A stretch of 64,000 bases of DNA from Methylonatrum kenyense. Lineage in GTDB: Bacteria; Pseudomonadota; Gammaproteobacteria; Nitrococcales; Aquisalimonadaceae. The stretch covers positions 124,001-188,000 of the forward strand of contig NZ_JALPKO010000004.1 of assembly GCF_023195885.1 (NCBI RefSeq). Reading direction: 5' to 3'. Numbering within the stretch: position 1 is the first letter of the stretch; each line of letters opens with the position of its first letter. The position numbers and the translations under genes are program-made. The notes beneath the pieces were generated by a model. That model did no database searches, was not told the DNA's origin, and was given only the letters and a program-made list of their open reading frames with translations. Below, one piece after another: positions 1 to 64,000 of the stretch.

Positions 1-1
1 T

Positions 2-313
2 CGTCAGATCGAGCGCCCATTCCTTGACGCGGCCGTCCAGGCTCGTCTGGGGGAAAATCTGCTTTTCCCGGTCATTGACACCATGACCATCGAGGGCCGT
101 TGGCACCGCCAGACCGTGTGGGCGCGACTCCGGGCTGCTTTCGGTGCGCCGGAGGTGTCGCTGCGCCTGCATGAGAGCAGGCTGCGCTATGGCCTGCCCG
201 CCTACCAGCCACACCATGCCGCGGTGGATGCCCTGGCAACCGCCGAACTGTTTCAGGCTCAGGTTGCCCGGCGCCTGGCGCCGGATACGCCCGTTGGCCG
301 ACTCTGGACATAA
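2..313 (+). CDS. DEDDh-family 3'-5' exonuclease, C-terminal part (5' end outside window)
   Basis: The reading frame is open from the window edge to the stop at 313, leaving 103 residues of the C-terminus. The visible end has the pattern H-x4-D followed by A-x-A-T-A-E-L (PHHAAVDALATAELF), which is the ExoIII motif of DEDDh exonucleases such as the PolIII epsilon subunit and its standalone relatives. The histidine and aspartate would coordinate the catalytic metals. The ExoI and ExoII motifs lie upstream of the window, so the subfamily (proofreading subunit, RNase T-like or other) cannot be decided. A hairpin terminator follows closely. Confidence 0.75.
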   Translation, partial: RQIERPFLDAAVQARLGENLLFPVIDTMTIEGRWHRQTVWARLRAAFGAPEVSLRLHESRLRYGLPAYQPHHAAVDALATAELFQAQVARRLAPDTPVGRLWT

Positions 314-326
314 ACTGGACATAAAA

Positions 327-347
327 AAGGGCGCCCGCGGGCGCCCT
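327..347. terminator. Hairpin terminator between convergent genes
   Basis: The stem AGGGCGCC/GGCGCCCT with a CGCG centre is preceded by an A-run and followed by TTGTCGTTTCTT. It lies between the exonuclease stop and the convergent BCCT stop, so it can serve both strands. Confidence 0.75.
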
Positions 348-369
348 TGTCGTTTCTTGCGGATTTTCC

Positions 370-2031
370 TCAGCCGCGCGGCTCGCTCATCAGTCCCTTG
401 ATGATTGCGTAGCAGCCCACCAGTAGCACCAGGGTAAACGGCAAGCCGGTGGAAACGGCCATTGCCTGCAAGGCAACCAGGCCGCCGCCAAGCAGCAGCG
501 CTGCCGCAATCACGCCCTCGATGATGGCCCAGAACACGCGCTGCGGTTTGGGGGCATCGACCTTGCCGCCGGCGGTGATGGTGTCGATCACCAACGAGCC
601 GGAGTCCGAGGAGGTGATGAAGAACACCACCACAAGGACGATGCCGACGAACGAGGTGATCTCGGTCAGCGGCAATTCGCCGAGCATCACGAACAGCTGC
701 AGCTCCAGATCGGCGTCACGGGCACCTTCGAAGCCGGCGGACACGAGCTGGTCGATCGCGGTGCCGCCGAAGGCGGTCATCCACAGCACCGAGACGGTCG
801 ACGGCACCAGCAGCACGGCAATCAGGAATTCGCGCACGCTGCGGCCCCGACTCACCCTGGCAATGAACATGCCGACGAACGGTGACCAGGAAATCCACCA
901 GGCCCAGTAGAACGCGGTCCAGCCCTGGCTGAAGTTTGCGTCCTCGCGGCCGAACGGATTGGACAGCGCCGGCAAGTGGGTGACATAGGCGAACAGGTTC
1001 TGGAAGAAGCCGGTGGCAATCAGCAGTGTCGGTCCGACGATGATGACGAACAGCATCAACAGGAAAGCCAGCACCATGTTGATCTCGGACAGCCGCCGTA
1101 CACCCTTGTCCACGCCTGCCAGGATCGAGACGATCGCGATCGCGGTGATGCCGAAGATCAGCAGCACCATGGTCACGTTGCCTTCAGGTGCTCCGAACAG
1201 GTGACTGAGGCCGGCCGCGGCCTGCGAGGCGCCGATCCCGAGTGACGTCGCCAGCCCGAACAGCGTCGCGAACACCGCAAGCATGTCGATGATGTGCCCG
1301 GGCCATCCCCAGACGCGCTCTCCGAGCAGGGGATAGAAGATCGAGCGGACCGTCAGTGGCAAGCCCTTGTTGAACGAGAAAAGTGCCAGCGCCAGCGCGA
1401 CAACCGCGTAGATTGCCCAGGGATGCAGTCCCCAGTGGAAGATCGTGGCCGCCATGCCCAGCGTCGATGCTGCGGCTTCGTCGCCGGCCGCGCCACCAAG
1501 CGGCGCCCAGTCCGTTCGCGCACCGTTCTCGGTCTCGGTGCCGCCGAGCGCCGCGCTGAAGTGCGACATCGGTTCGGAAACGCCGTAGAACATCAGCCCG
1601 ATGCCCATGCCCGCGGCGAACAGCATCGCGAACCAGCCCAGGTAGCTGAAATCCGGGGTTGCCTCGGTGCCGCCGATCCGGACCTTGCCGAGCGGCGAGA
1701 CGATCAGGGCGAGGCACAGCAACACAAAGATGTTGCCAGCGAGCAGGAAGAACCAGGCCATGTTGCCGGTCAGCCAGTCACGCAGACCGTTGAACAGCGG
1801 CTCCACTTCACTCTGCAGTGCCAGGGTGAGCACCACGAAGAAGATGGTGACCGCCGAGGAGATCAGGAATACGGCTCCGTGGATATCCAGATTGATACCC
1901 AGCGGCCTCGCCGTGTAGTTGTCCTGTCCAACGACGTAATCGGTGTCGATCGGATTGGCGGCACCTTCCGGTGCCGGAACGCCCTCGCCCTCTGGAATGT
2001 CGGACGATGAATCATTGGGATTTTGAGCCAT
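370..2031 (-). CDS. BCCT-family osmolyte transporter (choline/glycine betaine/carnitine type)
   Basis: This 553-residue inner-membrane protein belongs to the betaine-choline-carnitine transporter family, with about 12 membrane segments. The glycine stretch GMGIG at residues 141-145 followed by FYGVSEP is the unwound TM3 signature; the same glycine pattern occurs in sodium-coupled BetP. The Trp-rich FYWAWWISWSP followed by FVGMFIARVSRGR is the TM8 substrate-box signature. The protein probably imports a compatible solute, driven by sodium or proton motive force. The first 45 residues are acidic and polar, a cytoplasmic tail. The gene stands alone and is divergent from the zinc-finger gene at 2247. 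Exact substrate cannot be read from sequence. A second, more divergent BCCT is at 20029. Confidence 0.93.
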   Translation of the reverse strand: MAQNPNDSSSDIPEGEGVPAPEGAANPIDTDYVVGQDNYTARPLGINLDIHGAVFLISSAVTIFFVVLTLALQSEVEPLFNGLRDWLTGNMAWFFLLAGNIFVLLCLALIVSPLGKVRIGGTEATPDFSYLGWFAMLFAAGMGIGLMFYGVSEPMSHFSAALGGTETENGARTDWAPLGGAAGDEAAASTLGMAATIFHWGLHPWAIYAVVALALALFSFNKGLPLTVRSIFYPLLGERVWGWPGHIIDMLAVFATLFGLATSLGIGASQAAAGLSHLFGAPEGNVTMVLLIFGITAIAIVSILAGVDKGVRRLSEINMVLAFLLMLFVIIVGPTLLIATGFFQNLFAYVTHLPALSNPFGREDANFSQGWTAFYWAWWISWSPFVGMFIARVSRGRSVREFLIAVLLVPSTVSVLWMTAFGGTAIDQLVSAGFEGARDADLELQLFVMLGELPLTEITSFVGIVLVVVFFITSSDSGSLVIDTITAGGKVDAPKPQRVFWAIIEGVIAAALLLGGGLVALQAMAVSTGLPFTLVLLVGCYAIIKGLMSEPRG

Positions 2032-2246
2032 CGAATCCGTCCTCTTGCGTTTTTCTGTAATGAATGGAAAAAGCCTGGTTTCCGCACGCCAGTGCCCCAG
2101 CGTGACTTGTTACACTCGAATAGCTGGTTTCCGGCAGAGGCAGGCCCGAATCGCTTACAGGGGCAGCAATTTCGGCTTGCCCGGTGTCCACCCTACACAA
2201 TGATCGAAGAGCCGCCTATGGCTCTCGCAGATTGAGGACGACGACC

Positions 2247-2513
2247 ATGGCAAACGGTTGGGCACGTGAAGGTGCCGTTCAGGAACAAATCGACAGTACG
2301 GTGGAGGACGCCGTGCTGCGCGCACGCAGTCAGCTGCCGCGCGGAGAAAGCGCCGAATTCTGTGATGCCTGCGATGCGCCGATTCCGCAGGCCCGTCGCG
2401 AGGCGGTGCCGGGCGTGCGATTCTGCGTTGGCTGCCAGAGTGAGCGTGATCAGGAGCAGCAGCGCTTCACCGGCTACAACCGTCGGGGCAGCAAGGACAG
2501 TCAGTTACGTTGA
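2247..2513 (+). CDS. DksA/TraR-type C4 zinc finger protein (YbiI-like)
   Basis: This small 88-residue protein has the C4 zinc finger CDAC followed 18 residues later by CVGC, in the arrangement of the short DksA/TraR (YbiI-like) family. It lacks the long coiled-coil of true DksA, so an RNA polymerase secondary-channel role is uncertain. The start is the ATG at 2247, which gives the family's usual N-terminus (MANGWA); an in-frame upstream start at 2184 would add non-conserved residues. The stop overlaps the TTG start of the next gene (TTGA, 4-bp overlap), suggesting translational coupling with the cyclotransferase. Confidence 0.85.
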   Translation: MANGWAREGAVQEQIDSTVEDAVLRARSQLPRGESAEFCDACDAPIPQARREAVPGVRFCVGCQSERDQEQQRFTGYNRRGSKDSQLR

Positions 2514-3157
2514 CCGGGTCGGCCTGCATCGCGGCGGATACCATCGCGCGGAACGCCGCCCGCCATCGCCTGGCCGATGACGAGCCGGTCTGGCTGTTTG
2601 GCTACGGTTCCCTGATCTACAAGGTCGACTTTCCGTACCTGCAACGTTGCCCGGCATCGGTAACAGGCTACCAACGGCGTTTCTGGCAGGGGTCGGAGGA
2701 TCATCGGGGCACGCCCGGGCGGCCCGGGCGTGTGGTAACCCTCGTGGAAGAACCCGGTACGCGCTGCGGCGGCATGGCCTATCAGGTCGCCGCGCGGGTC
2801 TTCCGGGCGCTGGATGTGCGCGAGAAGAACGGGTATCTGCGCCTGTGGACCCGGCTTTGGTTGGCCGGGCAGAAGGAGGTGGACGGCTTGATCTATATTG
2901 CCGGGCCCGACAACCCGGCCTTTCTCGGCCCGGCGCCGGATGCCGAGTTGGCCCGGCAGATAGGGGTCGCTTGTGGTCCGAGCGGCAGCAATTCCGATTA
3001 CCTGTTGCACCTCGCCAGGGCCCTGCGAGATCTGGATGAGTATGACCCGCACGTGTTCGCGCTGGAGAAGGCACTGCTGCGGGCGCGGAAGTCTGGGATC
3101 GCGGCTCCGGAAGCGAATCCGTTAGAGGCGGAAATTTCGGATCTGGAGTTTTTTTGA
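2510..3157 (+). CDS. Gamma-glutamylcyclotransferase, ChaC-like (glutathione-degrading type)
   Basis: The 215-residue protein has the ChaC hallmark WLFGYGSLIY near residue 28, the substrate-binding loop of the cyclotransferase fold. It also has the glutamate in DVREKNGYL at the position expected for the catalytic base. ChaC enzymes cleave glutathione to 5-oxoproline and Cys-Gly in the cytosol. The start is a TTG overlapping the upstream stop; no closer ATG lies before the conserved region. Coupling to a zinc-finger gene is a curiosity without a known rationale. The family is clear; preference for glutathione over other gamma-glutamyl compounds is inferred. Confidence 0.87.
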   Translation: MTGSACIAADTIARNAARHRLADDEPVWLFGYGSLIYKVDFPYLQRCPASVTGYQRRFWQGSEDHRGTPGRPGRVVTLVEEPGTRCGGMAYQVAARVFRALDVREKNGYLRLWTRLWLAGQKEVDGLIYIAGPDNPAFLGPAPDAELARQIGVACGPSGSNSDYLLHLARALRDLDEYDPHVFALEKALLRARKSGIAAPEANPLEAEISDLEFF

Positions 3158-3322
3158 CGTCAAACACGCCGTAGTGTTGTCGGCGTGACAGATCGCTGTG
3201 TTGTCGATGGAGTCGCCCTGCGGACTCCGACAACCGCCGGGCGAGAAAAATCATCGGATTCACGAACAGGAAACGGCGGTGACGCCGCCGTTCCAGTCCC
3301 GCCTTTTTGCGGAGGAGTCGAT

Positions 3323-5845
3323 TTGGGAAAGGTGCTGCTCGGGACTGCGCTGATGCTTGTCGTGCTGATCGTTGCTGCGACATTCCTCGGCACGGAGCGG
3401 ACATCGTCGCAGGGCGCGGCCGGTGCCACCCCTGGTGATCCGGCCGAGCGCAGCGGCGCGCTAGTGGATCAGGTGGTATTCACCCAGGAATCGGACATGG
3501 GCAAGGTCAGCGGCTTGATCGAGGGCGGCGCCCATCAGGTCTTTGCCCAGGGCATTACCAGCGCCTCCGTGTTTCACCGCATACGCGATTCTCAACGGGT
3601 CGTCAGCGACCTGTCCTATGGTTCCTCGGTCGAACTGTCTCTGAATCCGTCGGGTCCGGAATTCGATGACGGCAGCCTCAACCCCTTTCATGTGCCGGCC
3701 ATGCGTGAGGCCCTGAACCGGTTGGTCAACCGGAGCTACATCGCCGAAGAGATCTACGGTGGGCTCGCCGTACCGCGGTACCTGCCGATCAACACGGCGT
3801 TCCCCGATTTTGCCCGGCTGGCCGATGTGGCCCGCGCGCTGGAACTCGAGTACCAGCATGACCCGCGGGCGGCGGCGGATGCGATCAGCGAAACCATGCG
3901 TGACCTGGGCGCGGTCAAGCAGGCCGATATCTGGCATTACGAGGGCCGCCCGGTAAGGCTGATCGTGCTCATCCGTACCGAGGACGAGCGTCGCCGGGTT
4001 GGCGACTACGTGGCCAATCTGCTCGAAGACCAGGGGTTCCGTGTGGAACGGCGCTACCGCACCGCGGAGGAGGCCTCGCGCATCTGGATTGCCGCCGATC
4101 CGGCGTCGGGCCAGTGGCACGTCTACACAGGAGGCTGGATTTCGCCATCCATCAACCGCGATGTGGCGGCCGACCTTGCCTATTACTACACCCCGCGCGG
4201 TCGCGCCGAGGCGCTCTGGCAGGCCTATGAGCCGGACCCGGAATTCGACGCCCTGGCCGATCGTCTGCAGCGCCGCGACTATCGCAGCTGGAGCGAGCGG
4301 CAGGCGCTGATGGCGCGGGGCCTCGAACTGGCGATGAAGGATTCCTCGCGGGTCTGGCTGGTCGACCAGTTGAACGCCTGGCCGCGGGCGGAAAACGTCG
4401 AGCTGGCCGCCGATCTGGCCGGTGGTACCGCGGGTTCTGCGCTCTGGCCCTATACCTTGCGTTACCGGGACCGGGTCGGCGGCAATATGGTGATGGCGGC
4501 GCCGAGCCTGCTCACCGAGCCCTGGAATCCGGTCTCCGGCAGCGGCTGGATCTTTGACCGAATGGTGCTGAACGCGATCGAGGATTCGGCGGTCATGCCG
4601 GACCCATTCACCGGTCTCTACTGGCCGCAGCGGCTGGCCGAGGCGGAGGTCACGGTGGAAGAGGGCGTGCCGGTCAATCGCACGCTGGACTGGGTCAGTC
4701 TCGACTCCGCCGCCGAGATCACCGTACCCGGCGACGCCTGGATCGACTGGGACAGCTCGGAGGGGCGTTTTGTTACCGTCGACGAAGCCCATGGCGACGA
4801 GCCACCCACTGCTCGCAGCCGGATTCGGATCCGCTACGAGGACGGTTACTTCGATCGCTACTGGCATGACGGCAGCCGGGTCTCGCTGGCCGATATCCTG
4901 CTGCCCTGGATTCTCAGCTACGAACGGGCCGATGAGGACAGTCCGCTGTTCGATCCGGCCCATGTGCCGACCTTCGAAGTGCATCGGCAGCATTTTCGCG
5001 GATGGCGCATCGTCTCCGAATCGCCGCTGACGGTGGAGATCTACAGTGATCAGATCTACCCGGATGCGGAGAACATGGTGGGCGCCCGGGCGCCCTCGGC
5101 ACAGCCATGGCACATGCTGGCGCTGGGCATTCGCGCCGAGCGTGCGGGCGATCTCGCGTTCTCCTCCAACAAGGCGGACCGCATGCAGGTGGACTGGCTG
5201 AACCTGGTTGGCGGCCCGAGCCTGAGTATCCTGAATCGTCACCTGGAGCGCTCGCGCAATGAGAACTATGTCCCGTTTGCCGGGGTGCTCGCGGATGTGC
5301 TGGGTGAGGATGAGGCGCGGCAACGGTATGCCGCGATCAGTGACTGGTATGCGGACAGGGGTCACTTCCTGGTTGGCGATGGGCCGTTCTACCTGCATTC
5401 GGTGCATGCGGTGGAGCGCAGTCTGGTGCTGCGACGGTTCGAGGATTTTCCCGATCCTTCCGACAAGTGGCTGCGCTTCACCCGGGCCGAGATCCCGGAA
5501 CTCAGCCTGGACGGGCCGCTGGTGGTCGAGCAGGGCGAAGAGGCGGAGTTCCGGCTCAGCATCACCTTCGAGGGCGAACCCTATGCCAGCGAGGACATCG
5601 AGGCAGTGCGCTACCTGCTATTCGATGGCAGTGGTGAGCTGGCGGTGCGCGGTGATGCCTCGCAGAACGACGACGGCGACTGGACCGTGACCCTGAGCCG
5701 CGGTCAGATCGAGGCCCTGGGGGCGGGCGCCAATAGCCTGGAATTCGCGGTCACCAGCCACCGCGTGGCACTGCCCAGCTTTGCCACCCATGGCTTCGCC
5801 ACTGTGCCCGCGCGGCGAGCCGCGCAGAGCGGGGGGGGCGAATGA
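3323..5845 (+). CDS. Membrane-anchored extracellular solute-binding protein, family 5 (Opp/Dpp type), enlarged
   Basis: I place the start at the TTG at 3323, which follows GGAGGA with a 6-nt spacer; an in-frame GTG at 3185 would add 46 residues but has no ribosome site. The 840-residue product begins with a hydrophobic segment (LLGTALMLVVLIVAATFLG) and no lipobox cysteine, so it is probably anchored by an uncleaved helix. The rest resembles family 5 peptide/nickel binding proteins (for example MREALNRLVNRSYIAEEIYGG), but it is much longer than the usual 500-600 residues and ends in an extra beta-rich stretch. First gene of a five-gene importer operon, overlapping the next by 4 bp. Ligand unknown; peptides are the default guess. 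Confidence 0.85.
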   Translation: MGKVLLGTALMLVVLIVAATFLGTERTSSQGAAGATPGDPAERSGALVDQVVFTQESDMGKVSGLIEGGAHQVFAQGITSASVFHRIRDSQRVVSDLSYGSSVELSLNPSGPEFDDGSLNPFHVPAMREALNRLVNRSYIAEEIYGGLAVPRYLPINTAFPDFARLADVARALELEYQHDPRAAADAISETMRDLGAVKQADIWHYEGRPVRLIVLIRTEDERRRVGDYVANLLEDQGFRVERRYRTAEEASRIWIAADPASGQWHVYTGGWISPSINRDVAADLAYYYTPRGRAEALWQAYEPDPEFDALADRLQRRDYRSWSERQALMARGLELAMKDSSRVWLVDQLNAWPRAENVELAADLAGGTAGSALWPYTLRYRDRVGGNMVMAAPSLLTEPWNPVSGSGWIFDRMVLNAIEDSAVMPDPFTGLYWPQRLAEAEVTVEEGVPVNRTLDWVSLDSAAEITVPGDAWIDWDSSEGRFVTVDEAHGDEPPTARSRIRIRYEDGYFDRYWHDGSRVSLADILLPWILSYERADEDSPLFDPAHVPTFEVHRQHFRGWRIVSESPLTVEIYSDQIYPDAENMVGARAPSAQPWHMLALGIRAERAGDLAFSSNKADRMQVDWLNLVGGPSLSILNRHLERSRNENYVPFAGVLADVLGEDEARQRYAAISDWYADRGHFLVGDGPFYLHSVHAVERSLVLRRFEDFPDPSDKWLRFTRAEIPELSLDGPLVVEQGEEAEFRLSITFEGEPYASEDIEAVRYLLFDGSGELAVRGDASQNDDGDWTVTLSRGQIEALGAGANSLEFAVTSHRVALPSFATHGFATVPARRAAQSGGGE

Positions 5846-6930
5846 CTGCGGCGGTCGGCATGCAACGGGATTTTCGCCGCCTGGGCCTGTTCACCGGCAA
5901 GCGCCTGCTGGCCTTGTTCCTGACCATTCTGGTCGGTGTCTATCTCACCATCCTGATCGCCAATATGGGCGGCCGGGTGGATGACCTGCGCATGGTCCAG
6001 ATTCAGGGCGAGGTCTCCGAGATGGTGCGCGGCGATCCGGCGTTCCAGGACATGTCCAGCGAGGAACGCAACGCCCTGATCCAGCGGCAGGTGGACCTGG
6101 AGGTCGAGCGGCTGCGGCTTGACCAGCCGTTCATCCTGCGCAGCTTCGACTATCTGTACCGGGCCATGCTGCTGGACCTCGGCCGCGCCGAGCAGATGCA
6201 CAGCGATACCGGCTCGCGGCAGGTCTACAACATCATCGTCGAGCGCCTGCCGGCGACCCTGTTGCTGTTCGGTACCGCCAACCTGCTGGTGTTTTTCTTC
6301 TCGGTCTATATCGCGCTCTCGCTGTCGCGGCGCTACGGCAGTGCCATGGATCGCAGTGTCATCGCGCTGGCGCCGAGTTCCGCCGCGCCTGCCTGGTTCT
6401 ACGGCATTTTCCTGATCCTGCTGTTTGCCTTCGTCGTGCCGATCCTGCCGTCCGGCGGCATGGTGCAGGCGCCGCCACCAGAGAATCCGCTGCACTACGG
6501 GCTGGACGTGCTGCGGCACATGCTGCTGCCGGTGCTGGCCATGTTCTTGTCGCAGATCTTCATCTCGATCTATTCCTGGCGCACCTTCTTCCTGATCCAT
6601 TCCAGCGAGGACTACGTCGAGATGGCCCGTGCCAAGGGGCTGCCGGACAAGCTGATCGAACGGCGCTACATCCTGCGGCCGACGCTGTCGCCGATTGTCA
6701 CCAGCTTCCTGCTGATGCTGATCGGCCTGTGGAGCGGGGCGATCATTCTGGAACAGGTGTTCAACTGGCCGGGGTTGGGCACCCTGCTGTTCCAGGCCAT
6801 TGGTCACCGGGATACGCCGGTGATCATCGGCTCGGTGGTGATCTTCGCCTACCTGCTGGCACTGACCGTGTTCCTGCTTGACATCCTCTACGCGATCCTG
6901 GATCCGCGCATCCGCCTTGGAGGCGACTGA
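5842..6930 (+). CDS. Opp/Dpp-type ABC permease, DppB/OppB family
   Basis: A 362-residue inner-membrane permease of the BPD transporter superfamily. The first membrane helix is at about residues 12-37, then a periplasmic stretch, then five further helices. The cytoplasmic EAA-type loop that docks on the ATPases lies near residues 262-280 (EMARAKGLPDKLIERRYILRP). The C-terminus with NWPGLGTLLFQAI is typical of DppB. The ATG overlaps the upstream stop (ATGA) and the stop overlaps the next start, so the subunits are translationally coupled. The periplasmic segment between helices 1 and 2 is somewhat longer than in E. coli DppB. Together with the next gene it forms the channel of the importer. Confidence 0.92.
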   Translation: MTAAVGMQRDFRRLGLFTGKRLLALFLTILVGVYLTILIANMGGRVDDLRMVQIQGEVSEMVRGDPAFQDMSSEERNALIQRQVDLEVERLRLDQPFILRSFDYLYRAMLLDLGRAEQMHSDTGSRQVYNIIVERLPATLLLFGTANLLVFFFSVYIALSLSRRYGSAMDRSVIALAPSSAAPAWFYGIFLILLFAFVVPILPSGGMVQAPPPENPLHYGLDVLRHMLLPVLAMFLSQIFISIYSWRTFFLIHSSEDYVEMARAKGLPDKLIERRYILRPTLSPIVTSFLLMLIGLWSGAIILEQVFNWPGLGTLLFQAIGHRDTPVIIGSVVIFAYLLALTVFLLDILYAILDPRIRLGGD

Positions 6931-8264
6931 TGGGACGGTTGTCCTCCGCCCTGGCCGAACTGCGCAATTACCCGTCCGCCATCATCGGCCTGGGAATCAT
7001 CGCCTTCCTGGTCGGCCTCGCGGTCTATACCGTGGTCGTCATTCCCTACGACGATGCGCTGGACAAGTGGCGGGGCGGCGATCAGTGGCGGCTGTATCCG
7101 GTGAACGCGAGCCCGGTCTGGTCGGATCGCCTGCTCGGTGGCCAGGCGCCGGAGACCAAGGTGGTGTCGAGCCGCGACGCGGAGATCGAACGCGAGGCCT
7201 TCGAGGGTGGCGAGCGGCTGTCGATTCCGCTGCGGGTGGATTTTCAGGCCGGTGATTTTCCATCGGAAATGACGGTGTTCTTCGATGCCGACGGCCATGA
7301 GCGCGAGCCGTTTGCGCGCCTGGTCTGGCGTACGCCGGATGGTCGCGAGATGCCGCTGGGCGGCAGCCGTATCTCGCGCCAGGATCGCATGTCGATATCC
7401 CAGGACCGGGCGCTGGAACAGCGGCTTGGCCTGGTGCCGCATATCGGCCTGCTGGCAACCCCCGATTCCGAACCGGGGGATGCACGGGTACAGACCGGCG
7501 AGTACGAGCTGACCCTGGATGTCATCGTGTTCGAGGAGAATGCCGATTTCGAGGCCGAGCTCGTACTCTACGGCCGGGTCCACGGGCTGGCCGGAACCGA
7601 TCACCAGCGCCGGGACCTGATGGTGGCCCTGATGTGGGGCACGCCGGTGGCCCTCGCCTTCGGCCTGCTGGCGGCGGTGGGAACCACCATCACCACGTTG
7701 ATAATCGCTGCCACCGGAGTCTGGTTCGGCGGTTGGGTCGACGCCACCATCCAGCGGCTGACCGAGGTCAACATGATCCTGCCCCTGCTGCCGATCCTGG
7801 TCATGGTCGGGACGCTGTATTCCACCAGTATCTGGCTAATGCTCGGGGTGGTGGTGGCGCTCGGCATATTCAGTGCCGGTATCAAGATGTACCGGGCCAT
7901 GCTGTTGCCGATCCGTCAGGCGCCCTACATCGAGGCTGCCCGCGCCTATGGCGCCGGCAACACCCGGATCATCCTGCGCTACATGATTCCGCGCATCCTG
8001 CCGGTGCTGATCCCGACCTTCGTTACGCTGATCCCGACCTTCGTTTTCCTCGAGGCCTCGCTGGCGGTGCTCGGACTCGGTGATCCGGTGCTGCCCACCT
8101 GGGGCAAGGTGCTGAACGACGCGCAGAGCGAGAGTGCGTTGTACAGCCAGTACTACTACTGGGTGCTGTCGCCGGCCTTCCTGCTGATGCTGACCGGGCT
8201 CGGTTTCGCGATGCTCGGCTTCGCCCTGGACCGCATTTTCAATCCGCGACTGAGGACCTTGTAG
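6930..8264 (+). CDS. Opp/Dpp-type ABC permease, DppC/OppC family with large periplasmic insert
   Basis: A 444-residue permease, well above the roughly 300 residues of DppC. The first membrane helix (residues 15-37) is followed by about 180 hydrophilic residues with a beta-strand-like pattern, before the five C-terminal helices starting near residue 230. The EAA loop is near residue 333 (EAARAYGAGNTRIILRYMIP). The insert should lie in the periplasm and could touch the enlarged binding protein of the same operon. The ATG overlaps the preceding stop by 1 bp. Family assignment rests on the helix plan and the EAA loop; the insert matches nothing I recognise. Confidence 0.9.
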   Translation: MGRLSSALAELRNYPSAIIGLGIIAFLVGLAVYTVVVIPYDDALDKWRGGDQWRLYPVNASPVWSDRLLGGQAPETKVVSSRDAEIEREAFEGGERLSIPLRVDFQAGDFPSEMTVFFDADGHEREPFARLVWRTPDGREMPLGGSRISRQDRMSISQDRALEQRLGLVPHIGLLATPDSEPGDARVQTGEYELTLDVIVFEENADFEAELVLYGRVHGLAGTDHQRRDLMVALMWGTPVALAFGLLAAVGTTITTLIIAATGVWFGGWVDATIQRLTEVNMILPLLPILVMVGTLYSTSIWLMLGVVVALGIFSAGIKMYRAMLLPIRQAPYIEAARAYGAGNTRIILRYMIPRILPVLIPTFVTLIPTFVFLEASLAVLGLGDPVLPTWGKVLNDAQSESALYSQYYYWVLSPAFLLMLTGLGFAMLGFALDRIFNPRLRTL

Positions 8265-9239
8265 ATGGCCGTGCCGCTGCTCAGCGTCGAAAACCTGCGC
8301 CTGAACTACCACACCAGGCAGGGCCTGGTGCAGGCGGTGGCGGGCGTGGATTTCGAGATCCGTCATCGGGAAGCCCTGGTGGTGCTCGGCGAGAGCGGCT
8401 GCGGCAAGAGTTCGCTGGCCAAGGCCCTGATGCGAACCCTGCCGCGCAATGCCGGCGAGCCGCAGGGCCGGGTCCTGCTGGAGGGCGAGGACATCATGGC
8501 GCTGGACGAGGAACGCTTCCGGCGCGAGGTGCGCTGGTTGCGCATGGCGCTGGTCATGCAGGCCTCGATGAATGCGCTCAATCCGGTGGTGAAAGTGGGC
8601 GAACAGGTGGCGGAGCCGCTGCGGGTGTTGCGAGGCTGGTCCGGAGGTCGGGCCCGTGAGCGCGCCGCCGAGGTATTCGACCTGGTCGGCGTGTCGACGG
8701 ATTTTCTCAACCGCTATCCGTTTGAACTCTCCGGCGGCATGCGTCAGCGGGTGGTGCTGGCGATGGCGCTGGTCACCGATCCGCAGTTGATCATCCTTGA
8801 TGAGCCAACCTCGGCCCTGGATGTGCTGACCCAGGCGAGCATCATGAACGTGCTGAAGCGCATCAAGCGGGAGCAGGGCACCAGCTTCATTCTGATCACT
8901 CACGATGTTGCCACCTCCAGCGAACTGGCCGACCGGGTGGCATTGATGTACGCCGGACAGATTGTCGAGACCAGCAGTGCCGCCGAGTTCTTTCGCGAGC
9001 CGGCCCATCCCTATGCGCAGATGCTGATGGACAGCGTGCCGCGCCTGCGTCAGGACACCCGCCCGACACACATTCCCGGGCAGCCACCGAGCCTGCTCGA
9101 CCCGCCGTCGGGCTGTCGTTTCGCGGACCGCTGCCCATCCCGTTTCGACCGCTGCGAGCGGGATCCCGGCGCATTTCGCAAGGGCGACCGGCGCCGGGTC
9201 CGTTGCTGGCTGCATGCCGGCGGGAGTCAGTTGTCATGA
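8265..9239 (+). CDS. Opp/Dpp-type ABC importer ATPase, DppD/OppD family
   Basis: A 324-residue ATPase with Walker A GESGCGKSS (residues 42-50), ABC signature LSGGMRQRV, Walker B LIILDEPTSALD and switch histidine in ITHD. The C-terminal oligopeptide/dipeptide extension has four cysteines (CRFADRCPSRFDRC ... RCW), the pattern thought to bind an iron-sulfur cluster in this ATPase family. It starts at the base after the permease stop and overlaps the next ATPase by 4 bp (ATGA). It forms a heterodimer with the following ATPase on the cytoplasmic face and powers solute import. Confidence 0.94.
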   Translation: MAVPLLSVENLRLNYHTRQGLVQAVAGVDFEIRHREALVVLGESGCGKSSLAKALMRTLPRNAGEPQGRVLLEGEDIMALDEERFRREVRWLRMALVMQASMNALNPVVKVGEQVAEPLRVLRGWSGGRARERAAEVFDLVGVSTDFLNRYPFELSGGMRQRVVLAMALVTDPQLIILDEPTSALDVLTQASIMNVLKRIKREQGTSFILITHDVATSSELADRVALMYAGQIVETSSAAEFFREPAHPYAQMLMDSVPRLRQDTRPTHIPGQPPSLLDPPSGCRFADRCPSRFDRCERDPGAFRKGDRRRVRCWLHAGGSQLS

Positions 9240-10243
9240 GTCAGGCTGCGTCCACCGCAACGGCGGCTGCCGGCCAGTCCCTGGTCGAGGTGCGGGACCT
9301 GCGTACCTGGTTCGAGCTGCGCCAGTGGGGCTTCATGCGCCTGGGTTCGGTGAAGGCGGTCGACGGGGTCAGCTTTGCCCTGCAACGCGGTGAATCGGTG
9401 GCCTTTGTCGGCGAAAGTGGCTGCGGCAAAAGCTCGCTGGCGCGGACCCTGCTGGGCCTGCATCAGCCCACCGAGGGCGACGTCGTCTTCGAGGGTCAGT
9501 CGATGGCGCGACTCGGGCGCCGGGCCATGCGTGATTACCGTGCACGCGTCGGTTATGTGCAGCAGGATCCGTTTGGCGCCTTGCCGCCGTTTCTCGATGT
9601 GCGCCGCATCCTTGCCGAGCCGCTCAAGGTGCACGGTATCGGCCGCAGCGAGCGCGAGCGTCGTATCCGCGCCGTGCTGGAAGAGGTCCGGCTGTCACCG
9701 GCGGATGATTACCTGCGCAAGTTCCCGCATATGCTTTCCGGTGGTCAGCAACAGCGTGTGGTGATCGCCCGGGCGCTGATTCTTGAGCCATCGCTGTTGA
9801 TCGCCGACGAGCCGGTGTCGATGCTGGATGCCTCGGTGCGGGTTGAGATCCTCAATCTGCTGCGCGGCATACAGCAGCGCCGCGAGTTGACGCTGGCGTT
9901 CATCACCCACGACCTGTCCACGGTGCGGCATTTCGCCGACCGGATATTCGTCATGTACGCGGGCCGGATCGTCGAGACCGCGGCTGTGCAAGAGTTGCTG
10001 GATCACCCGCAGCATCCCTACACCCAGGCACTGCTGGCGGCATTGGCCGATCCCGATCCGGATAACGCCCTCGACCTGCGCGAGGTGCCTGGCGGCGAGG
10101 CCCCGAGCCTGCTCAATCCGCCACCGGGTTGCCGCTTCCATCCCCGCTGTCCCAAACACATGCCCGGTGTCTGCGATATCGAGGATCCGCCGGATTTCGA
10201 GCCGCGGCCCGGACATCTGTCTGCCTGTCTGCTGCATCGTTGA
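9236..10243 (+). CDS. Opp/Dpp-type ABC importer ATPase, DppF/OppF family
   Basis: A 335-residue ATPase starting at the ATG at 9236 that overlaps the preceding stop; an upstream in-frame start at 9203 would sit inside the dppD-like gene. Walker A GESGCGKSS lies at residues 59-67, with signature LSGGQQQRV and a Walker B region LLIADEPVSMLD. The C-terminal cysteine motif (CRFHPRCPKHMPGVC ... ACL) is again present. The aspartate-linked M-L-D after Walker B, rather than A-L-D, is common in DppF. Last gene of the importer operon; a small membrane protein gene follows 4 bp later. Confidence 0.94.
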   Translation: MSQAASTATAAAGQSLVEVRDLRTWFELRQWGFMRLGSVKAVDGVSFALQRGESVAFVGESGCGKSSLARTLLGLHQPTEGDVVFEGQSMARLGRRAMRDYRARVGYVQQDPFGALPPFLDVRRILAEPLKVHGIGRSERERRIRAVLEEVRLSPADDYLRKFPHMLSGGQQQRVVIARALILEPSLLIADEPVSMLDASVRVEILNLLRGIQQRRELTLAFITHDLSTVRHFADRIFVMYAGRIVETAAVQELLDHPQHPYTQALLAALADPDPDNALDLREVPGGEAPSLLNPPPGCRFHPRCPKHMPGVCDIEDPPDFEPRPGHLSACLLHR

Positions 10244-10247
10244 CGCC

Positions 10248-10418
10248 ATGCGCCTGATCGTCTACGGCATCCTGCTGATGCTGCTCAGCCTGAGCCTGTT
10301 GATGGCCATGGTGACACCGCTGCTGCCGCCGTCGCTGGGCCTGTCCCTGCTGGCCTATGGCGGTTGCCTGACCGGTTTCCTGCTGGCCCTTGCCGGTGCC
10401 TTGTCCCGACTCCGCTGA
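10248..10418 (+). CDS. Small membrane protein, unknown
   Basis: A 56-residue ORF starting 4 bp after the ATPase stop. It is almost wholly hydrophobic, with two predicted helices (residues 4-22 and 30-52) separated by PPS, and a basic C-terminus (SRLR), so the ends may be cytoplasmic. Position and codon use fit an operon extension of the ABC importer. I recognise no family. The tight spacing and clean two-helix pattern argue for a real gene. Confidence 0.5.
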   Translation: MRLIVYGILLMLLSLSLLMAMVTPLLPPSLGLSLLAYGGCLTGFLLALAGALSRLR

Positions 10419-10486
10419 ACCGTCGGCGCTGCGATTGGTCCCATCGCAGGCACAGACTACATCCTGCTGGCGAAGGGCACCCATCA

Positions 10487-10660
10487 ATGGCGGCGCTTCC
10501 CGAACCCGTAGCAGTGGCGGACATGCTGGCGAAGGATGGTCTCGAGGTAATCCGCCAGGTTGGTGTCAAGGTCAATCCATTGAGCCGCCGCATGTGGCTG
10601 TCACGCTCGATGAGTGACAACGACATGCTGATGGCGCGGAAGGACGATGCGGATGCATGA
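10487..10660 (+). CDS. Hypothetical small protein upstream of the DCC protein
   Basis: A 57-residue ORF starting at the ATG at 10487 with a GAAGGG element about 10 nt upstream, overlapping the next gene at its 3' end. The sequence is amphipathic (EPVAVADMLAKDGLEVIRQV), with no signal peptide or membrane helix and a charged C-terminus. I do not recognise a family. The overlap with a well-supported gene downstream suggests an operon partner, but codon evidence alone is weak. Confidence 0.4.
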   Translation: MAALPEPVAVADMLAKDGLEVIRQVGVKVNPLSRRMWLSRSMSDNDMLMARKDDADA

Positions 10661-11051
10661 CAACAAGCGCCCTGTGGTCTTTTTCGATGGTGGCTGTCCG
10701 GTCTGCCGCCGGGAGATCGGTTTTTACCAGCGCCTGGATCGCCGGCATGCCATCGACTGGCGGGACATCGCCGCCGAGCCTGAGTTGCTCGACGGCAGCG
10801 GCGTCGACTGGCGCACGGCGATGCGTCGTTTCCATGCCCGCGATGCGGACGGTCGGATGCGCCAGGGCGTCGATGCCTTCGCCATGGTCTGGGAGTACTT
10901 GCCGTACTGGCACTGGCTGGCCCGGCTGGTGCGTGGCCTGCGCCTGGTCGGGCCGCTGGAGCGGCTGTATGGCTGGTATGCCGATCGGCGATTCCGACGC
11001 CGCTGTCAGACAAGCCGGTGTTCGGCAGACGACGGCAATGCAGACAACTAG
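10653..11051 (+). CDS. DCC-family thiol-disulfide oxidoreductase-like protein (DUF393)
   Basis: About 132 residues with the family motif near the N-terminus, VVFFDGGCPVCRREIGFY, where D-x3-C-P-x-C is the eponymous DCC element resembling a thioredoxin active site. The tail (LVRGLRLVGPLERLYGWYADRRFRRRC) is typical of the family. The start at 10653 has AAGGA about 8 nt upstream; an ATG at 10647 is also possible. Substrates of DCC proteins are generally unknown. The gene overlaps the small upstream ORF and converges on the HlyD-like gene. Confidence 0.85.
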   Translation: MHDNKRPVVFFDGGCPVCRREIGFYQRLDRRHAIDWRDIAAEPELLDGSGVDWRTAMRRFHARDADGRMRQGVDAFAMVWEYLPYWHWLARLVRGLRLVGPLERLYGWYADRRFRRRCQTSRCSADDGNADN

Positions 11052-11085
11052 GGAAACGCTAGCAGCACCGTGGCCGTAGGCGCTT

Positions 11086-12285
11086 TCAGACCGGGTCCGG
11101 ACGCACCCGGCTGCCGTCGCTGATGCGATCGCTGGGGTGAATGATGACCTCCTCGCCGGGCTCCAGGCCCGAGATTATTTGCACCTGGCCGCCGCTGCGC
11201 TGGCCGATCTCCACGTCACGGCGCTGGGCGCGATCGTCACGAACCGCGAACACCTGCCATTGCCGGCCACTGCGGAACAGGGCGCTTGAGGGCAGTTGCA
11301 GCACGTCCTCCTCCTCCCAGATCACGAAACGGGCCTCGATCCGATAGCCGTCCCCGAGCCGCTGCCAGGCAACGCGTTCGGTATCAATGCGGATCAGCAC
11401 CGGCACCCGGTGTTCCTCCACGCCGAGCGCCGAGGTGCGTTCGAAACCGCGTGGCTCGACCCGCCGCACCGTGCCCTGCAGCGGCTCGTCCCGACCCCAG
11501 CGCTCGATACGTACCGGCGTCCCCGGTTCGACCTGCACGGCATCCATCGACAGCAGGTCCACGCGGGCCTCGAGTTGCTCCAGATCGCCGATCTCGAGGA
11601 CCAGGTCGCCGGCATTGATCGGCCCCTCGCAGCAACGGGGGCGGGCAACGATGGTGCCGCTGATCGGTGCACGCACGGTCAGCGTCGGTTGTGTCTCCGG
11701 TGCGCGCTCGCCGTCCTGGATGGCCAGTGCGATGCGCGCGGCCTCCAGCTCGAAGCTCGCGATCTCGATCGCATGCCGCGCACTGCGCTCGGCGGCGCGG
11801 CTGGCGTCGCGCTGACTCCGGCTGCGTTCCAGTTGCTCGGTGGACAGGAACTGCTGGTCGTGCAGGGTCTCGTGCCGTTGAAGCTCCGACTCCGCAAGCT
11901 GTCGCTGGGTGCGGCGGATGTCGAGTTCGGATTGGGCTAGCTCGAGCCTGGCCTGGGCCGCGGAAACGGCCTCCCGCGCCTGTTCGCGGGCGCGGGGATC
12001 CAGTGACGGTGATGGCATGGCCTCCAGCTCGAACAGGGCGTCGCCGGCGTTGACCGTGTCGCCGGGTTCCAGCACGACCCGGCGCAGGAAGCCGCTGATC
12101 GGCGCGGACACGCGATGCGGATCGCGCAACTGCATCCGGCCTTCCTCCTCGATCACTACCGAAAAGGGCCCGCGTTCCGCGATCACCGTGCTGACGGGCA
12201 GCGGCGCGGGCAGCAGAAGGACGATGATGCCCCCGACGAGGGCAAGCCCAAGCAGGGTGTAGAGCGCTTTTCGGGTCAGTGACAT
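11086..12285 (-). CDS. HlyD/MacA-type periplasmic adaptor (membrane fusion protein)
   Basis: A 399-residue adaptor: N-terminal membrane helix (residues 7-27), lipoyl half (SAPISGFLRRVVLEPGDTV), a coiled-coil hairpin rich in Ala, Arg, Glu and Gln at about residues 95-190, the second lipoyl half (VRAPISGTIVARP) and a beta-barrel/membrane-proximal domain. It is last in a minus-strand set ATPase-permease-adaptor and starts 6 bp after the permease stop. It would bridge the FtsX-type permease to the periplasm or an outer-membrane duct; no TolC-type gene is nearby. A CC pair just after the second lipoyl half is unusual. Confidence 0.88.
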   Translation of the reverse strand: MSLTRKALYTLLGLALVGGIIVLLLPAPLPVSTVIAERGPFSVVIEEEGRMQLRDPHRVSAPISGFLRRVVLEPGDTVNAGDALFELEAMPSPSLDPRAREQAREAVSAAQARLELAQSELDIRRTQRQLAESELQRHETLHDQQFLSTEQLERSRSQRDASRAAERSARHAIEIASFELEAARIALAIQDGERAPETQPTLTVRAPISGTIVARPRCCEGPINAGDLVLEIGDLEQLEARVDLLSMDAVQVEPGTPVRIERWGRDEPLQGTVRRVEPRGFERTSALGVEEHRVPVLIRIDTERVAWQRLGDGYRIEARFVIWEEEDVLQLPSSALFRSGRQWQVFAVRDDRAQRRDVEIGQRSGGQVQIISGLEPGEEVIIHPSDRISDGSRVRPDPV

Positions 12286-12291
12286 CGCTGC

Positions 12292-14655
12292 CTACTCCGC
12301 GGCCTTCAGGGCCGTCACCATGTCCAGTCTGCGCAAGCGGCGCTGAATCAGCAAAACCGAGAGCGCGGTGGCGAGCAGAATGCCGGCACCGGACAGGCCA
12401 TAGGCCTGCGCGGTGACCACGAAGGGCAGGCGCAGCAGGTCCATGCTCAGGGCCTCGGTCAGTAGCCAGGCGAAGCCGGTGCCGATCAGCCAGCCCAGCG
12501 GGATCGCGATCAGGGTCAGCAGCAGCAACTCGCCGATCAGCACCCAGGCCACCTCGCCGCGACCGAAGCCCAGCACCCGCAGGGTCGCCAGTTCACGCTG
12601 CCGCTCGGCAAAGGCGATGCGCGCATTGTTGTAGACCACGGCAAAGGCAATGCTGCCGGCGAGCACCAGCAGGATTCCCATCAGGACCAGCATGGTCTCG
12701 TCGATGTAGGCGCGAATCGCGGTCTCGGACTCTCCGATAACGCCGATTCCGGCGACCACCGCCAGTTGGTCGAGTCGCTGGAACAGCTCGTCGCGGGATG
12801 CCGGATCGATCGCCAGCCAAGCACCGTTGATGGCCGGACCCTCGCCGAGCAGCCGATTCAGCGCCCGCCGTTCCAGGTAAGCACCGACGCCGATCGGCTC
12901 GGCGACAACGGCCGCCAGCGGCAGGTCGAGGATCCGACGCTCGCCATCCAGCACCTCGACCTGCACCGGGTCACCGGTGCGCAGCCCGAGCCGTTCGGCC
13001 AGGAAATCGGTCAGTACGAGCCCGTCCTCCGGCAGTGAGCGGCGGCGGTGATCCGCGTCGATCAGGCGTCTTAACTGCGGTTCACGCTCCATGCCGAGCA
13101 GCAGCGTGCGTTCACTACGATGGCCGTGGGAGAGGCGCACCGGGACCTGCCTGTAGCCCTCCGCCTGCAATACGCCGGGCAGATGACGGAGCTCGCCGAT
13201 GGCGCGCTCGGGGGTTGCTTCGGTCAGGGTCAGATGCAGGTCGGCCTGCTCCACCAGCCGGTACTGAATGTCCAGCAGGCGGTCCACGGCCTGGAATTGA
13301 TAGCTGCCGACCAGGATCAGGCTGGTTGAAAGGGCGATGCCAAGCATCGACAGCGCTGACTTGAGCGGATGCCGGCCCAGGTTGCGCAGGATCATGCGCG
13401 CCGGCTGGTCAAGACGGCGCCAGAATGCCGTGTCGGCCAGCCGGCCCCGGCGATAGCGCGCCGGCAGCGGTGGCCGCATGGCCTGGGCTGGTGTCAACCG
13501 GGCCGCGCGGGCCACGGCACGGCCGGTGCCGATGCCACCGGCCAGGATGGCCACCGCCACCGCCAGCAGCACTACGTCGGGCTGCAGGCGGAAATACAGT
13601 TCCGGGAATCGGAAGTACTCGATGTAGAGCCGCGCATAGGCTTCCGCGGCCCAGGCGCCGAAACCCAGGCCCAGCAGCAGGCCGAGGCCGACGATCAGGG
13701 CGGTCAGGGCCAGATAGTGTCGCGCGATCTGGCCGATACCGTAGCCGAAGGCCTTGAGCACCGCGATTTCCTGGATCTGCTGGCGGATGATGCGCTCCAG
13801 GAGCACGCTGAGCAGGAAGGCGGCGACACCGAGGAAGATCATCGGAAAGGCAACCGCCATGACCCGCAACTGGTTCAGTTCCTCACTGATGAACCGGTGC
13901 GAGGCCTGTTCGTCCCGATCGTAGCTGCCCTGGCCGCCATAGCGTTGCAGCTGGCGGTCGAGGGCCTGGCGTACATCTTCCGTGCGGGCACCGGCTTGCA
14001 GGGTGGCCACCAGGCTGTTGAAGGCGCCGTCCAGGTCGGTGGCCCGGGCCAGAGCGCTGCGGTTCATCCACAGGGTGGCGTAACGGCGGTAATCCGGTAA
14101 CAGGTCACCGGGTCCGGTCTGGTAGACGAATTCCGGCGAGAGCGCGATGCCGCTGATTCGCAGGCGCTGTTCGCGCCCGTGAATGATCGCGGTCAACTGG
14201 TCGCCGGGCAGCAGGCCATGGGCTTCGGCGAAGGGTTCACTGACCACCACTTCATCCTGTCGCTCCGGCTGCGGCAGCTGCCCCATGCGCAGGTGCAGGC
14301 GGTTGATGTCCGGCTGGCGGCCATCCGGAATCGACAGCACCAGGCCCCGGACCGGATCGTCGAAGTCGTCGACGCGCAGTCGGACGCCACTGCGGACGCG
14401 GCTCTCGATCCGGTCGATGCCGGGTATTTCGGCCAGCCGCGGCAACAGGCTCTCCGGCGCCCGGGTCAGGTCGGCGAACACCTCGGCGAAGCCACGCTCC
14501 TGGTAGAACCGCTCCTGGGTCAGGCTGAGTGCGCTCAGAGTGGTGACGCCGAGGATCAGAGTCATGACGCCGGCGCCGATGACCACGGCGATCGCCAGGA
14601 TCTGGCCCCGCAGTGTCAGCAGGTCCCGCAACAGCTTGCGGCGCAGCGTGCGCAT
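12292..14655 (-). CDS. FtsX/MacB-type ABC permease, two-module
   Basis: A 787-residue permease with an N-terminal helix (residues 17-37), a periplasmic domain of about 220 residues, three helices around residues 265-380, a second membrane entry near residue 435, another periplasmic domain and three C-terminal helices. This duplicated FtsX layout occurs in exporters that pair with LolD/MacB-type ATPases. It starts 5 bp downstream of the ATPase stop and is followed by the adaptor gene. Such systems move lipids, lipoproteins or antibiotics mechanically across the periplasm; the substrate is not inferable. Confidence 0.88.
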   Translation of the reverse strand: MRTLRRKLLRDLLTLRGQILAIAVVIGAGVMTLILGVTTLSALSLTQERFYQERGFAEVFADLTRAPESLLPRLAEIPGIDRIESRVRSGVRLRVDDFDDPVRGLVLSIPDGRQPDINRLHLRMGQLPQPERQDEVVVSEPFAEAHGLLPGDQLTAIIHGREQRLRISGIALSPEFVYQTGPGDLLPDYRRYATLWMNRSALARATDLDGAFNSLVATLQAGARTEDVRQALDRQLQRYGGQGSYDRDEQASHRFISEELNQLRVMAVAFPMIFLGVAAFLLSVLLERIIRQQIQEIAVLKAFGYGIGQIARHYLALTALIVGLGLLLGLGFGAWAAEAYARLYIEYFRFPELYFRLQPDVVLLAVAVAILAGGIGTGRAVARAARLTPAQAMRPPLPARYRRGRLADTAFWRRLDQPARMILRNLGRHPLKSALSMLGIALSTSLILVGSYQFQAVDRLLDIQYRLVEQADLHLTLTEATPERAIGELRHLPGVLQAEGYRQVPVRLSHGHRSERTLLLGMEREPQLRRLIDADHRRRSLPEDGLVLTDFLAERLGLRTGDPVQVEVLDGERRILDLPLAAVVAEPIGVGAYLERRALNRLLGEGPAINGAWLAIDPASRDELFQRLDQLAVVAGIGVIGESETAIRAYIDETMLVLMGILLVLAGSIAFAVVYNNARIAFAERQRELATLRVLGFGRGEVAWVLIGELLLLTLIAIPLGWLIGTGFAWLLTEALSMDLLRLPFVVTAQAYGLSGAGILLATALSVLLIQRRLRRLDMVTALKAAE

Positions 14656-14660
14656 GCGGG

Positions 14661-15401
14661 CTACCAGGCCAGCTCGTCCGGCGAACGGGGGCTGGGGTTG
14701 TCGGCGATGTCGGCAATGCGGCCATCGCGTAGCCGGATGACCCGATGCGCCATCTCGGCGATGACTGCATTGTGGGTGATGATCGCGGTGGTGGTGCCGA
14801 GCCTGCGGTTGATGTCGAGCAACGCGTTCAGTACCTGACGCCCGGTCTGCGAATCCAGCGCCCCGGTGGGCTCGTCGCAGAGCAGCACGGCGGGCTGCTT
14901 GGCAATCGCGCGGGCGATTGCCACCCGTTGCTGTTCACCGCCGGAGAGCTGCGCCGGGAAGTGATCCAGCCGCTCGCCAAGGCCAACCAGTGCCAGTGCG
15001 TCCTCAGGTGGCATCGGCCGTTCGCAGATGTCGGTGACGATGGCCACGTTTTCGCGCGCGGTCAGGCTCGAGATCAGGTTGTAGAACTGGAACACGAAGC
15101 CGACATGGTCGCGGCGGAACCGCGTCAGTTGTCGTTCACTGACGCGGGACAGGTCCTGCTCGCCATAGAACACCTCGCCGCTGCTGGCCGCGTCGAGTCC
15201 GCCGAGCAGGTTCAGCAGTGTGGACTTGCCGGAGCCGGAGGCGCCGAGCATGACCACGAGTTCTCCGGCGTAAAGGTCGAGATCGACGCCACGCAGCGCG
15301 TGTACCTCGGTTTCACCCAGCCGATAGGTCCGGCACAGGCCGCGGGTGCGAAAGACGACACGGCGCTGGCCGTCCGGCGTCGTTTTCTCCGGCGCGTTCA
15401 T
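14661..15401 (-). CDS. LolD/MacB-type ABC ATPase
   Basis: A 246-residue ATPase with Walker [10 protein letters not shown] (residues 53-61), the family-typical [11 protein letters not shown]-loop, signature [14 protein letters not shown] and Walker [13 protein letters not shown]. These are marks of the LolD/MacB clade that drives FtsX-type permeases. It overlaps the 3' end of the upstream reductase gene by 4 bp, so the reductase, ATPase, permease and adaptor form one minus-strand transcription unit. Confidence 0.92.
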
Positions 15402-16846
15402 CGCAAGGCAAACAGCACCATGGCCAGCAGCAGCGCGCCGGCGGTCAGCAGGCAGGCCTTGAGCAGGCGGCCGGTGCTGCCCCGGCGGTTACCCAGCGTG
15501 TAGCGGAAGCGCTCGCAGATCACGCGCTCCGGCGCGATGCCGAACCGGTTCAGCAGGGTGTCCTCGACGGCATCGATCATGGCCGGCGGACCACAGACGT
15601 AGAACACGCCATTGTCGCGCTCCGATTCGGAGATACAGCGGGTGAGGAGCGCGCCGTCGGGGAAGCCGCTTTCACCCTGCCAGCCTGCCGGCGGTTCGGC
15701 CAGCACCTGATGGACCTGCGCGCGGCCCTGGGCCTCGCTATCGGCCAGCTCCTCCCGATACAGGATTTCCTGCTCGGTGTTGTTGCCCTGGATGACGCGC
15801 ATGTGCCGCGAGACACCGCGCGCCACCACGTCGCGCAACAAGGCCATCAGCGGTGCCATGCCGACGCCGCCGCCGATCAGAACCAGCGGGCGAATGTCTC
15901 CTGGTTGCAGCGTGAAATTGCCGTAGGGACCATCCAGATAGACGCGGCTGCCGATCAGGATATCGCGGATGCCATTGGTGAAGTCGCCGGCCTCCTTGAT
16001 CGTGACGCGCAGCTGCAGTCCCTCGCTCGGCGCCGAGCTGAGCGAGAACGGATGCTCGGTAATGCGGAACAGGGCGCGCTGGAAGCGCAGCCAGACGAAT
16101 TGTCCGGCCAGATAGGGAAACGGCGTACCCGGATGTCCGGCCTCGCGGTCCGGTTCCAGCATCAGGGTCCAGGTTCGATCCGCCTCCTTTTCGACGGCGC
16201 CGACGCGGTAAGGGTGCCGGCGCTGCCCCAACGGGATCAGCAGATGCACGTGAATCAGCGAGGCGATGGCGATCAGGACGGCCAGCGACCAGACCGTGGC
16301 CAGCAGCGGATCGCCGCTGTAGTGACCGGCTTCCAGCGTGTGATGCAGACCGAGCAGCGCGATCAGCACGGCACCGATGCCGTGGCTGGCGCGCCAGGTT
16401 TCGTAGCGTATTCCCAGGTCGTCGCGGACCGCAGCGGTAAACACCAGAAGCAGCAGCAGGAACCAGGCGATCCAGCCCGTGAGGCTGGGCAGGAAGTCGA
16501 TGTCGCCACCCTCGGTGGCCGGTCCCTGCATCGGCCCGGCAGTGGCACCGGTCGGAAGGTAGTAGAGGAACGGGTGGATCACCAGCAGGGCCACCAGGAT
16601 CCAGGCCATCAGTTGATGAAACTGCATCACCCGGTCCATGCCAACCAGGGCCGACAGTCCCTTGAAGCGGCCCGAGAGCAGGAACTCAAGCAACAGCATG
16701 GAGAACCCGACCAGGGCCAGGCCGCTGGCCAGGTCATCCAGGAACGGTCGTGGCGGCAGTCCCTGGAGCGTTGCCAGTAGCAACGGCAACAGGGCGATAA
16801 GGCCGTACGCGCAGACCAACAACCAGGCCAGCCGTGTTTCCGTCAT
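15398..16846 (-). CDS. Ferric reductase-like flavocytochrome with FAD/NAD(P)H oxidoreductase domain
   Basis: A 482-residue protein. The start at 16846 has AGGGGG 5 nt upstream; an earlier ATG at 16867 does not. Roughly six N-terminal helices (to about residue 215) match the ferric reductase transmembrane domain with its heme-ligand histidines. Next come an FAD-binding barrel ([12 protein letters not shown]), a nucleotide-binding fold ([15 protein letters not shown]), the ferredoxin-reductase end motif ([13 protein letters not shown]), and a final membrane helix at the extreme C-terminus, which is uncommon. It would pass electrons from cytosolic NAD(P)H through heme toward the periplasm. It overlaps the ABC exporter ATPase gene. 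Confidence 0.85.
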
Positions 16847-16919
16847 GGTATCCCCCTGTTGTGCCATCCCACGGGTTGGTCGGAATTTACTTGAGCGTTG
16901 GTTATCGACGGTATGGCGG

Positions 16920-18593
16920 TCAAGCCGGTGGAACCTCTTCGGTGCTCTCGGTTTTCTCGTCGGGTCGGATTGTCCGCAGTGTATGCAGCCCCTTTGTCAG
17001 TTGATCGAGTGCGCGCCGTAGCGTGCTGAGTTCATCCAGCAGGTTGACCATGCGCCGCACCGGCAGGCTGCCCTGGCTTCCCTCGCGCAACAGCTTCTCC
17101 TTGATGTGCTGGTAATCGTTCAGCAGGGGGTTGGCCCAGTCACTGACGCCGGTCTCGGCCCCGACACCCCAGTCCCCGTGTTCGCCGATGGCAACGGCAA
17201 GACGTTCGCACCATTGCCAGGCGTCACGTGTTCCGCTGGTGTCTGCGCCGGCCGTGCGGCCGCGTCGCTGGCGCCGGTAATCCAGCGCGCGTTCTGCGAT
17301 ATCGGCCTGATACTGTCCGGTGCGCAGAGTCAGGGGCAGGGCCTCCCGCAGTGCCTCCGGCAAGTCGGTGTCGTGCAGGCGGTTGACGAACTCGGCGATG
17401 TAGTCGAGCCGCTGTTCCAGCGCATCGCGTCGTGGCATCAACGCGGCATCGCGACCAGCCAGGCTGTCCAGCAGCAGGGCATTGGCCATGTTTCCGGTGC
17501 GCTGCAGTTCAAGCGCCACGGCGTCCAATGCCAGGGCCGGACTCCGCAACACGTTCCGGTCAAGGAACTCTGGTTTCGCCAGATCTTCCTCGGTTGTTCG
17601 AAAACGCCGGTGCAGCCAGCTGACAAGGCGGTCCGTCAGGGGCCAGATGACGGCCAGGCCGGCAAGTTTCGTCTGCGTGTGGAACACCGCCAGCGTGGTG
17701 GCAATCCCTGCCGGGCCGGGCAGCAGGCCGCCGGCCCGGGACGCAAGCCAGAGCTGCAACGGCAGCGTCGCCAGCGCCACGATGGCCGTCACAGCATTGA
17801 AAACGACATGGGACAGGGCGATTCGGCGGGCGTTGACGGTGGCGCCGATGGCCGCGAAGACCGCCGTCGACGTGGTACCCAGGTTGGCGCCGATAACCAT
17901 GGCAGCGGCGGCGGGAAGCGGAACCAGGCCGCCGGCGGCGGCGGTCAGTGTCAGCGCCAGCGCGGCGCTGGAGGACTGCATCAGTACGGTCAGGATGATC
18001 CCGATCAGCAGCATGATCAGGACGCCGGCGATGCCCGGCAGGGCGAGGGCGCCAAGGTCGACACTGCCGCCCAGGTCCTGGAATGCCAGCCGCAGGATAT
18101 CGATACCGATGAAGAACAGGCCGAAGCCGGCAAGCGCGTCGCCGAGTGGGCCGCGGCGTCGACTGCTTGCTCCGATGCGCAGTGCGGCACCGACGGCGAT
18201 GGCCGGCAGTGCGAGTATCTGCAGATTGACATTGAAGCCAAGTAGCGCCACCAGCCAGCTGGTCAGCGTGGTGCCCACGTTGGCGCCGTAGATGATGCTG
18301 ATCGCCTGTGCCACGGATAACAGCCCGGCGTTGACGAAGCCGACCGTCGCAAAGGTCACGGCGCTGGATGATTGGACCAGGGCCGTGATCATGACCCCCG
18401 AGCCGAGGCCACGCCAACGGCTGCCGGTACATGCCGCGAGAATCTGGCGCAGGGCATCGCCGGCGGAGACTCGCAGCCCCTCGCTCATCAAACGCATGCC
18501 GAGCAACAGCAGGCCAAGCCCCCCGGCGAACTGCATCAGGCCAAGCCAGTGCACCGCAGTGTCTTCCCCATCCGTCGAAAATGCGAACCGCAC
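16920..18593 (-). CDS. Na/Pi-cotransporter family protein with C-terminal PhoU-like helices
   Basis: A 557-residue protein with the inverted-repeat signature of type II Na/Pi cotransporters: QSSSA at residues 74-78 and again at 206-210, each followed by a GANxGTT loop (YGANVGTT and IGANLGTT). About ten helices end near residue 320. The remaining 230 residues are hydrophilic and helical, like the PhoU-type domain of NptA/YjbB proteins. Likely function is sodium-driven phosphate movement, possibly export, as for YjbB. It is divergent from the GGDEF gene. Confidence 0.9.
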   Translation of the reverse strand: MRFAFSTDGEDTAVHWLGLMQFAGGLGLLLLGMRLMSEGLRVSAGDALRQILAACTGSRWRGLGSGVMITALVQSSSAVTFATVGFVNAGLLSVAQAISIIYGANVGTTLTSWLVALLGFNVNLQILALPAIAVGAALRIGASSRRRGPLGDALAGFGLFFIGIDILRLAFQDLGGSVDLGALALPGIAGVLIMLLIGIILTVLMQSSSAALALTLTAAAGGLVPLPAAAAMVIGANLGTTSTAVFAAIGATVNARRIALSHVVFNAVTAIVALATLPLQLWLASRAGGLLPGPAGIATTLAVFHTQTKLAGLAVIWPLTDRLVSWLHRRFRTTEEDLAKPEFLDRNVLRSPALALDAVALELQRTGNMANALLLDSLAGRDAALMPRRDALEQRLDYIAEFVNRLHDTDLPEALREALPLTLRTGQYQADIAERALDYRRQRRGRTAGADTSGTRDAWQWCERLAVAIGEHGDWGVGAETGVSDWANPLLNDYQHIKEKLLREGSQGSLPVRRMVNLLDELSTLRRALDQLTKGLHTLRTIRPDEKTESTEEVPPA

Positions 18594-18758
18594 ACGTACA
18601 TCAGACGACTCTCCCGGATAGCAAGGAAATTTCGTTCGTGTCGGTTCGTGCCCGTTTAACAGCTGTCGCCATTCTGCGACGATACCTCAGCCTGACCGAT
18701 CCGCGCTTCCTTGTTGGCGCGAGCCGTTTCGGAAAGTATCTCTCAGGGAGGTGACGTG

Positions 18759-20051
18759 GTGCGCCCGGATAGCCTGACCGCAGACCAGACAGCAGACCTG
18801 CTGCGGGCACTCTGGAACGAGAGCGGTGCCCATTATGCGCTGTTGCAGATCAATGATCTGGGGGCGGTGGAATCCCTCGTGGTCAGCCCGGCGCTCTGTC
18901 GGCTGCTCGGGTTGCCCGAGGATGCAGTCGAGGTCGAGTTGCTGGACACGGCAGCGCGCGCCCGGTTGCGGGACTGGCTTGCCGGCGCAGGAGGGCCACG
19001 CGGCGACGCCTGCCTCGCGCTGAGTCTGGTGCCCGGGCTTGCCCTGAGCGAACTGGACGTGGTCCTCCGGCAACTGCCGGAATCGCCGGGTCTGATACTG
19101 TTGACGGCGCTTGCCCGCCCGCCGGCAACACTGCCGGACGCGCTGGCAGCTGTCGACCGTCACATGCCGGGATTCATCTATGAACTGGAAATGTCGCCGG
19201 ACGAAGTCCTGCGCGTTCGTTTCGTGTCCCGTGCCGTCGAACCTGTCCTCGGCATTGCGGCCGATGCGCTAAGCCGCGATGCGCATTGCCTGTTGGACCT
19301 GATCCATCCGGAGGATCGCGACCGGTTCATGCGGCAGTTGCAGGAGCAGGTGGAGACACTGCGGGCCGGCGAGCTTTGTTTTCGCGTGTATCACGCCCAA
19401 AGCGGCGGGCTTCGCTGGATCGAGTGGATCGGCGAGCCACAGCGTCGGATAGACGGCACGGTCAGCTGGGTCGGCTTTGCCAATGACGTGACCGATCGCG
19501 TCGAGATGCAGTCACGCCTGCGGCAGCTGGCGCATTACGACCGCCTCACCGCATTGCCCAATCGCCGTCTGTCACTGGAACTGACCCAGCAGGCGCTGGA
19601 GCTGGCGCAACGTGAAAATCGGTCGCTGCCGTTGCTTTACCTGGATCTGGAGGGCTTCAAAGCCATCAGTGATCGCTTCGGGCAGGCGGCCGGCGACGAA
19701 TTGCTGCGCGAGCTGGCCCGCCGGATGATGACGGTGCTGCGAGCCTCGGATGTATTGGGGCGGGTCGGGACCGATGAATTCGTCATTCTCCTGCCGAACA
19801 CGGACGCGCCGGCGGATGCGCAGCGGGTGGCCGACAAACTGCGTGCGGCCATTGCCGAGCCCATGCGGCTGTCCGTTGCCGGTGTGCTGGAGGTGTCGGT
19901 CAGCATCGGTATTGCCTGGTTCCCGGAGCAGGCCAAGGACCTGACCGAATTGGTGCGCCAGGCTGATCGCGGCCGGTTTCAGGACAGGCGTCGTCACGAT
20001 AGGCTTGCGGCCCGGCCATCAGACGGAGATGAAAGAACCCATGGGGGCTGA
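18759..20051 (+). CDS. PAS-GGDEF diguanylate cyclase-like protein with GTDEF motif
   Basis: I choose the GTG at 18759 because GGGAGG lies about 7 nt upstream; 18711 (TTG) lacks a site. The 430-residue protein has a poorly defined N-terminal sensor region (1-130), a PAS fold (about 135-247, ending VGFANDVTDR) and a GGDEF domain (DRLTALPNRR onward). The active-site motif is GTDEF at 337-341 rather than GG(D/E)EF. An RxxD inhibitory site (RASD, 328-331) sits exactly five residues before it. After VSIGIAWFP the expected AD-x-A-M/L-Y-x-A-K-x-x-G-R-N end is replaced by an arginine-rich tail, so the domain end looks eroded. Catalytic competence is doubtful. The stop overlaps the BCCT start. Confidence 0.85.
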   Translation: MRPDSLTADQTADLLRALWNESGAHYALLQINDLGAVESLVVSPALCRLLGLPEDAVEVELLDTAARARLRDWLAGAGGPRGDACLALSLVPGLALSELDVVLRQLPESPGLILLTALARPPATLPDALAAVDRHMPGFIYELEMSPDEVLRVRFVSRAVEPVLGIAADALSRDAHCLLDLIHPEDRDRFMRQLQEQVETLRAGELCFRVYHAQSGGLRWIEWIGEPQRRIDGTVSWVGFANDVTDRVEMQSRLRQLAHYDRLTALPNRRLSLELTQQALELAQRENRSLPLLYLDLEGFKAISDRFGQAAGDELLRELARRMMTVLRASDVLGRVGTDEFVILLPNTDAPADAQRVADKLRAAIAEPMRLSVAGVLEVSVSIGIAWFPEQAKDLTELVRQADRGRFQDRRRHDRLAARPSDGDERTHGG

Positions 20052-21744
20052 GTCGAAGCCGCGAGAGCTGATCAATACCGACCCATTCTACGGCCAGGCT
20101 GAAAGCGGTCCGCTGAAAGGCATGAACCCGCGGGTGACCATCATTTCGATGGTCGTGGTGCTCGCGGCGGTGATTGCCGGTGCTGCTTACACGACGCAAA
20201 GCGCGCAGGCGGTGGGTGCGATGCGCGGTTTCCTGACGCCGTTCCTGGAATGGTACTACGTGTTGCTGGTCGGCTTTCTGCTGTTCTTCATGGCCTGGCT
20301 CGGCACCGGGCGCTACAAGAACGTGCGTCTGGGTGGCGACGACGAGCGGCCGGAGTTTACCTATTTTTCGTGGATCAGCATGCTGTTCGCGGCAGGCACC
20401 GGGGTTGGCATCCTGTTCTGGGCCGTGGCGCAGCCCATCCTCCAGTTCCAGTCCAACCCGTTCGTCGAGGACGGCCAGAGCGCCGAGGCGGCGACGGTGG
20501 CCATGCGCCTCAGTTTCTTTCACTGGGGTCTGAACGGCTGGGCAATCTTTTCCTTTGTTGGCCTGGTCCTCGGTTATTTCGCGTTTCGCCACGGACTGCC
20601 GTTGACCATCCGTTCGGCCCTGTTTCCGTTCCTTGGCGAACGCTTCCGCGGCCGCTGGGGCGACTGCGTGGACGTGCTCGCCGTGTTCGGCACGGTGTTC
20701 GGGGTGGCGACGACCCTGGGCCTGGGCGTGCAGCAGATGAATGCCGGCCTGGGCCAGGTTTTCGGCATCGAGACCTCGGTAACGCTGCAACTCACCGTTA
20801 CCGCCGTCATCATGGGTATCGCGACCATCTCGGTGATGTCCGGCGTCCAGCGTGGTGTCCGCCTGCTGTCCGAATTCAACGTCTGGCTTAGCATTGGAGT
20901 GGTTGTTTTCCTGCTAGTTTTCGGTCCGACCCAGTACCTGATCGGTCTGACCATCGAGGCCACCGGCGACTACATCCAGAATCTGCTGGCACTGACCTTC
21001 CACACCAACGTGACGCGTGGCAGTGACTGGCAGGCGGAATGGACGGTCTTCTTCTGGGGTTGGTGGCTCGCCTGGTCGCCGTTCGTGGGGATGTTCATTG
21101 CCCGGGTCTCCCGCGGCAGGACGTTCCGGGAATTCGTGATGGGCGTGCTGCTGGTGCCGACCGCGATAACCATCATCTGGATCGGACTGCTCGGCGGCAC
21201 CGCGCTGCACCATGAGTTGTTCGGTGACGGCGGAATCGTCGAGGCGGTGTCCCGGGACGAGGCCGTGGCCCTGTTCGTGACGATCCAGGCGCTGGATATC
21301 GGCGTGCTGGGAGTGGTCGCCAGCGCCGCGATGGTTGTTCTGATTGCCACTTACCTGATCACGTCGGCCAATGCCGGAACGCTGGTCATCAACACCATAC
21401 TGGCCGGCGGTGATCCCGAGCCGCCGACGGTGCATCGCCTGCTCTGGGGTGTGATCCTCGCGCTTTTGACCGCGACGCTGCTGCTGGCAGGCGGCCTGGA
21501 GACCCTGCAGAACGCGGTCATCACCGCCGCGCTGCCGTTTTCACTGGTGGTGGTCTTGATGATGGCGGGCCTGCTGCGGGCGCTGAACGGCGAACGCTTT
21601 GCCGCGCGCCGCGGGCAGCGCTCCGCACTGCCGCACGAACCGTGGGTTGAATCAGGCCATGAGGCCAAGGAACCGGACGATAACGTGGAGATTCACACCG
21701 TCGTCGAGGCTCCTTCGGACGAGGCCGCCGAATCCAGGGACTGA
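20029..21744 (+). CDS. BCCT-family transporter, divergent subgroup
   Basis: About 571 residues. The start is ambiguous: ATG 20029 is preceded directly by GGAG, while ATG 20041 has a more distant one. The BCCT Trp-rich signature is clear (WGWWLAWSPFVGMFIARVSRGR), as are HWGLNGWAIFS and LPLTIRS. The TM3 glycine region reads AGTGVGILFWAVAQP, instead of the canonical AGMGIGLMFYGVSEP seen in the copy at 370, so ion coupling or substrate probably differs. The 5' end overlaps the preceding GGDEF gene by about 23 bp, implying co-transcription. An acidic C-terminal tail (DDNVEIHTVVEAPSDEAAE) may be cytoplasmic and regulatory. Confidence 0.92.
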   Translation: MKEPMGAESKPRELINTDPFYGQAESGPLKGMNPRVTIISMVVVLAAVIAGAAYTTQSAQAVGAMRGFLTPFLEWYYVLLVGFLLFFMAWLGTGRYKNVRLGGDDERPEFTYFSWISMLFAAGTGVGILFWAVAQPILQFQSNPFVEDGQSAEAATVAMRLSFFHWGLNGWAIFSFVGLVLGYFAFRHGLPLTIRSALFPFLGERFRGRWGDCVDVLAVFGTVFGVATTLGLGVQQMNAGLGQVFGIETSVTLQLTVTAVIMGIATISVMSGVQRGVRLLSEFNVWLSIGVVVFLLVFGPTQYLIGLTIEATGDYIQNLLALTFHTNVTRGSDWQAEWTVFFWGWWLAWSPFVGMFIARVSRGRTFREFVMGVLLVPTAITIIWIGLLGGTALHHELFGDGGIVEAVSRDEAVALFVTIQALDIGVLGVVASAAMVVLIATYLITSANAGTLVINTILAGGDPEPPTVHRLLWGVILALLTATLLLAGGLETLQNAVITAALPFSLVVVLMMAGLLRALNGERFAARRGQRSALPHEPWVESGHEAKEPDDNVEIHTVVEAPSDEAAESRD

Positions 21745-21784
21745 GGTTGCCGCGGGCCACCAAGGCCAGCCGGCCATGGGCGGA

Positions 21785-22858
21785 TCAGCGTGCAAGATCC
21801 GCCATTGCCGGCCGTTCCGGAGTTGCCGAGGGTCGGGCGAAGTAGAAGCCCTGGACATAGTCCACGCCCTGCTCCTGCAACCATTCCCAGTCTTCCCGGT
21901 TTTCAATACCTTCGGCGATCAGTTGCACGTCCAGTTCCCTGGCCATGCTGATCAGCCTCGAGGTGATCGAGGCCAGGTAACGACTGCCCGACACGCCATC
22001 GACCATCTCCCGGTCGAGCTTGACGAAATCGGGCCGAATTCCCTGCAGCAGATTCAGTGAGCTGTAGCCCGCGCCAAGGTCATCCAACGCGATGCGGAAG
22101 CCATGGTTGCGGTATTCGGCAAGGATGTTCTTCAGGTGTCCATGATCCGAAATGTGGTCCGTCTCGACGACTTCAAACACGTAATTCGCGGGGCAGGTGC
22201 CAATTGCATTGACCGCATCGAAAGTCGTCTTCAGGCAGAACGACGGTTCATAAACCGACGTCGGATTGAAATTGATGAACAGTGTTTCATCGATTTGCGC
22301 ACCGTGCGCCTGACGGATCGCCGCGACGCGCGCAGCCCGGTCCAGATGGAACAACAGGTCCGCCTCCCGTGCCGCGCCGAACAGATCGTTCGGCGGGATA
22401 CGCTTGCCGTCGGCGCCAATTCCACGGACGAGGGATTCGAATGCGAATACGCCGCCGCCATCGGCGTGGAGGATTGGCTGGAAATGCATCTCCAGACGCT
22501 CGTCGGTAAGCAGCTCACTGAGCCAGGCCGACTTTTGTCGTGCGATCAACACGCGCAGCGGCGTCGTGTCTGCCAACTGACGGATCCCGAACGGCTGGCC
22601 GGGATCAAGCATGACCGCCGGGCAATTCGACTGCTCGGGCGAGGTCATGACCTGATCCAGATCGTCCAGCAATGTCGCCGATTGTCCGTCGGCCACCTTG
22701 ACCACCAACACGGCGCCGTCGATGTCCTCAACGATCCAGCCTGCGTCTCGTAATCCGCGTGCGGCCACTGCCCGGGTGTGTGCAAGCTTTGGTGCCAGGT
22801 ACAGTCTGATATCTCCCTGCGGTAGGGACGGAACAACTTCACAACCGATGCAGGCCAT
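21785..22858 (-). CDS. EAL-domain c-di-GMP phosphodiesterase
   Basis: A 357-residue cytoplasmic protein starting at the ATG with GGAG 7 nt upstream. The first 110 residues are an unrecognised N-terminal domain beginning with a short cysteine motif (ACIGC). The EAL domain spans about 115-350. Metal and catalytic residues appear intact: FESLVRG (ESL variant at 141-143), FINFNP, FEVVETD, ALDDLGAGYSS, VKLDRE, IAEGIE and QGFYFARP. It should hydrolyse c-di-GMP to pGpG. It faces the BCCT gene convergently, so a cyclase-like and a phosphodiesterase gene flank the same transporter. Confidence 0.9.
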   Translation of the reverse strand: MACIGCEVVPSLPQGDIRLYLAPKLAHTRAVAARGLRDAGWIVEDIDGAVLVVKVADGQSATLLDDLDQVMTSPEQSNCPAVMLDPGQPFGIRQLADTTPLRVLIARQKSAWLSELLTDERLEMHFQPILHADGGGVFAFESLVRGIGADGKRIPPNDLFGAAREADLLFHLDRAARVAAIRQAHGAQIDETLFINFNPTSVYEPSFCLKTTFDAVNAIGTCPANYVFEVVETDHISDHGHLKNILAEYRNHGFRIALDDLGAGYSSLNLLQGIRPDFVKLDREMVDGVSGSRYLASITSRLISMARELDVQLIAEGIENREDWEWLQEQGVDYVQGFYFARPSATPERPAMADLAR

Positions 22859-23036
22859 TCGATAACTCCGTCCGTACAACTTCCAGGACCGGGTTTACAC
22901 CATGGCCCCGATCAGAAATCAAATGGCGCGGCGGCGCAACAGTCCACCTGTCGTCAAAAGCGTGCAGAACACGTGACTCATGCCGCCGCTGCCGCTAGCC
23001 TGAGGGCAGTTCATTGGAGTTCAAGGAGTTTGGCCC

Positions 23037-24032
23037 ATGGGAAGGCATACCATGCCAGCACGTTTCGTTCGCGCGTCCGTCGTAATTGCCGTCATCGGCC
23101 TGTGCGGTGCGGTCCTGGCCGCCTGTGCCAGTAGCCCGCGGTCGCCGGCGCCCGATGCGCAGCGACAGACGGTCTGGGCCAGTGACAACGGTTATGTCTG
23201 GTTGGTGCCGAGCGAGACCGGCGCGGAGCCAAACGCACACCCTGCCTCGTTGGAGACTTCGGAAATTAAGGGGTTGCTCGCTGCACTGCGTGCCGCCAAT
23301 GCCGAAGGCCGGGGCCTGGAGGCGGCGACCGGGGGTGACCACGACGGTCCCGTGTTTACCGAGGACATGCGTGAGCGGCTGGCGGAACCACTGAGGCAGG
23401 CCCTCGCCGACGCCGGACCGGATCAGGACGTGATCCTGAGTGTACGTGGTTTTCGCGCCCTGCCAGGCTCATCGCGTATCGGCAACACCGTGGTGACCTC
23501 AGCCCGGGTTTTCTACAAGGACGATGCCCTGCACGTCATGGTGGGTGAGTTGAATCGCCGGATCGAGCGCGAGTTTCCGTTCCAGTACACCGGGCCAACG
23601 GACTTGTCCCGGCGCGGCGGGGATGCGCGCTTCGGCAGTCGCCAGCCGGACGGCGAACGCCGCGGATGGAACCTGGTGGGCATGGAGCCAGGTGTCACGC
23701 TTGCGGAACACGACGGGGTGGCGCGCAGCGACTACGTGTTGGCTGCACTGGATGTTGATCGCGATCCGGCGGAACCGGAGACCGAGCCGCGGTTGCCCGC
23801 CGCCGATACCGCACCGGAGCCGCCGCGGGAAGAAGCGGTCGGCGTGTCGCAGCCGTCGGACCCCACCGCGGCCGCGGACTCGGACGAGTTGCCGGTGGCG
23901 GACCAGCCCGAGGTGGACACGCTGCCGGACTCGCGCCGCGAGGAATTGCGCGAATTGCGTGACCTGTACGACGAGGGCCTGATCCCCGAGTCGATTTATC
24001 ACGAGCGGGTGCGCGAACTGCTGGACCGCTGA
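23037..24032 (+). CDS. Lipoprotein with C-terminal SHOCT-like motif
   Basis: A 331-residue exported protein. The start ATG has AAGGAG 8 nt upstream; a second ATG at 23052 is also well placed. The signal helix ends in the lipobox GAVLAAC with the lipidated cysteine at residue 30. A globular region of about 200 residues follows, then an acidic Pro/Glu/Asp-rich linker (about 235-300). The end is a short amphipathic motif (LRELRDLYDEGLIPESIYHERVRELL) like SHOCT or short oligomerisation motifs. The DUF3313-type part is a weak guess. Function unknown; likely in the periplasmic leaflet. Confidence 0.8.
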   Translation: MGRHTMPARFVRASVVIAVIGLCGAVLAACASSPRSPAPDAQRQTVWASDNGYVWLVPSETGAEPNAHPASLETSEIKGLLAALRAANAEGRGLEAATGGDHDGPVFTEDMRERLAEPLRQALADAGPDQDVILSVRGFRALPGSSRIGNTVVTSARVFYKDDALHVMVGELNRRIEREFPFQYTGPTDLSRRGGDARFGSRQPDGERRGWNLVGMEPGVTLAEHDGVARSDYVLAALDVDRDPAEPETEPRLPAADTAPEPPREEAVGVSQPSDPTAAADSDELPVADQPEVDTLPDSRREELRELRDLYDEGLIPESIYHERVRELLDR

Positions 24033-24064
24033 CCGGTCCTCGATTGATTCCCGCGGGGCGGCAT

Positions 24065-24649
24065 TCAGGTGCCCGTGCTGCCGCTGTCATTGTGCAGGGC
24101 GGGGTGGGTGCGCGCCTTGTCGTAGCAGAGGCCATCAATGCCCGTGGACCGCATCGACAGCTCCAGCGAGCGACTCAGGGCATAGGCATAGACCCGGCGG
24201 TAGAAGCCAAGATCCTCGCGGTGATGGGGCAGGGCGCTACGCAGCGTCTCCGCGCCTGCCAGCTCCTGCTCGAACCGGTGCTGCCGTTCCCGAAGGCTTG
24301 CCTGTAACGCGGCATTGCTCGCTGCATTCGTGTCCAGCTGCAGCGTCCAGCTCAAGTCCCCATGCAACCAGCATTCGCCGATATAATCGCCGGCAATCGC
24401 CGGGTGCCAGCCGTCGGGCGGCGTCAGGCGTAGCCGAAAACGACCCTGTTTCCGATACAGCCAGTGCGGACGGCCGATGGTGGGCTGAAAGTCGAAATCG
24501 CTCTCCAGAATGAAAACCGAGGTGAACAGCTCGGAGGCGATCCGCGCGGCATCCTTGGGCTCGCTGACCGTCAGGCCTCGATCCTGCTGCGCGATCACGG
24601 CAAGCAGCGGCGAAACACCCTTGCCCTGCGGATTCGGTTTTCTGTTCAT
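24065..24649 (-). CDS. Conserved hypothetical protein (possibly DUF2452 type)
   Basis: A 194-residue cytoplasmic protein starting at the ATG at 24649; upstream in-frame residues have a composition unlike protein. It opens with MNRKPNPQGKGVSPLLAVI, which I associate from memory with DUF2452 proteins; that assignment is not secure. The middle is beta-rich (ESDFDFQPTIGRPHWLYRKQGRFRLRLT) and the C-terminal third is helical. No signal peptide or membrane helix. It is divergent from msrB with 131 bp between them. Confidence 0.7.
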   Translation of the reverse strand: MNRKPNPQGKGVSPLLAVIAQQDRGLTVSEPKDAARIASELFTSVFILESDFDFQPTIGRPHWLYRKQGRFRLRLTPPDGWHPAIAGDYIGECWLHGDLSWTLQLDTNAASNAALQASLRERQHRFEQELAGAETLRSALPHHREDLGFYRRVYAYALSRSLELSMRSTGIDGLCYDKARTHPALHNDSGSTGT

Positions 24650-24780
24650 GCTCGGGCAGACCAGGCCGGTCGGTGGTGGTTCAGCTGTTATCAACTCTGC
24701 CGTCGATCTGTTGTCATAAGTCCCGCGGCTGGGCAAAGGGCTGTCGCCTGCGTGGCGGCCGCCGGGATCGGGAGACGGGT

Positions 24781-25320
24781 ATGGATCGGCGACGTTTTGT
24801 TGGTGGCTTGCTTGCCGTCGGTGGGCTGGCGGTGCTGCCATCGGGCCTGCTCAAGGCCGGTCAGCGGGGCGATGGTCATTCGCTGTCGGTGCCCTCGGAG
24901 AAGCTGGAGCGCCTGCAGCGTGATCCGGAATTCTGGCGTGACTTGGTGGATGAAGAGGCCTGGCGCATCCTGTTTCAGGAACGCACCGAGCCGGCATTTT
25001 CCAGTCCCCTGGACCAGTTCTACGAAGATGGGACCTACGTCTGCGCCGCCTGTCACCTGCCATTGTTCAGTTCGGAAACCAAGTACGATAGCGGCACCGG
25101 TTGGCCCAGCTTCTATGATGTGATCGACGGTCATGTCGACACCAAGCCGGATTTTCTGTTGATCTTCCGGCGAACGGAATACCACTGTATTCGTTGTGGT
25201 GGTCATCAGGGCCATGTGTTCAATGACGGTCCGGAGCCGACCGGCAAGCGTTGGTGCAATAATGGGCTTGCGCTTCGCTTTGTGCCGGCCGAGGAGTCTT
25301 TGCCGGCCTTGCGGGGCTGA
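24781..25320 (+). CDS. msrB: Methionine-R-sulfoxide reductase MsrB with Tat-type signal
   Basis: A 179-residue enzyme that reduces methionine-R-sulfoxide. It begins MDRRRFVGGLLAVGGLAVLP, a plausible twin-arginine signal (R-R-R-F followed by a hydrophobic stretch), so it probably works in the periplasm rather than the cytosol. Zinc cysteines are at 88, 91, 136 and 139 (CAAC and CIRC). The catalytic cysteine is C159 in RWCNNGLALRF, where most MsrB have R-x-C-x-N-S-x-S-L-x-F. GTGWPSF and GHVFNDGPEPTG are conserved. The start at 24781 has GGGAGA upstream. Confidence 0.92.
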   Translation: MDRRRFVGGLLAVGGLAVLPSGLLKAGQRGDGHSLSVPSEKLERLQRDPEFWRDLVDEEAWRILFQERTEPAFSSPLDQFYEDGTYVCAACHLPLFSSETKYDSGTGWPSFYDVIDGHVDTKPDFLLIFRRTEYHCIRCGGHQGHVFNDGPEPTGKRWCNNGLALRFVPAEESLPALRG

Positions 25321-25382
25321 GTGTTTTTGCTGTGTCTCACGCCGATCACGGCGCTCGTGATCGTTAATGCAGATGGAGTGAC

Positions 25383-26398
<1,016 letters not shown>

Positions 26399-26402
<4 letters not shown>

Positions 26403-27160
26403 ACTGGCACGGCATTGCCGCCATTTACAGGTATGAAATGGAGCGCACGCGGCGTACCCTGCTGCAAGGCATCGTCTCGCCTGTCATTATCACCTGCCTG
26501 TATTTCATTGTTTTTGGCGCGGCCATCGGGTCCCGCATCGACGAGGTGCAGGGCGTCAGCTATGGTGCCTTTCTGGTGCCCGGGCTGACCATGTTCATGG
26601 TGCTGACCCAGAGCGTTTCCTACGCGTCGTTCGGGATCTATTTCAAACGCTTTACCGGTACCATCTACGAGTTGCTGTCGGCACCCATGTCTGCCATCGA
26701 GATTGTCATCGGGCATGTCGGTGCGGCGGCCAGCAAGTCATTCGTGCTGGGCTGCATCATCCTGGCCACGGCGGGCGTTTTCGTGCCGCTGGAGATCCAG
26801 CATCCGGGCTGGATGCTGCTGTTCCTGGTACTGACCTGCATCACTTTCAGCCTGCTCGGTTTCATTATCGGTATATGGGCGGATGGCTTTGACAAGCTGC
26901 AGTTCGTGCCGTTGCTGGTGATCACTCCGCTCGTCTTCCTCGGCGGTACCTTTTATGCCATCGACATGTTGCCGCCGTTCTGGCAGACGGTGACCCTGTT
27001 CAACCCCGTGCTCTACCTGATCAGCGGCTTTCGCTGGAGCTTCTACGGCACCGGTGATGTCAGCCTCTGGGCCAGCCTGGGGATGATCGCCGTTTTTCTC
27101 GGCCTGGCACTGGTGCTGATATCGTGGATATTCCATACCGGCTACCGACTCAAGGATTGA
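26399..27160 (+). CDS. ABC-2 type permease (YadH-like)
   Basis: A 253-residue permease with six predicted helices. The first is at about residues 22-42 ([19 protein letters not shown]). It has the ABC-2 signature [37 protein letters not shown], which marks the YadH/NodJ-like group. The start overlaps the ATPase stop. The following membrane-protein gene starts 2 bp after its stop, so the three are probably co-transcribed. Confidence 0.92.
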
Positions 27161-27162
27161 CC

Positions 27163-27522
27163 GTGGCAAACCGCTCCAGATCAACGGATATCGCTGCAGA
27201 CCGGGCAACGGAATCGCTGAAAACCATCACCCAGGTGGTTTACGGACTGCAGGCTGCATCGTTCCTGATCGGCATCAGTTTTCTGGTCGCAGTGATCATC
27301 AACTACGTCAAACGGGACGAGGTGCGCGGCACCTGGCTGGAATCGCATTTCCGTTGGCAGGTCAGGACCTTCTGGTTTGCCCTGTTGTGGTTCGTGATCG
27401 GCTTCCTGACGACGGTGATTGGCATCGGATTCCTGATCCTGCTGGCCACTACGATCTGGATCATTTATCGCATCGTACGTGGATGGCTGCGTCTGCTGGA
27501 CGGTCAGACGATGGATTTCTGA
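27163..27522 (+). CDS. DUF4870-like small membrane protein
   Basis: A 119-residue protein starting at a GTG 2 bp after the permease stop. An N-terminal polar stretch of about 25 residues is followed by three helices (about 27-47, 67-90 and 92-108). ESHFRWQVRTFW between helices 1 and 2 and IIYRIVRGWLRLLDGQ at the end are typical of the DUF4870/YccF-like membrane proteins. Function unknown. It is probably translated with the ABC exporter upstream. Confidence 0.75.
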   Translation: MANRSRSTDIAADRATESLKTITQVVYGLQAASFLIGISFLVAVIINYVKRDEVRGTWLESHFRWQVRTFWFALLWFVIGFLTTVIGIGFLILLATTIWIIYRIVRGWLRLLDGQTMDF

Positions 27523-27684
27523 CCGCCCAGGGCCTTCCGGCGCAACATGGGCGAGCGTTTCGTGCTGACCATGGACGCCTCGGCGCCGATCCGTTTTGGC
27601 GGTCGGCACCGGCACAGTCTGCGCCTCATCTACCTGCCATGATCGCGTATCATGTGGCCAAAACGGTTATCGGAGGAGACGATT

Positions 27685-28017
27685 TTGGCAGACGAGAGTG
27701 ATCTGATGGAGGCGCGTATTGCCGCGCTTGGCCTGCCCGAGGGCACCAGCTTCCGTGGCTATGTGGTGCACCTGCCGGAGGCGGAGCAATACCTGTCGCA
27801 TGTCGAACAGCGCGGGCCGAACCAGACCAACCGCATGTTTGTCCGTACCCCGGACCAGGCCCAGTTGCATGCAGACCCCGATGCAGCCCGACACGCCGCC
27901 GCGGATTGCCGCTCGGCCGGGCATGTCGCCGAAGCCTGGCAACTGTTCTCTGACGGTACGCGATTTTACGCGGCACCGCTGCCGGTCAACGGCGTAACCC
28001 CTGACGGTTCCGCGTAA
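27685..28017 (+). CDS. Hypothetical cytoplasmic protein
   Basis: A 110-residue protein. I choose the TTG at 27685 because GGAGGA lies 7 nt upstream; an ATG at 27706 also gives a coherent protein. No signal, helix or motif I recognise. The middle (GPNQTNRMFVRTPDQAQLHADPDAARHAAADC) is polar with two histidines and one cysteine. It ends convergent with the membrane-protein gene at 28031. Confidence 0.6.
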   Translation: MADESDLMEARIAALGLPEGTSFRGYVVHLPEAEQYLSHVEQRGPNQTNRMFVRTPDQAQLHADPDAARHAAADCRSAGHVAEAWQLFSDGTRFYAAPLPVNGVTPDGSA

Positions 28018-28030
28018 GGGAAACACTGGT

Positions 28031-28477
28031 CTATTCTCGCGCCTGCGTTGGATTCCGCGTTAGCGCGAAGGCCCAGCCACCGAGAACGCCGCTGATGGAC
28101 AGGGCGAGCAGGCCCACCGGCTCGGCAGTCATTTGCACGGCGGTCATCGGCAGCAACTGGTTCATGATCAGGAAGGCGGCAAGCACGGCGGTGCCGCCTG
28201 CCAGGGCATATAACCAGCCCGGCCTGGCTGATCGCCGGCGAGCCAGCCAACCGGCCAGGCAGAATGCAGGCAGGAAAGCGACGACCAGCAGCAGTGCGAA
28301 AATCGGGGCGAAATGCAGCAGGTCGCCGGCAGTCATCGCCAGCCGTTCCCGTATGCCGACATCCACCTGAAGCCGGGCAAGGGCGGCGACGTTGAACTGC
28401 GTCTGGATCAGTGATCCGCTCGCGGCGGCAACAACGGCACCCAGCAACAGGGCAACGAGTCGGCGAAGCAGGAACAT
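28031..28477 (-). CDS. Hypothetical four-helix inner-membrane protein
   Basis: A 148-residue protein starting at the ATG with GAGGA 5 nt upstream; longer in-frame starts lack a site. Four hydrophobic segments are visible: about 8-26, 52-76, 86-106 and 113-135, separated by short charged loops (ARRRSARPG). No family recognised. It is divergent from the PQQ sugar dehydrogenase gene, about 130 bp away. Confidence 0.65.
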   Translation of the reverse strand: MFLLRRLVALLLGAVVAAASGSLIQTQFNVAALARLQVDVGIRERLAMTAGDLLHFAPIFALLLVVAFLPAFCLAGWLARRRSARPGWLYALAGGTAVLAAFLIMNQLLPMTAVQMTAEPVGLLALSISGVLGGWAFALTRNPTQARE

Positions 28478-28605
28478 GCTGGTCCTCATGGAAACGGCGT
28501 GATTACCATCCCGGGGCATGGCTTGGCCCCGGCATCCTTGCTGCATACCTTGCCTCGGAAGCGGGGCAGACGCCATGGATAATCGGGAAAAACGGGAAAC
28601 TGGCC

Positions 28606-29727
28606 ATGACACTCCTGCGTAATCTTGCCGGTAGCCTGGCGTGTTGCCTTGCGGTGTTTCTGCTTGCCGGAGGCGTCGCTGCGGAAACCCAGGGATCGGA
28701 GTACGAAGTCGAGACGCTGGCCGATGGCCTGGAGCATCCCTGGGCGCTGGCCTTCCTGCCTGATGGCCGCATGCTTGTTACCGAGAGAGCCGGCCGGCTG
28801 CGCCTGGTGGACGAGGACGGACTGCATCCGGATCCGATCGCCGGCCTGCCGGATGTGCATGTGCACTCCCAGGCGGGCCTGTTCCACGTCCTGCCCGACC
28901 GCGAGGCGGCGAATGTCCTGTACCTGACGCTGGTGGAAGGCGACCGTCGCGAGAATACGCTGACGCTGGTCCGTGGCCGCCTGGAGGAGCATGCGCTGGA
29001 AGATCTCGAGGTGCTGTTCAGGGCCGCCCCGTGGCGCGATACCAGCGTGCATTACGGCGGACGGATGCTCTGGCTCGACGATGGCAGTCTGCTCCTGACC
29101 ACTGGGGACGGCTTTGATTACCGTTACCGGGCGCAGCAGCCGGAGGATCATTTCGGCAGCGTGCTGCGCATGGACGCTGACGGCAAGGCAATGCTGGACA
29201 ATCCCTTTGCCGCGCTGGAGGACGCGCGGCAGCCGGAAACCTGGACCATCGGCCATCGCAACGTGCAGGGCGTGGCGCTGGATCCGGACACGGGTGAGAT
29301 CTGGGTCAGCGAGCACGGGCCGCGGGGCGGCGACCGCCTGCATCGCCTGCAGGCCGGTGCCAACTACGGCTGGCCGATCACCGCCCATGCGCGCGACTAC
29401 AGCGGGGCGCAGATCACGCCGTACCGGAGTTACCCGGGCATGCAGGATCCGCTGTACGTCTGGGACAGTGCCATCGCGCCGGGCGGGCTGGCCGTGTATC
29501 GCGGAGAGACGTTCCCCCAGTGGAACGGTGATCTGCTGGTGCCGGGGCTGGTGAGTCGTGCCGTACACCGCCTGCGTGTGGATGGTGATCGTGTTTCCGA
29601 GGAGGAACGGCTGTTTACCTCGCTCGACCGACGCATCCGTGCGATCGAGGTGGGGCCGGATGGCGTCCTGTATTTATTGACCGATCACTCCAACGGCGAG
29701 CTGCTGCGCATTGTCCCGTCTTCCTGA
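28606..29727 (+). CDS. PQQ-dependent aldose sugar dehydrogenase (Asd/YliI type)
   Basis: A 373-residue periplasmic beta-propeller enzyme: signal peptide (cleavage near GGVAA-ET), then GLEHPWALAFLPDGRMLVTERAGRL, the conserved blade 1 of soluble PQQ sugar dehydrogenases. Other marks are HSQAGLFHV, GGRMLW, IGHRNVQGVALDP and WVSEHGPRGGDRL, which carry PQQ- and calcium-binding residues. In YliI-type enzymes aldoses are oxidised to lactones. Like the alcohol dehydrogenase at 49338 it needs PQQ, and no PQQ synthesis gene is in this window. Its last 43 bp overlap the convergent AsmA gene. Confidence 0.9.
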   Translation: MTLLRNLAGSLACCLAVFLLAGGVAAETQGSEYEVETLADGLEHPWALAFLPDGRMLVTERAGRLRLVDEDGLHPDPIAGLPDVHVHSQAGLFHVLPDREAANVLYLTLVEGDRRENTLTLVRGRLEEHALEDLEVLFRAAPWRDTSVHYGGRMLWLDDGSLLLTTGDGFDYRYRAQQPEDHFGSVLRMDADGKAMLDNPFAALEDARQPETWTIGHRNVQGVALDPDTGEIWVSEHGPRGGDRLHRLQAGANYGWPITAHARDYSGAQITPYRSYPGMQDPLYVWDSAIAPGGLAVYRGETFPQWNGDLLVPGLVSRAVHRLRVDGDRVSEEERLFTSLDRRIRAIEVGPDGVLYLLTDHSNGELLRIVPSS

Positions 29728-31682
29728 TCGGCGTCGTCTTCGTCCTCTTCCGTCGCTTCCTCGCTTTCGTCATCGCCCGTGCCCGGCAAGCTGACATCCG
29801 TCTCCAGCTCGGCGAGCGGGCCATGCAGACGAACCGGCACATCGATATCCCGGAGCAGGGAGAGCAAACGCTCGCTGTCGGTTTCGAAGGTCTCGACCAT
29901 GCGCAGTAACAGGCGGTAATCGAGTTCCAGCGTGTCCAGCGCGAGCACGCCCTCACCCTGGGCTTCGAAATGGCGCGAGCGTGCGCTCGCCGAGGGGTTT
30001 TCCAGGCGTCCGTCGCGAATTCGCAGCTCGCCCTCGAGTTGGCTGATCTCCGTGGTCGCGTCGTCGCCAAATGTGTCCCGGCTGGCGCCGCCCAACGAGC
30101 TCGGCACGCTGTCCTCGACCTGTCGTTTCAGGCTGAAGCCCCGGATCTCGGCTGCGGACAGAAATACAGTTCCTTCTGCATCAAGGCTGTCGCGGATTGC
30201 AGGCCATTCCTGGCCGTGGAAGCGGCCGCTAAGATCCAGATCCAGGTCTCCGCTGAGGAAGTCGCCCTCAAACAGGGTGGACAGCGGTATCGCCGGATCG
30301 ATGCCGAACGTGCTGAGTCGTACGTCGTAGGCGCGCGGGTCAGACTCAAGGTCGATGGTCACCGCGCCGTCGAGCTCGCCGTCCCAGGCTGCAGCGGTCA
30401 CCGGGCTCAGTGACAGGTTTCGCCGGTCACCCTGCAAATCAGTGCGGAACCGTTCGAAGGCCAGGTCCAGCGTCTCCAGTCGATCCCACTGCAGATAGCC
30501 GCTGATCTCGTGCCGTGATGCCAGCGTGGCAAGCAGCTCGATCACTGCGCGAACCATCTCGGGATCCGGCTCGGGCGGTGTGTAACGGTCCAGATCGAGT
30601 TCGCCGAAATCCAGCTGCAGGCGCAGTTCGGCGGGCTCATTGTTCCAGTCCAGGTTGCCGCTGATACCAGTCTGATCCAGGGCTCCTTCCAGCTCTGCGA
30701 TACTGATTCGCCGGTCGTCCAGCCGCAGCCGACCGGCCAGCGCCAGCTCACGAAAGGCCGCGTCGTCCTCCATTTCGAGTTTCGCGTTGCTGATCCTTTC
30801 GACGCTTCGACGCAGATCCGAGGCAGCCAACTCGAAGTCGCCAACGGCGTAGGGTCGGCCATCCCTCAGAACCAGGGTCCCGGACAGGTCGAGACGGTTG
30901 CCATCATCGGCCAGGTGCGCATCGCGCAGCTGCAGCCCGGGTCGTTCCAGATCGACCAGCAGTCGGCCTTCTCCGGTGATGCCAATCGGCTGGTCTGATA
31001 TCCGGCCATCCATTGAAAAGCTCTCGATGCCCAGGCCCAGGCCCCAACCGCCCTCGCGCAACCGCAGGCGGCTCTCCATGGCGCCTGACAGATCCAGGCC
31101 GTTGGCACCTTGCACTTGCCAGTCGCTGCGCAGATGTCCCCTGGCGCCGGCTTCCAGATCGTCCAGTTCCAGGTCTGTCAGCAGCAATTGGTAGTGGGCT
31201 TCCGTGTCCGCCTCATGGTAGCGGATGCGGAGCCTGTCCGCGGTGATCTGGCGGGCGCGGTGCAGGGACAGCGTGACCGGAGGGCCTTCGTCGCCTTGTG
31301 GCTGGATTTGCAGTGATTCCCAGTTGCCGGTTGCGTCAGTGTCGCGGGCCAGGTTCACGCTGCCGTCATCGATATGGAGCTGGTCCACCACCAGTTGCCC
31401 ACGTAGCAGGGCAGGCAGCGACAATGTGACGCGCACACCCTCCAGCGTTGCAAGGGATCCGTCGGGAAATTCCTCCGGGTTGGCAAGTTCCGCGGCGGCG
31501 AAGCGGAAGCCCGGGCGCGGAAACAGCAACAGGCTTGCGTCGCCATCGAATTCGACGGCGAGGCCAAGCATTTCTTCTGCCTGGCGTTCGATCTGGGCAC
31601 GGGGCTCGACCCGGTCCAGCACCAGCGCCAGCCCGAGGTACAGCGTCAGGAGAATTCCGGCAGTGATCAGCAGCCAGCGCAT
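29685..31682 (-). CDS. AsmA-family protein
   Basis: A 665-residue protein with one N-terminal helix (residues 3-23), then the AsmA N-domain (QIERQAEEMLGLAVEFDGDA ... LLFPRPGFRFAAAELANP) and a long beta-rich body of repeated DGxL/LxLxxGRL units. The conserved AsmA_2 C-terminal region includes GDLDLDLSGRFHG near residue 490. A final acidic tail (DDESEEATEEDEDDADQ) is unusual. AsmA-like proteins are inner-membrane anchored and thought to help carry phospholipid or modulate outer-membrane assembly. The stop lies inside the convergent sugar dehydrogenase gene. Confidence 0.88.
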   Translation of the reverse strand: MRWLLITAGILLTLYLGLALVLDRVEPRAQIERQAEEMLGLAVEFDGDASLLLFPRPGFRFAAAELANPEEFPDGSLATLEGVRVTLSLPALLRGQLVVDQLHIDDGSVNLARDTDATGNWESLQIQPQGDEGPPVTLSLHRARQITADRLRIRYHEADTEAHYQLLLTDLELDDLEAGARGHLRSDWQVQGANGLDLSGAMESRLRLREGGWGLGLGIESFSMDGRISDQPIGITGEGRLLVDLERPGLQLRDAHLADDGNRLDLSGTLVLRDGRPYAVGDFELAASDLRRSVERISNAKLEMEDDAAFRELALAGRLRLDDRRISIAELEGALDQTGISGNLDWNNEPAELRLQLDFGELDLDRYTPPEPDPEMVRAVIELLATLASRHEISGYLQWDRLETLDLAFERFRTDLQGDRRNLSLSPVTAAAWDGELDGAVTIDLESDPRAYDVRLSTFGIDPAIPLSTLFEGDFLSGDLDLDLSGRFHGQEWPAIRDSLDAEGTVFLSAAEIRGFSLKRQVEDSVPSSLGGASRDTFGDDATTEISQLEGELRIRDGRLENPSASARSRHFEAQGEGVLALDTLELDYRLLLRMVETFETDSERLLSLLRDIDVPVRLHGPLAELETDVSLPGTGDDESEEATEEDEDDADQEDGTMRSSSPLE

Positions 31683-31766
31683 GGCGAATCCGTCGCTTGG
31701 TCAACAGAGCGCGGCAGCATGACCTGATTGGCGGCACGGAGACAAGTTGGCCAGGACTTTGGAATC

Positions 31767-31818
31767 GCGGCGGGTGGACCGGACCGGGGCCATCCGCCGA
31801 TGTCCGGTCCACCGCCGC
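31767..31818. terminator. Large imperfect hairpin downstream of rhlE
   Basis: Arms at 31767-31784 and 31802-31818 match over 17 bp with one extra G (GCGGCGGGTGGACCGGAC against the complement of GTCCGGTCCACCGCCGC). It sits just past the rhlE stop on the minus strand. There is no U-run, so it may be a Rho-assisted or mRNA-stabilising structure. Confidence 0.5.
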
Positions 31819-31867
31819 GTCATCTTGTGTCCGATGGGGCCTGCGGACAGGCGCCATCGGTCACGCC

Positions 31868-33166
<1,299 letters not shown>

Positions 33167-33590
33167 TGTTCTAAAAAGTCTCCTGGGCGTCTTCCGTTCC
33201 GGTCATCAGGCTACGGTCGGATCCGATCCAGACAGATTGAGATGTACCGCTCGTCGGCGAGGTCCAGGGAAAGCGTAGGCTTCAACACGTCGGGGACGGG
33301 CAGGGAAAGCACGATTGGGCGCCGCTGCTGGGGCGGGCCATTCTGGTCGTGTTCCGTTCGAAGACACTTCCGGCGGGAAAACACCCGGGGGTAGCGGCAT
33401 GGATCGGTACATGCCGCCGGCGCACTATACCAGAGCAGCGTTCGAGCGCCAGCTTTTTCGCGCACTCCCGCTCCGGTGAAGGCTGCGGCGACGTCCGATG
33501 CATCGTGGCTCCGAAGCAGACGGCTGCAAACGCAAAGGAGCCGCCAACCAACGGCCGGCGGCTCAATCTGACCAGAGGGGTTGGTCGGTC
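33167..33590. other. 424-bp intergenic region upstream of rhlE
   Basis: Contains the presumed rhlE promoter/leader on the minus strand. A hairpin with 8-bp arms (GCGGCATG at 33394-33401, CATGCCGC at 33410-33417) may be a leader structure. The terminator of the acidic-protein gene lies near 33538-33564. No convincing ORF or -10/-35 pair was seen. Confidence 0.5.
33534..33564 (-). terminator. Terminator of the small acidic-protein gene
   Basis: Arms GAGCCGCC (33538-33545) and GGCGGCTC (33557-33564) flank an 11-nt loop. On the minus strand the stem is followed by CTTTGCGTTTG, a weak U-tract. It lies 26 bp past the stop of the small gene. Confidence 0.6.
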
Positions 33591-33788
33591 TTACCAACCG
33601 TACTCATCCTCCTCGTCCCATTCGTCCAGGTCGTCCTCTTCATCACCATCCTTTTCGACCACGTAATCGTCAACGGCATTCGATGAAGCTTCACCATCTG
33701 CCGCGATGGCCGGCGCCATTCCGCCGAGAGTCAGCCCCAGGGCGAGGAGCAACGTCATCAGCAAGCTCTTCAGATTGGAGAACCACAT
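33591..33788 (-). CDS. Small secreted, highly acidic protein
   Basis: A 65-residue protein whose ATG at 33788 follows AGGAGG with a 5-nt spacer, a near-ideal ribosome site. Residues 1-29 form a Sec signal peptide (hydrophobic LLMTLLLALGLTLGG, cleavage near APAIA). The mature part is about 35 residues, of which 18 are Asp or Glu and only one is Lys, ending DEEDEYGW. I know no family. An exported polyanion of this kind could bind cations or a basic partner; that is inference. It has its own terminator and is probably monocistronic. Confidence 0.75.
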   Translation of the reverse strand: MWFSNLKSLLMTLLLALGLTLGGMAPAIAADGEASSNAVDDYVVEKDGDEEDDLDEWDEEDEYGW

Positions 33789-33925
33789 ACCAGCCTCCTG
33801 CGTTTGCTTCCGACGCCCAGAGTGCTGCATCGCCCATGCCAGAGAGAGAAGACAATAAAAACAGTAACATAGATAATTTCATGGCGCAGAAATGTGTGTC
33901 AATACGACGCATGAGTCAGGAAGAC

Positions 33926-34651
33926 TCACAGAATGCCCGGCAACGCGCGGGTTATCGCGATCAGGGCCGCTGCGGTCGACAGGGACAGGATCGCAGGTCT
34001 CAGCCAGCGACGGTCAAGCCAGCCCGCGAATCGCCCTGAGAGGATGAAGCCCAGGCCGATGGCAGGCAGCAGGGCAATGCCCATCATCAGTTCGCCGGCA
34101 CCGAACCGGCCGGCCCAATAAAGGCTGGCAAGTGCCAGCACGCCACCGGGAAAAAAGATCGCGGACAGCGTGCCACGCAGTCGTGGTCCGCGGAGATGCT
34201 GGAAGATCAACGCCAGGGGAGGACCACCGATTGCGGTGGTTGTCGCCATGAAGCCGGATAGCCCACCACCGGTCAGGATCACGCCTGGCGTCGGTCTCGG
34301 GGTCAGGCCGACCAGGCTGATGGCTACCGCCAGCAGTACCAGGCCACCGAACAGCAGGGCCAGGCCATCGGTGGACAGGACGCCGATGACGAGGCCACCC
34401 AGGAGTGTCCCGAACAGCGTTCCGGGCAGGGCCCAGGCGACATCGCTGCCGTGGACGTGCCGCCAGTCCCGCAGCACGATCAGCGCCGGCAGGACCATGC
34501 CGACAATGATTACCGGCGCCGGTACCAGTGCCGGGTTGATCAGATAGAGCAGCGGGGCGCCCAGCAAACCCACGCCGAAGCCGATGGCGCCCTGGATCAC
34601 GGCGCAGACCAGCAGGACCATGCTGGCCAGAAGCCAGTCCAGTGCCGACAT
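33926..34651 (-). CDS. TauE/SafE (TSUP) family membrane exporter
   Basis: A 241-residue protein with about seven to eight helices and the duplicated TSUP layout: GAIGFGVGLLGAPLLYLINPALVPAPVI in the first half and GGGLSGFMATTTAIGGPPLALIFQ in the second. TSUP proteins move organosulfur anions such as sulfite, sulfoacetate or taurine derivatives across the inner membrane. The start follows the rluE stop by one base, so the two are probably cotranscribed. Substrate unknown. Confidence 0.88.
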   Translation of the reverse strand: MSALDWLLASMVLLVCAVIQGAIGFGVGLLGAPLLYLINPALVPAPVIIVGMVLPALIVLRDWRHVHGSDVAWALPGTLFGTLLGGLVIGVLSTDGLALLFGGLVLLAVAISLVGLTPRPTPGVILTGGGLSGFMATTTAIGGPPLALIFQHLRGPRLRGTLSAIFFPGGVLALASLYWAGRFGAGELMMGIALLPAIGLGFILSGRFAGWLDRRWLRPAILSLSTAAALIAITRALPGIL

Positions 34652-34652
34652 G

Positions 34653-35186
34653 TCAGACCTCGCGCCAGGCGCCGGGCTGCAGGCCGTCCAGTGTCCAGGA
34701 GCCGATCCGATAGCGGATCAGTCGCAGGGTCGGATGACCAACCGCTGCGGTCATGCGCCGGACCTGTCGGTTGCGTCCCTCATTGATGATGAGCCGCAGC
34801 CACTGGGTCGGAATGCTTGCCCGGTAACGAATGGGCGGCTCGCGGTCGGGGACGTCCGGTGGATCCATCAGGGCGGCACGTGCCGGGCGGGTCAGGCCAT
34901 CCTTCAGCGAAACACCGTGCCGCAGGGTATCCAGTGCCTGCTGATCGGGAATGTTCTCCACCTGGACCCAGTACTCCTTGTCCATCGCCTTGCCCGGATG
35001 GGTGATCCGCGCGTTCAACTTGCCATCGTTGGTCAGGACCAGCAGACCCTCGCTGTCGCGGTCAAGCCGGCCCGCCGGATAGACATTCCTGATCGGTACA
35101 TGGTCCGCCAGGGTTGCCCGCCCGAGTTCGTCGGTGAACTGGCACAGCACACCGAAAGGCTTGTGGAGTAGCACAATTTTCCGCAT
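34653..35186 (-). CDS. rluE: 23S rRNA pseudouridine synthase RluE
   Basis: A 177-residue enzyme of the RsuA/RluB/E/F group without the S4 domain, as expected for RluE. The catalytic aspartate is in [18 protein letters not shown]. The conserved end motif is [25 protein letters not shown]. RluE makes pseudouridine 2457 in E. coli 23S rRNA. I prefer the ATG at 35186 ([14 protein letters not shown], the family N-terminus) over the GTG at 35219. Confidence 0.92.
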
Positions 35187-35284
35187 TCGTCCGGTATGGG
35201 GATTGTCGGCATGACCCACCGATTAGAGTCAGCTTCGTTCAGCTCATGGATACGCTGGAGGTCAAAGCCTGGCCAGGATTGCGA

Positions 35285-36646
35285 TTACCTCGGACGGAGT
35301 CTGTAGCGGTCCAGCATTCGATACAAGGTGAGGCGCGAGATGCCAAGGAGCCGTGCGGTCCGCGAGACATTGTTCTGCGTGTAACTCAGGGTAAGGCGAA
35401 TCGCGTCTCGCTCCGCTTTTTCGCGCACTTGTTGAAGCGTTGGCATCTCGTCATAACCGTCATCGTCCAGGCCAAGGTCTATCGGCTGCAGTACGCGGTT
35501 CTCCGACATTACGATGGCCCGTCGGATTCGGTTTAGCAGTTCGCGGACATTACCCGGCCAGTCATGCGAGAGCATGGCTTCCTCGGCACGCGCGCTGAAT
35601 CCCCGGAGGGGACGATCGGCATCACAGCGAAATCGCCGAAAGAAATAATGCGCCAGCAACAGGATATCCGTATTCCGTTCCCGCAGCGCAGGAAGAGTGA
35701 GTTCCAGCACATTCAGGCGATAGAAGAGATCCTCCCTGAAGCGCCCCGCCTCGACTGCCGCGGTCAGATCGACATGTGTGGCAGCGATGATACGTGTGTC
35801 CACGCGTATTGATCGGGTGGAGCCAAGTCGTTGCACAGAGGACGTTTCGAGAAACCGTAGCAGATTGACCTGCTGATCCAGAGGAAGATCGCCGATCTCG
35901 TCGAGAAACAGAGTCCCTCCGTCGGCTGCCTCGATACGGCCGATGTTCCTGCGGTCGGCACCTGTAAAGGCGCCACGCTCGTGGCCAAACAGTTCAGACT
36001 GTACAAGTCCGGAGGGTAATGCCCCGCAGTTGACGACCACGAGTGGCTCGCGCGCGCGATCAGATTCTGCATGTATCGCCTGCGCGGCCAACTCCTTGCC
36101 AGTGCCGCTTTCCCCGCGAACGAGCACCGGGGCTCCGTTATTGGCTGCTTTGTGGATCTGCTTGTTGAGCTCCCGCATGCGGCGGCTACGGCCAACCAGC
36201 GTGAGCGTCTTGGGTTCCCTTCTGCTCTCGCCGCGTCGTAGTTTGATCATTCCGTCGGCCCGCCCGAGAGCGACGGCGAGTCGATCAGCATCGACGGGGA
36301 GGGTATGGAAGTCGTAGAACGACTTGCTGATCAACCGGCGGACCTGTGGATCATCGAGCTCCTCCGGCAAGACGAGGGCAATCCACTCGATTTCATCCGT
36401 CAGAAACGCGCCGCGGTCGAGAGCATCCAGGATTGAGGGATCGCTGCGAAAGGGTTCGACCAGGCCCACCGAGACATCGGAGTTGTTGAGCTTTTCCCTG
36501 AGTACGGACTCGGTTGTTGCACTCTGGATGGTCCAGCCGTTCGACAGTATCGATTGCAATCGAGCGGCCGCGCGCTCATCGCCGCCAACGTACAGTGCGG
36601 TTCTCGTTGCGACAGATGAATCGTGGCCGGCGGAATCTGGCGACAT
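35285..36646 (-). CDS. Sigma-54-interacting transcriptional activator with degenerate receiver (VpsR-like)
   Basis: Start at 36646, where GAGAGG lies 5 nt upstream; ATG 36676 and GTG 36742 are alternatives. The 453-residue protein has an N-terminal receiver-like fold (16-130) in which the usual acidic cluster is replaced by VGGDE and the phospho-acceptor position by Glu (GLVEPF), so phosphorylation is unlikely. YDFHTLPVDADRL is as in VpsR-type regulators. The AAA+ domain has Walker A GESGTGKE (178-185) and the sigma-54 loop GAFTGA (225-230). A Fis-type helix-turn-helix closes the protein (NVSRTARLLGISRLTLYRML). It lies downstream of the pilus operon on the same strand and is a natural candidate to drive its sigma-54-like promoter. 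Confidence 0.9.
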   Translation of the reverse strand: MSPDSAGHDSSVATRTALYVGGDERAAARLQSILSNGWTIQSATTESVLREKLNNSDVSVGLVEPFRSDPSILDALDRGAFLTDEIEWIALVLPEELDDPQVRRLISKSFYDFHTLPVDADRLAVALGRADGMIKLRRGESRREPKTLTLVGRSRRMRELNKQIHKAANNGAPVLVRGESGTGKELAAQAIHAESDRAREPLVVVNCGALPSGLVQSELFGHERGAFTGADRRNIGRIEAADGGTLFLDEIGDLPLDQQVNLLRFLETSSVQRLGSTRSIRVDTRIIAATHVDLTAAVEAGRFREDLFYRLNVLELTLPALRERNTDILLLAHYFFRRFRCDADRPLRGFSARAEEAMLSHDWPGNVRELLNRIRRAIVMSENRVLQPIDLGLDDDGYDEMPTLQQVREKAERDAIRLTLSYTQNNVSRTARLLGISRLTLYRMLDRYRLRPR

Positions 36647-36764
36647 ACTGCCTCTCTTGTCGCTTTTTGGCGACATTTGATTGTTCTCTAGCCTCAGGAT
36701 TTCTCTCGCCGATTTCAAGCGCCTGACGAACAGCGAGTCCACGGGGCAGCGTTGCCGAGCACTG

Positions 36765-37688
36765 TCAGTACAGAGCGCGGACGCTGACTTCTACGGTGTC
36801 TCGGTATTGACCGGCGAAGACATTGCCGACCTGACCGATCTCGAAAACCAGCGGAGTAGATGTGCCGCGAATGCTGCTGGGTCGGGGCATTTGTTTCTGA
36901 CCCGGCGCGGCCAGGTCAAACCGCTGTCGGCCGAGCTGCACTGTGTAGGGAATCGAGGGAAGCTGTGGATCGTCCTCATGTACCAGGCGACCGTTGTTCT
37001 CTGATCGCATCGAAACCTGATACTCACTGTTTGATCGCACCTGGACCACAACATCCCGCCGAAGCCCCGATTGCAGGGTGCCGAAGTCGATCTGGTTTAC
37101 GCTGCCCCGCTCGCCGAATGGCCCGGAGCTGCCGGCAATATTGATCTGTGCCCGGGCGGGGACGAATGTTGCAATACGCAGCGGCAATTCCTCGCTGAGA
37201 AAGCGGTTTGATTCGGCATCACGCAGCTGGAAGCGCACGGTGTCCTGGTAGTTGCCCGGGCGTGGGTAGGCACCAGCGGCTACAAGCACCTCAAGTTCGA
37301 CCTCGGTGCTGTCCGCTGCAGGCACGTCGAATGCGATGCCGCGGCCGCTGCCGCGCATGCCGTCGCTAGTGCCGGCCATGACGATTTCGGCTTGTGTGCC
37401 GAGGTTGTCCAGGCGCGCGACTCGACTCCGGTCACCTCCAGTGATCAATTCCAGTACCACGGGACAGGTCTGGTCGGAATTGTTGCTGATCGTGATACGC
37501 GTAGTACCGAGGGCGCGTTCCAGATCGAAGGGGTCGTATTCCAGTTCGACGTCTTCGGGTTCCTCGGCGGTCAGCGCGATGTCACAAGGGGTTGCGGCAG
37601 CGGCTGAACCGGAATGGGCCAGGTACGCCAGGGCCACGCCGGTCAGAAAAAAGACTTTCCCATCAAGGCATTTGCAATGTGCCGACAT
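36765..37688 (-). CDS. Two-domain pilus tip subunit, spore-coat-U-like (CsuE type)
   Basis: A 307-residue exported protein with a signal peptide (VFFLTGVALAYLAHSGSAAA) and two domains. The first (about 35-165) begins with a cysteine (PCDIAL) and a second cysteine lies in DQTCPVV; the domain end includes YPRPGNYQDTVRFQLRD. The second (about 170-307) ends in VFAGQYRDTVEVSVRALY, the donor-strand-type pattern also seen at the end of the major pilin (AGEYSDTITVSVNAN). Two-domain tip adhesins terminate archaic chaperone-usher operons. Its start overlaps the usher 3' end by 26 bp. Adhesive target unknown. Confidence 0.78.
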   Translation of the reverse strand: MSAHCKCLDGKVFFLTGVALAYLAHSGSAAAATPCDIALTAEEPEDVELEYDPFDLERALGTTRITISNNSDQTCPVVLELITGGDRSRVARLDNLGTQAEIVMAGTSDGMRGSGRGIAFDVPAADSTEVELEVLVAAGAYPRPGNYQDTVRFQLRDAESNRFLSEELPLRIATFVPARAQINIAGSSGPFGERGSVNQIDFGTLQSGLRRDVVVQVRSNSEYQVSMRSENNGRLVHEDDPQLPSIPYTVQLGRQRFDLAAPGQKQMPRPSSIRGTSTPLVFEIGQVGNVFAGQYRDTVEVSVRALY

Positions 37689-40128
37689 CGATTAAACCCT
37701 CCGCGTCCTCGGGGATATCGATTTCGATTTCCCCATCGTATCCATCCATTGTCAGGATGAAGGTGCCAGCAGGCAGGCGTTCACCGACAAAACGGCCGGT
37801 GCGGTTCGTGAAAATGGAGCGAATGCGGTCGTCCTCCTGATCGATTCTGGTCAACCGCCCGGTGGCGAGGCTGAACGGTTCGCCGTCGCTGTCCTTGATG
37901 AAACCGAGCAGGGTGCGTGACTCGTCGGATCCGATAACGAAATGGTGGCCGCTGAATCCACCTGGGAGCACGCCGATTCGACCCTCACCGATGTCATAGC
38001 CAAGCGGCAGGTCCTCGACGTCTACGTCAAGTCGCAGGGGAATGTATGGTCGGCGCACCGGCGCCACCGCTGGGCCCATGCGGCTGCTGTGTGCTGTCGT
38101 TCCGAAAACGCCACGGTCCAGCGTCGTGCGGCGGCCATCGAGGCTGTCATGGGGCTCAGTCATGACGAAGCCACGTGCGGCCCGGCGGCCGACACCGACA
38201 CCGCTTGGTGTCACGGCGAGACCACTGCTGGCCGTCAATCGTGATTCGTGGGTTGTGCCCCCGCCGTCGCGACCCCGGGTCTGCCGGGTGAGTGCTTCTG
38301 CTTCGAATCGGTTTCCGGTGTATCGGCCGCGCGCCTCCCCGAGGTCTCGCCGGTCGGAACGACTTGACAGAACCCGACCGCTGACGTCATTGACGACGTC
38401 CCGTCGAGTCCGATCGAGCTGCACGCGGGTTTCGCTATTTCGTGTGTTGTGGGTGGTTCGCGCATTGAAACGGTTCCCGAAACGGTAGGAAATCCCGACA
38501 AACGCGGTATAGGTGTCATCTTCGAATTCGCTGTCGACATAGGCCATGTTCAGAAACAGGCTCAGGCCTCCGTCAAAGAAGCGGGAAATGCCGACATCGA
38601 CACGGCGGTCAATGATTCCGTCAGGCCGCAGCTTCTGCTGCTGCGCGCCGACGGTCACGCCGACGTTGGCCGGCAAGGTGGTCTGCACCCGCGCCAGCAC
38701 CGAGTAATCTCGGGTATCGCCGAATTGCAGGTCACTGAGCGTCCGGTAGCCATCGGAAAACCGCTCTGCCACCAGGTTGATGCTGGTAGGCAAGCTTGCT
38801 GCTACCGTCTGCCAGGCGTAGACGATCCCGAGAGCATGGCCGCTTTCCGAATCGAAACCATCGGGGTCGGCCCGACTCCATGCTGCATCGAACTGAAAAC
38901 TGCCAAAGCGCGTACTGGTGGTGGCGTTCAGACCGGTATTGACCAGGCCGTCGGTGAACTGGCTGTTTGCTCCGAGGCTAATGGTGTCGGTGAACCCGTG
39001 CTCGATGAACCCGGTGAAGGCGAGGTCGTCCTCGTACTCGATATCGCCGATGCCGGCGGGGTCCTCCAGCAAGCCGACATTGGCGCTGAAAAGCGTCACA
39101 CCCTGGCGCAAAGAAACCGGGTCAAAGAATAGGGAGAAGCTGGCTGCTTCACGTCGCCCGGCATCATCCTCGACAAACAGGCGCACGTCATTGGCGCCAA
39201 GTGCCAGGGGAAAATCACTCAGATTGTAACGGCCGGCAGGTAGCACCAGCGTATCCACGATGACGCCGTTGACTTCGACATCCACGCGGGACGTGCTGTC
39301 CAAGACAACTTCCTGCCTGCCTCCGGGGCGAATATTCTGGAACGGGCGAATGTCACCAAACTGCCGAGCGATGCTGACGCCGCCCAGGCGTGGACTGCTT
39401 TGCAGCCCCTGAGTCAGCGGGAAGATGTCACCGGCGCTGTAGCGAATGGCGTTATCGTAGTCATCGTGGAACAGCAGCATGTCCCGGCGTTGCATGCGAT
39501 CGCTGCTGTTGGCGACGCGTCCGTCGTAAAGCATGCTGCCGATAAAATTCAAACCGCCAAACCCGCCGACGTTGGCGCCAATGTCGAGCCCAACCACGGG
39601 ATCAACGGCGCCGGTCTCCCGACTGTCAGAGCGGTGGACGTAGTCCTGCGCGTAGCTCAGGTCGATTCCCAGGCTTGCCGGCTCGGGGCGGGGGAATTCC
39701 TCGCGGTCGGGCTGATCGAGGGCTGACAGCCGACGTTCCCCCGCTCGCAGGCGCCCGGTATCGATCCGACCCTGGACTTCCAGCGCTGACTGGCTAAACC
39801 GGATGTTGAAGGAGTCGGTCTCCAACTGGTCGAGCGGTACCAGTTCGCGATCATCCGCTTGTTGCCGCAATTCCGACATTTCGTTCCGATCCAGACGCCC
39901 CTCTAGCAGTTCCATCAGGCGGGCCGTCTCAACGCTGGCGTCGTAAGCAGCGTCGATTTCCACGAGCACTTCGCCGACTAGGGCGTCGTTCAGCGTAAGC
40001 GGAACGTTTATCCGGTAAAGCTGCTCGTCATCCGCCGGTGCCACATTCATACCGAGCAGAGAGGCCGCGACCAGAAGCAACAGCTTCCGGCCAGGCCAGG
40101 TGGGCGCCTTTGCTGCAAGCCGATCCAT
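37663..40128 (-). CDS. Outer-membrane fimbrial usher
   Basis: An 821-residue protein with signal peptide (KLLLLVAASLLGMNVAPA), an N-terminal periplasmic domain, a long beta-barrel with many alternating strands ending in aromatic or polar residues, a plug region, and C-terminal Ig-like parts including an SGHHFVIGSDESRTLLGFIKD-like end. It channels chaperone-bound subunits through the outer membrane. It lies 7 bp after the chaperone gene and overlaps the tip gene. Features such as VPLTLNDALVGEVLVEID fit the archaic/CS1-like ushers rather than PapC. Confidence 0.85.
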   Translation of the reverse strand: MDRLAAKAPTWPGRKLLLLVAASLLGMNVAPADDEQLYRINVPLTLNDALVGEVLVEIDAAYDASVETARLMELLEGRLDRNEMSELRQQADDRELVPLDQLETDSFNIRFSQSALEVQGRIDTGRLRAGERRLSALDQPDREEFPRPEPASLGIDLSYAQDYVHRSDSRETGAVDPVVGLDIGANVGGFGGLNFIGSMLYDGRVANSSDRMQRRDMLLFHDDYDNAIRYSAGDIFPLTQGLQSSPRLGGVSIARQFGDIRPFQNIRPGGRQEVVLDSTSRVDVEVNGVIVDTLVLPAGRYNLSDFPLALGANDVRLFVEDDAGRREAASFSLFFDPVSLRQGVTLFSANVGLLEDPAGIGDIEYEDDLAFTGFIEHGFTDTISLGANSQFTDGLVNTGLNATTSTRFGSFQFDAAWSRADPDGFDSESGHALGIVYAWQTVAASLPTSINLVAERFSDGYRTLSDLQFGDTRDYSVLARVQTTLPANVGVTVGAQQQKLRPDGIIDRRVDVGISRFFDGGLSLFLNMAYVDSEFEDDTYTAFVGISYRFGNRFNARTTHNTRNSETRVQLDRTRRDVVNDVSGRVLSSRSDRRDLGEARGRYTGNRFEAEALTRQTRGRDGGGTTHESRLTASSGLAVTPSGVGVGRRAARGFVMTEPHDSLDGRRTTLDRGVFGTTAHSSRMGPAVAPVRRPYIPLRLDVDVEDLPLGYDIGEGRIGVLPGGFSGHHFVIGSDESRTLLGFIKDSDGEPFSLATGRLTRIDQEDDRIRSIFTNRTGRFVGERLPAGTFILTMDGYDGEIEIDIPEDAEGLIDVGTLQMP

Positions 40129-40135
40129 TGGTGGC

Positions 40136-40867
40136 TCACTCGATGGCGGTCAGCTGCAGCTCGGCGTTCCGCTCCCAGTCTTCCTCGATCGGGATTCGGA
40201 GGTAGCGGGTGGTTTCCGGGTAGATGGCCGGATTGCCGATGATGGCCTCGATTTCCTCTTCGTCCTCGAAGCTCCGTGTCTCGCCGTTGGGACCGGCGAG
40301 TTCGAGGCGGTAGTCGATCAGCAATGCGAACAGATTGCCGCGGTTTTCCAGGCGGGCAGTGAGTACACTGTCATCCGCGTCGGACACGGAGGTACCGGCG
40401 ACGACTAGATCGCTCTCCGCCCCGGGTGGCACGACGTGGGCTGCGGTGCCAACATCGAAAATGACCTGCACGCCGGTCGAACCCCCGGGGCGTTCCACCG
40501 GTAGTTGGGTAATCGCGACGGTATAGCTCTTCGACTGCTCCAGGTCCGGCGGCCCGATATACTGCACGCGAAAGTTCTGAGTCTCGCCGGGCTGGATTTC
40601 GGCCTGCGGCGGGAAGACCAGGAAGTCGTCTTCGCCCGAGCGCTCTCGCGGGTTGCCGTGTTCGTCGGCGCTGCGCTCGCGCACCGTGATTTCCAGTGGT
40701 AGCGGGTTTCGGGTCGGGTTACGGACGCGAACTGTTTCCTGCGCGTCGGAACCGGAAGGCGCGAGGATGTAGCGCATGGGCTGCACCTCAAATGCCTGGC
40801 TCGTGGCGATCGGCAACAGCACGGCCGCCGCGATAATCGCGGTGATCAATGGATTAGTGATGCGCAT
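40136..40867 (-). CDS. Periplasmic pilus chaperone, PapD-like fold
   Basis: A 243-residue exported protein with signal peptide (ITAIIAAAVLLPIATSQA), then FEVQPMRYILAPSGSDAQETVRVRNPTRNPLPLEITV, the first strands of the N-terminal Ig domain. FRVQYIGPPDLEQSKSYTVAITQLPV resembles strand G1 and the following loop; the hydrophobic alternation here would complement pilin subunits. The C-terminal Ig domain starts near residue 150. It delivers subunits to the usher. A strong terminator separates it from the major pilin gene upstream. Confidence 0.88.
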   Translation of the reverse strand: MRITNPLITAIIAAAVLLPIATSQAFEVQPMRYILAPSGSDAQETVRVRNPTRNPLPLEITVRERSADEHGNPRERSGEDDFLVFPPQAEIQPGETQNFRVQYIGPPDLEQSKSYTVAITQLPVERPGGSTGVQVIFDVGTAAHVVPPGAESDLVVAGTSVSDADDSVLTARLENRGNLFALLIDYRLELAGPNGETRSFEDEEEIEAIIGNPAIYPETTRYLRIPIEEDWERNAELQLTAIE

Positions 40868-40907
40868 GACCCACCCCTGGATGTTTTTCGATATCTTCGA
40901 GTTTTCG

Positions 40908-40940
40908 AAAAAAAGGGGTGGCCGTGAAACGCCACCCCTT
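40908..40940 (-). terminator. Intrinsic terminator inside the pilus operon
   Basis: On the minus strand a perfect 10-bp stem (AAGGGGTGGC at 40940-40931 against GCCACCCCTT at 40922-40913) with an 8-nt loop runs into seven Ts (40914-40908). It sits 38 bp past the major pilin stop and before the chaperone gene, so it should attenuate expression of the assembly genes relative to the pilin. Confidence 0.88.
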
Positions 40941-40977
40941 AATCAACCGCCAATTACAGGCGTGCGTTACTTCCTGA

Positions 40978-41526
40978 TCAGTTGGCGTTCACGGACACGG
41001 TGATGGTGTCGGAATACTCGCCGGCCCAGGCCTGGGAATCGTCGCTCGGCGGGTTGGTCATCCGCAGGCTCAGGTCACCGCTGCGCTGCTGCGGTCCCGA
41101 TGCGAAATCGCCCTGTGGATTCCAGGGGCTGCCAGGGTTGTAGGAAAGCACGCTTCGCGTGTTGGGCGTGGAGAGCGACGTGAAACCGAATCCGGTACCG
41201 ACGCCCTCGCCGGTATGCCGCACCTGATACGGCAAGCCGCTGGAAAATCCGAAACCGAAATCATTGACCATGCTGCCGTCGTTCTGCGAACTGATAGTCC
41301 GCGTGAAGCCGGCCTTGACGTTGCAGTTGTAAGTCAACGTGCCGAGATTCTGGGTGCTTGAATCGAGCAACTCGACATCGACATTGTTGTCGCCGTCCAG
41401 GGAAACCGTGCATACCTCCTCGATTTCCCCAGTGAGGTCGATGGTGACCTCGTCGTCGCCCGCCATGGCGGAACCGGCGAGCAGCAACGCGGAAGCGGAA
41501 AGGCCTGCGATGATTTGCTTGTTCAT
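40978..41526 (-). CDS. Major pilin subunit of the chaperone-usher pilus
   Basis: A 182-residue exported protein. The signal peptide ends near AGSAMAG. The mature part has Cys39 and Cys68, a likely intrasubunit disulfide as in archaic pilins, and a C-terminus AGEYSDTITVSVNAN with alternating hydrophobic residues. It is very acidic at the N-terminus (DDEVTIDLTGEIEEV). It is the first gene of the pilus operon; an RBS-like GGTAAC region and a long leader precede it. Overall similarity to spore-coat-U pilins is by pattern only. Confidence 0.8.
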   Translation of the reverse strand: MNKQIIAGLSASALLLAGSAMAGDDEVTIDLTGEIEEVCTVSLDGDNNVDVELLDSSTQNLGTLTYNCNVKAGFTRTISSQNDGSMVNDFGFGFSSGLPYQVRHTGEGVGTGFGFTSLSTPNTRSVLSYNPGSPWNPQGDFASGPQQRSGDLSLRMTNPPSDDSQAWAGEYSDTITVSVNAN

Positions 41527-41680
41527 GATTGTTACCTCTTTCTTAACATTGAGAGCCCGGTACTGGCTGTTGGGCAGCGAGTCCGGCCCGGCTGGCTTTC
41601 TCTGAAACAGGACGCTGTCGGCCCTGATCCCACCCGTCGCAGGGAAGCCTGAACCTGTATCTCGGCACTCCCACGGCGGC

Positions 41681-41701
41681 CCCGAGCCGTTTCTGCTCGG
41701 G
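41681..41701 (-). other. Predicted 5'-terminal hairpin of the pilin mRNA
   Basis: Arms CCCGAGC (41681-41687) and GCTCGGG (41695-41701) with a 7-nt loop. If the sigma-54-like element is used, transcription starts near 41704 and this stem begins at about +4, a position known to protect bacterial mRNA 5' ends. Confidence 0.5.
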
Positions 41702-41714
41702 TTGCCAAGCCCGT

Positions 41715-41730
41715 ATCAAGCTCTGTGCCA
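41715..41730 (-). promoter_or_regulatory. Sigma-54-like promoter of the major pilin gene
   Basis: Minus strand reads TGGCAC-AGAGC-TTGAT against the consensus TGGCAC-N5-TTGC(A/T). The -24 half is perfect and the spacing is right; the -12 dinucleotide is GA rather than GC, the main weakness. It is 189 bp upstream of the pilin start. Confidence 0.55.
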
Positions 41731-41736
41731 TGGTAA

Positions 41737-41749
41737 AAAAAATTTGATA
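41737..41749 (-). promoter_or_regulatory. IHF-like site
   Basis: Minus strand TATCAA-ATTT-TTT matches WATCAANNNNTTR at all but the last base and lies in an A/T tract between the -24 element and the upstream inverted repeat, where IHF bends sigma-54 promoters. It is only 6 bp from the -24 box, closer than usual. Confidence 0.35.
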
Positions 41750-41815
41750 TGTCAATGAATTAAGGGGGTGTCCTACGGTTTTTTCTTCGCGGACGTCGGT
41801 GAAGAGCAGTTGACC

Positions 41816-41833
41816 TGTTTCATCAGCGAAACA
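41816..41833. promoter_or_regulatory. Inverted repeat, candidate activator site
   Basis: Perfect 6-bp arms TGTTTC and GAAACA around ATCAGC, centred about 95 bp upstream of the -24 box. A second looser repeat (CGAAA ... TTTCG, 41839-41857) follows. Location fits an enhancer for an AAA+ activator. Confidence 0.45.
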
Positions 41834-42058
41834 AGTGACGAAAGCTGTCAGGTTTCGGAGCGGATGCCGGCGAAGCGTGGATCGGTCGCCGGCAGTCCGT
41901 TCCCGGCGAGGCGTGAACCGGCTTGGTAGGAAATATTGCTTGAATTGAAGCGGATTAGGGCGCCGCATGCGGCAGAACGTTGGCGGGAGCCTTGCTCAAA
42001 GCGCCTGTTTCCATCTTGAGACAGTCTGCGGGCTAGCACCGAGATGGCGGCCCTGAAA

Positions 42059-42096
42059 CTGTAAACAACAGTTTACAGGTGACGGAATTTGTCACC
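42059..42096. promoter_or_regulatory. Two abutting inverted repeats
   Basis: CTGTAAAC-AACA-GTTTACAG (42059-42078) directly joins GGTGAC-GGAATTT-GTCACC (42078-42096). Both are perfect dyads of operator size, in DNA between the pilin promoter and the TRAP operon end. No regulator can be assigned. Confidence 0.45.
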
Positions 42097-42192
42097 TCCG
42101 GTTTACGAATCGACCGCGTGTGGATTGGACGAGAGGCGTGGGTCCAAAGGATCCGATCGACGGCACGCTCAGGTGGAATGTGGTGGGCTGAT

Positions 42193-42218
42193 GGCCGCCC
42201 CCGCGCCGGAGGGCGGCC
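42193..42218 (-). terminator. GC-rich stem downstream of the TRAP permease gene
   Basis: Arms GGCCGCCC (42193-42200) and GGGCGGCC (42211-42218) with a 10-nt loop, 48 bp past the TRAP large-permease stop. It lacks a clear U-run, so efficiency is uncertain. Confidence 0.5.
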
Positions 42219-42265
42219 GACTCTGTCGCTGCCAATGTCGGACAGACGGAATACTTCGGCTGGAA

Positions 42266-43549
42266 TTACTGGGCACCCAGCGATGGCAACCAGAGCGAGA
42301 TCTGCGGGAACATGATCAGCAGAACCGTGGCCGTCAGCAGGATCAGAATGAACGGTGGTGTGCCGCGAATCACATCGAAGTAGGGCCTTCGGAACACGGC
42401 CATCGCGGTGAATATGTCGCAGCCAAAGGGTGGTGTTGCCGAGCCGATCGCGGCCTGCAGGGTAACGATCACGCCGACATGGATCGGATCCAGGCCGGCC
42501 GCACTGACGGCGGGCGCGAAAAGTGGGGTGAGGATCAGGATTACGACGATCGGATCGACGAACATGCAGCCGATGAAGAAACTGATCGCAATCAATGCCA
42601 GCACTGCCGTCGGGTTGTCTGCCAGATTGGCTATCACCGGTTGCAACAGCGCATCCGGGATGCCGGCGAACGATATCGTGTAGGTAAAGGCGTTGCCGGC
42701 GGCAACAAGGATGAACACCACGGCGGTGATCAGGCCGGTGGACAGGGCGATGCCCCAGAGGTCCCGAATCCGCACTGCGCGCAGGATGATCACTTCCAGG
42801 ATCAGCGCGTAGAGCACGGCAATTGCAGCGGCCTCGGTGGGGCTGAAGAAACCGCCGTAGATGCCCCCAACCACCACCAACGGAAAGCCTAGCGGCAGCA
42901 GGGCGCGTCGGAACGCCTGCCAGCGCATCAGCCAGCCGACCCGCTCTTCCGGTTCGATACCCTGGATCCGGGAGGCGATGTAACAGTAGATCGAGATCAT
43001 CACCAGGATCATCAGGCCCGGCACGATGCCGGCGATGAACAGGTCACCGATCGAGGCGCCGGCAACCACGCCGTAGATGATCATGCCGATACTGGGCGGG
43101 ATGAGCAGCGCGATATCGCTGGCATTGATGATCAGCGCCAGCGAGAACTTGTCGCTGTAGCCTTTCTCCAGCAGCTTCGGCCGCATCGGCCCACCCATGG
43201 CGACCACGGTGGCCTGGGTCGATCCGGATACGGCACCGAACAGCGTGCAACTGACCGCGGTGGTGATTGGCAGGCCGCCACGCATGTGGCCGACGAAACT
43301 CTGTACCAGGTCCAGCAGGCGGTTGGCGGTATGGCCCTTGGTCATGATGTCGGCGGCGAGGATGAACAGGGGTACCGCGGCCAGCGCCCAGGACTGCACG
43401 CCGCTCATCAACTGGCCGATCAACAGGCTGACGTTGGTCGAGCCGATCTCGAAAACCAGTATCAGCAGGGCCGCGCTCAGCAGGGGAACCATCATCGGGA
43501 ACCCGAGCAGCAGCAGGATGACCATGACGATGAAAATGAATGTCAGCAT
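42266..43549 (-). CDS. TRAP transporter large permease (DctM family)
   Basis: A 427-residue protein with about twelve helices and DctM signatures: LGFPMMVPLL at the N-terminus, GAVSGSTQATVVAMGGPMRP (the conserved G-x-x-S-G-S motif), INASDIALLIPPSIGMIIYGVVAGASIGDLFIAG, and DPIHVGVIVTLQAAIGSATPPFG. It carries out sodium-driven import of an organic acid delivered by the periplasmic binding protein. It is the second gene of the minus-strand pair after the small permease, while the binding-protein gene lies divergently at 44722. Confidence 0.93.
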   Translation of the reverse strand: MLTFIFIVMVILLLLGFPMMVPLLSAALLILVFEIGSTNVSLLIGQLMSGVQSWALAAVPLFILAADIMTKGHTANRLLDLVQSFVGHMRGGLPITTAVSCTLFGAVSGSTQATVVAMGGPMRPKLLEKGYSDKFSLALIINASDIALLIPPSIGMIIYGVVAGASIGDLFIAGIVPGLMILVMISIYCYIASRIQGIEPEERVGWLMRWQAFRRALLPLGFPLVVVGGIYGGFFSPTEAAAIAVLYALILEVIILRAVRIRDLWGIALSTGLITAVVFILVAAGNAFTYTISFAGIPDALLQPVIANLADNPTAVLALIAISFFIGCMFVDPIVVILILTPLFAPAVSAAGLDPIHVGVIVTLQAAIGSATPPFGCDIFTAMAVFRRPYFDVIRGTPPFILILLTATVLLIMFPQISLWLPSLGAQ

Positions 43550-43606
43550 GACTGGCGCGCCTTTTTTATACGGTTCGTCTTTTATACGGTTCGTCGTTGG
43601 GCCGGC

Positions 43607-44158
43607 TCAGACAGAGTCTTCAGGCACTTCGTCGTACTGTTCCTTGTCCTGGAAGGAACGGTAGATTCCCGGCGTCGTGAGGTTGCGTATTGCGGTCAAC
43701 CAGTACTGGATCCCCGCCATGGCCAGGCCAATCGGTGCCACGGCGTAGGGAATCCAGAGCGGGATGGAGAGGGCCGAGGAGGTGCGCCCACGACGGTAGG
43801 TGCCTTCGACGTAGCCGAAGGCGTGCCAGGCCAGATAGAACATCAGGGCGCCGGTAAGCAGGCTGATGCTCACCAATACCGCCTTCCGCGGTGTGCCGGT
43901 GAGCTGATCGTAGAATGCCGACATGCTGATGTGGCGCGCCTTGCGCACACCGTAGCCAATGCCGGCGAAGGTGATGATCACCATGGACAGGCGGGTCAGT
44001 TCGACCTGGCCCGGGATGCCGACGCCGAACAACTGGCGCCCGAGGACATGCAGGATCAGCAAACCGGCCAGGAAAAGTATCGTTCCGCCGACCAGGAATT
44101 CCTCGATATGCTCCGTGCCCCTGTCCAGCCAGCCGAGTATCTTCCCGCCCATGGCCAT
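43607..44158 (-). CDS. TRAP transporter small permease (DctQ family)
   Basis: About 183 residues with four helices (near 22-42, 60-78, 98-118 and 140-160) and the DctQ signature GIPGQVELTRLSMVIITFAGIGYGVRKARHISM. The start may be 44158 or 44152; both are within reach of the GGGCGGAG element. It precedes the large permease by 57 bp. DctQ and DctM form the membrane part of the TRAP importer. Confidence 0.88.
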   Translation of the reverse strand: MAMGGKILGWLDRGTEHIEEFLVGGTILFLAGLLILHVLGRQLFGVGIPGQVELTRLSMVIITFAGIGYGVRKARHISMSAFYDQLTGTPRKAVLVSISLLTGALMFYLAWHAFGYVEGTYRRGRTSSALSIPLWIPYAVAPIGLAMAGIQYWLTAIRNLTTPGIYRSFQDKEQYDEVPEDSV

Positions 44159-44721
44159 CTCCGCCCTCTGAACCGTTCGAAAATGATGCCGCAGCCCAAC
44201 GCGACACGATTCGTTTGTAAGAAAACGCTGACTCAAGCCCGCATCTGCACCCGAGACAGGTTTCGGTTATCTGGCAAGGCGCAGTGTCGATTCGGTAGCT
44301 ACCGGGCCGGTGGCGCAACGCCGACAGGGACCAAAACGGCCGTGCCCTTCGGGTTGTGCCGGGATTTTCCCGACAGCTGTATTGCGCTGCTCGACCGTAG
44401 AATGACCGCGGCGCCGCGCAGCACCCCTTGCCCCGGAAAAGTTCGGGTTCCCACGCAGGCGTGCGACGAAATATTAGCGTTTCCTTGATTTGACAGTACC
44501 GTACTTTTTCCGGGCTGAACACCGCGTAGACAGGGCGGAAGCCTGTGTTAAGGTTGAATTGAGATCGTCATGTGGCGGTTGCAGATGGCGCTTAATCAGG
44601 GCCATGCGCGGGCGCTGGCGGTGGGCAAGAATCAACCGTCTCTCAATTCGGTTTCCTGCCACCCGGAAGCGCAGTGCGAAAGCATCGTCATACATCAAAA
44701 GACACACTCCAGGAGGTTCTC
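44159..44721. other. 563-bp divergent promoter region of the TRAP genes
   Basis: Lies between the divergent permease and binding-protein genes. Visible: a TTGACA hexamer at 44490-44495 without a good -10 partner, overlapping an 11-bp dyad AGTAC-C-GTACT (44495-44505) that could be an operator. No ORF with a ribosome site was found. Confidence 0.5.
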
Positions 44722-45744
44722 ATGCAGTGGCGTTATGGCGTAATCGCAGCATCCCTTTTTGCTCTGGCAGCCTGTTCCGATGCCCCGGATGACGGGACGC
44801 AGACCTGGGACTTCGGCCTGGAGGAAATCGAAGGCAGTGTGCAGCATGAATATGCGGTTCGGTTTGCCGAATTGGTGGAGGATCGGACCGACGGCGCGGT
44901 CAACGTTCGCATTTATCCTTATGGACGTCTCGGTGATCTGACCGACATCTACGATCAGGTGCAGGACGGCGCCATCCAGCTTGCGTTTGGCTCGGGTTTC
45001 CTCGGCGGCACCGTGCCGGAGAGCCAGCTGTTCAGCCTTAACTTCATTCTCAGTGAAGACGAGCACCTCAACACCCGGGTGTTGAACTCCGATGCGTTTC
45101 TGAAGAGCGAGGATTTCCAGGATTCGTTCCGTGACCGTGATCTGCATCCGATCGCGGTTGTGCCCGAGGGCTGGCAGGTCTGGACTGCGAACAAGGAGAT
45201 CCGCACGCCCGAGGACTTCAGCGGCGTCGCAATCCGTACCATGGACAATCGGCTGCTGCGTGAAACCTACCGGGCCTACGGTGCCGACCCCACCACGATG
45301 GAATACGGCGAGATCTACAGCGGGCTTCAGCTCGGCCAGATCGATGGCAACATCCAGCCGGTGTTTGCCCACGAGGAAATGGATTTCTATCAGGTGCAGG
45401 ACTACATGATCTTCGCCAACCAGGCGCAGTTCATTGCCACCTTCATGGCTAATCGCGACTGGTACGACGGTCTGTCCGACGAGCACAAGCAGATGCTCGA
45501 CGAGGTCGCGGCCGAAATGGTGGATTACATCCATGATGTTCAGGTGCGCCTGAATGAGGAGCGCATGGAGACAATTACCGGTAACAGCGACATCGAGGTG
45601 ATCGAGCTGACCTCGGACGAACGCGAGGCGTTCCGCGAGCTGAGTATTCCGGTGCGCGATGTATTCGTGGACATGACCGGGGATCGCGGCGATCGCCTGC
45701 TGAATCTGCTGCTCGAGGAAATCGAGAGCGCTCGGGAGGGTTGA
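44722..45744 (+). CDS. TRAP transporter solute-binding lipoprotein (DctP family)
   Basis: A 340-residue protein whose ATG follows AGGAGG by 5 nt. The signal ends in the lipobox LFALAAC with lipid-anchored Cys18, unusual since most DctP proteins are free in the periplasm. The DctP fold is shown by HEYAVRFAELVEDRTDGAVNV, YPYGRLGDLTDIYDQVQDGAIQL and a ligand-carboxylate-clamping arginine region (VAIRTMDNRLLRETYRAYGA). It would deliver an organic acid to the divergent DctQM permease. A strong terminator follows. Confidence 0.92.
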   Translation: MQWRYGVIAASLFALAACSDAPDDGTQTWDFGLEEIEGSVQHEYAVRFAELVEDRTDGAVNVRIYPYGRLGDLTDIYDQVQDGAIQLAFGSGFLGGTVPESQLFSLNFILSEDEHLNTRVLNSDAFLKSEDFQDSFRDRDLHPIAVVPEGWQVWTANKEIRTPEDFSGVAIRTMDNRLLRETYRAYGADPTTMEYGEIYSGLQLGQIDGNIQPVFAHEEMDFYQVQDYMIFANQAQFIATFMANRDWYDGLSDEHKQMLDEVAAEMVDYIHDVQVRLNEERMETITGNSDIEVIELTSDEREAFRELSIPVRDVFVDMTGDRGDRLLNLLLEEIESAREG

Positions 45745-45780
45745 TAAATTTCCCGGCTTGAGCCGTAACGATAAGTATTT

Positions 45781-45815
45781 GCCGGGACGCTGCGAGAGCA
45801 GCGTCCCGGCTTTTT
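45781..45815 (+). terminator. Intrinsic terminator of the dctP-like gene
   Basis: Perfect 13-bp arms (GCCGGGACGCTGC, 45781-45793; GCAGCGTCCCGGC, 45798-45810) with a GAGA tetraloop and TTTTT. Among the strongest terminators in the window. Confidence 0.95.
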
Positions 45816-45831
45816 CCGGAGAAGAAGAAGC

Positions 45832-46392
45832 ATGCCGACAATCGCTGAATCAACGGTGTTGGTGACCGGGTCGGTTGCCCCCGATTTCCGGCTCAGGGAG
45901 GCCGAGGGTGGACTCGTCGCACGGGACGATTTCGCCGATTCCGATGCACTGCTTGTCGCCTTTATCTGCAACCATTGCCCCTACGTTGTTCATATTAGTT
46001 CGGCCCTGGCGAGCTTCGCGCGCGAATTCATGCCCCGGGGACTTTCCATTGTCGCAATCAACTCGAACGATGCGGTGCGTTATCCGGCCGACAGTTTCGA
46101 GGCGATGGTCGAGGAAAAGCGGCGCGCGGGTTATCCGTTTCCCTACCTGCATGACGAGACCCAGCAGGTGGCCAAGGCCTACGGGGCGGTCTGCACGCCG
46201 GATCTTTTCCTGTTCGATGGCGAGATGAAACTTGCTTACCGGGGACGATTCGACGAAAGCACACCCGGCAACGACAAGCCTGTGAGCGGTGATGACCTGC
46301 GTGATGCCGTGACTGCCCTGTTGACGGGCAAGCCACTGCCCGAAAACCCGTCTCCAAGCATGGGCTGCAGCATCAAGTGGAAAGAGGGGTGA
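45832..46392 (+). CDS. Thioredoxin-like/AhpC-TSA family protein
   Basis: A 186-residue cytoplasmic protein with a thioredoxin fold. The active site is in AFICNHCPYVVHI, giving C-N-H-C in place of C-G-P-C, a form common in a peroxiredoxin-like thioredoxin family. AINSNDAVRYPADSFEAM and YGAVCTPDLFLFDGEMKLAYRGRFD (cis-Pro loop) are typical. It ends with a cysteine motif MGCSIKWKEG, also conserved in the family. It starts 17 bp after the TRAP terminator with no signal peptide. Function is probably peroxide or disulfide reduction. Confidence 0.88.
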   Translation: MPTIAESTVLVTGSVAPDFRLREAEGGLVARDDFADSDALLVAFICNHCPYVVHISSALASFAREFMPRGLSIVAINSNDAVRYPADSFEAMVEEKRRAGYPFPYLHDETQQVAKAYGAVCTPDLFLFDGEMKLAYRGRFDESTPGNDKPVSGDDLRDAVTALLTGKPLPENPSPSMGCSIKWKEG

Positions 46393-46434
46393 TACAGGAC
46401 TGTTTCCGGTTTGGGGCGGAGGCCTGTTCACGCC

Positions 46435-46450
46435 GTCACGTCTGCGTGAC
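46435..46450. promoter_or_regulatory. Inverted repeat upstream of the sigma-54 promoter
   Basis: GTCACG-TCTG-CGTGAC, perfect 6-bp arms, 52 bp before the -24 box, as expected of an enhancer site. Its right half GCGTGACAG (46444-46452) recurs at 49168-49176 upstream of the alcohol dehydrogenase promoter. Confidence 0.55.
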
Positions 46451-46502
46451 AGAGATATCAGATAAACCGGCCTTCAGGGTCGGTGGAACGGCTCGGGGAA
46501 GA

Positions 46503-46518
46503 TGGCATTTAAATTGCT
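46503..46518 (+). promoter_or_regulatory. Sigma-54 promoter
   Basis: TGGCAT-TTAAA-TTGCT matches TGGCAC-N5-TTGC(A/T) with one mismatch and has the invariant GG and GC at correct spacing. Predicted start near 46529. No coding gene begins before the terminator at 46624. Confidence 0.75.
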
Positions 46519-46528
46519 TGACCAGAGA

Positions 46529-46654
46529 TTGAAGGCACCGCGGGTCCTCCTGTCGGAGGCTTCCGGAGGATGGTCCGGTGGCTGTTTTCTTCAAGCTTCT
46601 TCTGAGCCGGCAAACGGCTTTTCGAGGGGATGATCTTTCATCCCCTCTTTTTTT
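46529..46654 (+). ncRNA. Candidate sigma-54-dependent small RNA or attenuated leader
   Basis: The boundaries come from the sigma-54 promoter and the intrinsic terminator; the product would be about 125 nt. The 5' half folds into GC-rich stems with alternative pairings: UCCUCC with GGAGGA, or CCUCC-UGUC-GGAGG plus CCGGA-GGAUGG-UCCGG, the latter exposing a GGAUGG loop. A single-stranded pyrimidine-rich linker follows (UUUUCUUCAAGCUUCUUCUG, 46585-46604), then a small stem AGCCG/CGGCU and the terminator. The linker complements the receptor ribosome site. It could be a trans-acting RNA, or the 5' part of a receptor transcript that terminates early. No known RNA family recognised. Confidence 0.6.
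46624..46654 (+). terminator. Strong intrinsic terminator without a preceding gene
   Basis: Perfect 10-bp arms GAGGGGATGA (46624-46633) and TCATCCCCTC (46638-46647), tetraloop TCTT, then seven Ts. It is 232 bp beyond the nearest upstream stop codon and 328 bp before the receptor start. Confidence 0.92.
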
Positions 46655-46937
46655 GCATGTCAGTACCGAAATGATGGGCAAGCTCCCGTTTCCGGCAAGG
46701 CGTCGCCAGTTGGGCTATTATCGATAAATCGCTCTTTGGAATCACTGCAAAAAGCGAGGCGGTCGAGCCGTTACGTGAGTGCCACTGCGGATGCATTGGC
46801 CGTTTTCGGGCTCCTGGTGGTGTTCCCGCGGTGTGATTGCTGCGATCCGGGGCAGGCGACACACACCGCCCGATAATCGTTGTTTGTCGGCTCGCAAGGC
46901 GCCGACAGGTCGTCCGGATTTTCCGCCGGAAGTCCGC

Positions 46938-46964
46938 AATACAAGAAAGCTAATACAAGAAAGC
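46938..46964 (+). repeat. Tandem 14-bp repeat in the receptor leader
   Basis: AATACAAGAAAGC occurs at 46938-46950 and 46952-46964, immediately before the GAAGGAG ribosome site. The A-rich AAGAA units resemble Hfq/Crc-type binding motifs, but this is only a resemblance. Confidence 0.6.
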
Positions 46965-46981
46965 GAAGGAGAAGCTTCCCG

Positions 46982-49054
46982 ATGTGTCTCTATCCTCGAA
47001 CCCTCTCGGCAGTTGCCGTCGTTTTGATTGCAGGTGCAGTGGGTACCGCAGCCGCAGAATCAGTCCGCCTGGAACCCATCACCGTGACCTCGCCCCGTGT
47101 CGAGCGGGATATCACCGAAACGCCGCAGGCCGTAAGCGTGATCGAACCGGAGGACATCCAGCAGGGCCGGCAGGGCCTGCAACTGGACGAGTCGATCAAC
47201 CGTGTGCCCGGCGTGTTTACCCAGAACCGCTACAATTTCGCGCAGAACCTGCGGGTTTCCATCCGCGGTTTCGGTGCCCGGGCGCCGTTCGGGATTCGCG
47301 GTATCCGCGTGCTGGTGGACGGCATCCCGGAAACCCTGCCCGACGGCCAGTCCCAGGTGGACGCCATTGATCTCGAATCCGTGGACCGTATCGAGGTAAT
47401 ACGGGGGCCGTCATCGGCCATCTATGGCAACGCCGCCGGCGGGGTCATCGACATCACGACCATGGAAGGGCCGGATGAGCCCTACGCCGAGATTCGTACC
47501 ACCTTCGGCAGCGACAATTTCCAGCGCTACGGCGTGCGCGGCGGCGGCCGGGTCGGCGACTGGGCCGGCCATATCAGCGCGTGGGAGCTCTCCTATGACG
47601 GTTATCGGGAGCAGAGCGAGACGCGCAAGCGACTGGTGAACACCAAGGGTTCCTACGATATCGACGAACAACGTCGACTCACTGCGGTGTTCACGGCACT
47701 GGATCAGCCAAAAGGTGAGGATCCAGCGGGGCTGAGCCGTGAACAGGTCCGTGACGACCGGAGGCAGGCTTCCGGCCCGGCGGAGACGCTTGATGCAGGG
47801 CAACGGGTTCGTCAGCAACGGTTAGGTGTCATTTACGAGGATGCCGGAAGTTTGCCGGGTACCGTTACGGTCCGCGCTTTCTACACCAATCGCGATTTCA
47901 GGCAACAATTGCCATTCCCGCCGGCCATCGTGACTCCTGGGGGGCCTGTTTCGGCGCCGAGCCTCATTCGCTTCGACCGAGATTTTTACGGTGTCGGCGT
48001 CGAGTATTCGGACGCGGATAATCTCGGAGCGATCCCGATCCGTTACACCGCGGGCGTCGAGGCAAATTTTCAACGTGATTCTCGCCGAAGATGGAACGTT
48101 TTCGGTACCGACGGCACTCGTGATGACCAGACTCAGCAAGCTCTAGAGAGTGCGGAGACTGTTGGTGTATTCGCGCAGAACGATTTCCTGCTGACGGACC
48201 GCCTGACCGTCACGCTTGGCGGCCGCTTCGATCGGCTGCGGCTGAAGATCGATGATCGGCTTGGTGATGGTGCGGCTTCCGGACGGGAGTCCTTCAGTGA
48301 GTTGAGCGGAACGGCGGGCCTGTCTTACAGGTTCCTGCCACAGCACACGTTTTACGCCAGCGTCGGAACGGCCTTCGAAAGTCCTTCATTCACCGAATTC
48401 TACGACCCCACCGAACCGGGCGAGGGATTTGATCCCGGACTTGATCCGCAAAAGGCGTTGAACTACGAAGTCGGGCTCAAGGGTTTCCTCGGCGAGAATG
48501 CGCGATACGAGTTGACTGCGTTCACTGTGGAAACACGGGATGAGATCGTGCAGGTAATGAGTGAGCCGGATCGATTCGATAACGCCGGGCGCACACGGCG
48601 TTACGGGGTCGAGGCGGGGTTGGAATATTTCTTTACCCCCCGCCTCAGCGCGTCCGGTTCTTACACGTGGTCTGATTTCCGTTTCCGCAGTCTGGAGAAT
48701 GCGGACGGAGACAGCTTCAGGGGTAAGCGTCTTCCGGGGCTGCCGCGACACGCCTTCTTCGGCGAGTTGGCCTGGCGCGAGCCAACCGGTTTCTATGCCG
48801 TTGCCGACACACTGTTGGTCAGTCATGTGTATGGCGACAACGCCAACGATGATCGCGTCGCCGGTTACGGCGTCGTCAATGCACGCGTGGGCACGACGCA
48901 GCAGGTCGGTGCAGTGGAGTTCGAAACCTTTATTGCAGTGAATAACATCCTGAACAAAGAATACATTGAGAATGTGCGTGTGAATTCAGCGCCGAATTTC
49001 CTTGAGCCCGCCCCGGAACGCAACATGTTCGGCGGCGTACGCGCCCGCTTCTGA
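46982..49054 (+). CDS. pqqU: TonB-dependent outer-membrane receptor, PqqU/YncD-like
   Basis: A 690-residue receptor: signal peptide (ending near GTAAAE), TonB-box region (EPITVTSPR), plug domain and a 22-strand barrel ending in GGVRARF with a terminal Phe. The plug sequence NRYNFAQNLRVSIRGFGARA and GIRGIRVLVDGIPETLPDGQ closely follows what I recall of E. coli YncD (PqqU), which takes up the cofactor PQQ. A PQQ-dependent dehydrogenase is the next gene, supporting the role. The ATG at 46982 follows AAGGAG by about 10 nt. It is probably controlled by the sigma-54 leader or RNA upstream. A general siderophore role cannot be excluded. Confidence 0.85.
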   Translation: MCLYPRTLSAVAVVLIAGAVGTAAAESVRLEPITVTSPRVERDITETPQAVSVIEPEDIQQGRQGLQLDESINRVPGVFTQNRYNFAQNLRVSIRGFGARAPFGIRGIRVLVDGIPETLPDGQSQVDAIDLESVDRIEVIRGPSSAIYGNAAGGVIDITTMEGPDEPYAEIRTTFGSDNFQRYGVRGGGRVGDWAGHISAWELSYDGYREQSETRKRLVNTKGSYDIDEQRRLTAVFTALDQPKGEDPAGLSREQVRDDRRQASGPAETLDAGQRVRQQRLGVIYEDAGSLPGTVTVRAFYTNRDFRQQLPFPPAIVTPGGPVSAPSLIRFDRDFYGVGVEYSDADNLGAIPIRYTAGVEANFQRDSRRRWNVFGTDGTRDDQTQQALESAETVGVFAQNDFLLTDRLTVTLGGRFDRLRLKIDDRLGDGAASGRESFSELSGTAGLSYRFLPQHTFYASVGTAFESPSFTEFYDPTEPGEGFDPGLDPQKALNYEVGLKGFLGENARYELTAFTVETRDEIVQVMSEPDRFDNAGRTRRYGVEAGLEYFFTPRLSASGSYTWSDFRFRSLENADGDSFRGKRLPGLPRHAFFGELAWREPTGFYAVADTLLVSHVYGDNANDDRVAGYGVVNARVGTTQQVGAVEFETFIAVNNILNKEYIENVRVNSAPNFLEPAPERNMFGGVRARF

Positions 49055-49084
49055 CCCGGGTAAAGCTTCGCCTGCGTCGTCACG

Positions 49085-49109
49085 GCCCCGCCACTGGCGG
49101 GGCTTTTTT
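49085..49109 (+). terminator. Intrinsic terminator of the receptor gene
   Basis: Arms GCCCCGCC (49085-49092) and GGCGGGGC (49096-49103), loop ACT, then six Ts. Separates the receptor from the dehydrogenase transcription unit. Confidence 0.93.
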
Positions 49110-49236
49110 GTGCCGTATCGGTTTTGTCACAACCACGGTGTTACGCCCGACGAAAGCTGCCCCGGTGGCGTGACAGTTGCCGTGTCGCCCGTTTCCCAAG
49201 CCGAAAAAAACGAGGAGGGGCGCGGTTTTCAATGAG

Positions 49237-49252
49237 TGGCATAGACCTTGCC
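49237..49252 (+). promoter_or_regulatory. Sigma-54 promoter of the quinoprotein alcohol dehydrogenase operon
   Basis: TGGCAT-AGACC-TTGCC: correct GG/GC spacing, with mismatches at -22ish and at the final W. Predicted start near 49263, about 75 nt before the ATG. Upstream half-sites TGTCAC (49125-49130) and GTGACA (49170-49175) form a widely spaced dyad that may bind the AcoR-like activator encoded at 55260. Confidence 0.7.
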
Positions 49253-49337
49253 TATTGCTCGTCGTGGCTCTTCATGGCCCGCGGCGGCCTACTACCGCCT
49301 TCACCACTATAAAGACAGAGGTTGGGAGGATACTCCA

Positions 49338-51128
49338 ATGCGTTTTACCCGAACCCGCAGCATGATGGCTGCCGGCGCGTCGTCCGCGCTGATGGCCGCC
49401 GCGCTGACATCCGGCACTGTTGTCGCATCTGATAACAACGTCGTCACGCAGCAGATGATCAACGAAGATGCCATGCATACGGACCGTGTCACGTCCTATG
49501 GCATGGGTCCCCATCACCAGCGTTACAGTTCGCTGGATCAGATCAACCACGACACCGTGAGTGGCCTGGTTCCGGCCTGGGCCTTCTCCTTCGGCGGTGA
49601 GCAGCAGCGTGGCCAGGAAACCCAGGCGCTGATCCACGAAGGGGTGATGTACATTACCGGCTCCTATTCCCGGATGTGGGCGCTGGACGCCAAGAGCGGC
49701 GAGATGCTCTGGTCGTACGAGCATCGTCTGCCAGACGGCATCTCGCCGTGCTGCGACGTGGTCAATCGCGGCGCTGCCATTTATGACGATCTGGTGATCT
49801 TCGGCACGCTGGACGCCATGATGGTCGCCGTGGACCGGGAAACCGGCCGTGTCCGCTGGCGTGAAAAAATCGCCGATTACCAGGCCGGCTACTCCTACAC
49901 CGCTGCGCCGCTGATCGCCAACGACCTGCTGATCCACGGTAACTCCGGTGGTGAGTTCGGTGCTGTCGGCATGGTCACTGCCCGTGATCCGCGCACCGGC
50001 GAGATGGTCTGGGAACGTCCGGTGGTCGAAGGCCATGTGGGCACCCTGCCCGACGGTTCGGAATCCATGACCGGCGAACTGAACGCCACTTGGGAAGGCG
50101 AGACCTGGAAACAGGGCGGCGGCGCGCCGTGGCTCGGCGGCAGCTATGATCCGGAGCTGAACCTGATCTACATCGGTACCGGCAACCCGGCACCGTGGAA
50201 CGCCCACGCCCGGCCGGGTGACAACCTGTACACCTCCACCCGGCTTGCGCTGGATGCCGACACCGGCGAAATCGTCTGGCATTACCAGCCGACCCCGAAC
50301 GATCACTGGGACTATGACGGCGTCAACGAAATGGTCCTGTTCGACCTGGACTATGACGGTGAGACCGTGAAGGCCGCGGCTACCGCCGATCGCAACGGCT
50401 TCTTCTACGTGCTGGACCGGGAAAACGGTGCCCTGCTCAGCGCCACGAAGTTCGTCAACGAAGTCAGCTGGGCCGAGGGCGTCGACCTGGAAACCGGTCG
50501 TCCGATCGAAACCGGCAACCGTCCGGGCAACCCGGCGGACACCGAGGGTGACGAAGGCGAGTCCGTGGTCGCGCGTCCGGCCTTCCTCGGCGGCAAGAAC
50601 TGGAACCACATGTCCTACAGTCAGCGGACCGGGCTGTTCTACATCCCGTCCAATGAGTGGGAAATGGAAATCTGGAACGAGCCTGTCACCTACCGTCGTG
50701 GTGCCGCGTTCCTGGGCGCCGGCTTCACCATCAAGCCCGTCTATGACGACAAGGTGGGTGTGATGCGGGCCATGGATCCGAAGACCGGGGAAATCAAGTT
50801 CGAGGTTCCGAACCGTACGCCGCTCTGGTCCAGCGTGCTGACGACCGCCGGTGGCCTGGTGTTCTACGGTACCCCGGAGGGTTACCTGAAGGCCATTTGT
50901 GACGAAACCGGTGAGGAAATGTGGAAGTTCCAGACCGGTTCCGGTGTCGTGGGCCAGCCCGTGACCTGGGAAATGGACGGTGAGCAGTACATCACCGTTG
51001 CATCCGGCTGGGGCGGTGCGGTGCCGCTGTGGGGTGGCGAGATCGGTCCGCTGGTCAGCCACATCACTCAGGGCGGCATGATGTGGACCTTCAAGCTGGC
51101 CGATATCCAAACGGCAGCAGCTCGCTGA
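49338..51128 (+). CDS. pedH: PQQ-dependent alcohol dehydrogenase, lanthanide (PedH/ExaF) type
   Basis: A 596-residue periplasmic eight-bladed propeller enzyme. Start at 49338 follows GGGAGGA; signal peptide ends near VVA. The vicinal disulfide C138-C139 (SPCCDVV) of quinoprotein alcohol dehydrogenases is present. The catalytic base is D325 in HWDYDGVN. Two residues later D327 fills the position that is Asp in lanthanide enzymes (XoxF, PedH, ExaF) and Ala or Ser in calcium enzymes. Tryptophan docking repeats ([26 protein letters not shown]) mark the blades. It should oxidise ethanol-like alcohols and pass electrons to the cytochrome encoded next. A sigma-54 promoter precedes it. Confidence 0.93.
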
Positions 51129-51142
51129 TCGCGAGAACCAGG

Positions 51143-51174
51143 AACCGGGCAGCGGGTCTGAACGTTGCCCGGTT
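51143..51174 (+). terminator. Hairpin between dehydrogenase and cytochrome genes
   Basis: Arms AACCGGGCA (51143-51151) and TGCCCGGTT (51166-51174), 14-nt loop, followed by TCTGATC, so a weak terminator or a mRNA processing stem. It could lower cytochrome expression relative to the dehydrogenase. Confidence 0.6.
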
Positions 51175-51214
51175 TCTGATCGCCAGAAACCTATTGAACT
51201 ACAGGTAGAAAAGC

Positions 51215-51664
51215 ATGATTCATCACCTCAAGCGTGTTTCCGTGGCTGCCCTGGTGTTGGGTGGTTTTCTCTTCTCGGCAGGGACGCTGCATGCTCATGG
51301 GGATGTGAACCCGCAGCCCGTGGAAACCGACGGACTGCCCGAACTCGGTGAATGGAAGGACGAGAACCCCTATCGCGATCTGGAGGGGGACGAATACGAA
51401 CGCGCCATTACGATCGGTCGGCGCGGCTACCAGGCCAACTGTGCGGCCTGTCATGGACTGGGCGGTGTCTCCGGCGGTATTGCCCCGGACCTGCGCCTGC
51501 TCGAGCCCGGATTTGACGATGCGTTCTATGTCGAAAAGGTGCGAAAAGGCGCCCGCGGCATGCCGGCGTTTGATGGCGTGCTTGACCAGGAAGCACTGTG
51601 GGCGATCAAAACCTGGCTGGAAACCATGCATGAGGAAGCGATGGAGCAGCGTTATGGGCGTTAA
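51215..51664 (+). CDS. pedF: Cytochrome c-550, quinoprotein-associated (PedF/ExaB type)
   Basis: A 149-residue periplasmic monoheme cytochrome. Signal peptide to about TLHAHG; the segment PQPVETDGLPELGEWKDENPYR is characteristic of the cytochrome paired with quinoprotein ethanol dehydrogenase. Heme motif CAACH at 76-80, likely axial Met116 (RGMPAF). It takes electrons from the alcohol dehydrogenase toward a terminal oxidase. The 3' end overlaps the next gene by 11 bp. Confidence 0.93.
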   Translation: MIHHLKRVSVAALVLGGFLFSAGTLHAHGDVNPQPVETDGLPELGEWKDENPYRDLEGDEYERAITIGRRGYQANCAACHGLGGVSGGIAPDLRLLEPGFDDAFYVEKVRKGARGMPAFDGVLDQEALWAIKTWLETMHEEAMEQRYGR

Positions 51665-52664
51665 GGGCGCGGTAATCGGTGCGCTCGCTGGCGCAGCGCT
51701 GCTCGGGTCGGCAACTGCATCGGCGGACCGTATGGATGAGATCCGCGACGGTGGCACGCTGAAGATCGCCGTGTACAACGACTTCGCGCCTTATTCCTGT
51801 GTCGGACTGGAACGCGATCTGACCGGAGTGGATGTTGAACTGGCGAACGCACTGGGCGAATCGCTTGGCGTCAACGTGGAATTGTTCGGTTTCAGTGCTG
51901 CGGATTCCATGGATGCGGACCTGGAGCGGCTGATGGACGAGGAGCGGGACGACAGCTGGCGTGACGACTATTTTCCGGATCGTGCCCCGGACCTGATGAT
52001 GCATGTGCCCATCGACCCGGTGTTTGCGGCGCGCAATCCGGAGTACGAGTTCACTGCCGGTTATTTCCACGAGGCCATGGCCGTTCTCTACGACAGGGAA
52101 CAGCTTGGCGAACTGCCGGCGGTGGTGAACACCCCGGATCCGTTCATCGGTGAACGCATCGGCGTGGAAATGTACACCCTGAGCTACGTGTTCCTGACCA
52201 ACGGCTTCGACGGACGCCTGCGCGAGACGACGGTGAACCACAAAAGCGTCGTCGAGGCTGTCGAATCGCTTCTGAAGGGCGATGTGTCTGCCGTAATGGC
52301 GCCCCGCGGCGAGTTGCATGCGGCGCTGGCAACGTTTCCGGAGGTCGAGGGCAGCTTTGGCATGAGCGGGCTTGACGATCTTTTCCGCACGGACCGGGTG
52401 CGCAGCGCCTGGGACGTGGGTGTGGCGCTACAGAGCGGCAATCCCGCCTTGCAGGAGGCGGTGGAGCAGGCCATGGCCGACTTGATCGAGGACGGAACCG
52501 TTGCCGAAATCTTCGGGTATTACGGGATCGCATGGACTGCAGCGCGCGGCGAAACCTCCGCCAATGGTGCCATGCCTGCCGGTGATGGTCCGGCTGGTGT
52601 TGCCCGCCAGGGCCTCGACCGCAGCCGGGTCTGTCGTGCGACCGTGCCTGCGGGGCTGTACTAG
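51654..52664 (+). CDS. Quinoprotein-associated periplasmic substrate-binding protein (family 3-like)
   Basis: A 336-residue protein starting within the cytochrome 3' end. Signal peptide (AVIGALAGAALLGSATASA), then DGGTLKIAVYNDFAPYSCVGLERDLTGVDVELANALGESLGVNVELF, the opening of the family 3 binding fold. Such proteins (PP_2676-like, XoxJ-like) accompany PQQ alcohol dehydrogenases without an ABC transporter and may help mature the dehydrogenase. The C-terminal 40 residues (AARGETSANGAMPAGDG onward) look unstructured. A strong stem overlaps the stop. Confidence 0.88.
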   Translation: MGVKGAVIGALAGAALLGSATASADRMDEIRDGGTLKIAVYNDFAPYSCVGLERDLTGVDVELANALGESLGVNVELFGFSAADSMDADLERLMDEERDDSWRDDYFPDRAPDLMMHVPIDPVFAARNPEYEFTAGYFHEAMAVLYDREQLGELPAVVNTPDPFIGERIGVEMYTLSYVFLTNGFDGRLRETTVNHKSVVEAVESLLKGDVSAVMAPRGELHAALATFPEVEGSFGMSGLDDLFRTDRVRSAWDVGVALQSGNPALQEAVEQAMADLIEDGTVAEIFGYYGIAWTAARGETSANGAMPAGDGPAGVARQGLDRSRVCRATVPAGLY

Positions 52665-52708
52665 GTCCCACGGCGGTGAAGGTATTGCAGCAAAGCCGCC
52701 GTGGGACC
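52664..52708 (+). terminator. Large hairpin after the binding-protein gene
   Basis: Perfect 13-bp arms GGTCCCACGGCGG (52664-52676) and CCGCCGTGGGACC (52696-52708) with a 19-nt loop; the only T-rich stretch is about 20 nt further on. It begins at the last base of the stop codon and probably limits transcription into the relay genes. Confidence 0.7.
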
Positions 52709-52812
52709 GTCCCTGGCGGCTTGTTTATTTTTGGTGGGATGGCGCTGCTCGTGCGGCCTTTGAACCACCGGCATGACAGGACGGGGCGATACAGGTCCCG
52801 CTGGGAGCAGGC

Positions 52813-53571
52813 ATGAACAAGCTGATCTGTTTGATGGCCGGGGTCTGCCTTTGTCTCGTCGGCGTGGCGCATGCGGCGACCGAGGACCCGATGCGATCGC
52901 CGGGTTGGCGAATCATCGAGCAGCGATTCTTTGCCGATCAGACCGTGGTGTTCGATGACAGGGTCCAGGTTCTGGCACCACAGAGTGCCGAGGATACCTT
53001 TGCCGTGCCCGGCTTCGTCCGGGTCGATGGCATCGAGGACATCGAGCGGCTGGTCGTGATTACCGATCTCAACCCCATCCAGCGGGTGCTTGAGATGGAC
53101 ATCAACGACGCAGTCAAGCCTGCGGTCGGATTCCGCTTCAAGGTTCAGCAGCGCACACCCGTGAGGGCTGCGGTGCAGACCAGCGACGGCACATGGTACC
53201 TGGGTGGTACCTGGGTGGATGCCGCTGGCGGCGGCTGTACCGCGCCGAGCACGGCCAGCGCCGATCCGGACTGGGCCAACCGGCTAGGCGAAGTCGACGC
53301 GGCGTTATGGGCCCGTGACGACGGAATCCAGAGGCTGAAGACCCGATTGGTTCACCCTATGGATACCGGGCTGGTGGACAATATCCCGGCCTTTTACCTG
53401 GAGACGCTGGAATTGCTGGACGAGAAGGGCGATGTGCTGACCAGTCTCAGCATCCAGGCCGCCATGTCGGAGAATCCGGTGCTCAGTTTCGACCTCGCCG
53501 TGGACGGCCCTGTCCGACTGCAGGGCAGGGACAATCAGGGCAATCGCATCCGCGGGATGGTGGAGCCGTGA
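52813..53571 (+). CDS. Quinoprotein dehydrogenase-associated SoxYZ-like carrier
   Basis: A 252-residue exported protein. Signal peptide to VAHAA; a SoxY-like domain (about 35-145) with Cys142 in GGGCTAPS, the position of the sulfur-carrying cysteine in SoxY-type carriers; then a SoxZ-like domain (about 155-250; RLKTRLVHPMDTGL, IPAFYLETLELLDEKG). Fused SoxYZ-like proteins of this kind recur next to PQQ alcohol dehydrogenases, with unknown chemistry. It overlaps the metallohydrolase gene by 4 bp. GGGAGCAGGC before the ATG serves as the ribosome site. Confidence 0.87.
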   Translation: MNKLICLMAGVCLCLVGVAHAATEDPMRSPGWRIIEQRFFADQTVVFDDRVQVLAPQSAEDTFAVPGFVRVDGIEDIERLVVITDLNPIQRVLEMDINDAVKPAVGFRFKVQQRTPVRAAVQTSDGTWYLGGTWVDAAGGGCTAPSTASADPDWANRLGEVDAALWARDDGIQRLKTRLVHPMDTGLVDNIPAFYLETLELLDEKGDVLTSLSIQAAMSENPVLSFDLAVDGPVRLQGRDNQGNRIRGMVEP

Positions 53572-54497
53572 TCCGTCTGCTGTTGCTCGGCTTTCTGCTG
53601 TTGCCGGCGTCGGTGCAGGGGTACAGTCTGTCGCCGCAGCAGATTGCGCCCGGCGTCTATATGTTCGAGGGCGCCACCGAGCACTTCACCCGCGACAACA
53701 AGGGCGATATCGCCAATACGGGGTTCATCGTCGGCGAAGACGGCGTGCTGGTGTTCGATACCGGGCCGTCCCGCAACTACGGGCAAAGCATGCGCCTCGC
53801 CATTGCCACGGTAACCGACAAGCCGGTCGTGGCGGTCTACGTCAGCCACCATCATCCGGATCATTTCCTTGGCAATCAGGCCTTCGGGGACGTCCCGATC
53901 CATGCCCTGGAGCACACCATCGAGACGATCCGTCGCGATGGCGATGCGGTTACCGACAGTCTGTATCGCCTGGTGGGTACACCAATGGCCGGCACGGAAC
54001 CGGTTGAACCCGGCGAGCTTGTCACGCTCGGGCGCCAGACCGTTGCCGGCCGGGATATCGAGCTGATTGCCGCCGGCGGGCATGGTGGCGACGGGCATGC
54101 CGACCTGATGCTCCTGGATCACGCCAGCGGCGTGCTGTTCGCCGGCGATCTGGTGTTTCATGAGCGGGCACCGACCACGCCCAATGCCGAACTAGGCCAG
54201 TGGCACGATGCCCTGGACCGGATCGAGGAGCTTGACTTCCGGGTTCTGGTGCCGGGACACGGTCCTCCGGCGCGTGGTCCCGAGCCGGTGCAGCAGACCC
54301 GGGATTACCTCCGCTGGCTGGAGGAGCACCTGCATGAGGCTGCTGCGGCCGGGTTGGATGCCGCCGAGGTCATGTACCTGGATCTGCCCGACCGGTTCCA
54401 GCACATGGGTGTCCTGGAGCAGGAGTATCGCCGCTCGGTGGCGCATCTTTACCCGGATATCGAACGCGCCACGCTGCGTGATGTTCGGGAGCCATGA
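53568..54497 (+). CDS. Quinoprotein relay system zinc metallohydrolase (MBL fold)
   Basis: A 309-residue exported metallo-beta-lactamase-fold protein: GTG start overlapping the previous stop, signal peptide (LLLLGFLLLPASVQG), metal motif HHHPDH at 94-99, a further AGGHGGDGHADLMLL histidine site, the aspartate in GVLFAGDLVF, and the last histidine in VPGHGPPARG. It belongs to a set found with PQQ alcohol oxidation and SoxYZ-like carriers, suggesting a thioester or persulfide substrate on the carrier; that is inference. Confidence 0.9.
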   Translation: MIRLLLLGFLLLPASVQGYSLSPQQIAPGVYMFEGATEHFTRDNKGDIANTGFIVGEDGVLVFDTGPSRNYGQSMRLAIATVTDKPVVAVYVSHHHPDHFLGNQAFGDVPIHALEHTIETIRRDGDAVTDSLYRLVGTPMAGTEPVEPGELVTLGRQTVAGRDIELIAAGGHGGDGHADLMLLDHASGVLFAGDLVFHERAPTTPNAELGQWHDALDRIEELDFRVLVPGHGPPARGPEPVQQTRDYLRWLEEHLHEAAAAGLDAAEVMYLDLPDRFQHMGVLEQEYRRSVAHLYPDIERATLRDVREP

Positions 54498-55099
54498 TTC
54501 TTCGGCAACTGCTCTGTTGCGGTCTGCTGATCGTTGCCGCGCAGTCACTGCATGCTGAGCCGGACAACGACAGCGAGGCGTGCAGCGCAGGGTTTCGTCA
54601 TATCAATGACGAGGGTTACCGCGAAGATTACTACATGGCCCGCACCCCCGATTGCGTTCCCGGTGGGGTGCGCCTGGACACCGGGGGGTTGCGTGAACTG
54701 ATCAGCAACCGTCCGGAAGCGGTATTGATCGATGTCATGGCGGTCCAGGATCACATTCTCCCGGATCTGGAACGGGGCTGGATCCAGGGCGAGGAACGGG
54801 TTTCGATTCGCGATAGCCTTTGGTTGCCCAACGTCGGACTGGGCTGGATCGACGACGAGATCCGGCAATGGTTTGCCGAACGACTGCGCGCCTACAGCGG
54901 CGGCGATTCCGCCCATCCGCTGGTCTTCTACTGTTTGCAGGACTGCTGGATGGCGTGGAATGCGGCGCGTCGGGCGGCGCGCATGGGATACACCGCCGTC
55001 TACTGGTACGCCGACGGCATTGATGTCTGGGCCGAAAAGGGGTTGCCCACCGAGAGGGCGGAACCGGTGCCATTGCGGGGGAATCTTGATGACAAGTGA
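54494..55099 (+). CDS. PQQ-dependent catabolism-associated CxxxCW rhodanese-like protein
   Basis: A 201-residue exported protein. Signal peptide to about SLHAE, then a rhodanese-like fold with VLIDVMAVQDHILPDLERGW and the family motif FYCLQDCWMAWNAARRA, where Cys147, Cys151 and Trp152 are the CxxxCW element. Found repeatedly with quinoprotein alcohol dehydrogenases; role unknown, possibly sulfur or thiol transfer with the SoxYZ-like carrier. Overlaps the metallohydrolase gene by 4 bp. Confidence 0.88.
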   Translation: MILRQLLCCGLLIVAAQSLHAEPDNDSEACSAGFRHINDEGYREDYYMARTPDCVPGGVRLDTGGLRELISNRPEAVLIDVMAVQDHILPDLERGWIQGEERVSIRDSLWLPNVGLGWIDDEIRQWFAERLRAYSGGDSAHPLVFYCLQDCWMAWNAARRAARMGYTAVYWYADGIDVWAEKGLPTERAEPVPLRGNLDDK

Positions 55100-55259
55100 C
55101 GCCGACTCTGAATCCGAGGATAATGGGACTTTGTCATCAAACAGCGCTGCTGCCGGATGCGTCTGGCGCGGTGGCGCCGGGCGCCGCAAGCATGATTATC
55201 GGGGCGCTGTGAGTGACAATCAGCCGACGGCCCGCGAAGAACGGGCTGCAGGAGGAGCC

Positions 55260-57230
55260 ATGGCCCGCACTGACGGAGCCGGACAACTCGAAGCGCCGTT
55301 AAACCGCGCCGCTGCGCCGAACCAACGGCGCGAGGACGGCCTCAGAATCATTCGCCGCTCCTGGGAGCGCTGCAATGCCGAGTACGGCATCGACCGGGTC
55401 GCCAATCACCCGCCGGCAGTTGTCGACAGCCCGCATCTGGTGGAGTCCAAGGACCAGTACGGTGAACTGGTGCAGGTGGCGCGGACCGAGATGCAGAGCC
55501 TGTACCAGCAGATTGCCGGTTCGGGCTATGCGCTGCTGCTGACCGACGCCTGCGGGATGATCCTGGAATACGTCGGCGAGGACAACCTGAAGGGCATGTT
55601 CCGTGATGCCGGCCTGCTGCATGGCGCGATCTGGGACGAGGCCCATGAGGGCACCAACGGCATCGGTACCTGCATCGCCGAGAGTCGACCCGTCAATGTC
55701 TTTCGCGACCAGCATTTCCGTGCCCGGCACCAGCCACTGAGTTGCTCCGGTGCCCCGATCTGGGATCCCGAGGGCAAGCTGCTGGCGGTGCTGGATGCGT
55801 CGACGGTCAGTGCCTCCGATACGCCCCAGAGCCAGTTGCACACACTGGCGCTGGTGACGATGTCCGCCCAGCTGATCTCCAAAACGCGTTTTACCAGCAG
55901 TTTCAGGGATGCGCTGATCCTGCGCTTTCACAGCCGCCCGGAATATGTCGGTCTGATCAATGACGGCGCCCTCGCCGTCTCGGGCGACGGGCGAATCATC
56001 GCCGCGGATCACAACGCCGTCGGCTATCTCGGGGCGCGTGACAGGGTCGAGATTGTCGGCCGGCGGATCAGCGATGTGCTGGATATCCAGCCGACAACAC
56101 TGCGCGAACGCGCCAGTCGGCCGTCGATGCCGTACTGGCCGGTGTACGGGAAGGGTGGCGGTGCCCGGTTCTATGCCACGGTGCTGAGTCCGGCGCGCGA
56201 TGGTCTTCCCGGCGACCGCCTGCTCGCTCGCGAGCAGCGGCCGGTTTCGCGGGCGCAGCAGCGCCGCTTTCCGGCGGACCTGTCCTGCCTGGCGGGGCAG
56301 GATCCAACCATGCAGGAGAACATCGATTGCGCCCAGCGGGTCATGGACCGGGACATTCCGATCCTGCTCATCGGCGAGACAGGCACCGGCAAGGAATTGT
56401 TCGCTCGTGCGGTGCATGAGGCCAGCAGCAGATCGCAACGGCGCTTCGTGGCGGTCAACTGTGCCGCCATCCCGGAAAGCCTGATCGAAAGCGAGTTGTT
56501 CGGTTACAAGCCCGGCGCATTTACCGGGGCCCAGCGGGGCGGCAACAAGGGCCGCGTGCTGGAGGCCGATGGCGGCACGCTGTTCCTTGACGAGATCGGC
56601 GACATGCCGCTGGAACTCCAGACGCGGCTGTTGCGCGTGCTGGAGGAGCAGGAGGTCGTACCCCTGGGTGGTGGTGAGCCGCTGCCGGTGGAGATCAGCC
56701 TGGTCAGCGCCACCAACTCCGACCTGGAAGGTAAGGTGGCCAGCGGCGCATTCCGCGAGGACCTGTACTACCGCCTGAACGGCATCTGCCTGCAGCTGCC
56801 GGCGCTGCGCGAGCGGCATGACATGGCGGAAATCATCCATAACGTACTCGAGCATGAACTCGACAGCCGCGAGATCACGATCAGCCCGGAGGCCTTCAGT
56901 TGTCTGATGGCCTATCACTGGCCCGGCAACCTGCGGCAATTGCGCAACGTGCTGCGCACGGCACTTGCCCTGTGTCGTGATGGCGTGATTCGTCGCGAGC
57001 AGCTAAGCCGCGAACTGCGGGCGCTGCAAGTCGATGCGCGGCCGGAGGCCGACAACGCCGATGGCGCCACTTCGACGCCGGGCAGGCTGGACGCGGCCGA
57101 ACGTGCAGCATTGCTGGCGGAGCTCAATCGCCAGGACTGGAATGTCACGCGCACGGCCGCCGAACTCGACATGAGCCGCAACACCCTGTACCGCAAGATG
57201 CGCAAGCACGGCATATCGCCGCCGGCCTGA
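55260..57230 (+). CDS. AcoR-like sigma-54-dependent activator of alcohol oxidation
   Basis: A 656-residue regulator; the ATG at 55260 follows AGGAGG by 4 nt. Layout: N-terminal segment typical of AcoR (IRRSWERCNAEYGID), a GAF domain (about 65-210, with WDEAHEGTNGIGTCIAE), a PAS-like region (230-310), the AAA+ domain with Walker A GETGTGKE (372-379) and GAFTGA (419-424), then a Fis-type helix-turn-helix at the end (WNVTRTAAELDMSRNTLYRKM). It senses a small molecule rather than phosphorylation. Place and type make it the likely activator of the sigma-54 promoters at 49237 and 46503. Confidence 0.93.
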   Translation: MARTDGAGQLEAPLNRAAAPNQRREDGLRIIRRSWERCNAEYGIDRVANHPPAVVDSPHLVESKDQYGELVQVARTEMQSLYQQIAGSGYALLLTDACGMILEYVGEDNLKGMFRDAGLLHGAIWDEAHEGTNGIGTCIAESRPVNVFRDQHFRARHQPLSCSGAPIWDPEGKLLAVLDASTVSASDTPQSQLHTLALVTMSAQLISKTRFTSSFRDALILRFHSRPEYVGLINDGALAVSGDGRIIAADHNAVGYLGARDRVEIVGRRISDVLDIQPTTLRERASRPSMPYWPVYGKGGGARFYATVLSPARDGLPGDRLLAREQRPVSRAQQRRFPADLSCLAGQDPTMQENIDCAQRVMDRDIPILLIGETGTGKELFARAVHEASSRSQRRFVAVNCAAIPESLIESELFGYKPGAFTGAQRGGNKGRVLEADGGTLFLDEIGDMPLELQTRLLRVLEEQEVVPLGGGEPLPVEISLVSATNSDLEGKVASGAFREDLYYRLNGICLQLPALRERHDMAEIIHNVLEHELDSREITISPEAFSCLMAYHWPGNLRQLRNVLRTALALCRDGVIRREQLSRELRALQVDARPEADNADGATSTPGRLDAAERAALLAELNRQDWNVTRTAAELDMSRNTLYRKMRKHGISPPA

Positions 57231-57267
57231 AGCGCGGGGATCGATCAGCGTCTTTCCAGGGGGGTTC

Positions 57268-57717
57268 CTAAATCTTCAGCCGCCGTCCCACGGCGTCGTT
57301 CTCGCGCAGCCGTGCAACTGATTCGTCATCCGGAATCTGTGGCCGGTCACGCTCCCGATCGACAATGCACAGAAACCCCAGCGGTTCATCGCCCAGCGGG
57401 TGAAACTGGTGCACGGTGTGCGAGGAGATATAGACGCAGTCGTGTAGCTCGATGGGTTCCACGCGGTCCTGCAGGATGACTTCGCCGCGGCCCCGGATCA
57501 CCACCACCGCGTGGGGGTGTTCGTGGTGTTCCAGCGAGGAATAGCCGCCGGGCTGCACCTCGAAATAGCGCGTGATGAAATTCAGGCGCGACTCGTCTGA
57601 GCCCTCGCCCAGCAGGGTCTGGCGCGTGATATCCCGAAAGCCGGTGCCCTCGGTCTTGTATTGCTTCAGGTCCACCGAATCCCAGCGGTAGTCCCGCGCC
57701 CGAATCACCTTTGCCAT
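57268..57717 (-). CDS. Cupin, possible methylthioxylulose-5-phosphate methylsulfurylase
   Basis: A 149-residue single-domain cupin. Metal motif EHHEHPHAVVVIRGRGEV and second motif HTVHQFHPLGDEPLGFLCIV are intact. The start is the ATG at 57717 with AGGAAGG upstream. It lies 24 bp after the RuBisCO-like protein gene. In Rhodospirillum rubrum a cupin works with a RuBisCO-like protein in the shunt from methylthioadenosine to 1-deoxyxylulose 5-phosphate and methanethiol; the pairing here suggests the same, but no mtnA or mtnP gene is seen. Confidence 0.82.
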   Translation of the reverse strand: MAKVIRARDYRWDSVDLKQYKTEGTGFRDITRQTLLGEGSDESRLNFITRYFEVQPGGYSSLEHHEHPHAVVVIRGRGEVILQDRVEPIELHDCVYISSHTVHQFHPLGDEPLGFLCIVDRERDRPQIPDDESVARLRENDAVGRRLKI

Positions 57718-57741
57718 GCAATACACCTTCCTGCCGTCGTG

Positions 57742-58845
57742 TCAGCGCCCAAGGGTTGCGAGCAGCCGCCGTGTGGCGCCACGCAGGTCATCCTGCTGGT
57801 ACAGGCTGCCGCCGATCAGCACCATGGTATCGACCCCGTACTGGTCGATCCAATGCGCTGCCCGGGCCATGTCCATGCCGCCGCCGGGTGCGGGCATCGC
57901 GCCACACAAACGGCCCAGCGGCCGCCGCAGGGCATGGTTGATGGCTTCACAGGTGGCGAGACTGAAACCGAAGCGACCGCCGGTATTCGGATAGATCACC
58001 GCATCGGCACCGGCGACACGAAACAGGTCGCCCAGCAGTACCTCCGGCTGCAGCCCGTGGTCTGTCCCGAAGTAACTGCCCGTCATCGCCGGATGCGCCA
58101 GCACGGCCAGGCCGAATTCATCGCGGGCAAGACGCATGCTGTCCAGCCCGCACAGCCAGGGTGACAGCAGCACGCCGCGGCAGCCGGCATTGCGGGCCAT
58201 CGCCATGCGTTCCAGCAACTCGCCGGGTCCGGCGGTGACGTTCGGAAAATACAGGCTGCGGCCGGCCTGCTGCGCGTTCATCTGCTCGACGGCCCGCTGG
58301 CAGGCAAGCATCCGGTCACGAAAGCGCGCCGAGGGCTGGTTTGCCAGACCGTGATCATCCTTGATGATATCGACGCCGCCGGCGGCAAAGGCACGGGTGA
58401 TTTCCGCCAGGGTGCTCGCATCGGAGCCCATCGGTTTCAGCGCGGTACAACTCAGCGGCTGGTCCGGCGACAATTGCAACAGGGCGCGCAGGCCGGCGAT
58501 GCCGTGGCCGGGGCCACCAAAATGATCCAGCAGCGTCTCCGGCCAGTCGATACCGGTGATCAGGATGCCGGCCTTCATCGAGATATTGCCGAACAGCATG
58601 TTGAGCAACTGGGTCAGCTCACCACCGCACAGCTCGGCGGCGTAGGCGATGGATGCATTCCAGGTGTGTTCGCCGGTCTGCCGCAGGTCGACCACCTGGC
58701 CGACGTGGCGTTCCAGCAAGGGCTCCGGGATGCAGCGCGCCGGAAGCTCGGCGGTCTGTTCCAGGGCGATGCCGCGGGCCTTGTCCGCGCCGTTTTCGCC
58801 GGCGGCCAGGGTCAACCGGTAATGAACCCGCAGGGCATTGTCCAT
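57742..58845 (-). CDS. RuBisCO-like protein (form IV)
   Basis: A 367-residue member of the RuBisCO large-chain superfamily, shorter than true large subunits (about 460). NMLFGNISMKAGI and TALKPMGSDASTLAEI replace the canonical lysine loop (K137 kept, second lysine now M139). IIKDDHGLANQ has the carbamylatable lysine K162, D163 and D164, with His165 in place of the metal-ligand Glu. Carboxylation is therefore unlikely; isomerase (enolase-like) chemistry as in methionine salvage or the MTA-isoprenoid shunt is expected. The start at 58845 follows GGAG. The cupin neighbour favours the shunt. Confidence 0.9.
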   Translation of the reverse strand: MDNALRVHYRLTLAAGENGADKARGIALEQTAELPARCIPEPLLERHVGQVVDLRQTGEHTWNASIAYAAELCGGELTQLLNMLFGNISMKAGILITGIDWPETLLDHFGGPGHGIAGLRALLQLSPDQPLSCTALKPMGSDASTLAEITRAFAAGGVDIIKDDHGLANQPSARFRDRMLACQRAVEQMNAQQAGRSLYFPNVTAGPGELLERMAMARNAGCRGVLLSPWLCGLDSMRLARDEFGLAVLAHPAMTGSYFGTDHGLQPEVLLGDLFRVAGADAVIYPNTGGRFGFSLATCEAINHALRRPLGRLCGAMPAPGGGMDMARAAHWIDQYGVDTMVLIGGSLYQQDDLRGATRRLLATLGR

Positions 58846-58870
58846 GGTTGCGGCGCTCCAGGGCCTGTGT

Positions 58871-59089
58871 TCAGAGGTGGTGAACGGCGCGCAGCGCGGC
58901 AATGGGGGAACCGATCACCAGGATGGCCAGCAGCAGGAAGGCGAGAAACATCGCCCACGGCGGCAGTTGCGGCCAGATGTGCGTGAAAAACCAGTAAAGC
59001 GCGGCAATATAGCCGCCAACGACCGCGCTGCCTACCAGCACGGCAATGATCAGCCGTCGTCGCAGGTCGCTGTTCGGCGCGTCAGACAT
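58871..59089 (-). CDS. Small two-helix membrane protein
   Basis: A 72-residue protein (start 59089; 59104 also possible). Helices at about 16-38 and 47-66, separated by HIWPQLPPW. It is 25 bp upstream of the RuBisCO-like gene on the same strand, so probably in its operon. No family recognised and no role in sulfur salvage known. Confidence 0.6.
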   Translation of the reverse strand: MSDAPNSDLRRRLIIAVLVGSAVVGGYIAALYWFFTHIWPQLPPWAMFLAFLLLAILVIGSPIAALRAVHHL

Positions 59090-59208
59090 GGTTTTGCACC
59101 GCATCGGCTTGTAACGTTACGTCAACGCGGATCGTTTCCCACACGGCTGACAGGGCCGCGCGGCACGACAGCTGATTTGGCATTCCGCATCGTCCTGGAG
59201 GAAGGTTC

Positions 59209-59700
59209 ATGCCCGAGTTGCGTACAACGGATCTGTGTGACGCTCATGGTAATGCGGTTCGCATTATCGCGCCCATGTTTCAGGATTATGGTGGCCGGCG
59301 CCTGTTCAACGGTCCGGTGAGTACCGTGCAGACCTTCGAGGACAATTCCCGCGTCCGCGAGGCGCTGTCCGAGCCTGGTGACGGGCGGGTGCTGGTTGTG
59401 GACGGCGGTGGTTCCATGCGCTGCGCGCTGCTGGGTGACAACCTCGCCCGCATGGGACATGACAATGGCTGGGCCGGAGTCGTGGTCTACGGCTGCGTGC
59501 GGGATGCCGCCGAACTGGCTGCCATTCCATTGCCGGTCAAGGGCCTGAATACCCATCCACGGCGTAGCGAGAAGCGGGGTGAGGGTGAGCGCGATGTGCC
59601 GGTGAGCTTCGGCGGTATCAGCATTCGGCCGGGCGAATATCTCTATGCGGATGAGGATGGCGTCATCGTTGCGGCCGAGCCTCTGGATCTGCCCGGCTGA
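59209..59700 (+). CDS. rraA: RraA-family protein (RNase E inhibitor / HMG aldolase fold)
   Basis: A 163-residue protein; the ATG follows GGAGGAAGG. RraA signatures: TTDLCDAHGN, the loop VLVVDGGGSMRCALLGDNLARMG, and GVVVYGCVRDAAEL with the Arg-Asp pair that in related enzymes binds substrate and metal. Length and the NTHPRRSEKRGEGERDVPVSFGG region match proteobacterial RraA (regulator of RNase E activity) and the HMG/CHA aldolases. Which function applies is not clear. Confidence 0.93.
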   Translation: MPELRTTDLCDAHGNAVRIIAPMFQDYGGRRLFNGPVSTVQTFEDNSRVREALSEPGDGRVLVVDGGGSMRCALLGDNLARMGHDNGWAGVVVYGCVRDAAELAAIPLPVKGLNTHPRRSEKRGEGERDVPVSFGGISIRPGEYLYADEDGVIVAAEPLDLPG

Positions 59701-59749
59701 GTGGGGTGGACGCCGTGGAATGACGTGGTTGGGTGGTGAGCAGGCGGAT

Positions 59750-60139
59750 ATGAGCGAGACAGGCGTACGTGTGGATCGCTGGCTGTGGGCGGCGCGGTTC
59801 TTCAAGACCCGGCGGCTTGCGGTTGAAGCGATCAACGGCGGCAAGGTGGAGTTGAACGACGCGCGGGCCAAGCCCGCGAAGACGGTGCGTCCCGGGGATG
59901 AGCTGCGCATCCGCAAGGATGCCTTCGAATTCCATGTGCAGGTGCTGGATGTGGCCGAGCAGCGCGGCCCGGCAAAGATCGCGCAGACACTGTACGAGGA
60001 GTTCGCCGACAGCATCGAGCGGCGTGAAGCACTGCGCGTGCAGCTCCGCACCCAGTCCGCCGCCTTTCCACAGCCCAGGGGTCGCCCCGACAAGCACAGC
60101 CGACGTGAACTGGCACGGTTCAAGAAGGGAGAGGTCTGA
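59750..60139 (+). CDS. hslR: Ribosome-associated heat shock protein Hsp15
   Basis: A 129-residue protein starting at the ATG at 59750. The S4 RNA-binding domain covers residues 6-65 (VRVDRWLWAARFFKTRRLAVEAINGGKVELN). The basic C-terminal half includes RPDKHSRRELARFKKG as in Hsp15, which binds free 50S subunits carrying a nascent chain. It follows rraA by 49 bp. Confidence 0.93.
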   Translation: MSETGVRVDRWLWAARFFKTRRLAVEAINGGKVELNDARAKPAKTVRPGDELRIRKDAFEFHVQVLDVAEQRGPAKIAQTLYEEFADSIERREALRVQLRTQSAAFPQPRGRPDKHSRRELARFKKGEV

Positions 60140-60151
60140 GGGAAAAGTGAG

Positions 60152-60250
60152 AAGTGTTCAGTGTTCAGTTTTCCGACAGACATCCGGCTTCCGGATAGGC
60201 ATTGCAGATCTGCACCGTCTGAACACTGAAAACTGAACCACTGAACACTT
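60152..60250. repeat. Imperfect long inverted repeat between convergent hslR and dnaE2
   Basis: Arms at 60152-60173 and 60228-60250 match with one base insertion; each contains repeats of GTGTTCA/TGAACAC. The loop is about 54 nt. It may act as a two-way terminator or be a member of a dispersed intergenic repeat family. Confidence 0.75.
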
Positions 60251-60253
60251 CCC

Positions 60254-63200
60254 CTACCTGAAATCCCTCGACCGGGTCTGCAGTCGCCCGAGCAGTTCCG
60301 AATGATCCTCCAGTTTTCCCGCCACCAGATGACAGACCTCGCCGCGGCGTTCCCAGGTGCCGCTGACACCCAGCAGGCTGGCGCCGAGCAGGATGCGGCG
60401 CTGGGCCTCGGCGGTGCGTTTCCAGACCACCAGATTGATGTGCCCGGTTTCGTCCTCCAGGGTGACGAAGGTCACGCCGCCGGCGGATCCCGGGCGTTGC
60501 CGGTTGATCACCAGGCCGGCGGTGCGCACCAGCCGGCCATGTTCCATGGCCTGCAGATCGCTCGCACAGAGTAGCCGCCGGCGGCGCAATGTCCGCCGCA
60601 GCAGGGCCAGCGGGTGTGCCTCCAGGCTGAGGCCCAGGCTGGCATAGTCGGCCACCACGTTATCGCCGGTACTCGGCGGCGCCAGGGCCGGCTCATGCAC
60701 CTGCTGGCTGCTTGCGGCCAGCAACGGCAGATCCGGTTCGATGGCCAGTACCTGCCAGCAGGACTGCCGCCGATCCGCTGCCAGGGAGTGCAGCGCGCCA
60801 GCCTCGCTCAGTGCCTGCAGATCGCGTCGCGACAGTTGGCTGCGGTGTGCCAGATCGCCGATGCCGTAAAATGTTGCCTGTTCGCGCGCATCGATCAGCG
60901 CCCGGATGCCCTCGGCGGACAGTCCCTTGACCCTGTTCAGTCCGAGCCTGAGCGCCGGATTGCGGTTGTTGTCGCCGGCCTGTTCCAGGCTGCAGTCGGC
61001 CCGGCTGTGCAACACATCCACCGGCAGCACGGTGACGCCATGCTGGCGCGCGTCCCGCACCAGTTGCGCCGGGGCGTAGAAGCCCATCGGCTGGCTGTTG
61101 AGCAGGGCGCAGCAGAAGGCCGCCGGGTAGTGGTGCTTGAGCCAGGCGGAAACCCAGACCAGCTTGGCGAAACTGGCGGCATGGGACTCGGGAAAGCCGT
61201 AACTGCCGAAACCGCGGATCTGGCGGAAGATCTGATCGGCAAAGGCCCGGCTGTATCCACGCTCGGCCATGCCCTGGCGCAGACGTTGTTCGAAGTGCTC
61301 CAGCCCGCCCTTCATTTTCCAGGCCGCCATGGAGCGGCGCAGGTGATCCGCCTCGTCGGCGCTGAAGCCGGCGGCGGCCTGGGCCAGTTGCATCACCTGT
61401 TCCTGGAAGATCGGTACGCCCAGGGTTCGCTTGAGGACATGCTGCACCTCGTCGCTGGGGTAACTGATCGGTTCGAGTCCATCCCGTCGCCGCAGATAGG
61501 GATGCACCATGTCGCCCTGGATCGGGCCGGGACGCACGATGGCAACCTGGATCACCAGGTCATAGAAACGGCAGGGCCTGAGTCGTGGCAGCATGGCCAT
61601 CTGGGCGCGGGACTCCACCTGGAATACACCCATGGAATCGCCGCGCTGGAGCATGCGGTAGACGGCCTCGTCCTGTTGCGGGATGTCGGCTATTGTCAGG
61701 TGTCGACCGTGGTGTTCCGCCAGCAGGTCCAGGGTCCGGTGGATGGCGCTCAGCATGCCCAGCGCCAGTACATCCACCTTGAGCAGCCCGAGCGCCTCCA
61801 GGTCATCCTTGTCCCACTGGATTACCGTGCGCTTGGCCATGCCGGCGTTTTCCACCGGCACCAGTTCGCTTAGCGGGCCGCGGGAGATCACGAAGCCGCC
61901 GACATGCTGGGACAGGTGGCGAGGGAAGCCGACCAGCTCACGCACCAGGGTTAGCAGGCGATGCACCACCGGGGCTTGCGGATCGAGGCCGGCTTCGCGC
62001 ACCCGCTCCGGATCGATGCCCTTGTCATCCCACCAGTTCAGGTTGCCGCTCAGGCGTTCGATCTGGTCCTCCGCCAGGTCCAACGCCCGCCCCATGTCGC
62101 GGATCGCGCTGCGCGGCCGGTAGCTGATCACGGTGGCGGCCAGGGCGGCGCGCTGGCGGCCGTACTTGCGATAGATGTACTGGATGACCTCTTCACGCCG
62201 CTGGTGTTCGAAATCGACATCGATGTCCGGCGGTTCGTCGCGTGCACGGGAGATGAAGCGCTCGAACAGCAACTGGCTGGTGGCCGGGTCGACCTCGGTA
62301 ATGCCAAGGCAGTAGCAGACTGCCGAGTTGGCGGCGGAACCGCGTCCCTGGCAGAGGATGTCCCTGCTGCGGGCATAGCGAACAATGTCGTGCACGGTCA
62401 GGAAGTAGGCCTCGTAACGCAGTTCCGCGATCAGGTTCAGTTCCCGCGCGAGTTGCTGCCGGACCACTGCAGGCGCGCCTTCCGGCCAGCGCCAGCGTGC
62501 CCCCGCCTGCACCAGGCAACGCAGATGGGCGTCGGCGGTCATGCCGGCGGGGACCAGTTCCTCGGGATACTCGTAGCGCAGTTCGTCCAGCCGGAACCGG
62601 CAGCGCTCGGCGATCCGCAAGGTCTCCTGCAGCAGGCTGGCGGGATAGAGGCCGCGCAGGTGCCTCAGGCTGCGCAGGTGGCGTTCACCATTGGACTGCA
62701 ATTGCAGGCCCAACGCCGTCAGTGGCTTGCGCAGGCGGACGGCGCTCAGGCTGTCCTGCAGGGCGCGTCGTCCGCGACGGTGCATGTGGACATCGCCGGC
62801 AGCAACCAGCGGCAAGTCCAGTTCTTCGGCCAGTTGCTGCAGATGTTGCAAGTGGCCCGCGTCGTCAGGGCCATGAAAGCATTCGACGGCGATCCAGCCA
62901 CGACCGCGAAAATGCCGCGCGAACCAGTCGGCGCTCGCGTGATCGGGTGTCGACCCCGGAACCAGCAGTGCCAGGCAGGCGGGTACCGCCTGTTCCAGAT
63001 CATCCCGGAACACGCGGTAGCGCCCCTTGTCGGCGCGGGTGCGTGCCCGGGTGATCAGCGCACAAAGCTGACCGTAGGCGGCCCGGTCCGGCGCCAGCAG
63101 GACCAGGGTCGGTCCGTCGGTCAGCCGCAACTCGCTGCCGACAATCAGTTTCAGCCCGGTTTCCCGTGCCGCCCGCCAGGCCCGTACGACCCCGGCCAGC

Positions 63201-63328
63201 GAACATTCGTCGGTCAGCGCCAGGGCCTGATAGCCCAGGGCATGGGCCCGCCTGACCAGCTCACCCGGATGGGAGGCGCCGCGCAGGAAGGTGAAGTTGC
63301 TCAGGCAATGGAGTTCCGCATAGGACAT
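60254..63328 (-). CDS. dnaE2: Error-prone DNA polymerase DnaE2
   Basis: A 1024-residue C-family polymerase alpha subunit of the DnaE2 (ImuC) length and type. N-terminal PHP domain ([31 protein letters not shown]), polymerase core with the catalytic aspartates in [25 protein letters not shown], helix-hairpin-helix near residues 800-850, OB fold in [27 protein letters not shown]. I take the ATG at 63328 (MSYAELH) because the family begins there; upstream in-frame sequence lies in repeats. DnaE2 normally works with ImuA and ImuB in SOS mutagenesis; neither is adjacent here. A LexA box lies 5 bp upstream. Confidence 0.95.
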   Translation of the reverse strand: [1024 protein letters not shown]

Positions 63329-63333
63329 GCGAA

Positions 63334-63353
63334 TACTGTACAAATAAACAGTA
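63334..63353 (-). promoter_or_regulatory. LexA (SOS) box of dnaE2
   Basis: TACTGTACAAATAAACAGTA (plus strand) has the CTGT-N8-ACAG core and TA flanks of the E. coli-type LexA consensus. It ends 5 bp from the dnaE2 start, so LexA should block transcription from a promoter overlapping it. Confidence 0.92.
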
Positions 63354-63369
63354 TTCCTGCACAGGGCTG

Positions 63370-63472
63370 GCAGCCTGGCAGGGCCAGTGGAAGCTTTCGG
63401 CCGGCCCTGTTGAACCGGAGGTTCGTCAGGCCGGGCGAAACCTTGCATTGGCCCAACACTCCGGAGATGGCA
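63370..63472. repeat. 103-bp direct repeat, copy 1
   Basis: Begins GCAGCCTGG and includes GGAAGCTTTCGG, CCCTGTTGAACCGGAGGTTC and GCGAAACCTTGC. Copy 2 at 63645 differs at scattered positions. It looks like a dispersed intergenic element. Confidence 0.8.
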
Positions 63473-63644
63473 ACGGCGGCCCGTGCCGGGTGAGGACAAG
63501 TTTTTCCCCGGACTGACGTGCCTTCGGCCCAACAGGTCCGGGTAAAAATTCTCCTCCCCCGGCACTCAGCGGCGACCGGCATGGTGGTGGTCGTCCGCAA
63601 AGCCATCGGCCGGGCGGTTTGGCGCGAGCGAAGCAACACAGTCT

Positions 63645-63747
63645 GCAGCCTGGTAGGGACAGTGGAAGCTTTCGGCTGGCCCTGTTGAACCGGAGGTTCG
63701 TCAGGCCAGGCGAAACCTTGCGCTGGCCCAACCCACTCGGGATGGCA
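63645..63747. repeat. 103-bp direct repeat, copy 2
   Basis: Same order and orientation as copy 1, 275 bp downstream; long identical blocks (CCCTGTTGAACCGGAGGTTC, GCGAAACCTTGC) with isolated substitutions and no length change overall. Confidence 0.8.
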
Positions 63748-63831
63748 CCAGGCCCCGTCCAGATTACCCTTGTAAGCCCGCCGCCTCGCCCGCATGGTAT
63801 GAGGCACACCAAACACCGTGGACGCTCCGCC

Positions 63832-64000
63832 ATGCCCCTGCTGATCCTGCTAACCGTGCTGGTCGTCGTGCCGCTGACCGAGATCTACATCCTGATCGCG
63901 GTGGGCACGCAGATCGGCGCTCTCAGTACCATTGCCCTGTGTCTGTTGACTGCCGCCATCGGAGCTGCGCTGCTGCAGCGTCAGGGCCTGCAGACGATGC
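63832..64000 (+). CDS. fxsA: FxsA family inner-membrane protein, N-terminal part
   Basis: The gene runs off the window after 56 codons. MPLLILLTVLVVVPLTEIYILIAVGTQIGALSTIALCLLTAAIGAALLQRQGLQTM has the first helix with the conserved P-L-x-E and the second helix followed by R-x-Q-G of FxsA, a cytoplasmic membrane protein whose overexpression relieves phage T7 exclusion by F in E. coli. The start is the only ATG before the conserved helix. Confidence 0.9.
   Translation, partial: MPLLILLTVLVVVPLTEIYILIAVGTQIGALSTIALCLLTAAIGAALLQRQGLQTM

Follow-up and report, generated by a model that had tools for sequence, protein, structure and literature searches.

Positions 46529-46654 on the forward strand of the window, the whole 64-kb stretch of Methylonatrum kenyense DNA analysed here, very probably encode a stand-alone small RNA and not the leader of an mRNA. 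The overall model, which we regard as probable on sequence grounds, is of an RNA that would be transcribed from a sigma-54 promoter under an AcoR/BmoR-type activator, would pair with the leader of an aor (tungsten aldehyde oxidoreductase) operon on another contig, and would be co-induced with a PQQ-dependent alcohol dehydrogenase encoded in the window. Promoter, terminator, their conservation, complementarity to the aor leader and one compensating difference are what the sequences themselves display. The window's own genome is referred to as G000 and three further genomes of the same genus as G009, G010 and G011. The elements of the RNA locus, all on the forward strand, are as follows.

46435-46450, +: palindrome GTCACGTCTGCGTGAC, locally conserved, candidate enhancer (upstream activating sequence) for a sigma-54 activator
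46503-46518, +: sigma-54 -24/-12 promoter TGGCATTTAAATTGCT, exact consensus
46529-46654, +: small RNA gene, 126 nt from predicted start to last T, based on fold and core conservation
46531-46589, +: 5' hairpin domain, which forms in G000, G009 and G010
46596-46609, +: pairing segment CUUCUUCUGAGCCG, the first part a single-stranded linker, the last part entering the small hairpin
46604-46620, +: small hairpin GAGCCG-GCAAA-CGGCUU, from the fold
46624-46654, +: intrinsic terminator, a perfect 10-bp stem (46624-46647) followed by seven Ts (46648-46654)

A sequence-only reading of this DNA had placed a -24/-12 element before an RNA, and the element proved to be an exact match to the consensus TGGCAYN5TTGCW, the sole one in the 64 kb when both strands were scanned. 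Counting with the C of the -12 GC sets the predicted start at 46529. Taken alone the motif is only mildly unusual, because at least one exact copy arose in 14 of 100 shuffled windows (mean 0.16) and, once a single mismatch was tolerated, copies numbered 7 in the window versus 4.25. The promoter was found again by alignment in the genus genomes, as TGGCACGTTAATTGC in G010, TGGCACGTAGTTTGC in G009 and TGGCTGGATCTTTGC in G011; the last, the best promoter in G011, stands at another position, close to the RNA core, and departs once from consensus. The sigma-54 protein family was present in 13 of 14 family genomes, including the window's own.

The palindrome is centred ~86 bp upstream of the predicted RNA start, with 52 bp between it and the -24 element, and a sigma-54 activator would be expected to bind there. 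It recurs upstream of the RNA as GTCACATCTGCGTGAC in G010, identical in G011 and in degenerate form in G009. From palindrome start to -24 start the distance is 113 bp in G011 and 67-70 bp in the other three. When matches with at most one mismatch were counted on both strands, it was not enriched genome-wide relative to a reversed control in G000 (26 versus 42), G009 (18 versus 32) or G010 (14 versus 30); G011 had 32 matches versus 26. The palindrome was for this reason rejected as a regulon marker and retained as a locally conserved element. Among 16 palindrome-like sites with fetched loci, TGGCA-N6-TTGC within 300 bp was seen at the RNA loci only, and the looser TGGC-N7-TTGC at two further sites (L089 and L092).

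The putative transcript had been described as ~125 nt long and ending at a perfect 10-bp terminator with seven Ts, in good agreement with the 126 nt predicted here. A terminator scan of 44000-49500 returned 5 candidates against a shuffle mean of 5.8, showing no enrichment; the terminator is convincing through its quality and conservation, not through count, and it is kept in G009, G010 and G011 with different stems and loops. Folded alone, 46529-46656 gave -61.2 kcal/mol, compared with -42.5 (S.D. 3.6) for 200 shuffles (z -5.25), none of which folded as well. The absence of an ORF also held up: no frame of at least 90 aa overlaps 46529-46654, shorter mechanical frames reach 49 aa (+) and 81 aa (-), and the + strand of the G009 and G011 RNAs holds no frame of at least 8 codons.

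Three species have a common architecture of 5' hairpin, open CU-rich linker, small hairpin and terminator. In G000, G009 and G010, each sequence being folded singly, the 5' hairpin begins 1-2 nt past the predicted +1 (z -3.6, -3.2 and -3.2). Pairwise identities in this domain are 36/71, 42/65 and 38/70, and those of the less diverged RNA core are 55/64, 59/64 and 55/61. The G011 RNA is without the 5' hairpin, with a predicted length of ~67 nt. In predicted folds the linker has an unpaired probability of ~0.5-1.0 in G000, G009 and G010, and the G011 seed is partly paired. The word TCTGAGCCGGCAANCGGC of the small hairpin occurs in 5 of 54 order genomes, namely the four genus genomes and G003, a member of another genus. 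The T7 tail appears compatible with binding of Hfq or another chaperone.

What decisively argues for a real unit at 46529-46654 is that each of the four genus genomes examined has promoter, RNA core and terminator as one set; conservation of promoter and terminator in close relatives, on which the sequence-only reading had staked its proposal, was thereby borne out. As the four genomes are related, this conservation does not amount to four independent events. Alignment resolves three conserved blocks: the palindrome (degenerate in G009), the -24/-12 element, and the 3' core TTCTTCTGAGCCGGCAANCGGCT with the terminator. A nucleotide search of 14 family genomes recovered G000 itself, G010 (E 3e-24), G009 (3e-16) and G011 (8e-7), followed by G003 (E 0.006 over 27 nt), the remaining matches having E of at least 0.01. 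A covariance model of 59 core positions, built from the four genus sequences and searched in 54 order genomes, was strong only in those four (E 2.6e-19 to 7.6e-17, by construction), with four weak matches in the sister genus (E 2e-4 to 0.018) and all others at E of at least 0.1. In a named genome collection, a pattern scan with the core word returned six stretches, three of them from the genus genomes, the Ectothiorhodospiraceae MAGs T3Sed10_218, CSBr16_16 and CSSed165cm_602R1, names that we take to point to soda lakes. Stretches L055-L057, by eye without surrounding promoter or terminator, look like chance. Among 4227 Rfam families, none matched the window at gathering scores; a permissive search (E up to 10, 401 bp) gave only three matches, all far under those scores, and seven loci of relatives gave nothing relevant. 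With no gathering score reached, the RNA lies outside Qrr, CrcZ and the other small-RNA families of Rfam.

The RNA lies at the edge of a block of genes for PQQ-linked alcohol oxidation; the relevant genes and sites around the RNA and in the block are listed below.

45832-46392, +: redoxin-like gene just upstream of the RNA, AhpC-TSA family
46880-49054, +: PqqU-like TonB receptor downstream of the RNA (NCBIfam PqqU 413 bits, under the cut-off of 1200), the ORF being drawn from its first start codon, so that the true start may be further in
49169-49175, +: CGTGACA, a half-site in common with the RNA palindrome
49237-49252, +: second sigma-54 site TGGCATAGACCTTGCC, before the alcohol dehydrogenase
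49338-51128, +: PQQ-dependent alcohol dehydrogenase (TIGR03075, 765 bits)
55257-57230, +: AcoR/BmoR-like sigma-54 activator (Pfam GAF, Sigma54_activat and HTH_8), exact start codon not set

The redoxin-like gene neighbours the RNA in all four genus genomes, and the receptor gene follows it on the same strand in G000, G009 and G010. The latter arrangement favours an alternative that had been offered alongside a stand-alone RNA, namely that 46529-46654 is an early-terminated leader, or attenuator, of the receptor mRNA with a conditional terminator. In our reading the receptor lies outside the RNA transcript: at least 225 bp separate the terminator from the receptor ORF, and no Rfam family, riboswitches included, was matched. 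G011 retains the RNA core and terminator, the sigma-54 site and the upstream palindrome at a locus from which the receptor/PQQ block is absent, and the genes after the RNA there are convergent and unrelated (cupin- and RuBisCO-like, matched by reading to typed window genes at 57268-58902), so that no regulated same-strand gene follows the RNA in every homologue. The closest receptor copy in G011 (64%) is on another contig. The terminator, kept where the neighbours differ, belongs to the RNA itself. Since G011 keeps the RNA without the block, neither a role as receptor-mRNA leader nor a fixed tie to the PQQ block fits this RNA, and of the two options first proposed the stand-alone one stands while the attenuator has become very unlikely. 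In the window, the receptor/PQQ block sits between the RNA and the cupin; the cupin and RuBisCO-like genes (57268-58902, -; the latter 386 aa, PF00016) flank the block.

A target for the presumed stand-alone RNA emerged from a scan of three genus genomes with the linker complement CTCAGAAGAAGC (at most one mismatch), which gave 23 places including the RNA genes. Orthologous matches fell on contig C23 of G000 and contig C85 of G009, in the leader of a 4Fe-4S ferredoxin gene. In G000 this gene opens an operon in which it is followed by an enzyme with AFOR_N and AFOR_C domains, an FAD oxidoreductase, a ThiS/MoaD-like gene (ThiS match of 22.3 bits, just under the cut-off of 22.5) and a small fifth gene that matched no family. 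This combination of AFOR domains with ferredoxin, FAD and MoaD/ThiS-type partners marks it as an aor operon. Of the 14 family genomes, 12 were found to have the ferredoxin, and the stretch upstream of each was read. The leader site was present in all four genus genomes, as CGGCTCAGAAGAAG in G000 and G009, CGGCCCAGAAGAAG in G010 (one mismatch) and TGGCTCAGAAGAAC in G011, within the longest conserved leader block ahead of the ribosome site. Complementarity of each RNA to its own aor leader amounts to 14 nt in G000 and G009, 13 of 14 in G010 (4 + 9, with one uncompensated mismatch) and 13 nt in G011, the longest exact complements being 14, 14, 9 and 13 nt, respectively. At the corresponding place the G011 RNA has AGUUCUUCUGAGCC and the other RNAs have GCUUCUUCUGAGCC; there a G for C in the RNA faces a C for G in the leader, a compensating difference that counts as one event. 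Of the other eight leaders, G003 has GGCTCAGA and G002 has GGCTCAG; in the remaining six, no GGCTCAG was seen in ~230 nt upstream. Pairing with a distant mRNA is, by these comparisons, a conserved potential of the RNA, and the aor operon, away from the PQQ island, is its best-supported candidate target.

Specificity was assessed with the pattern GGCYCAGAAGAA, of which the four genus genomes contain 11 copies: four RNA genes, four aor leaders and three others, of which both G000 copies lie in long open frames and the G011 copy has no frame by the filter used. G003 and G002 hold four further copies, none in their own aor leaders, bringing the count to 15 places in six genomes versus 2 for a reversed-pattern control. 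These figures bear on an alternative that we consider unlikely, in which the conserved 13-14 nt word is a protein's DNA-binding site placed in opposite orientations within the RNA gene and where aor begins, with no RNA pairing. An operator common to both loci would be expected to show conservation too and might vary in step in G011, and the aor copy coincides with the predicted transcription start, a frequent location of operators. However, the word marks no regulon, given just three other copies in four genomes with both G000 ones in long open frames, and in the RNA it occupies the open linker and extends into the hairpin that is conserved alongside it.

That the RNA is made from the sigma-54 promoter but chiefly serves other targets, the aor match being minor or a relic, is quite unlikely. 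Small RNAs usually have several targets, and the scan was confined to the linker word. Against this, the aor leader is, the RNA gene aside, the sole place with an exact GGCTCAGAAGAA in G000 and likewise in G009, and the word is kept in all four genus aor leaders (with one change in G010). In 308 control start windows, which were local, drawn from fetched regions and did not include the true ferredoxin start, the complement to the G000 RNA reached 12 nt once and otherwise at most 10; the single 12-nt match, between the G000 5' hairpin and the G011 redoxin leader, was taken as chance. A likeness of the linker to a gene end reading GFF-stop in three genomes (presumably of an aldehyde dehydrogenase) was also set down to chance, being on the wrong strand for pairing. 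The redoxin gene was rejected as the target: its ribosome site GGAGAAGAAGAAGC in G000 is complementary, but the match is absent from G009 and G011 and shorter in G010. The stretch AGAAGAAGC at 45824-45832, adjoining the redoxin start on its upstream side, matches the linker as a complement in G000 and partly in G010, and may be a local side target.

With the start of the aor mRNA set from a -10-like TACTATG, the pairing site would correspond to ~nt 6-19 of the predicted mRNA, ~88 nt before the AUG. Seed duplexes were calculated at -26.0 (G000), -27.4 (G009), -21.2 (G010) and -28.7 (G011) kcal/mol. When full-length duplexes were calculated with internal structure ignored, the best duplex took in the site in G000 and G009, covered it only partly in G010 and left it out in G011. 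When the site was blocked in silico, accessibility of the ribosome site did not change in a consistent way among the four genomes, and no regulatory sign is predicted on this basis. Opening of the leader was considered, as the site pairs with early ferredoxin codons in G000 and G009 (which would suggest activation), and was set aside since G010 and G011 do not show this. Given the long distance from the site to the start codon, we lean slightly toward activation, by mRNA stability or leader opening, over repression. A degenerate GG-N10-GC pair (CGGNN-N6-TTGC) was noted by eye upstream of the aor leader in G000, G010 and G009 (L124, L125 and L126), not in G011; because of this pair in three genomes, additional direct sigma-54 control is possible, and aor might itself have a weak sigma-54 promoter.

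The link between the RNA and alcohol oxidation was then considered from the side of the dehydrogenase. Its motif WDYDG aligns with WDFDG of 6zcw and 6zcv and with WDFSG of 1flg, the second Asp being present as in 6zcw/6zcv. An extra Asp in this motif is typical of lanthanide-type PQQ enzymes, and the word "lanthanide" in the sequence-only reading fits on this account. TGGCA-N6-TTGC precedes the dehydrogenase in all four genomes with a close dehydrogenase (G000, G009, G010 and G007). CGTGACA lies exactly 68 bp before the dehydrogenase -24 element in G000, G009 and G010; in G007 the closest copy is 142 bp before it. A close orthologous dehydrogenase was not found in G011 (86% complete), and in G007 (88% complete) the dehydrogenase and its sigma-54 site are present while the RNA gave no match, so co-regulation of the two is not general. 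The proposed tie between the RNA and a PQQ/lanthanide island is thus upheld by position and by the probable co-regulation that the conserved site before the dehydrogenase indicates, and it is loosened by the separability seen in G011 and G007. PQQ helper genes occupy 51215-55096 of the window, with PedF-type cytochrome c550, SoxYZ-like carrier, metallohydrolase and CXXCW protein families.

The protein encoded at 55257-57230 combines GAF, sigma-54 interaction (AAA+) and Fis-type HTH domains, the AcoR/BmoR-type arrangement; it reached no NCBIfam equivalog cut-off among the best 25 matches listed. BmoR is likewise made up of GAF, AAA+ and Fis HTH domains. Orthologues were found at 87% in G010, 85% in G009, 61% in G004 and 56% in G001, the best in G011 being 45%. 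This protein is our candidate for driving both RNA and dehydrogenase, and since the dehydrogenase sigma-54 site is conserved and an AcoR/BmoR-type activator lies in the block, alcohol-responsive co-control of the two is likely, as far as sequence can indicate. In G011, without a close activator, a paralogue may have to serve. Paralogous AcoR-type activators are encoded in G000 (contig C10, 4235-7761, near a gene whose end we take to be that of an aldehyde dehydrogenase, and contig C12, 307332-315398, near a second PQQ dehydrogenase), and such a paralogue may read the palindrome in G011. A second sigma-54 activator of the window, with a VpsR domain (35285-36742, -), adjoins genes that, on reading, resemble a chaperone-usher fimbria cluster.

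Put together, the proposed sequence of events, in which transcription of the RNA, the identity of the activator and pairing in the cell are predictions, would run as follows. Sigma-54 RNA polymerase would transcribe 46529-46654 as a stand-alone, trans-acting RNA, with the AcoR/BmoR-type protein, where present, most likely activating from the palindrome. The RNA would stop at its own terminator, exposing the CU-rich CUUCUUCUGAGCCG, which would pair with the first ~20 nt of the aor operon leader. Given the like promoters and the shared half-site, alcohol would induce dehydrogenase and RNA alike, and through the RNA aor expression would be adjusted to the amount of aldehyde produced.

Sigma-54-dependent trans-acting small RNAs, among them Qrr, CrcZ and GlmY/GlmZ, have a sigma-54 promoter, a short length and a terminator of their own, all of which the window RNA shares. 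Its pairing segment, as in Qrr and GlmZ, is in an open region. Unlike CrcZ, no A-rich CA motifs were seen in its sequence; unlike all four, its proposed target is a tungsten-enzyme operon, and its activator candidate is a GAF-type sensor and not LuxO, CbrB or GlrR. BmoR responds to alcohols, and for it an inverted repeat upstream of the promoter has been reported, with the enhancer stated to be 193 bp before the -24/-12 boxes (PMC8899819), compared with the 52 bp that separate palindrome and -24 element here. In Clostridiales, aor is predicted to be under sigma-54 and the enhancer-binding protein AorR at the aor promoter itself (PMC6615313), whereas here sigma-54 would act via an RNA. In gene make-up and AFOR domains the aor operon resembles aorABCDE of Aromatoleum aromaticum, which encodes Fe-S, tungsten and FAD subunits, a MoaD-like protein and a further gene (PMC6365974); the fifth gene here matches no family. 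No description of an RNA regulator was seen in that paper, whose main text has "promoter" 0 times and "regulat" once. The Pseudomonas ped cluster, regulated by AgmR, PedS2-PedR2 and CbrAB, has in common with the window block a PQQ alcohol dehydrogenase, a PedF-type cytochrome and helper genes, and "small RNA" has 0 occurrences in the text of its paper (PMC12997753). Among the titles and abstract openings covered, most subscription papers being outside that scope, no small RNA was tied to aldehyde oxidoreductase or tungsten, nor to PQQ or quinoprotein dehydrogenases; a paper on small-RNA targets has "aldehyde oxidoreductase" once in its text (PMC4666370). The kind of regulator, a sigma-54-dependent trans-acting RNA, is known; within the literature searched, its family, its target and the way it is wired appear to be new.

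The four weak covariance matches in the sister genus (L027-L030, in G003, G001, G004 and G005; e.g. G003 contig C53, 35836-35885) are short RNA-like elements with a GCCGGCAACCGGC-type hairpin and a terminator-like stem. All four have a CTGCTATA promoter-like box, and no -24/-12 element was seen at these loci. They follow the last aor gene in G003, G004 and G005, not in G001; the aor ferredoxin was not found in G001 or G004. CUGAGCC is kept only in G003, with an 8-bp match to its own aor leader, and in G002, which has GGCTCAG in the leader, no such RNA was seen in 300 bp around the end of the aor operon. These elements are possibly relatives of the window RNA rather than members of its family, and perhaps regulators of their own operon. 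Because a possible sister-genus relative sits directly behind the aor operon, the window RNA may have begun as a local aor-operon RNA that later came under sigma-54.

The broadest reading, which we put forward tentatively and hold to be possible rather than probable, is of a new small-RNA family in which an alcohol-sensing sigma-54 activator would drive both a periplasmic, lanthanide-type PQQ dehydrogenase and an RNA that sets the level of a cytoplasmic tungsten aldehyde oxidoreductase by pairing with the extreme 5' end of its mRNA, coupling the two metal-dependent steps. To our knowledge, control of tungsten enzymes in bacteria has been little explored, and we know of no small-RNA/target pair in this group of bacteria. 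If true, a tungsten enzyme would have a small RNA of its own, and the proposal offers a concrete, testable small-RNA/target pair with natural compensating variation in the sequences. Beyond the promoter-level sigma-54 control predicted for aor in Clostridiales (PMC6615313), an RNA layer is proposed here, which suggests that two steps of a single pathway, the oxidation of alcohol and then of aldehyde, are linked by RNA.
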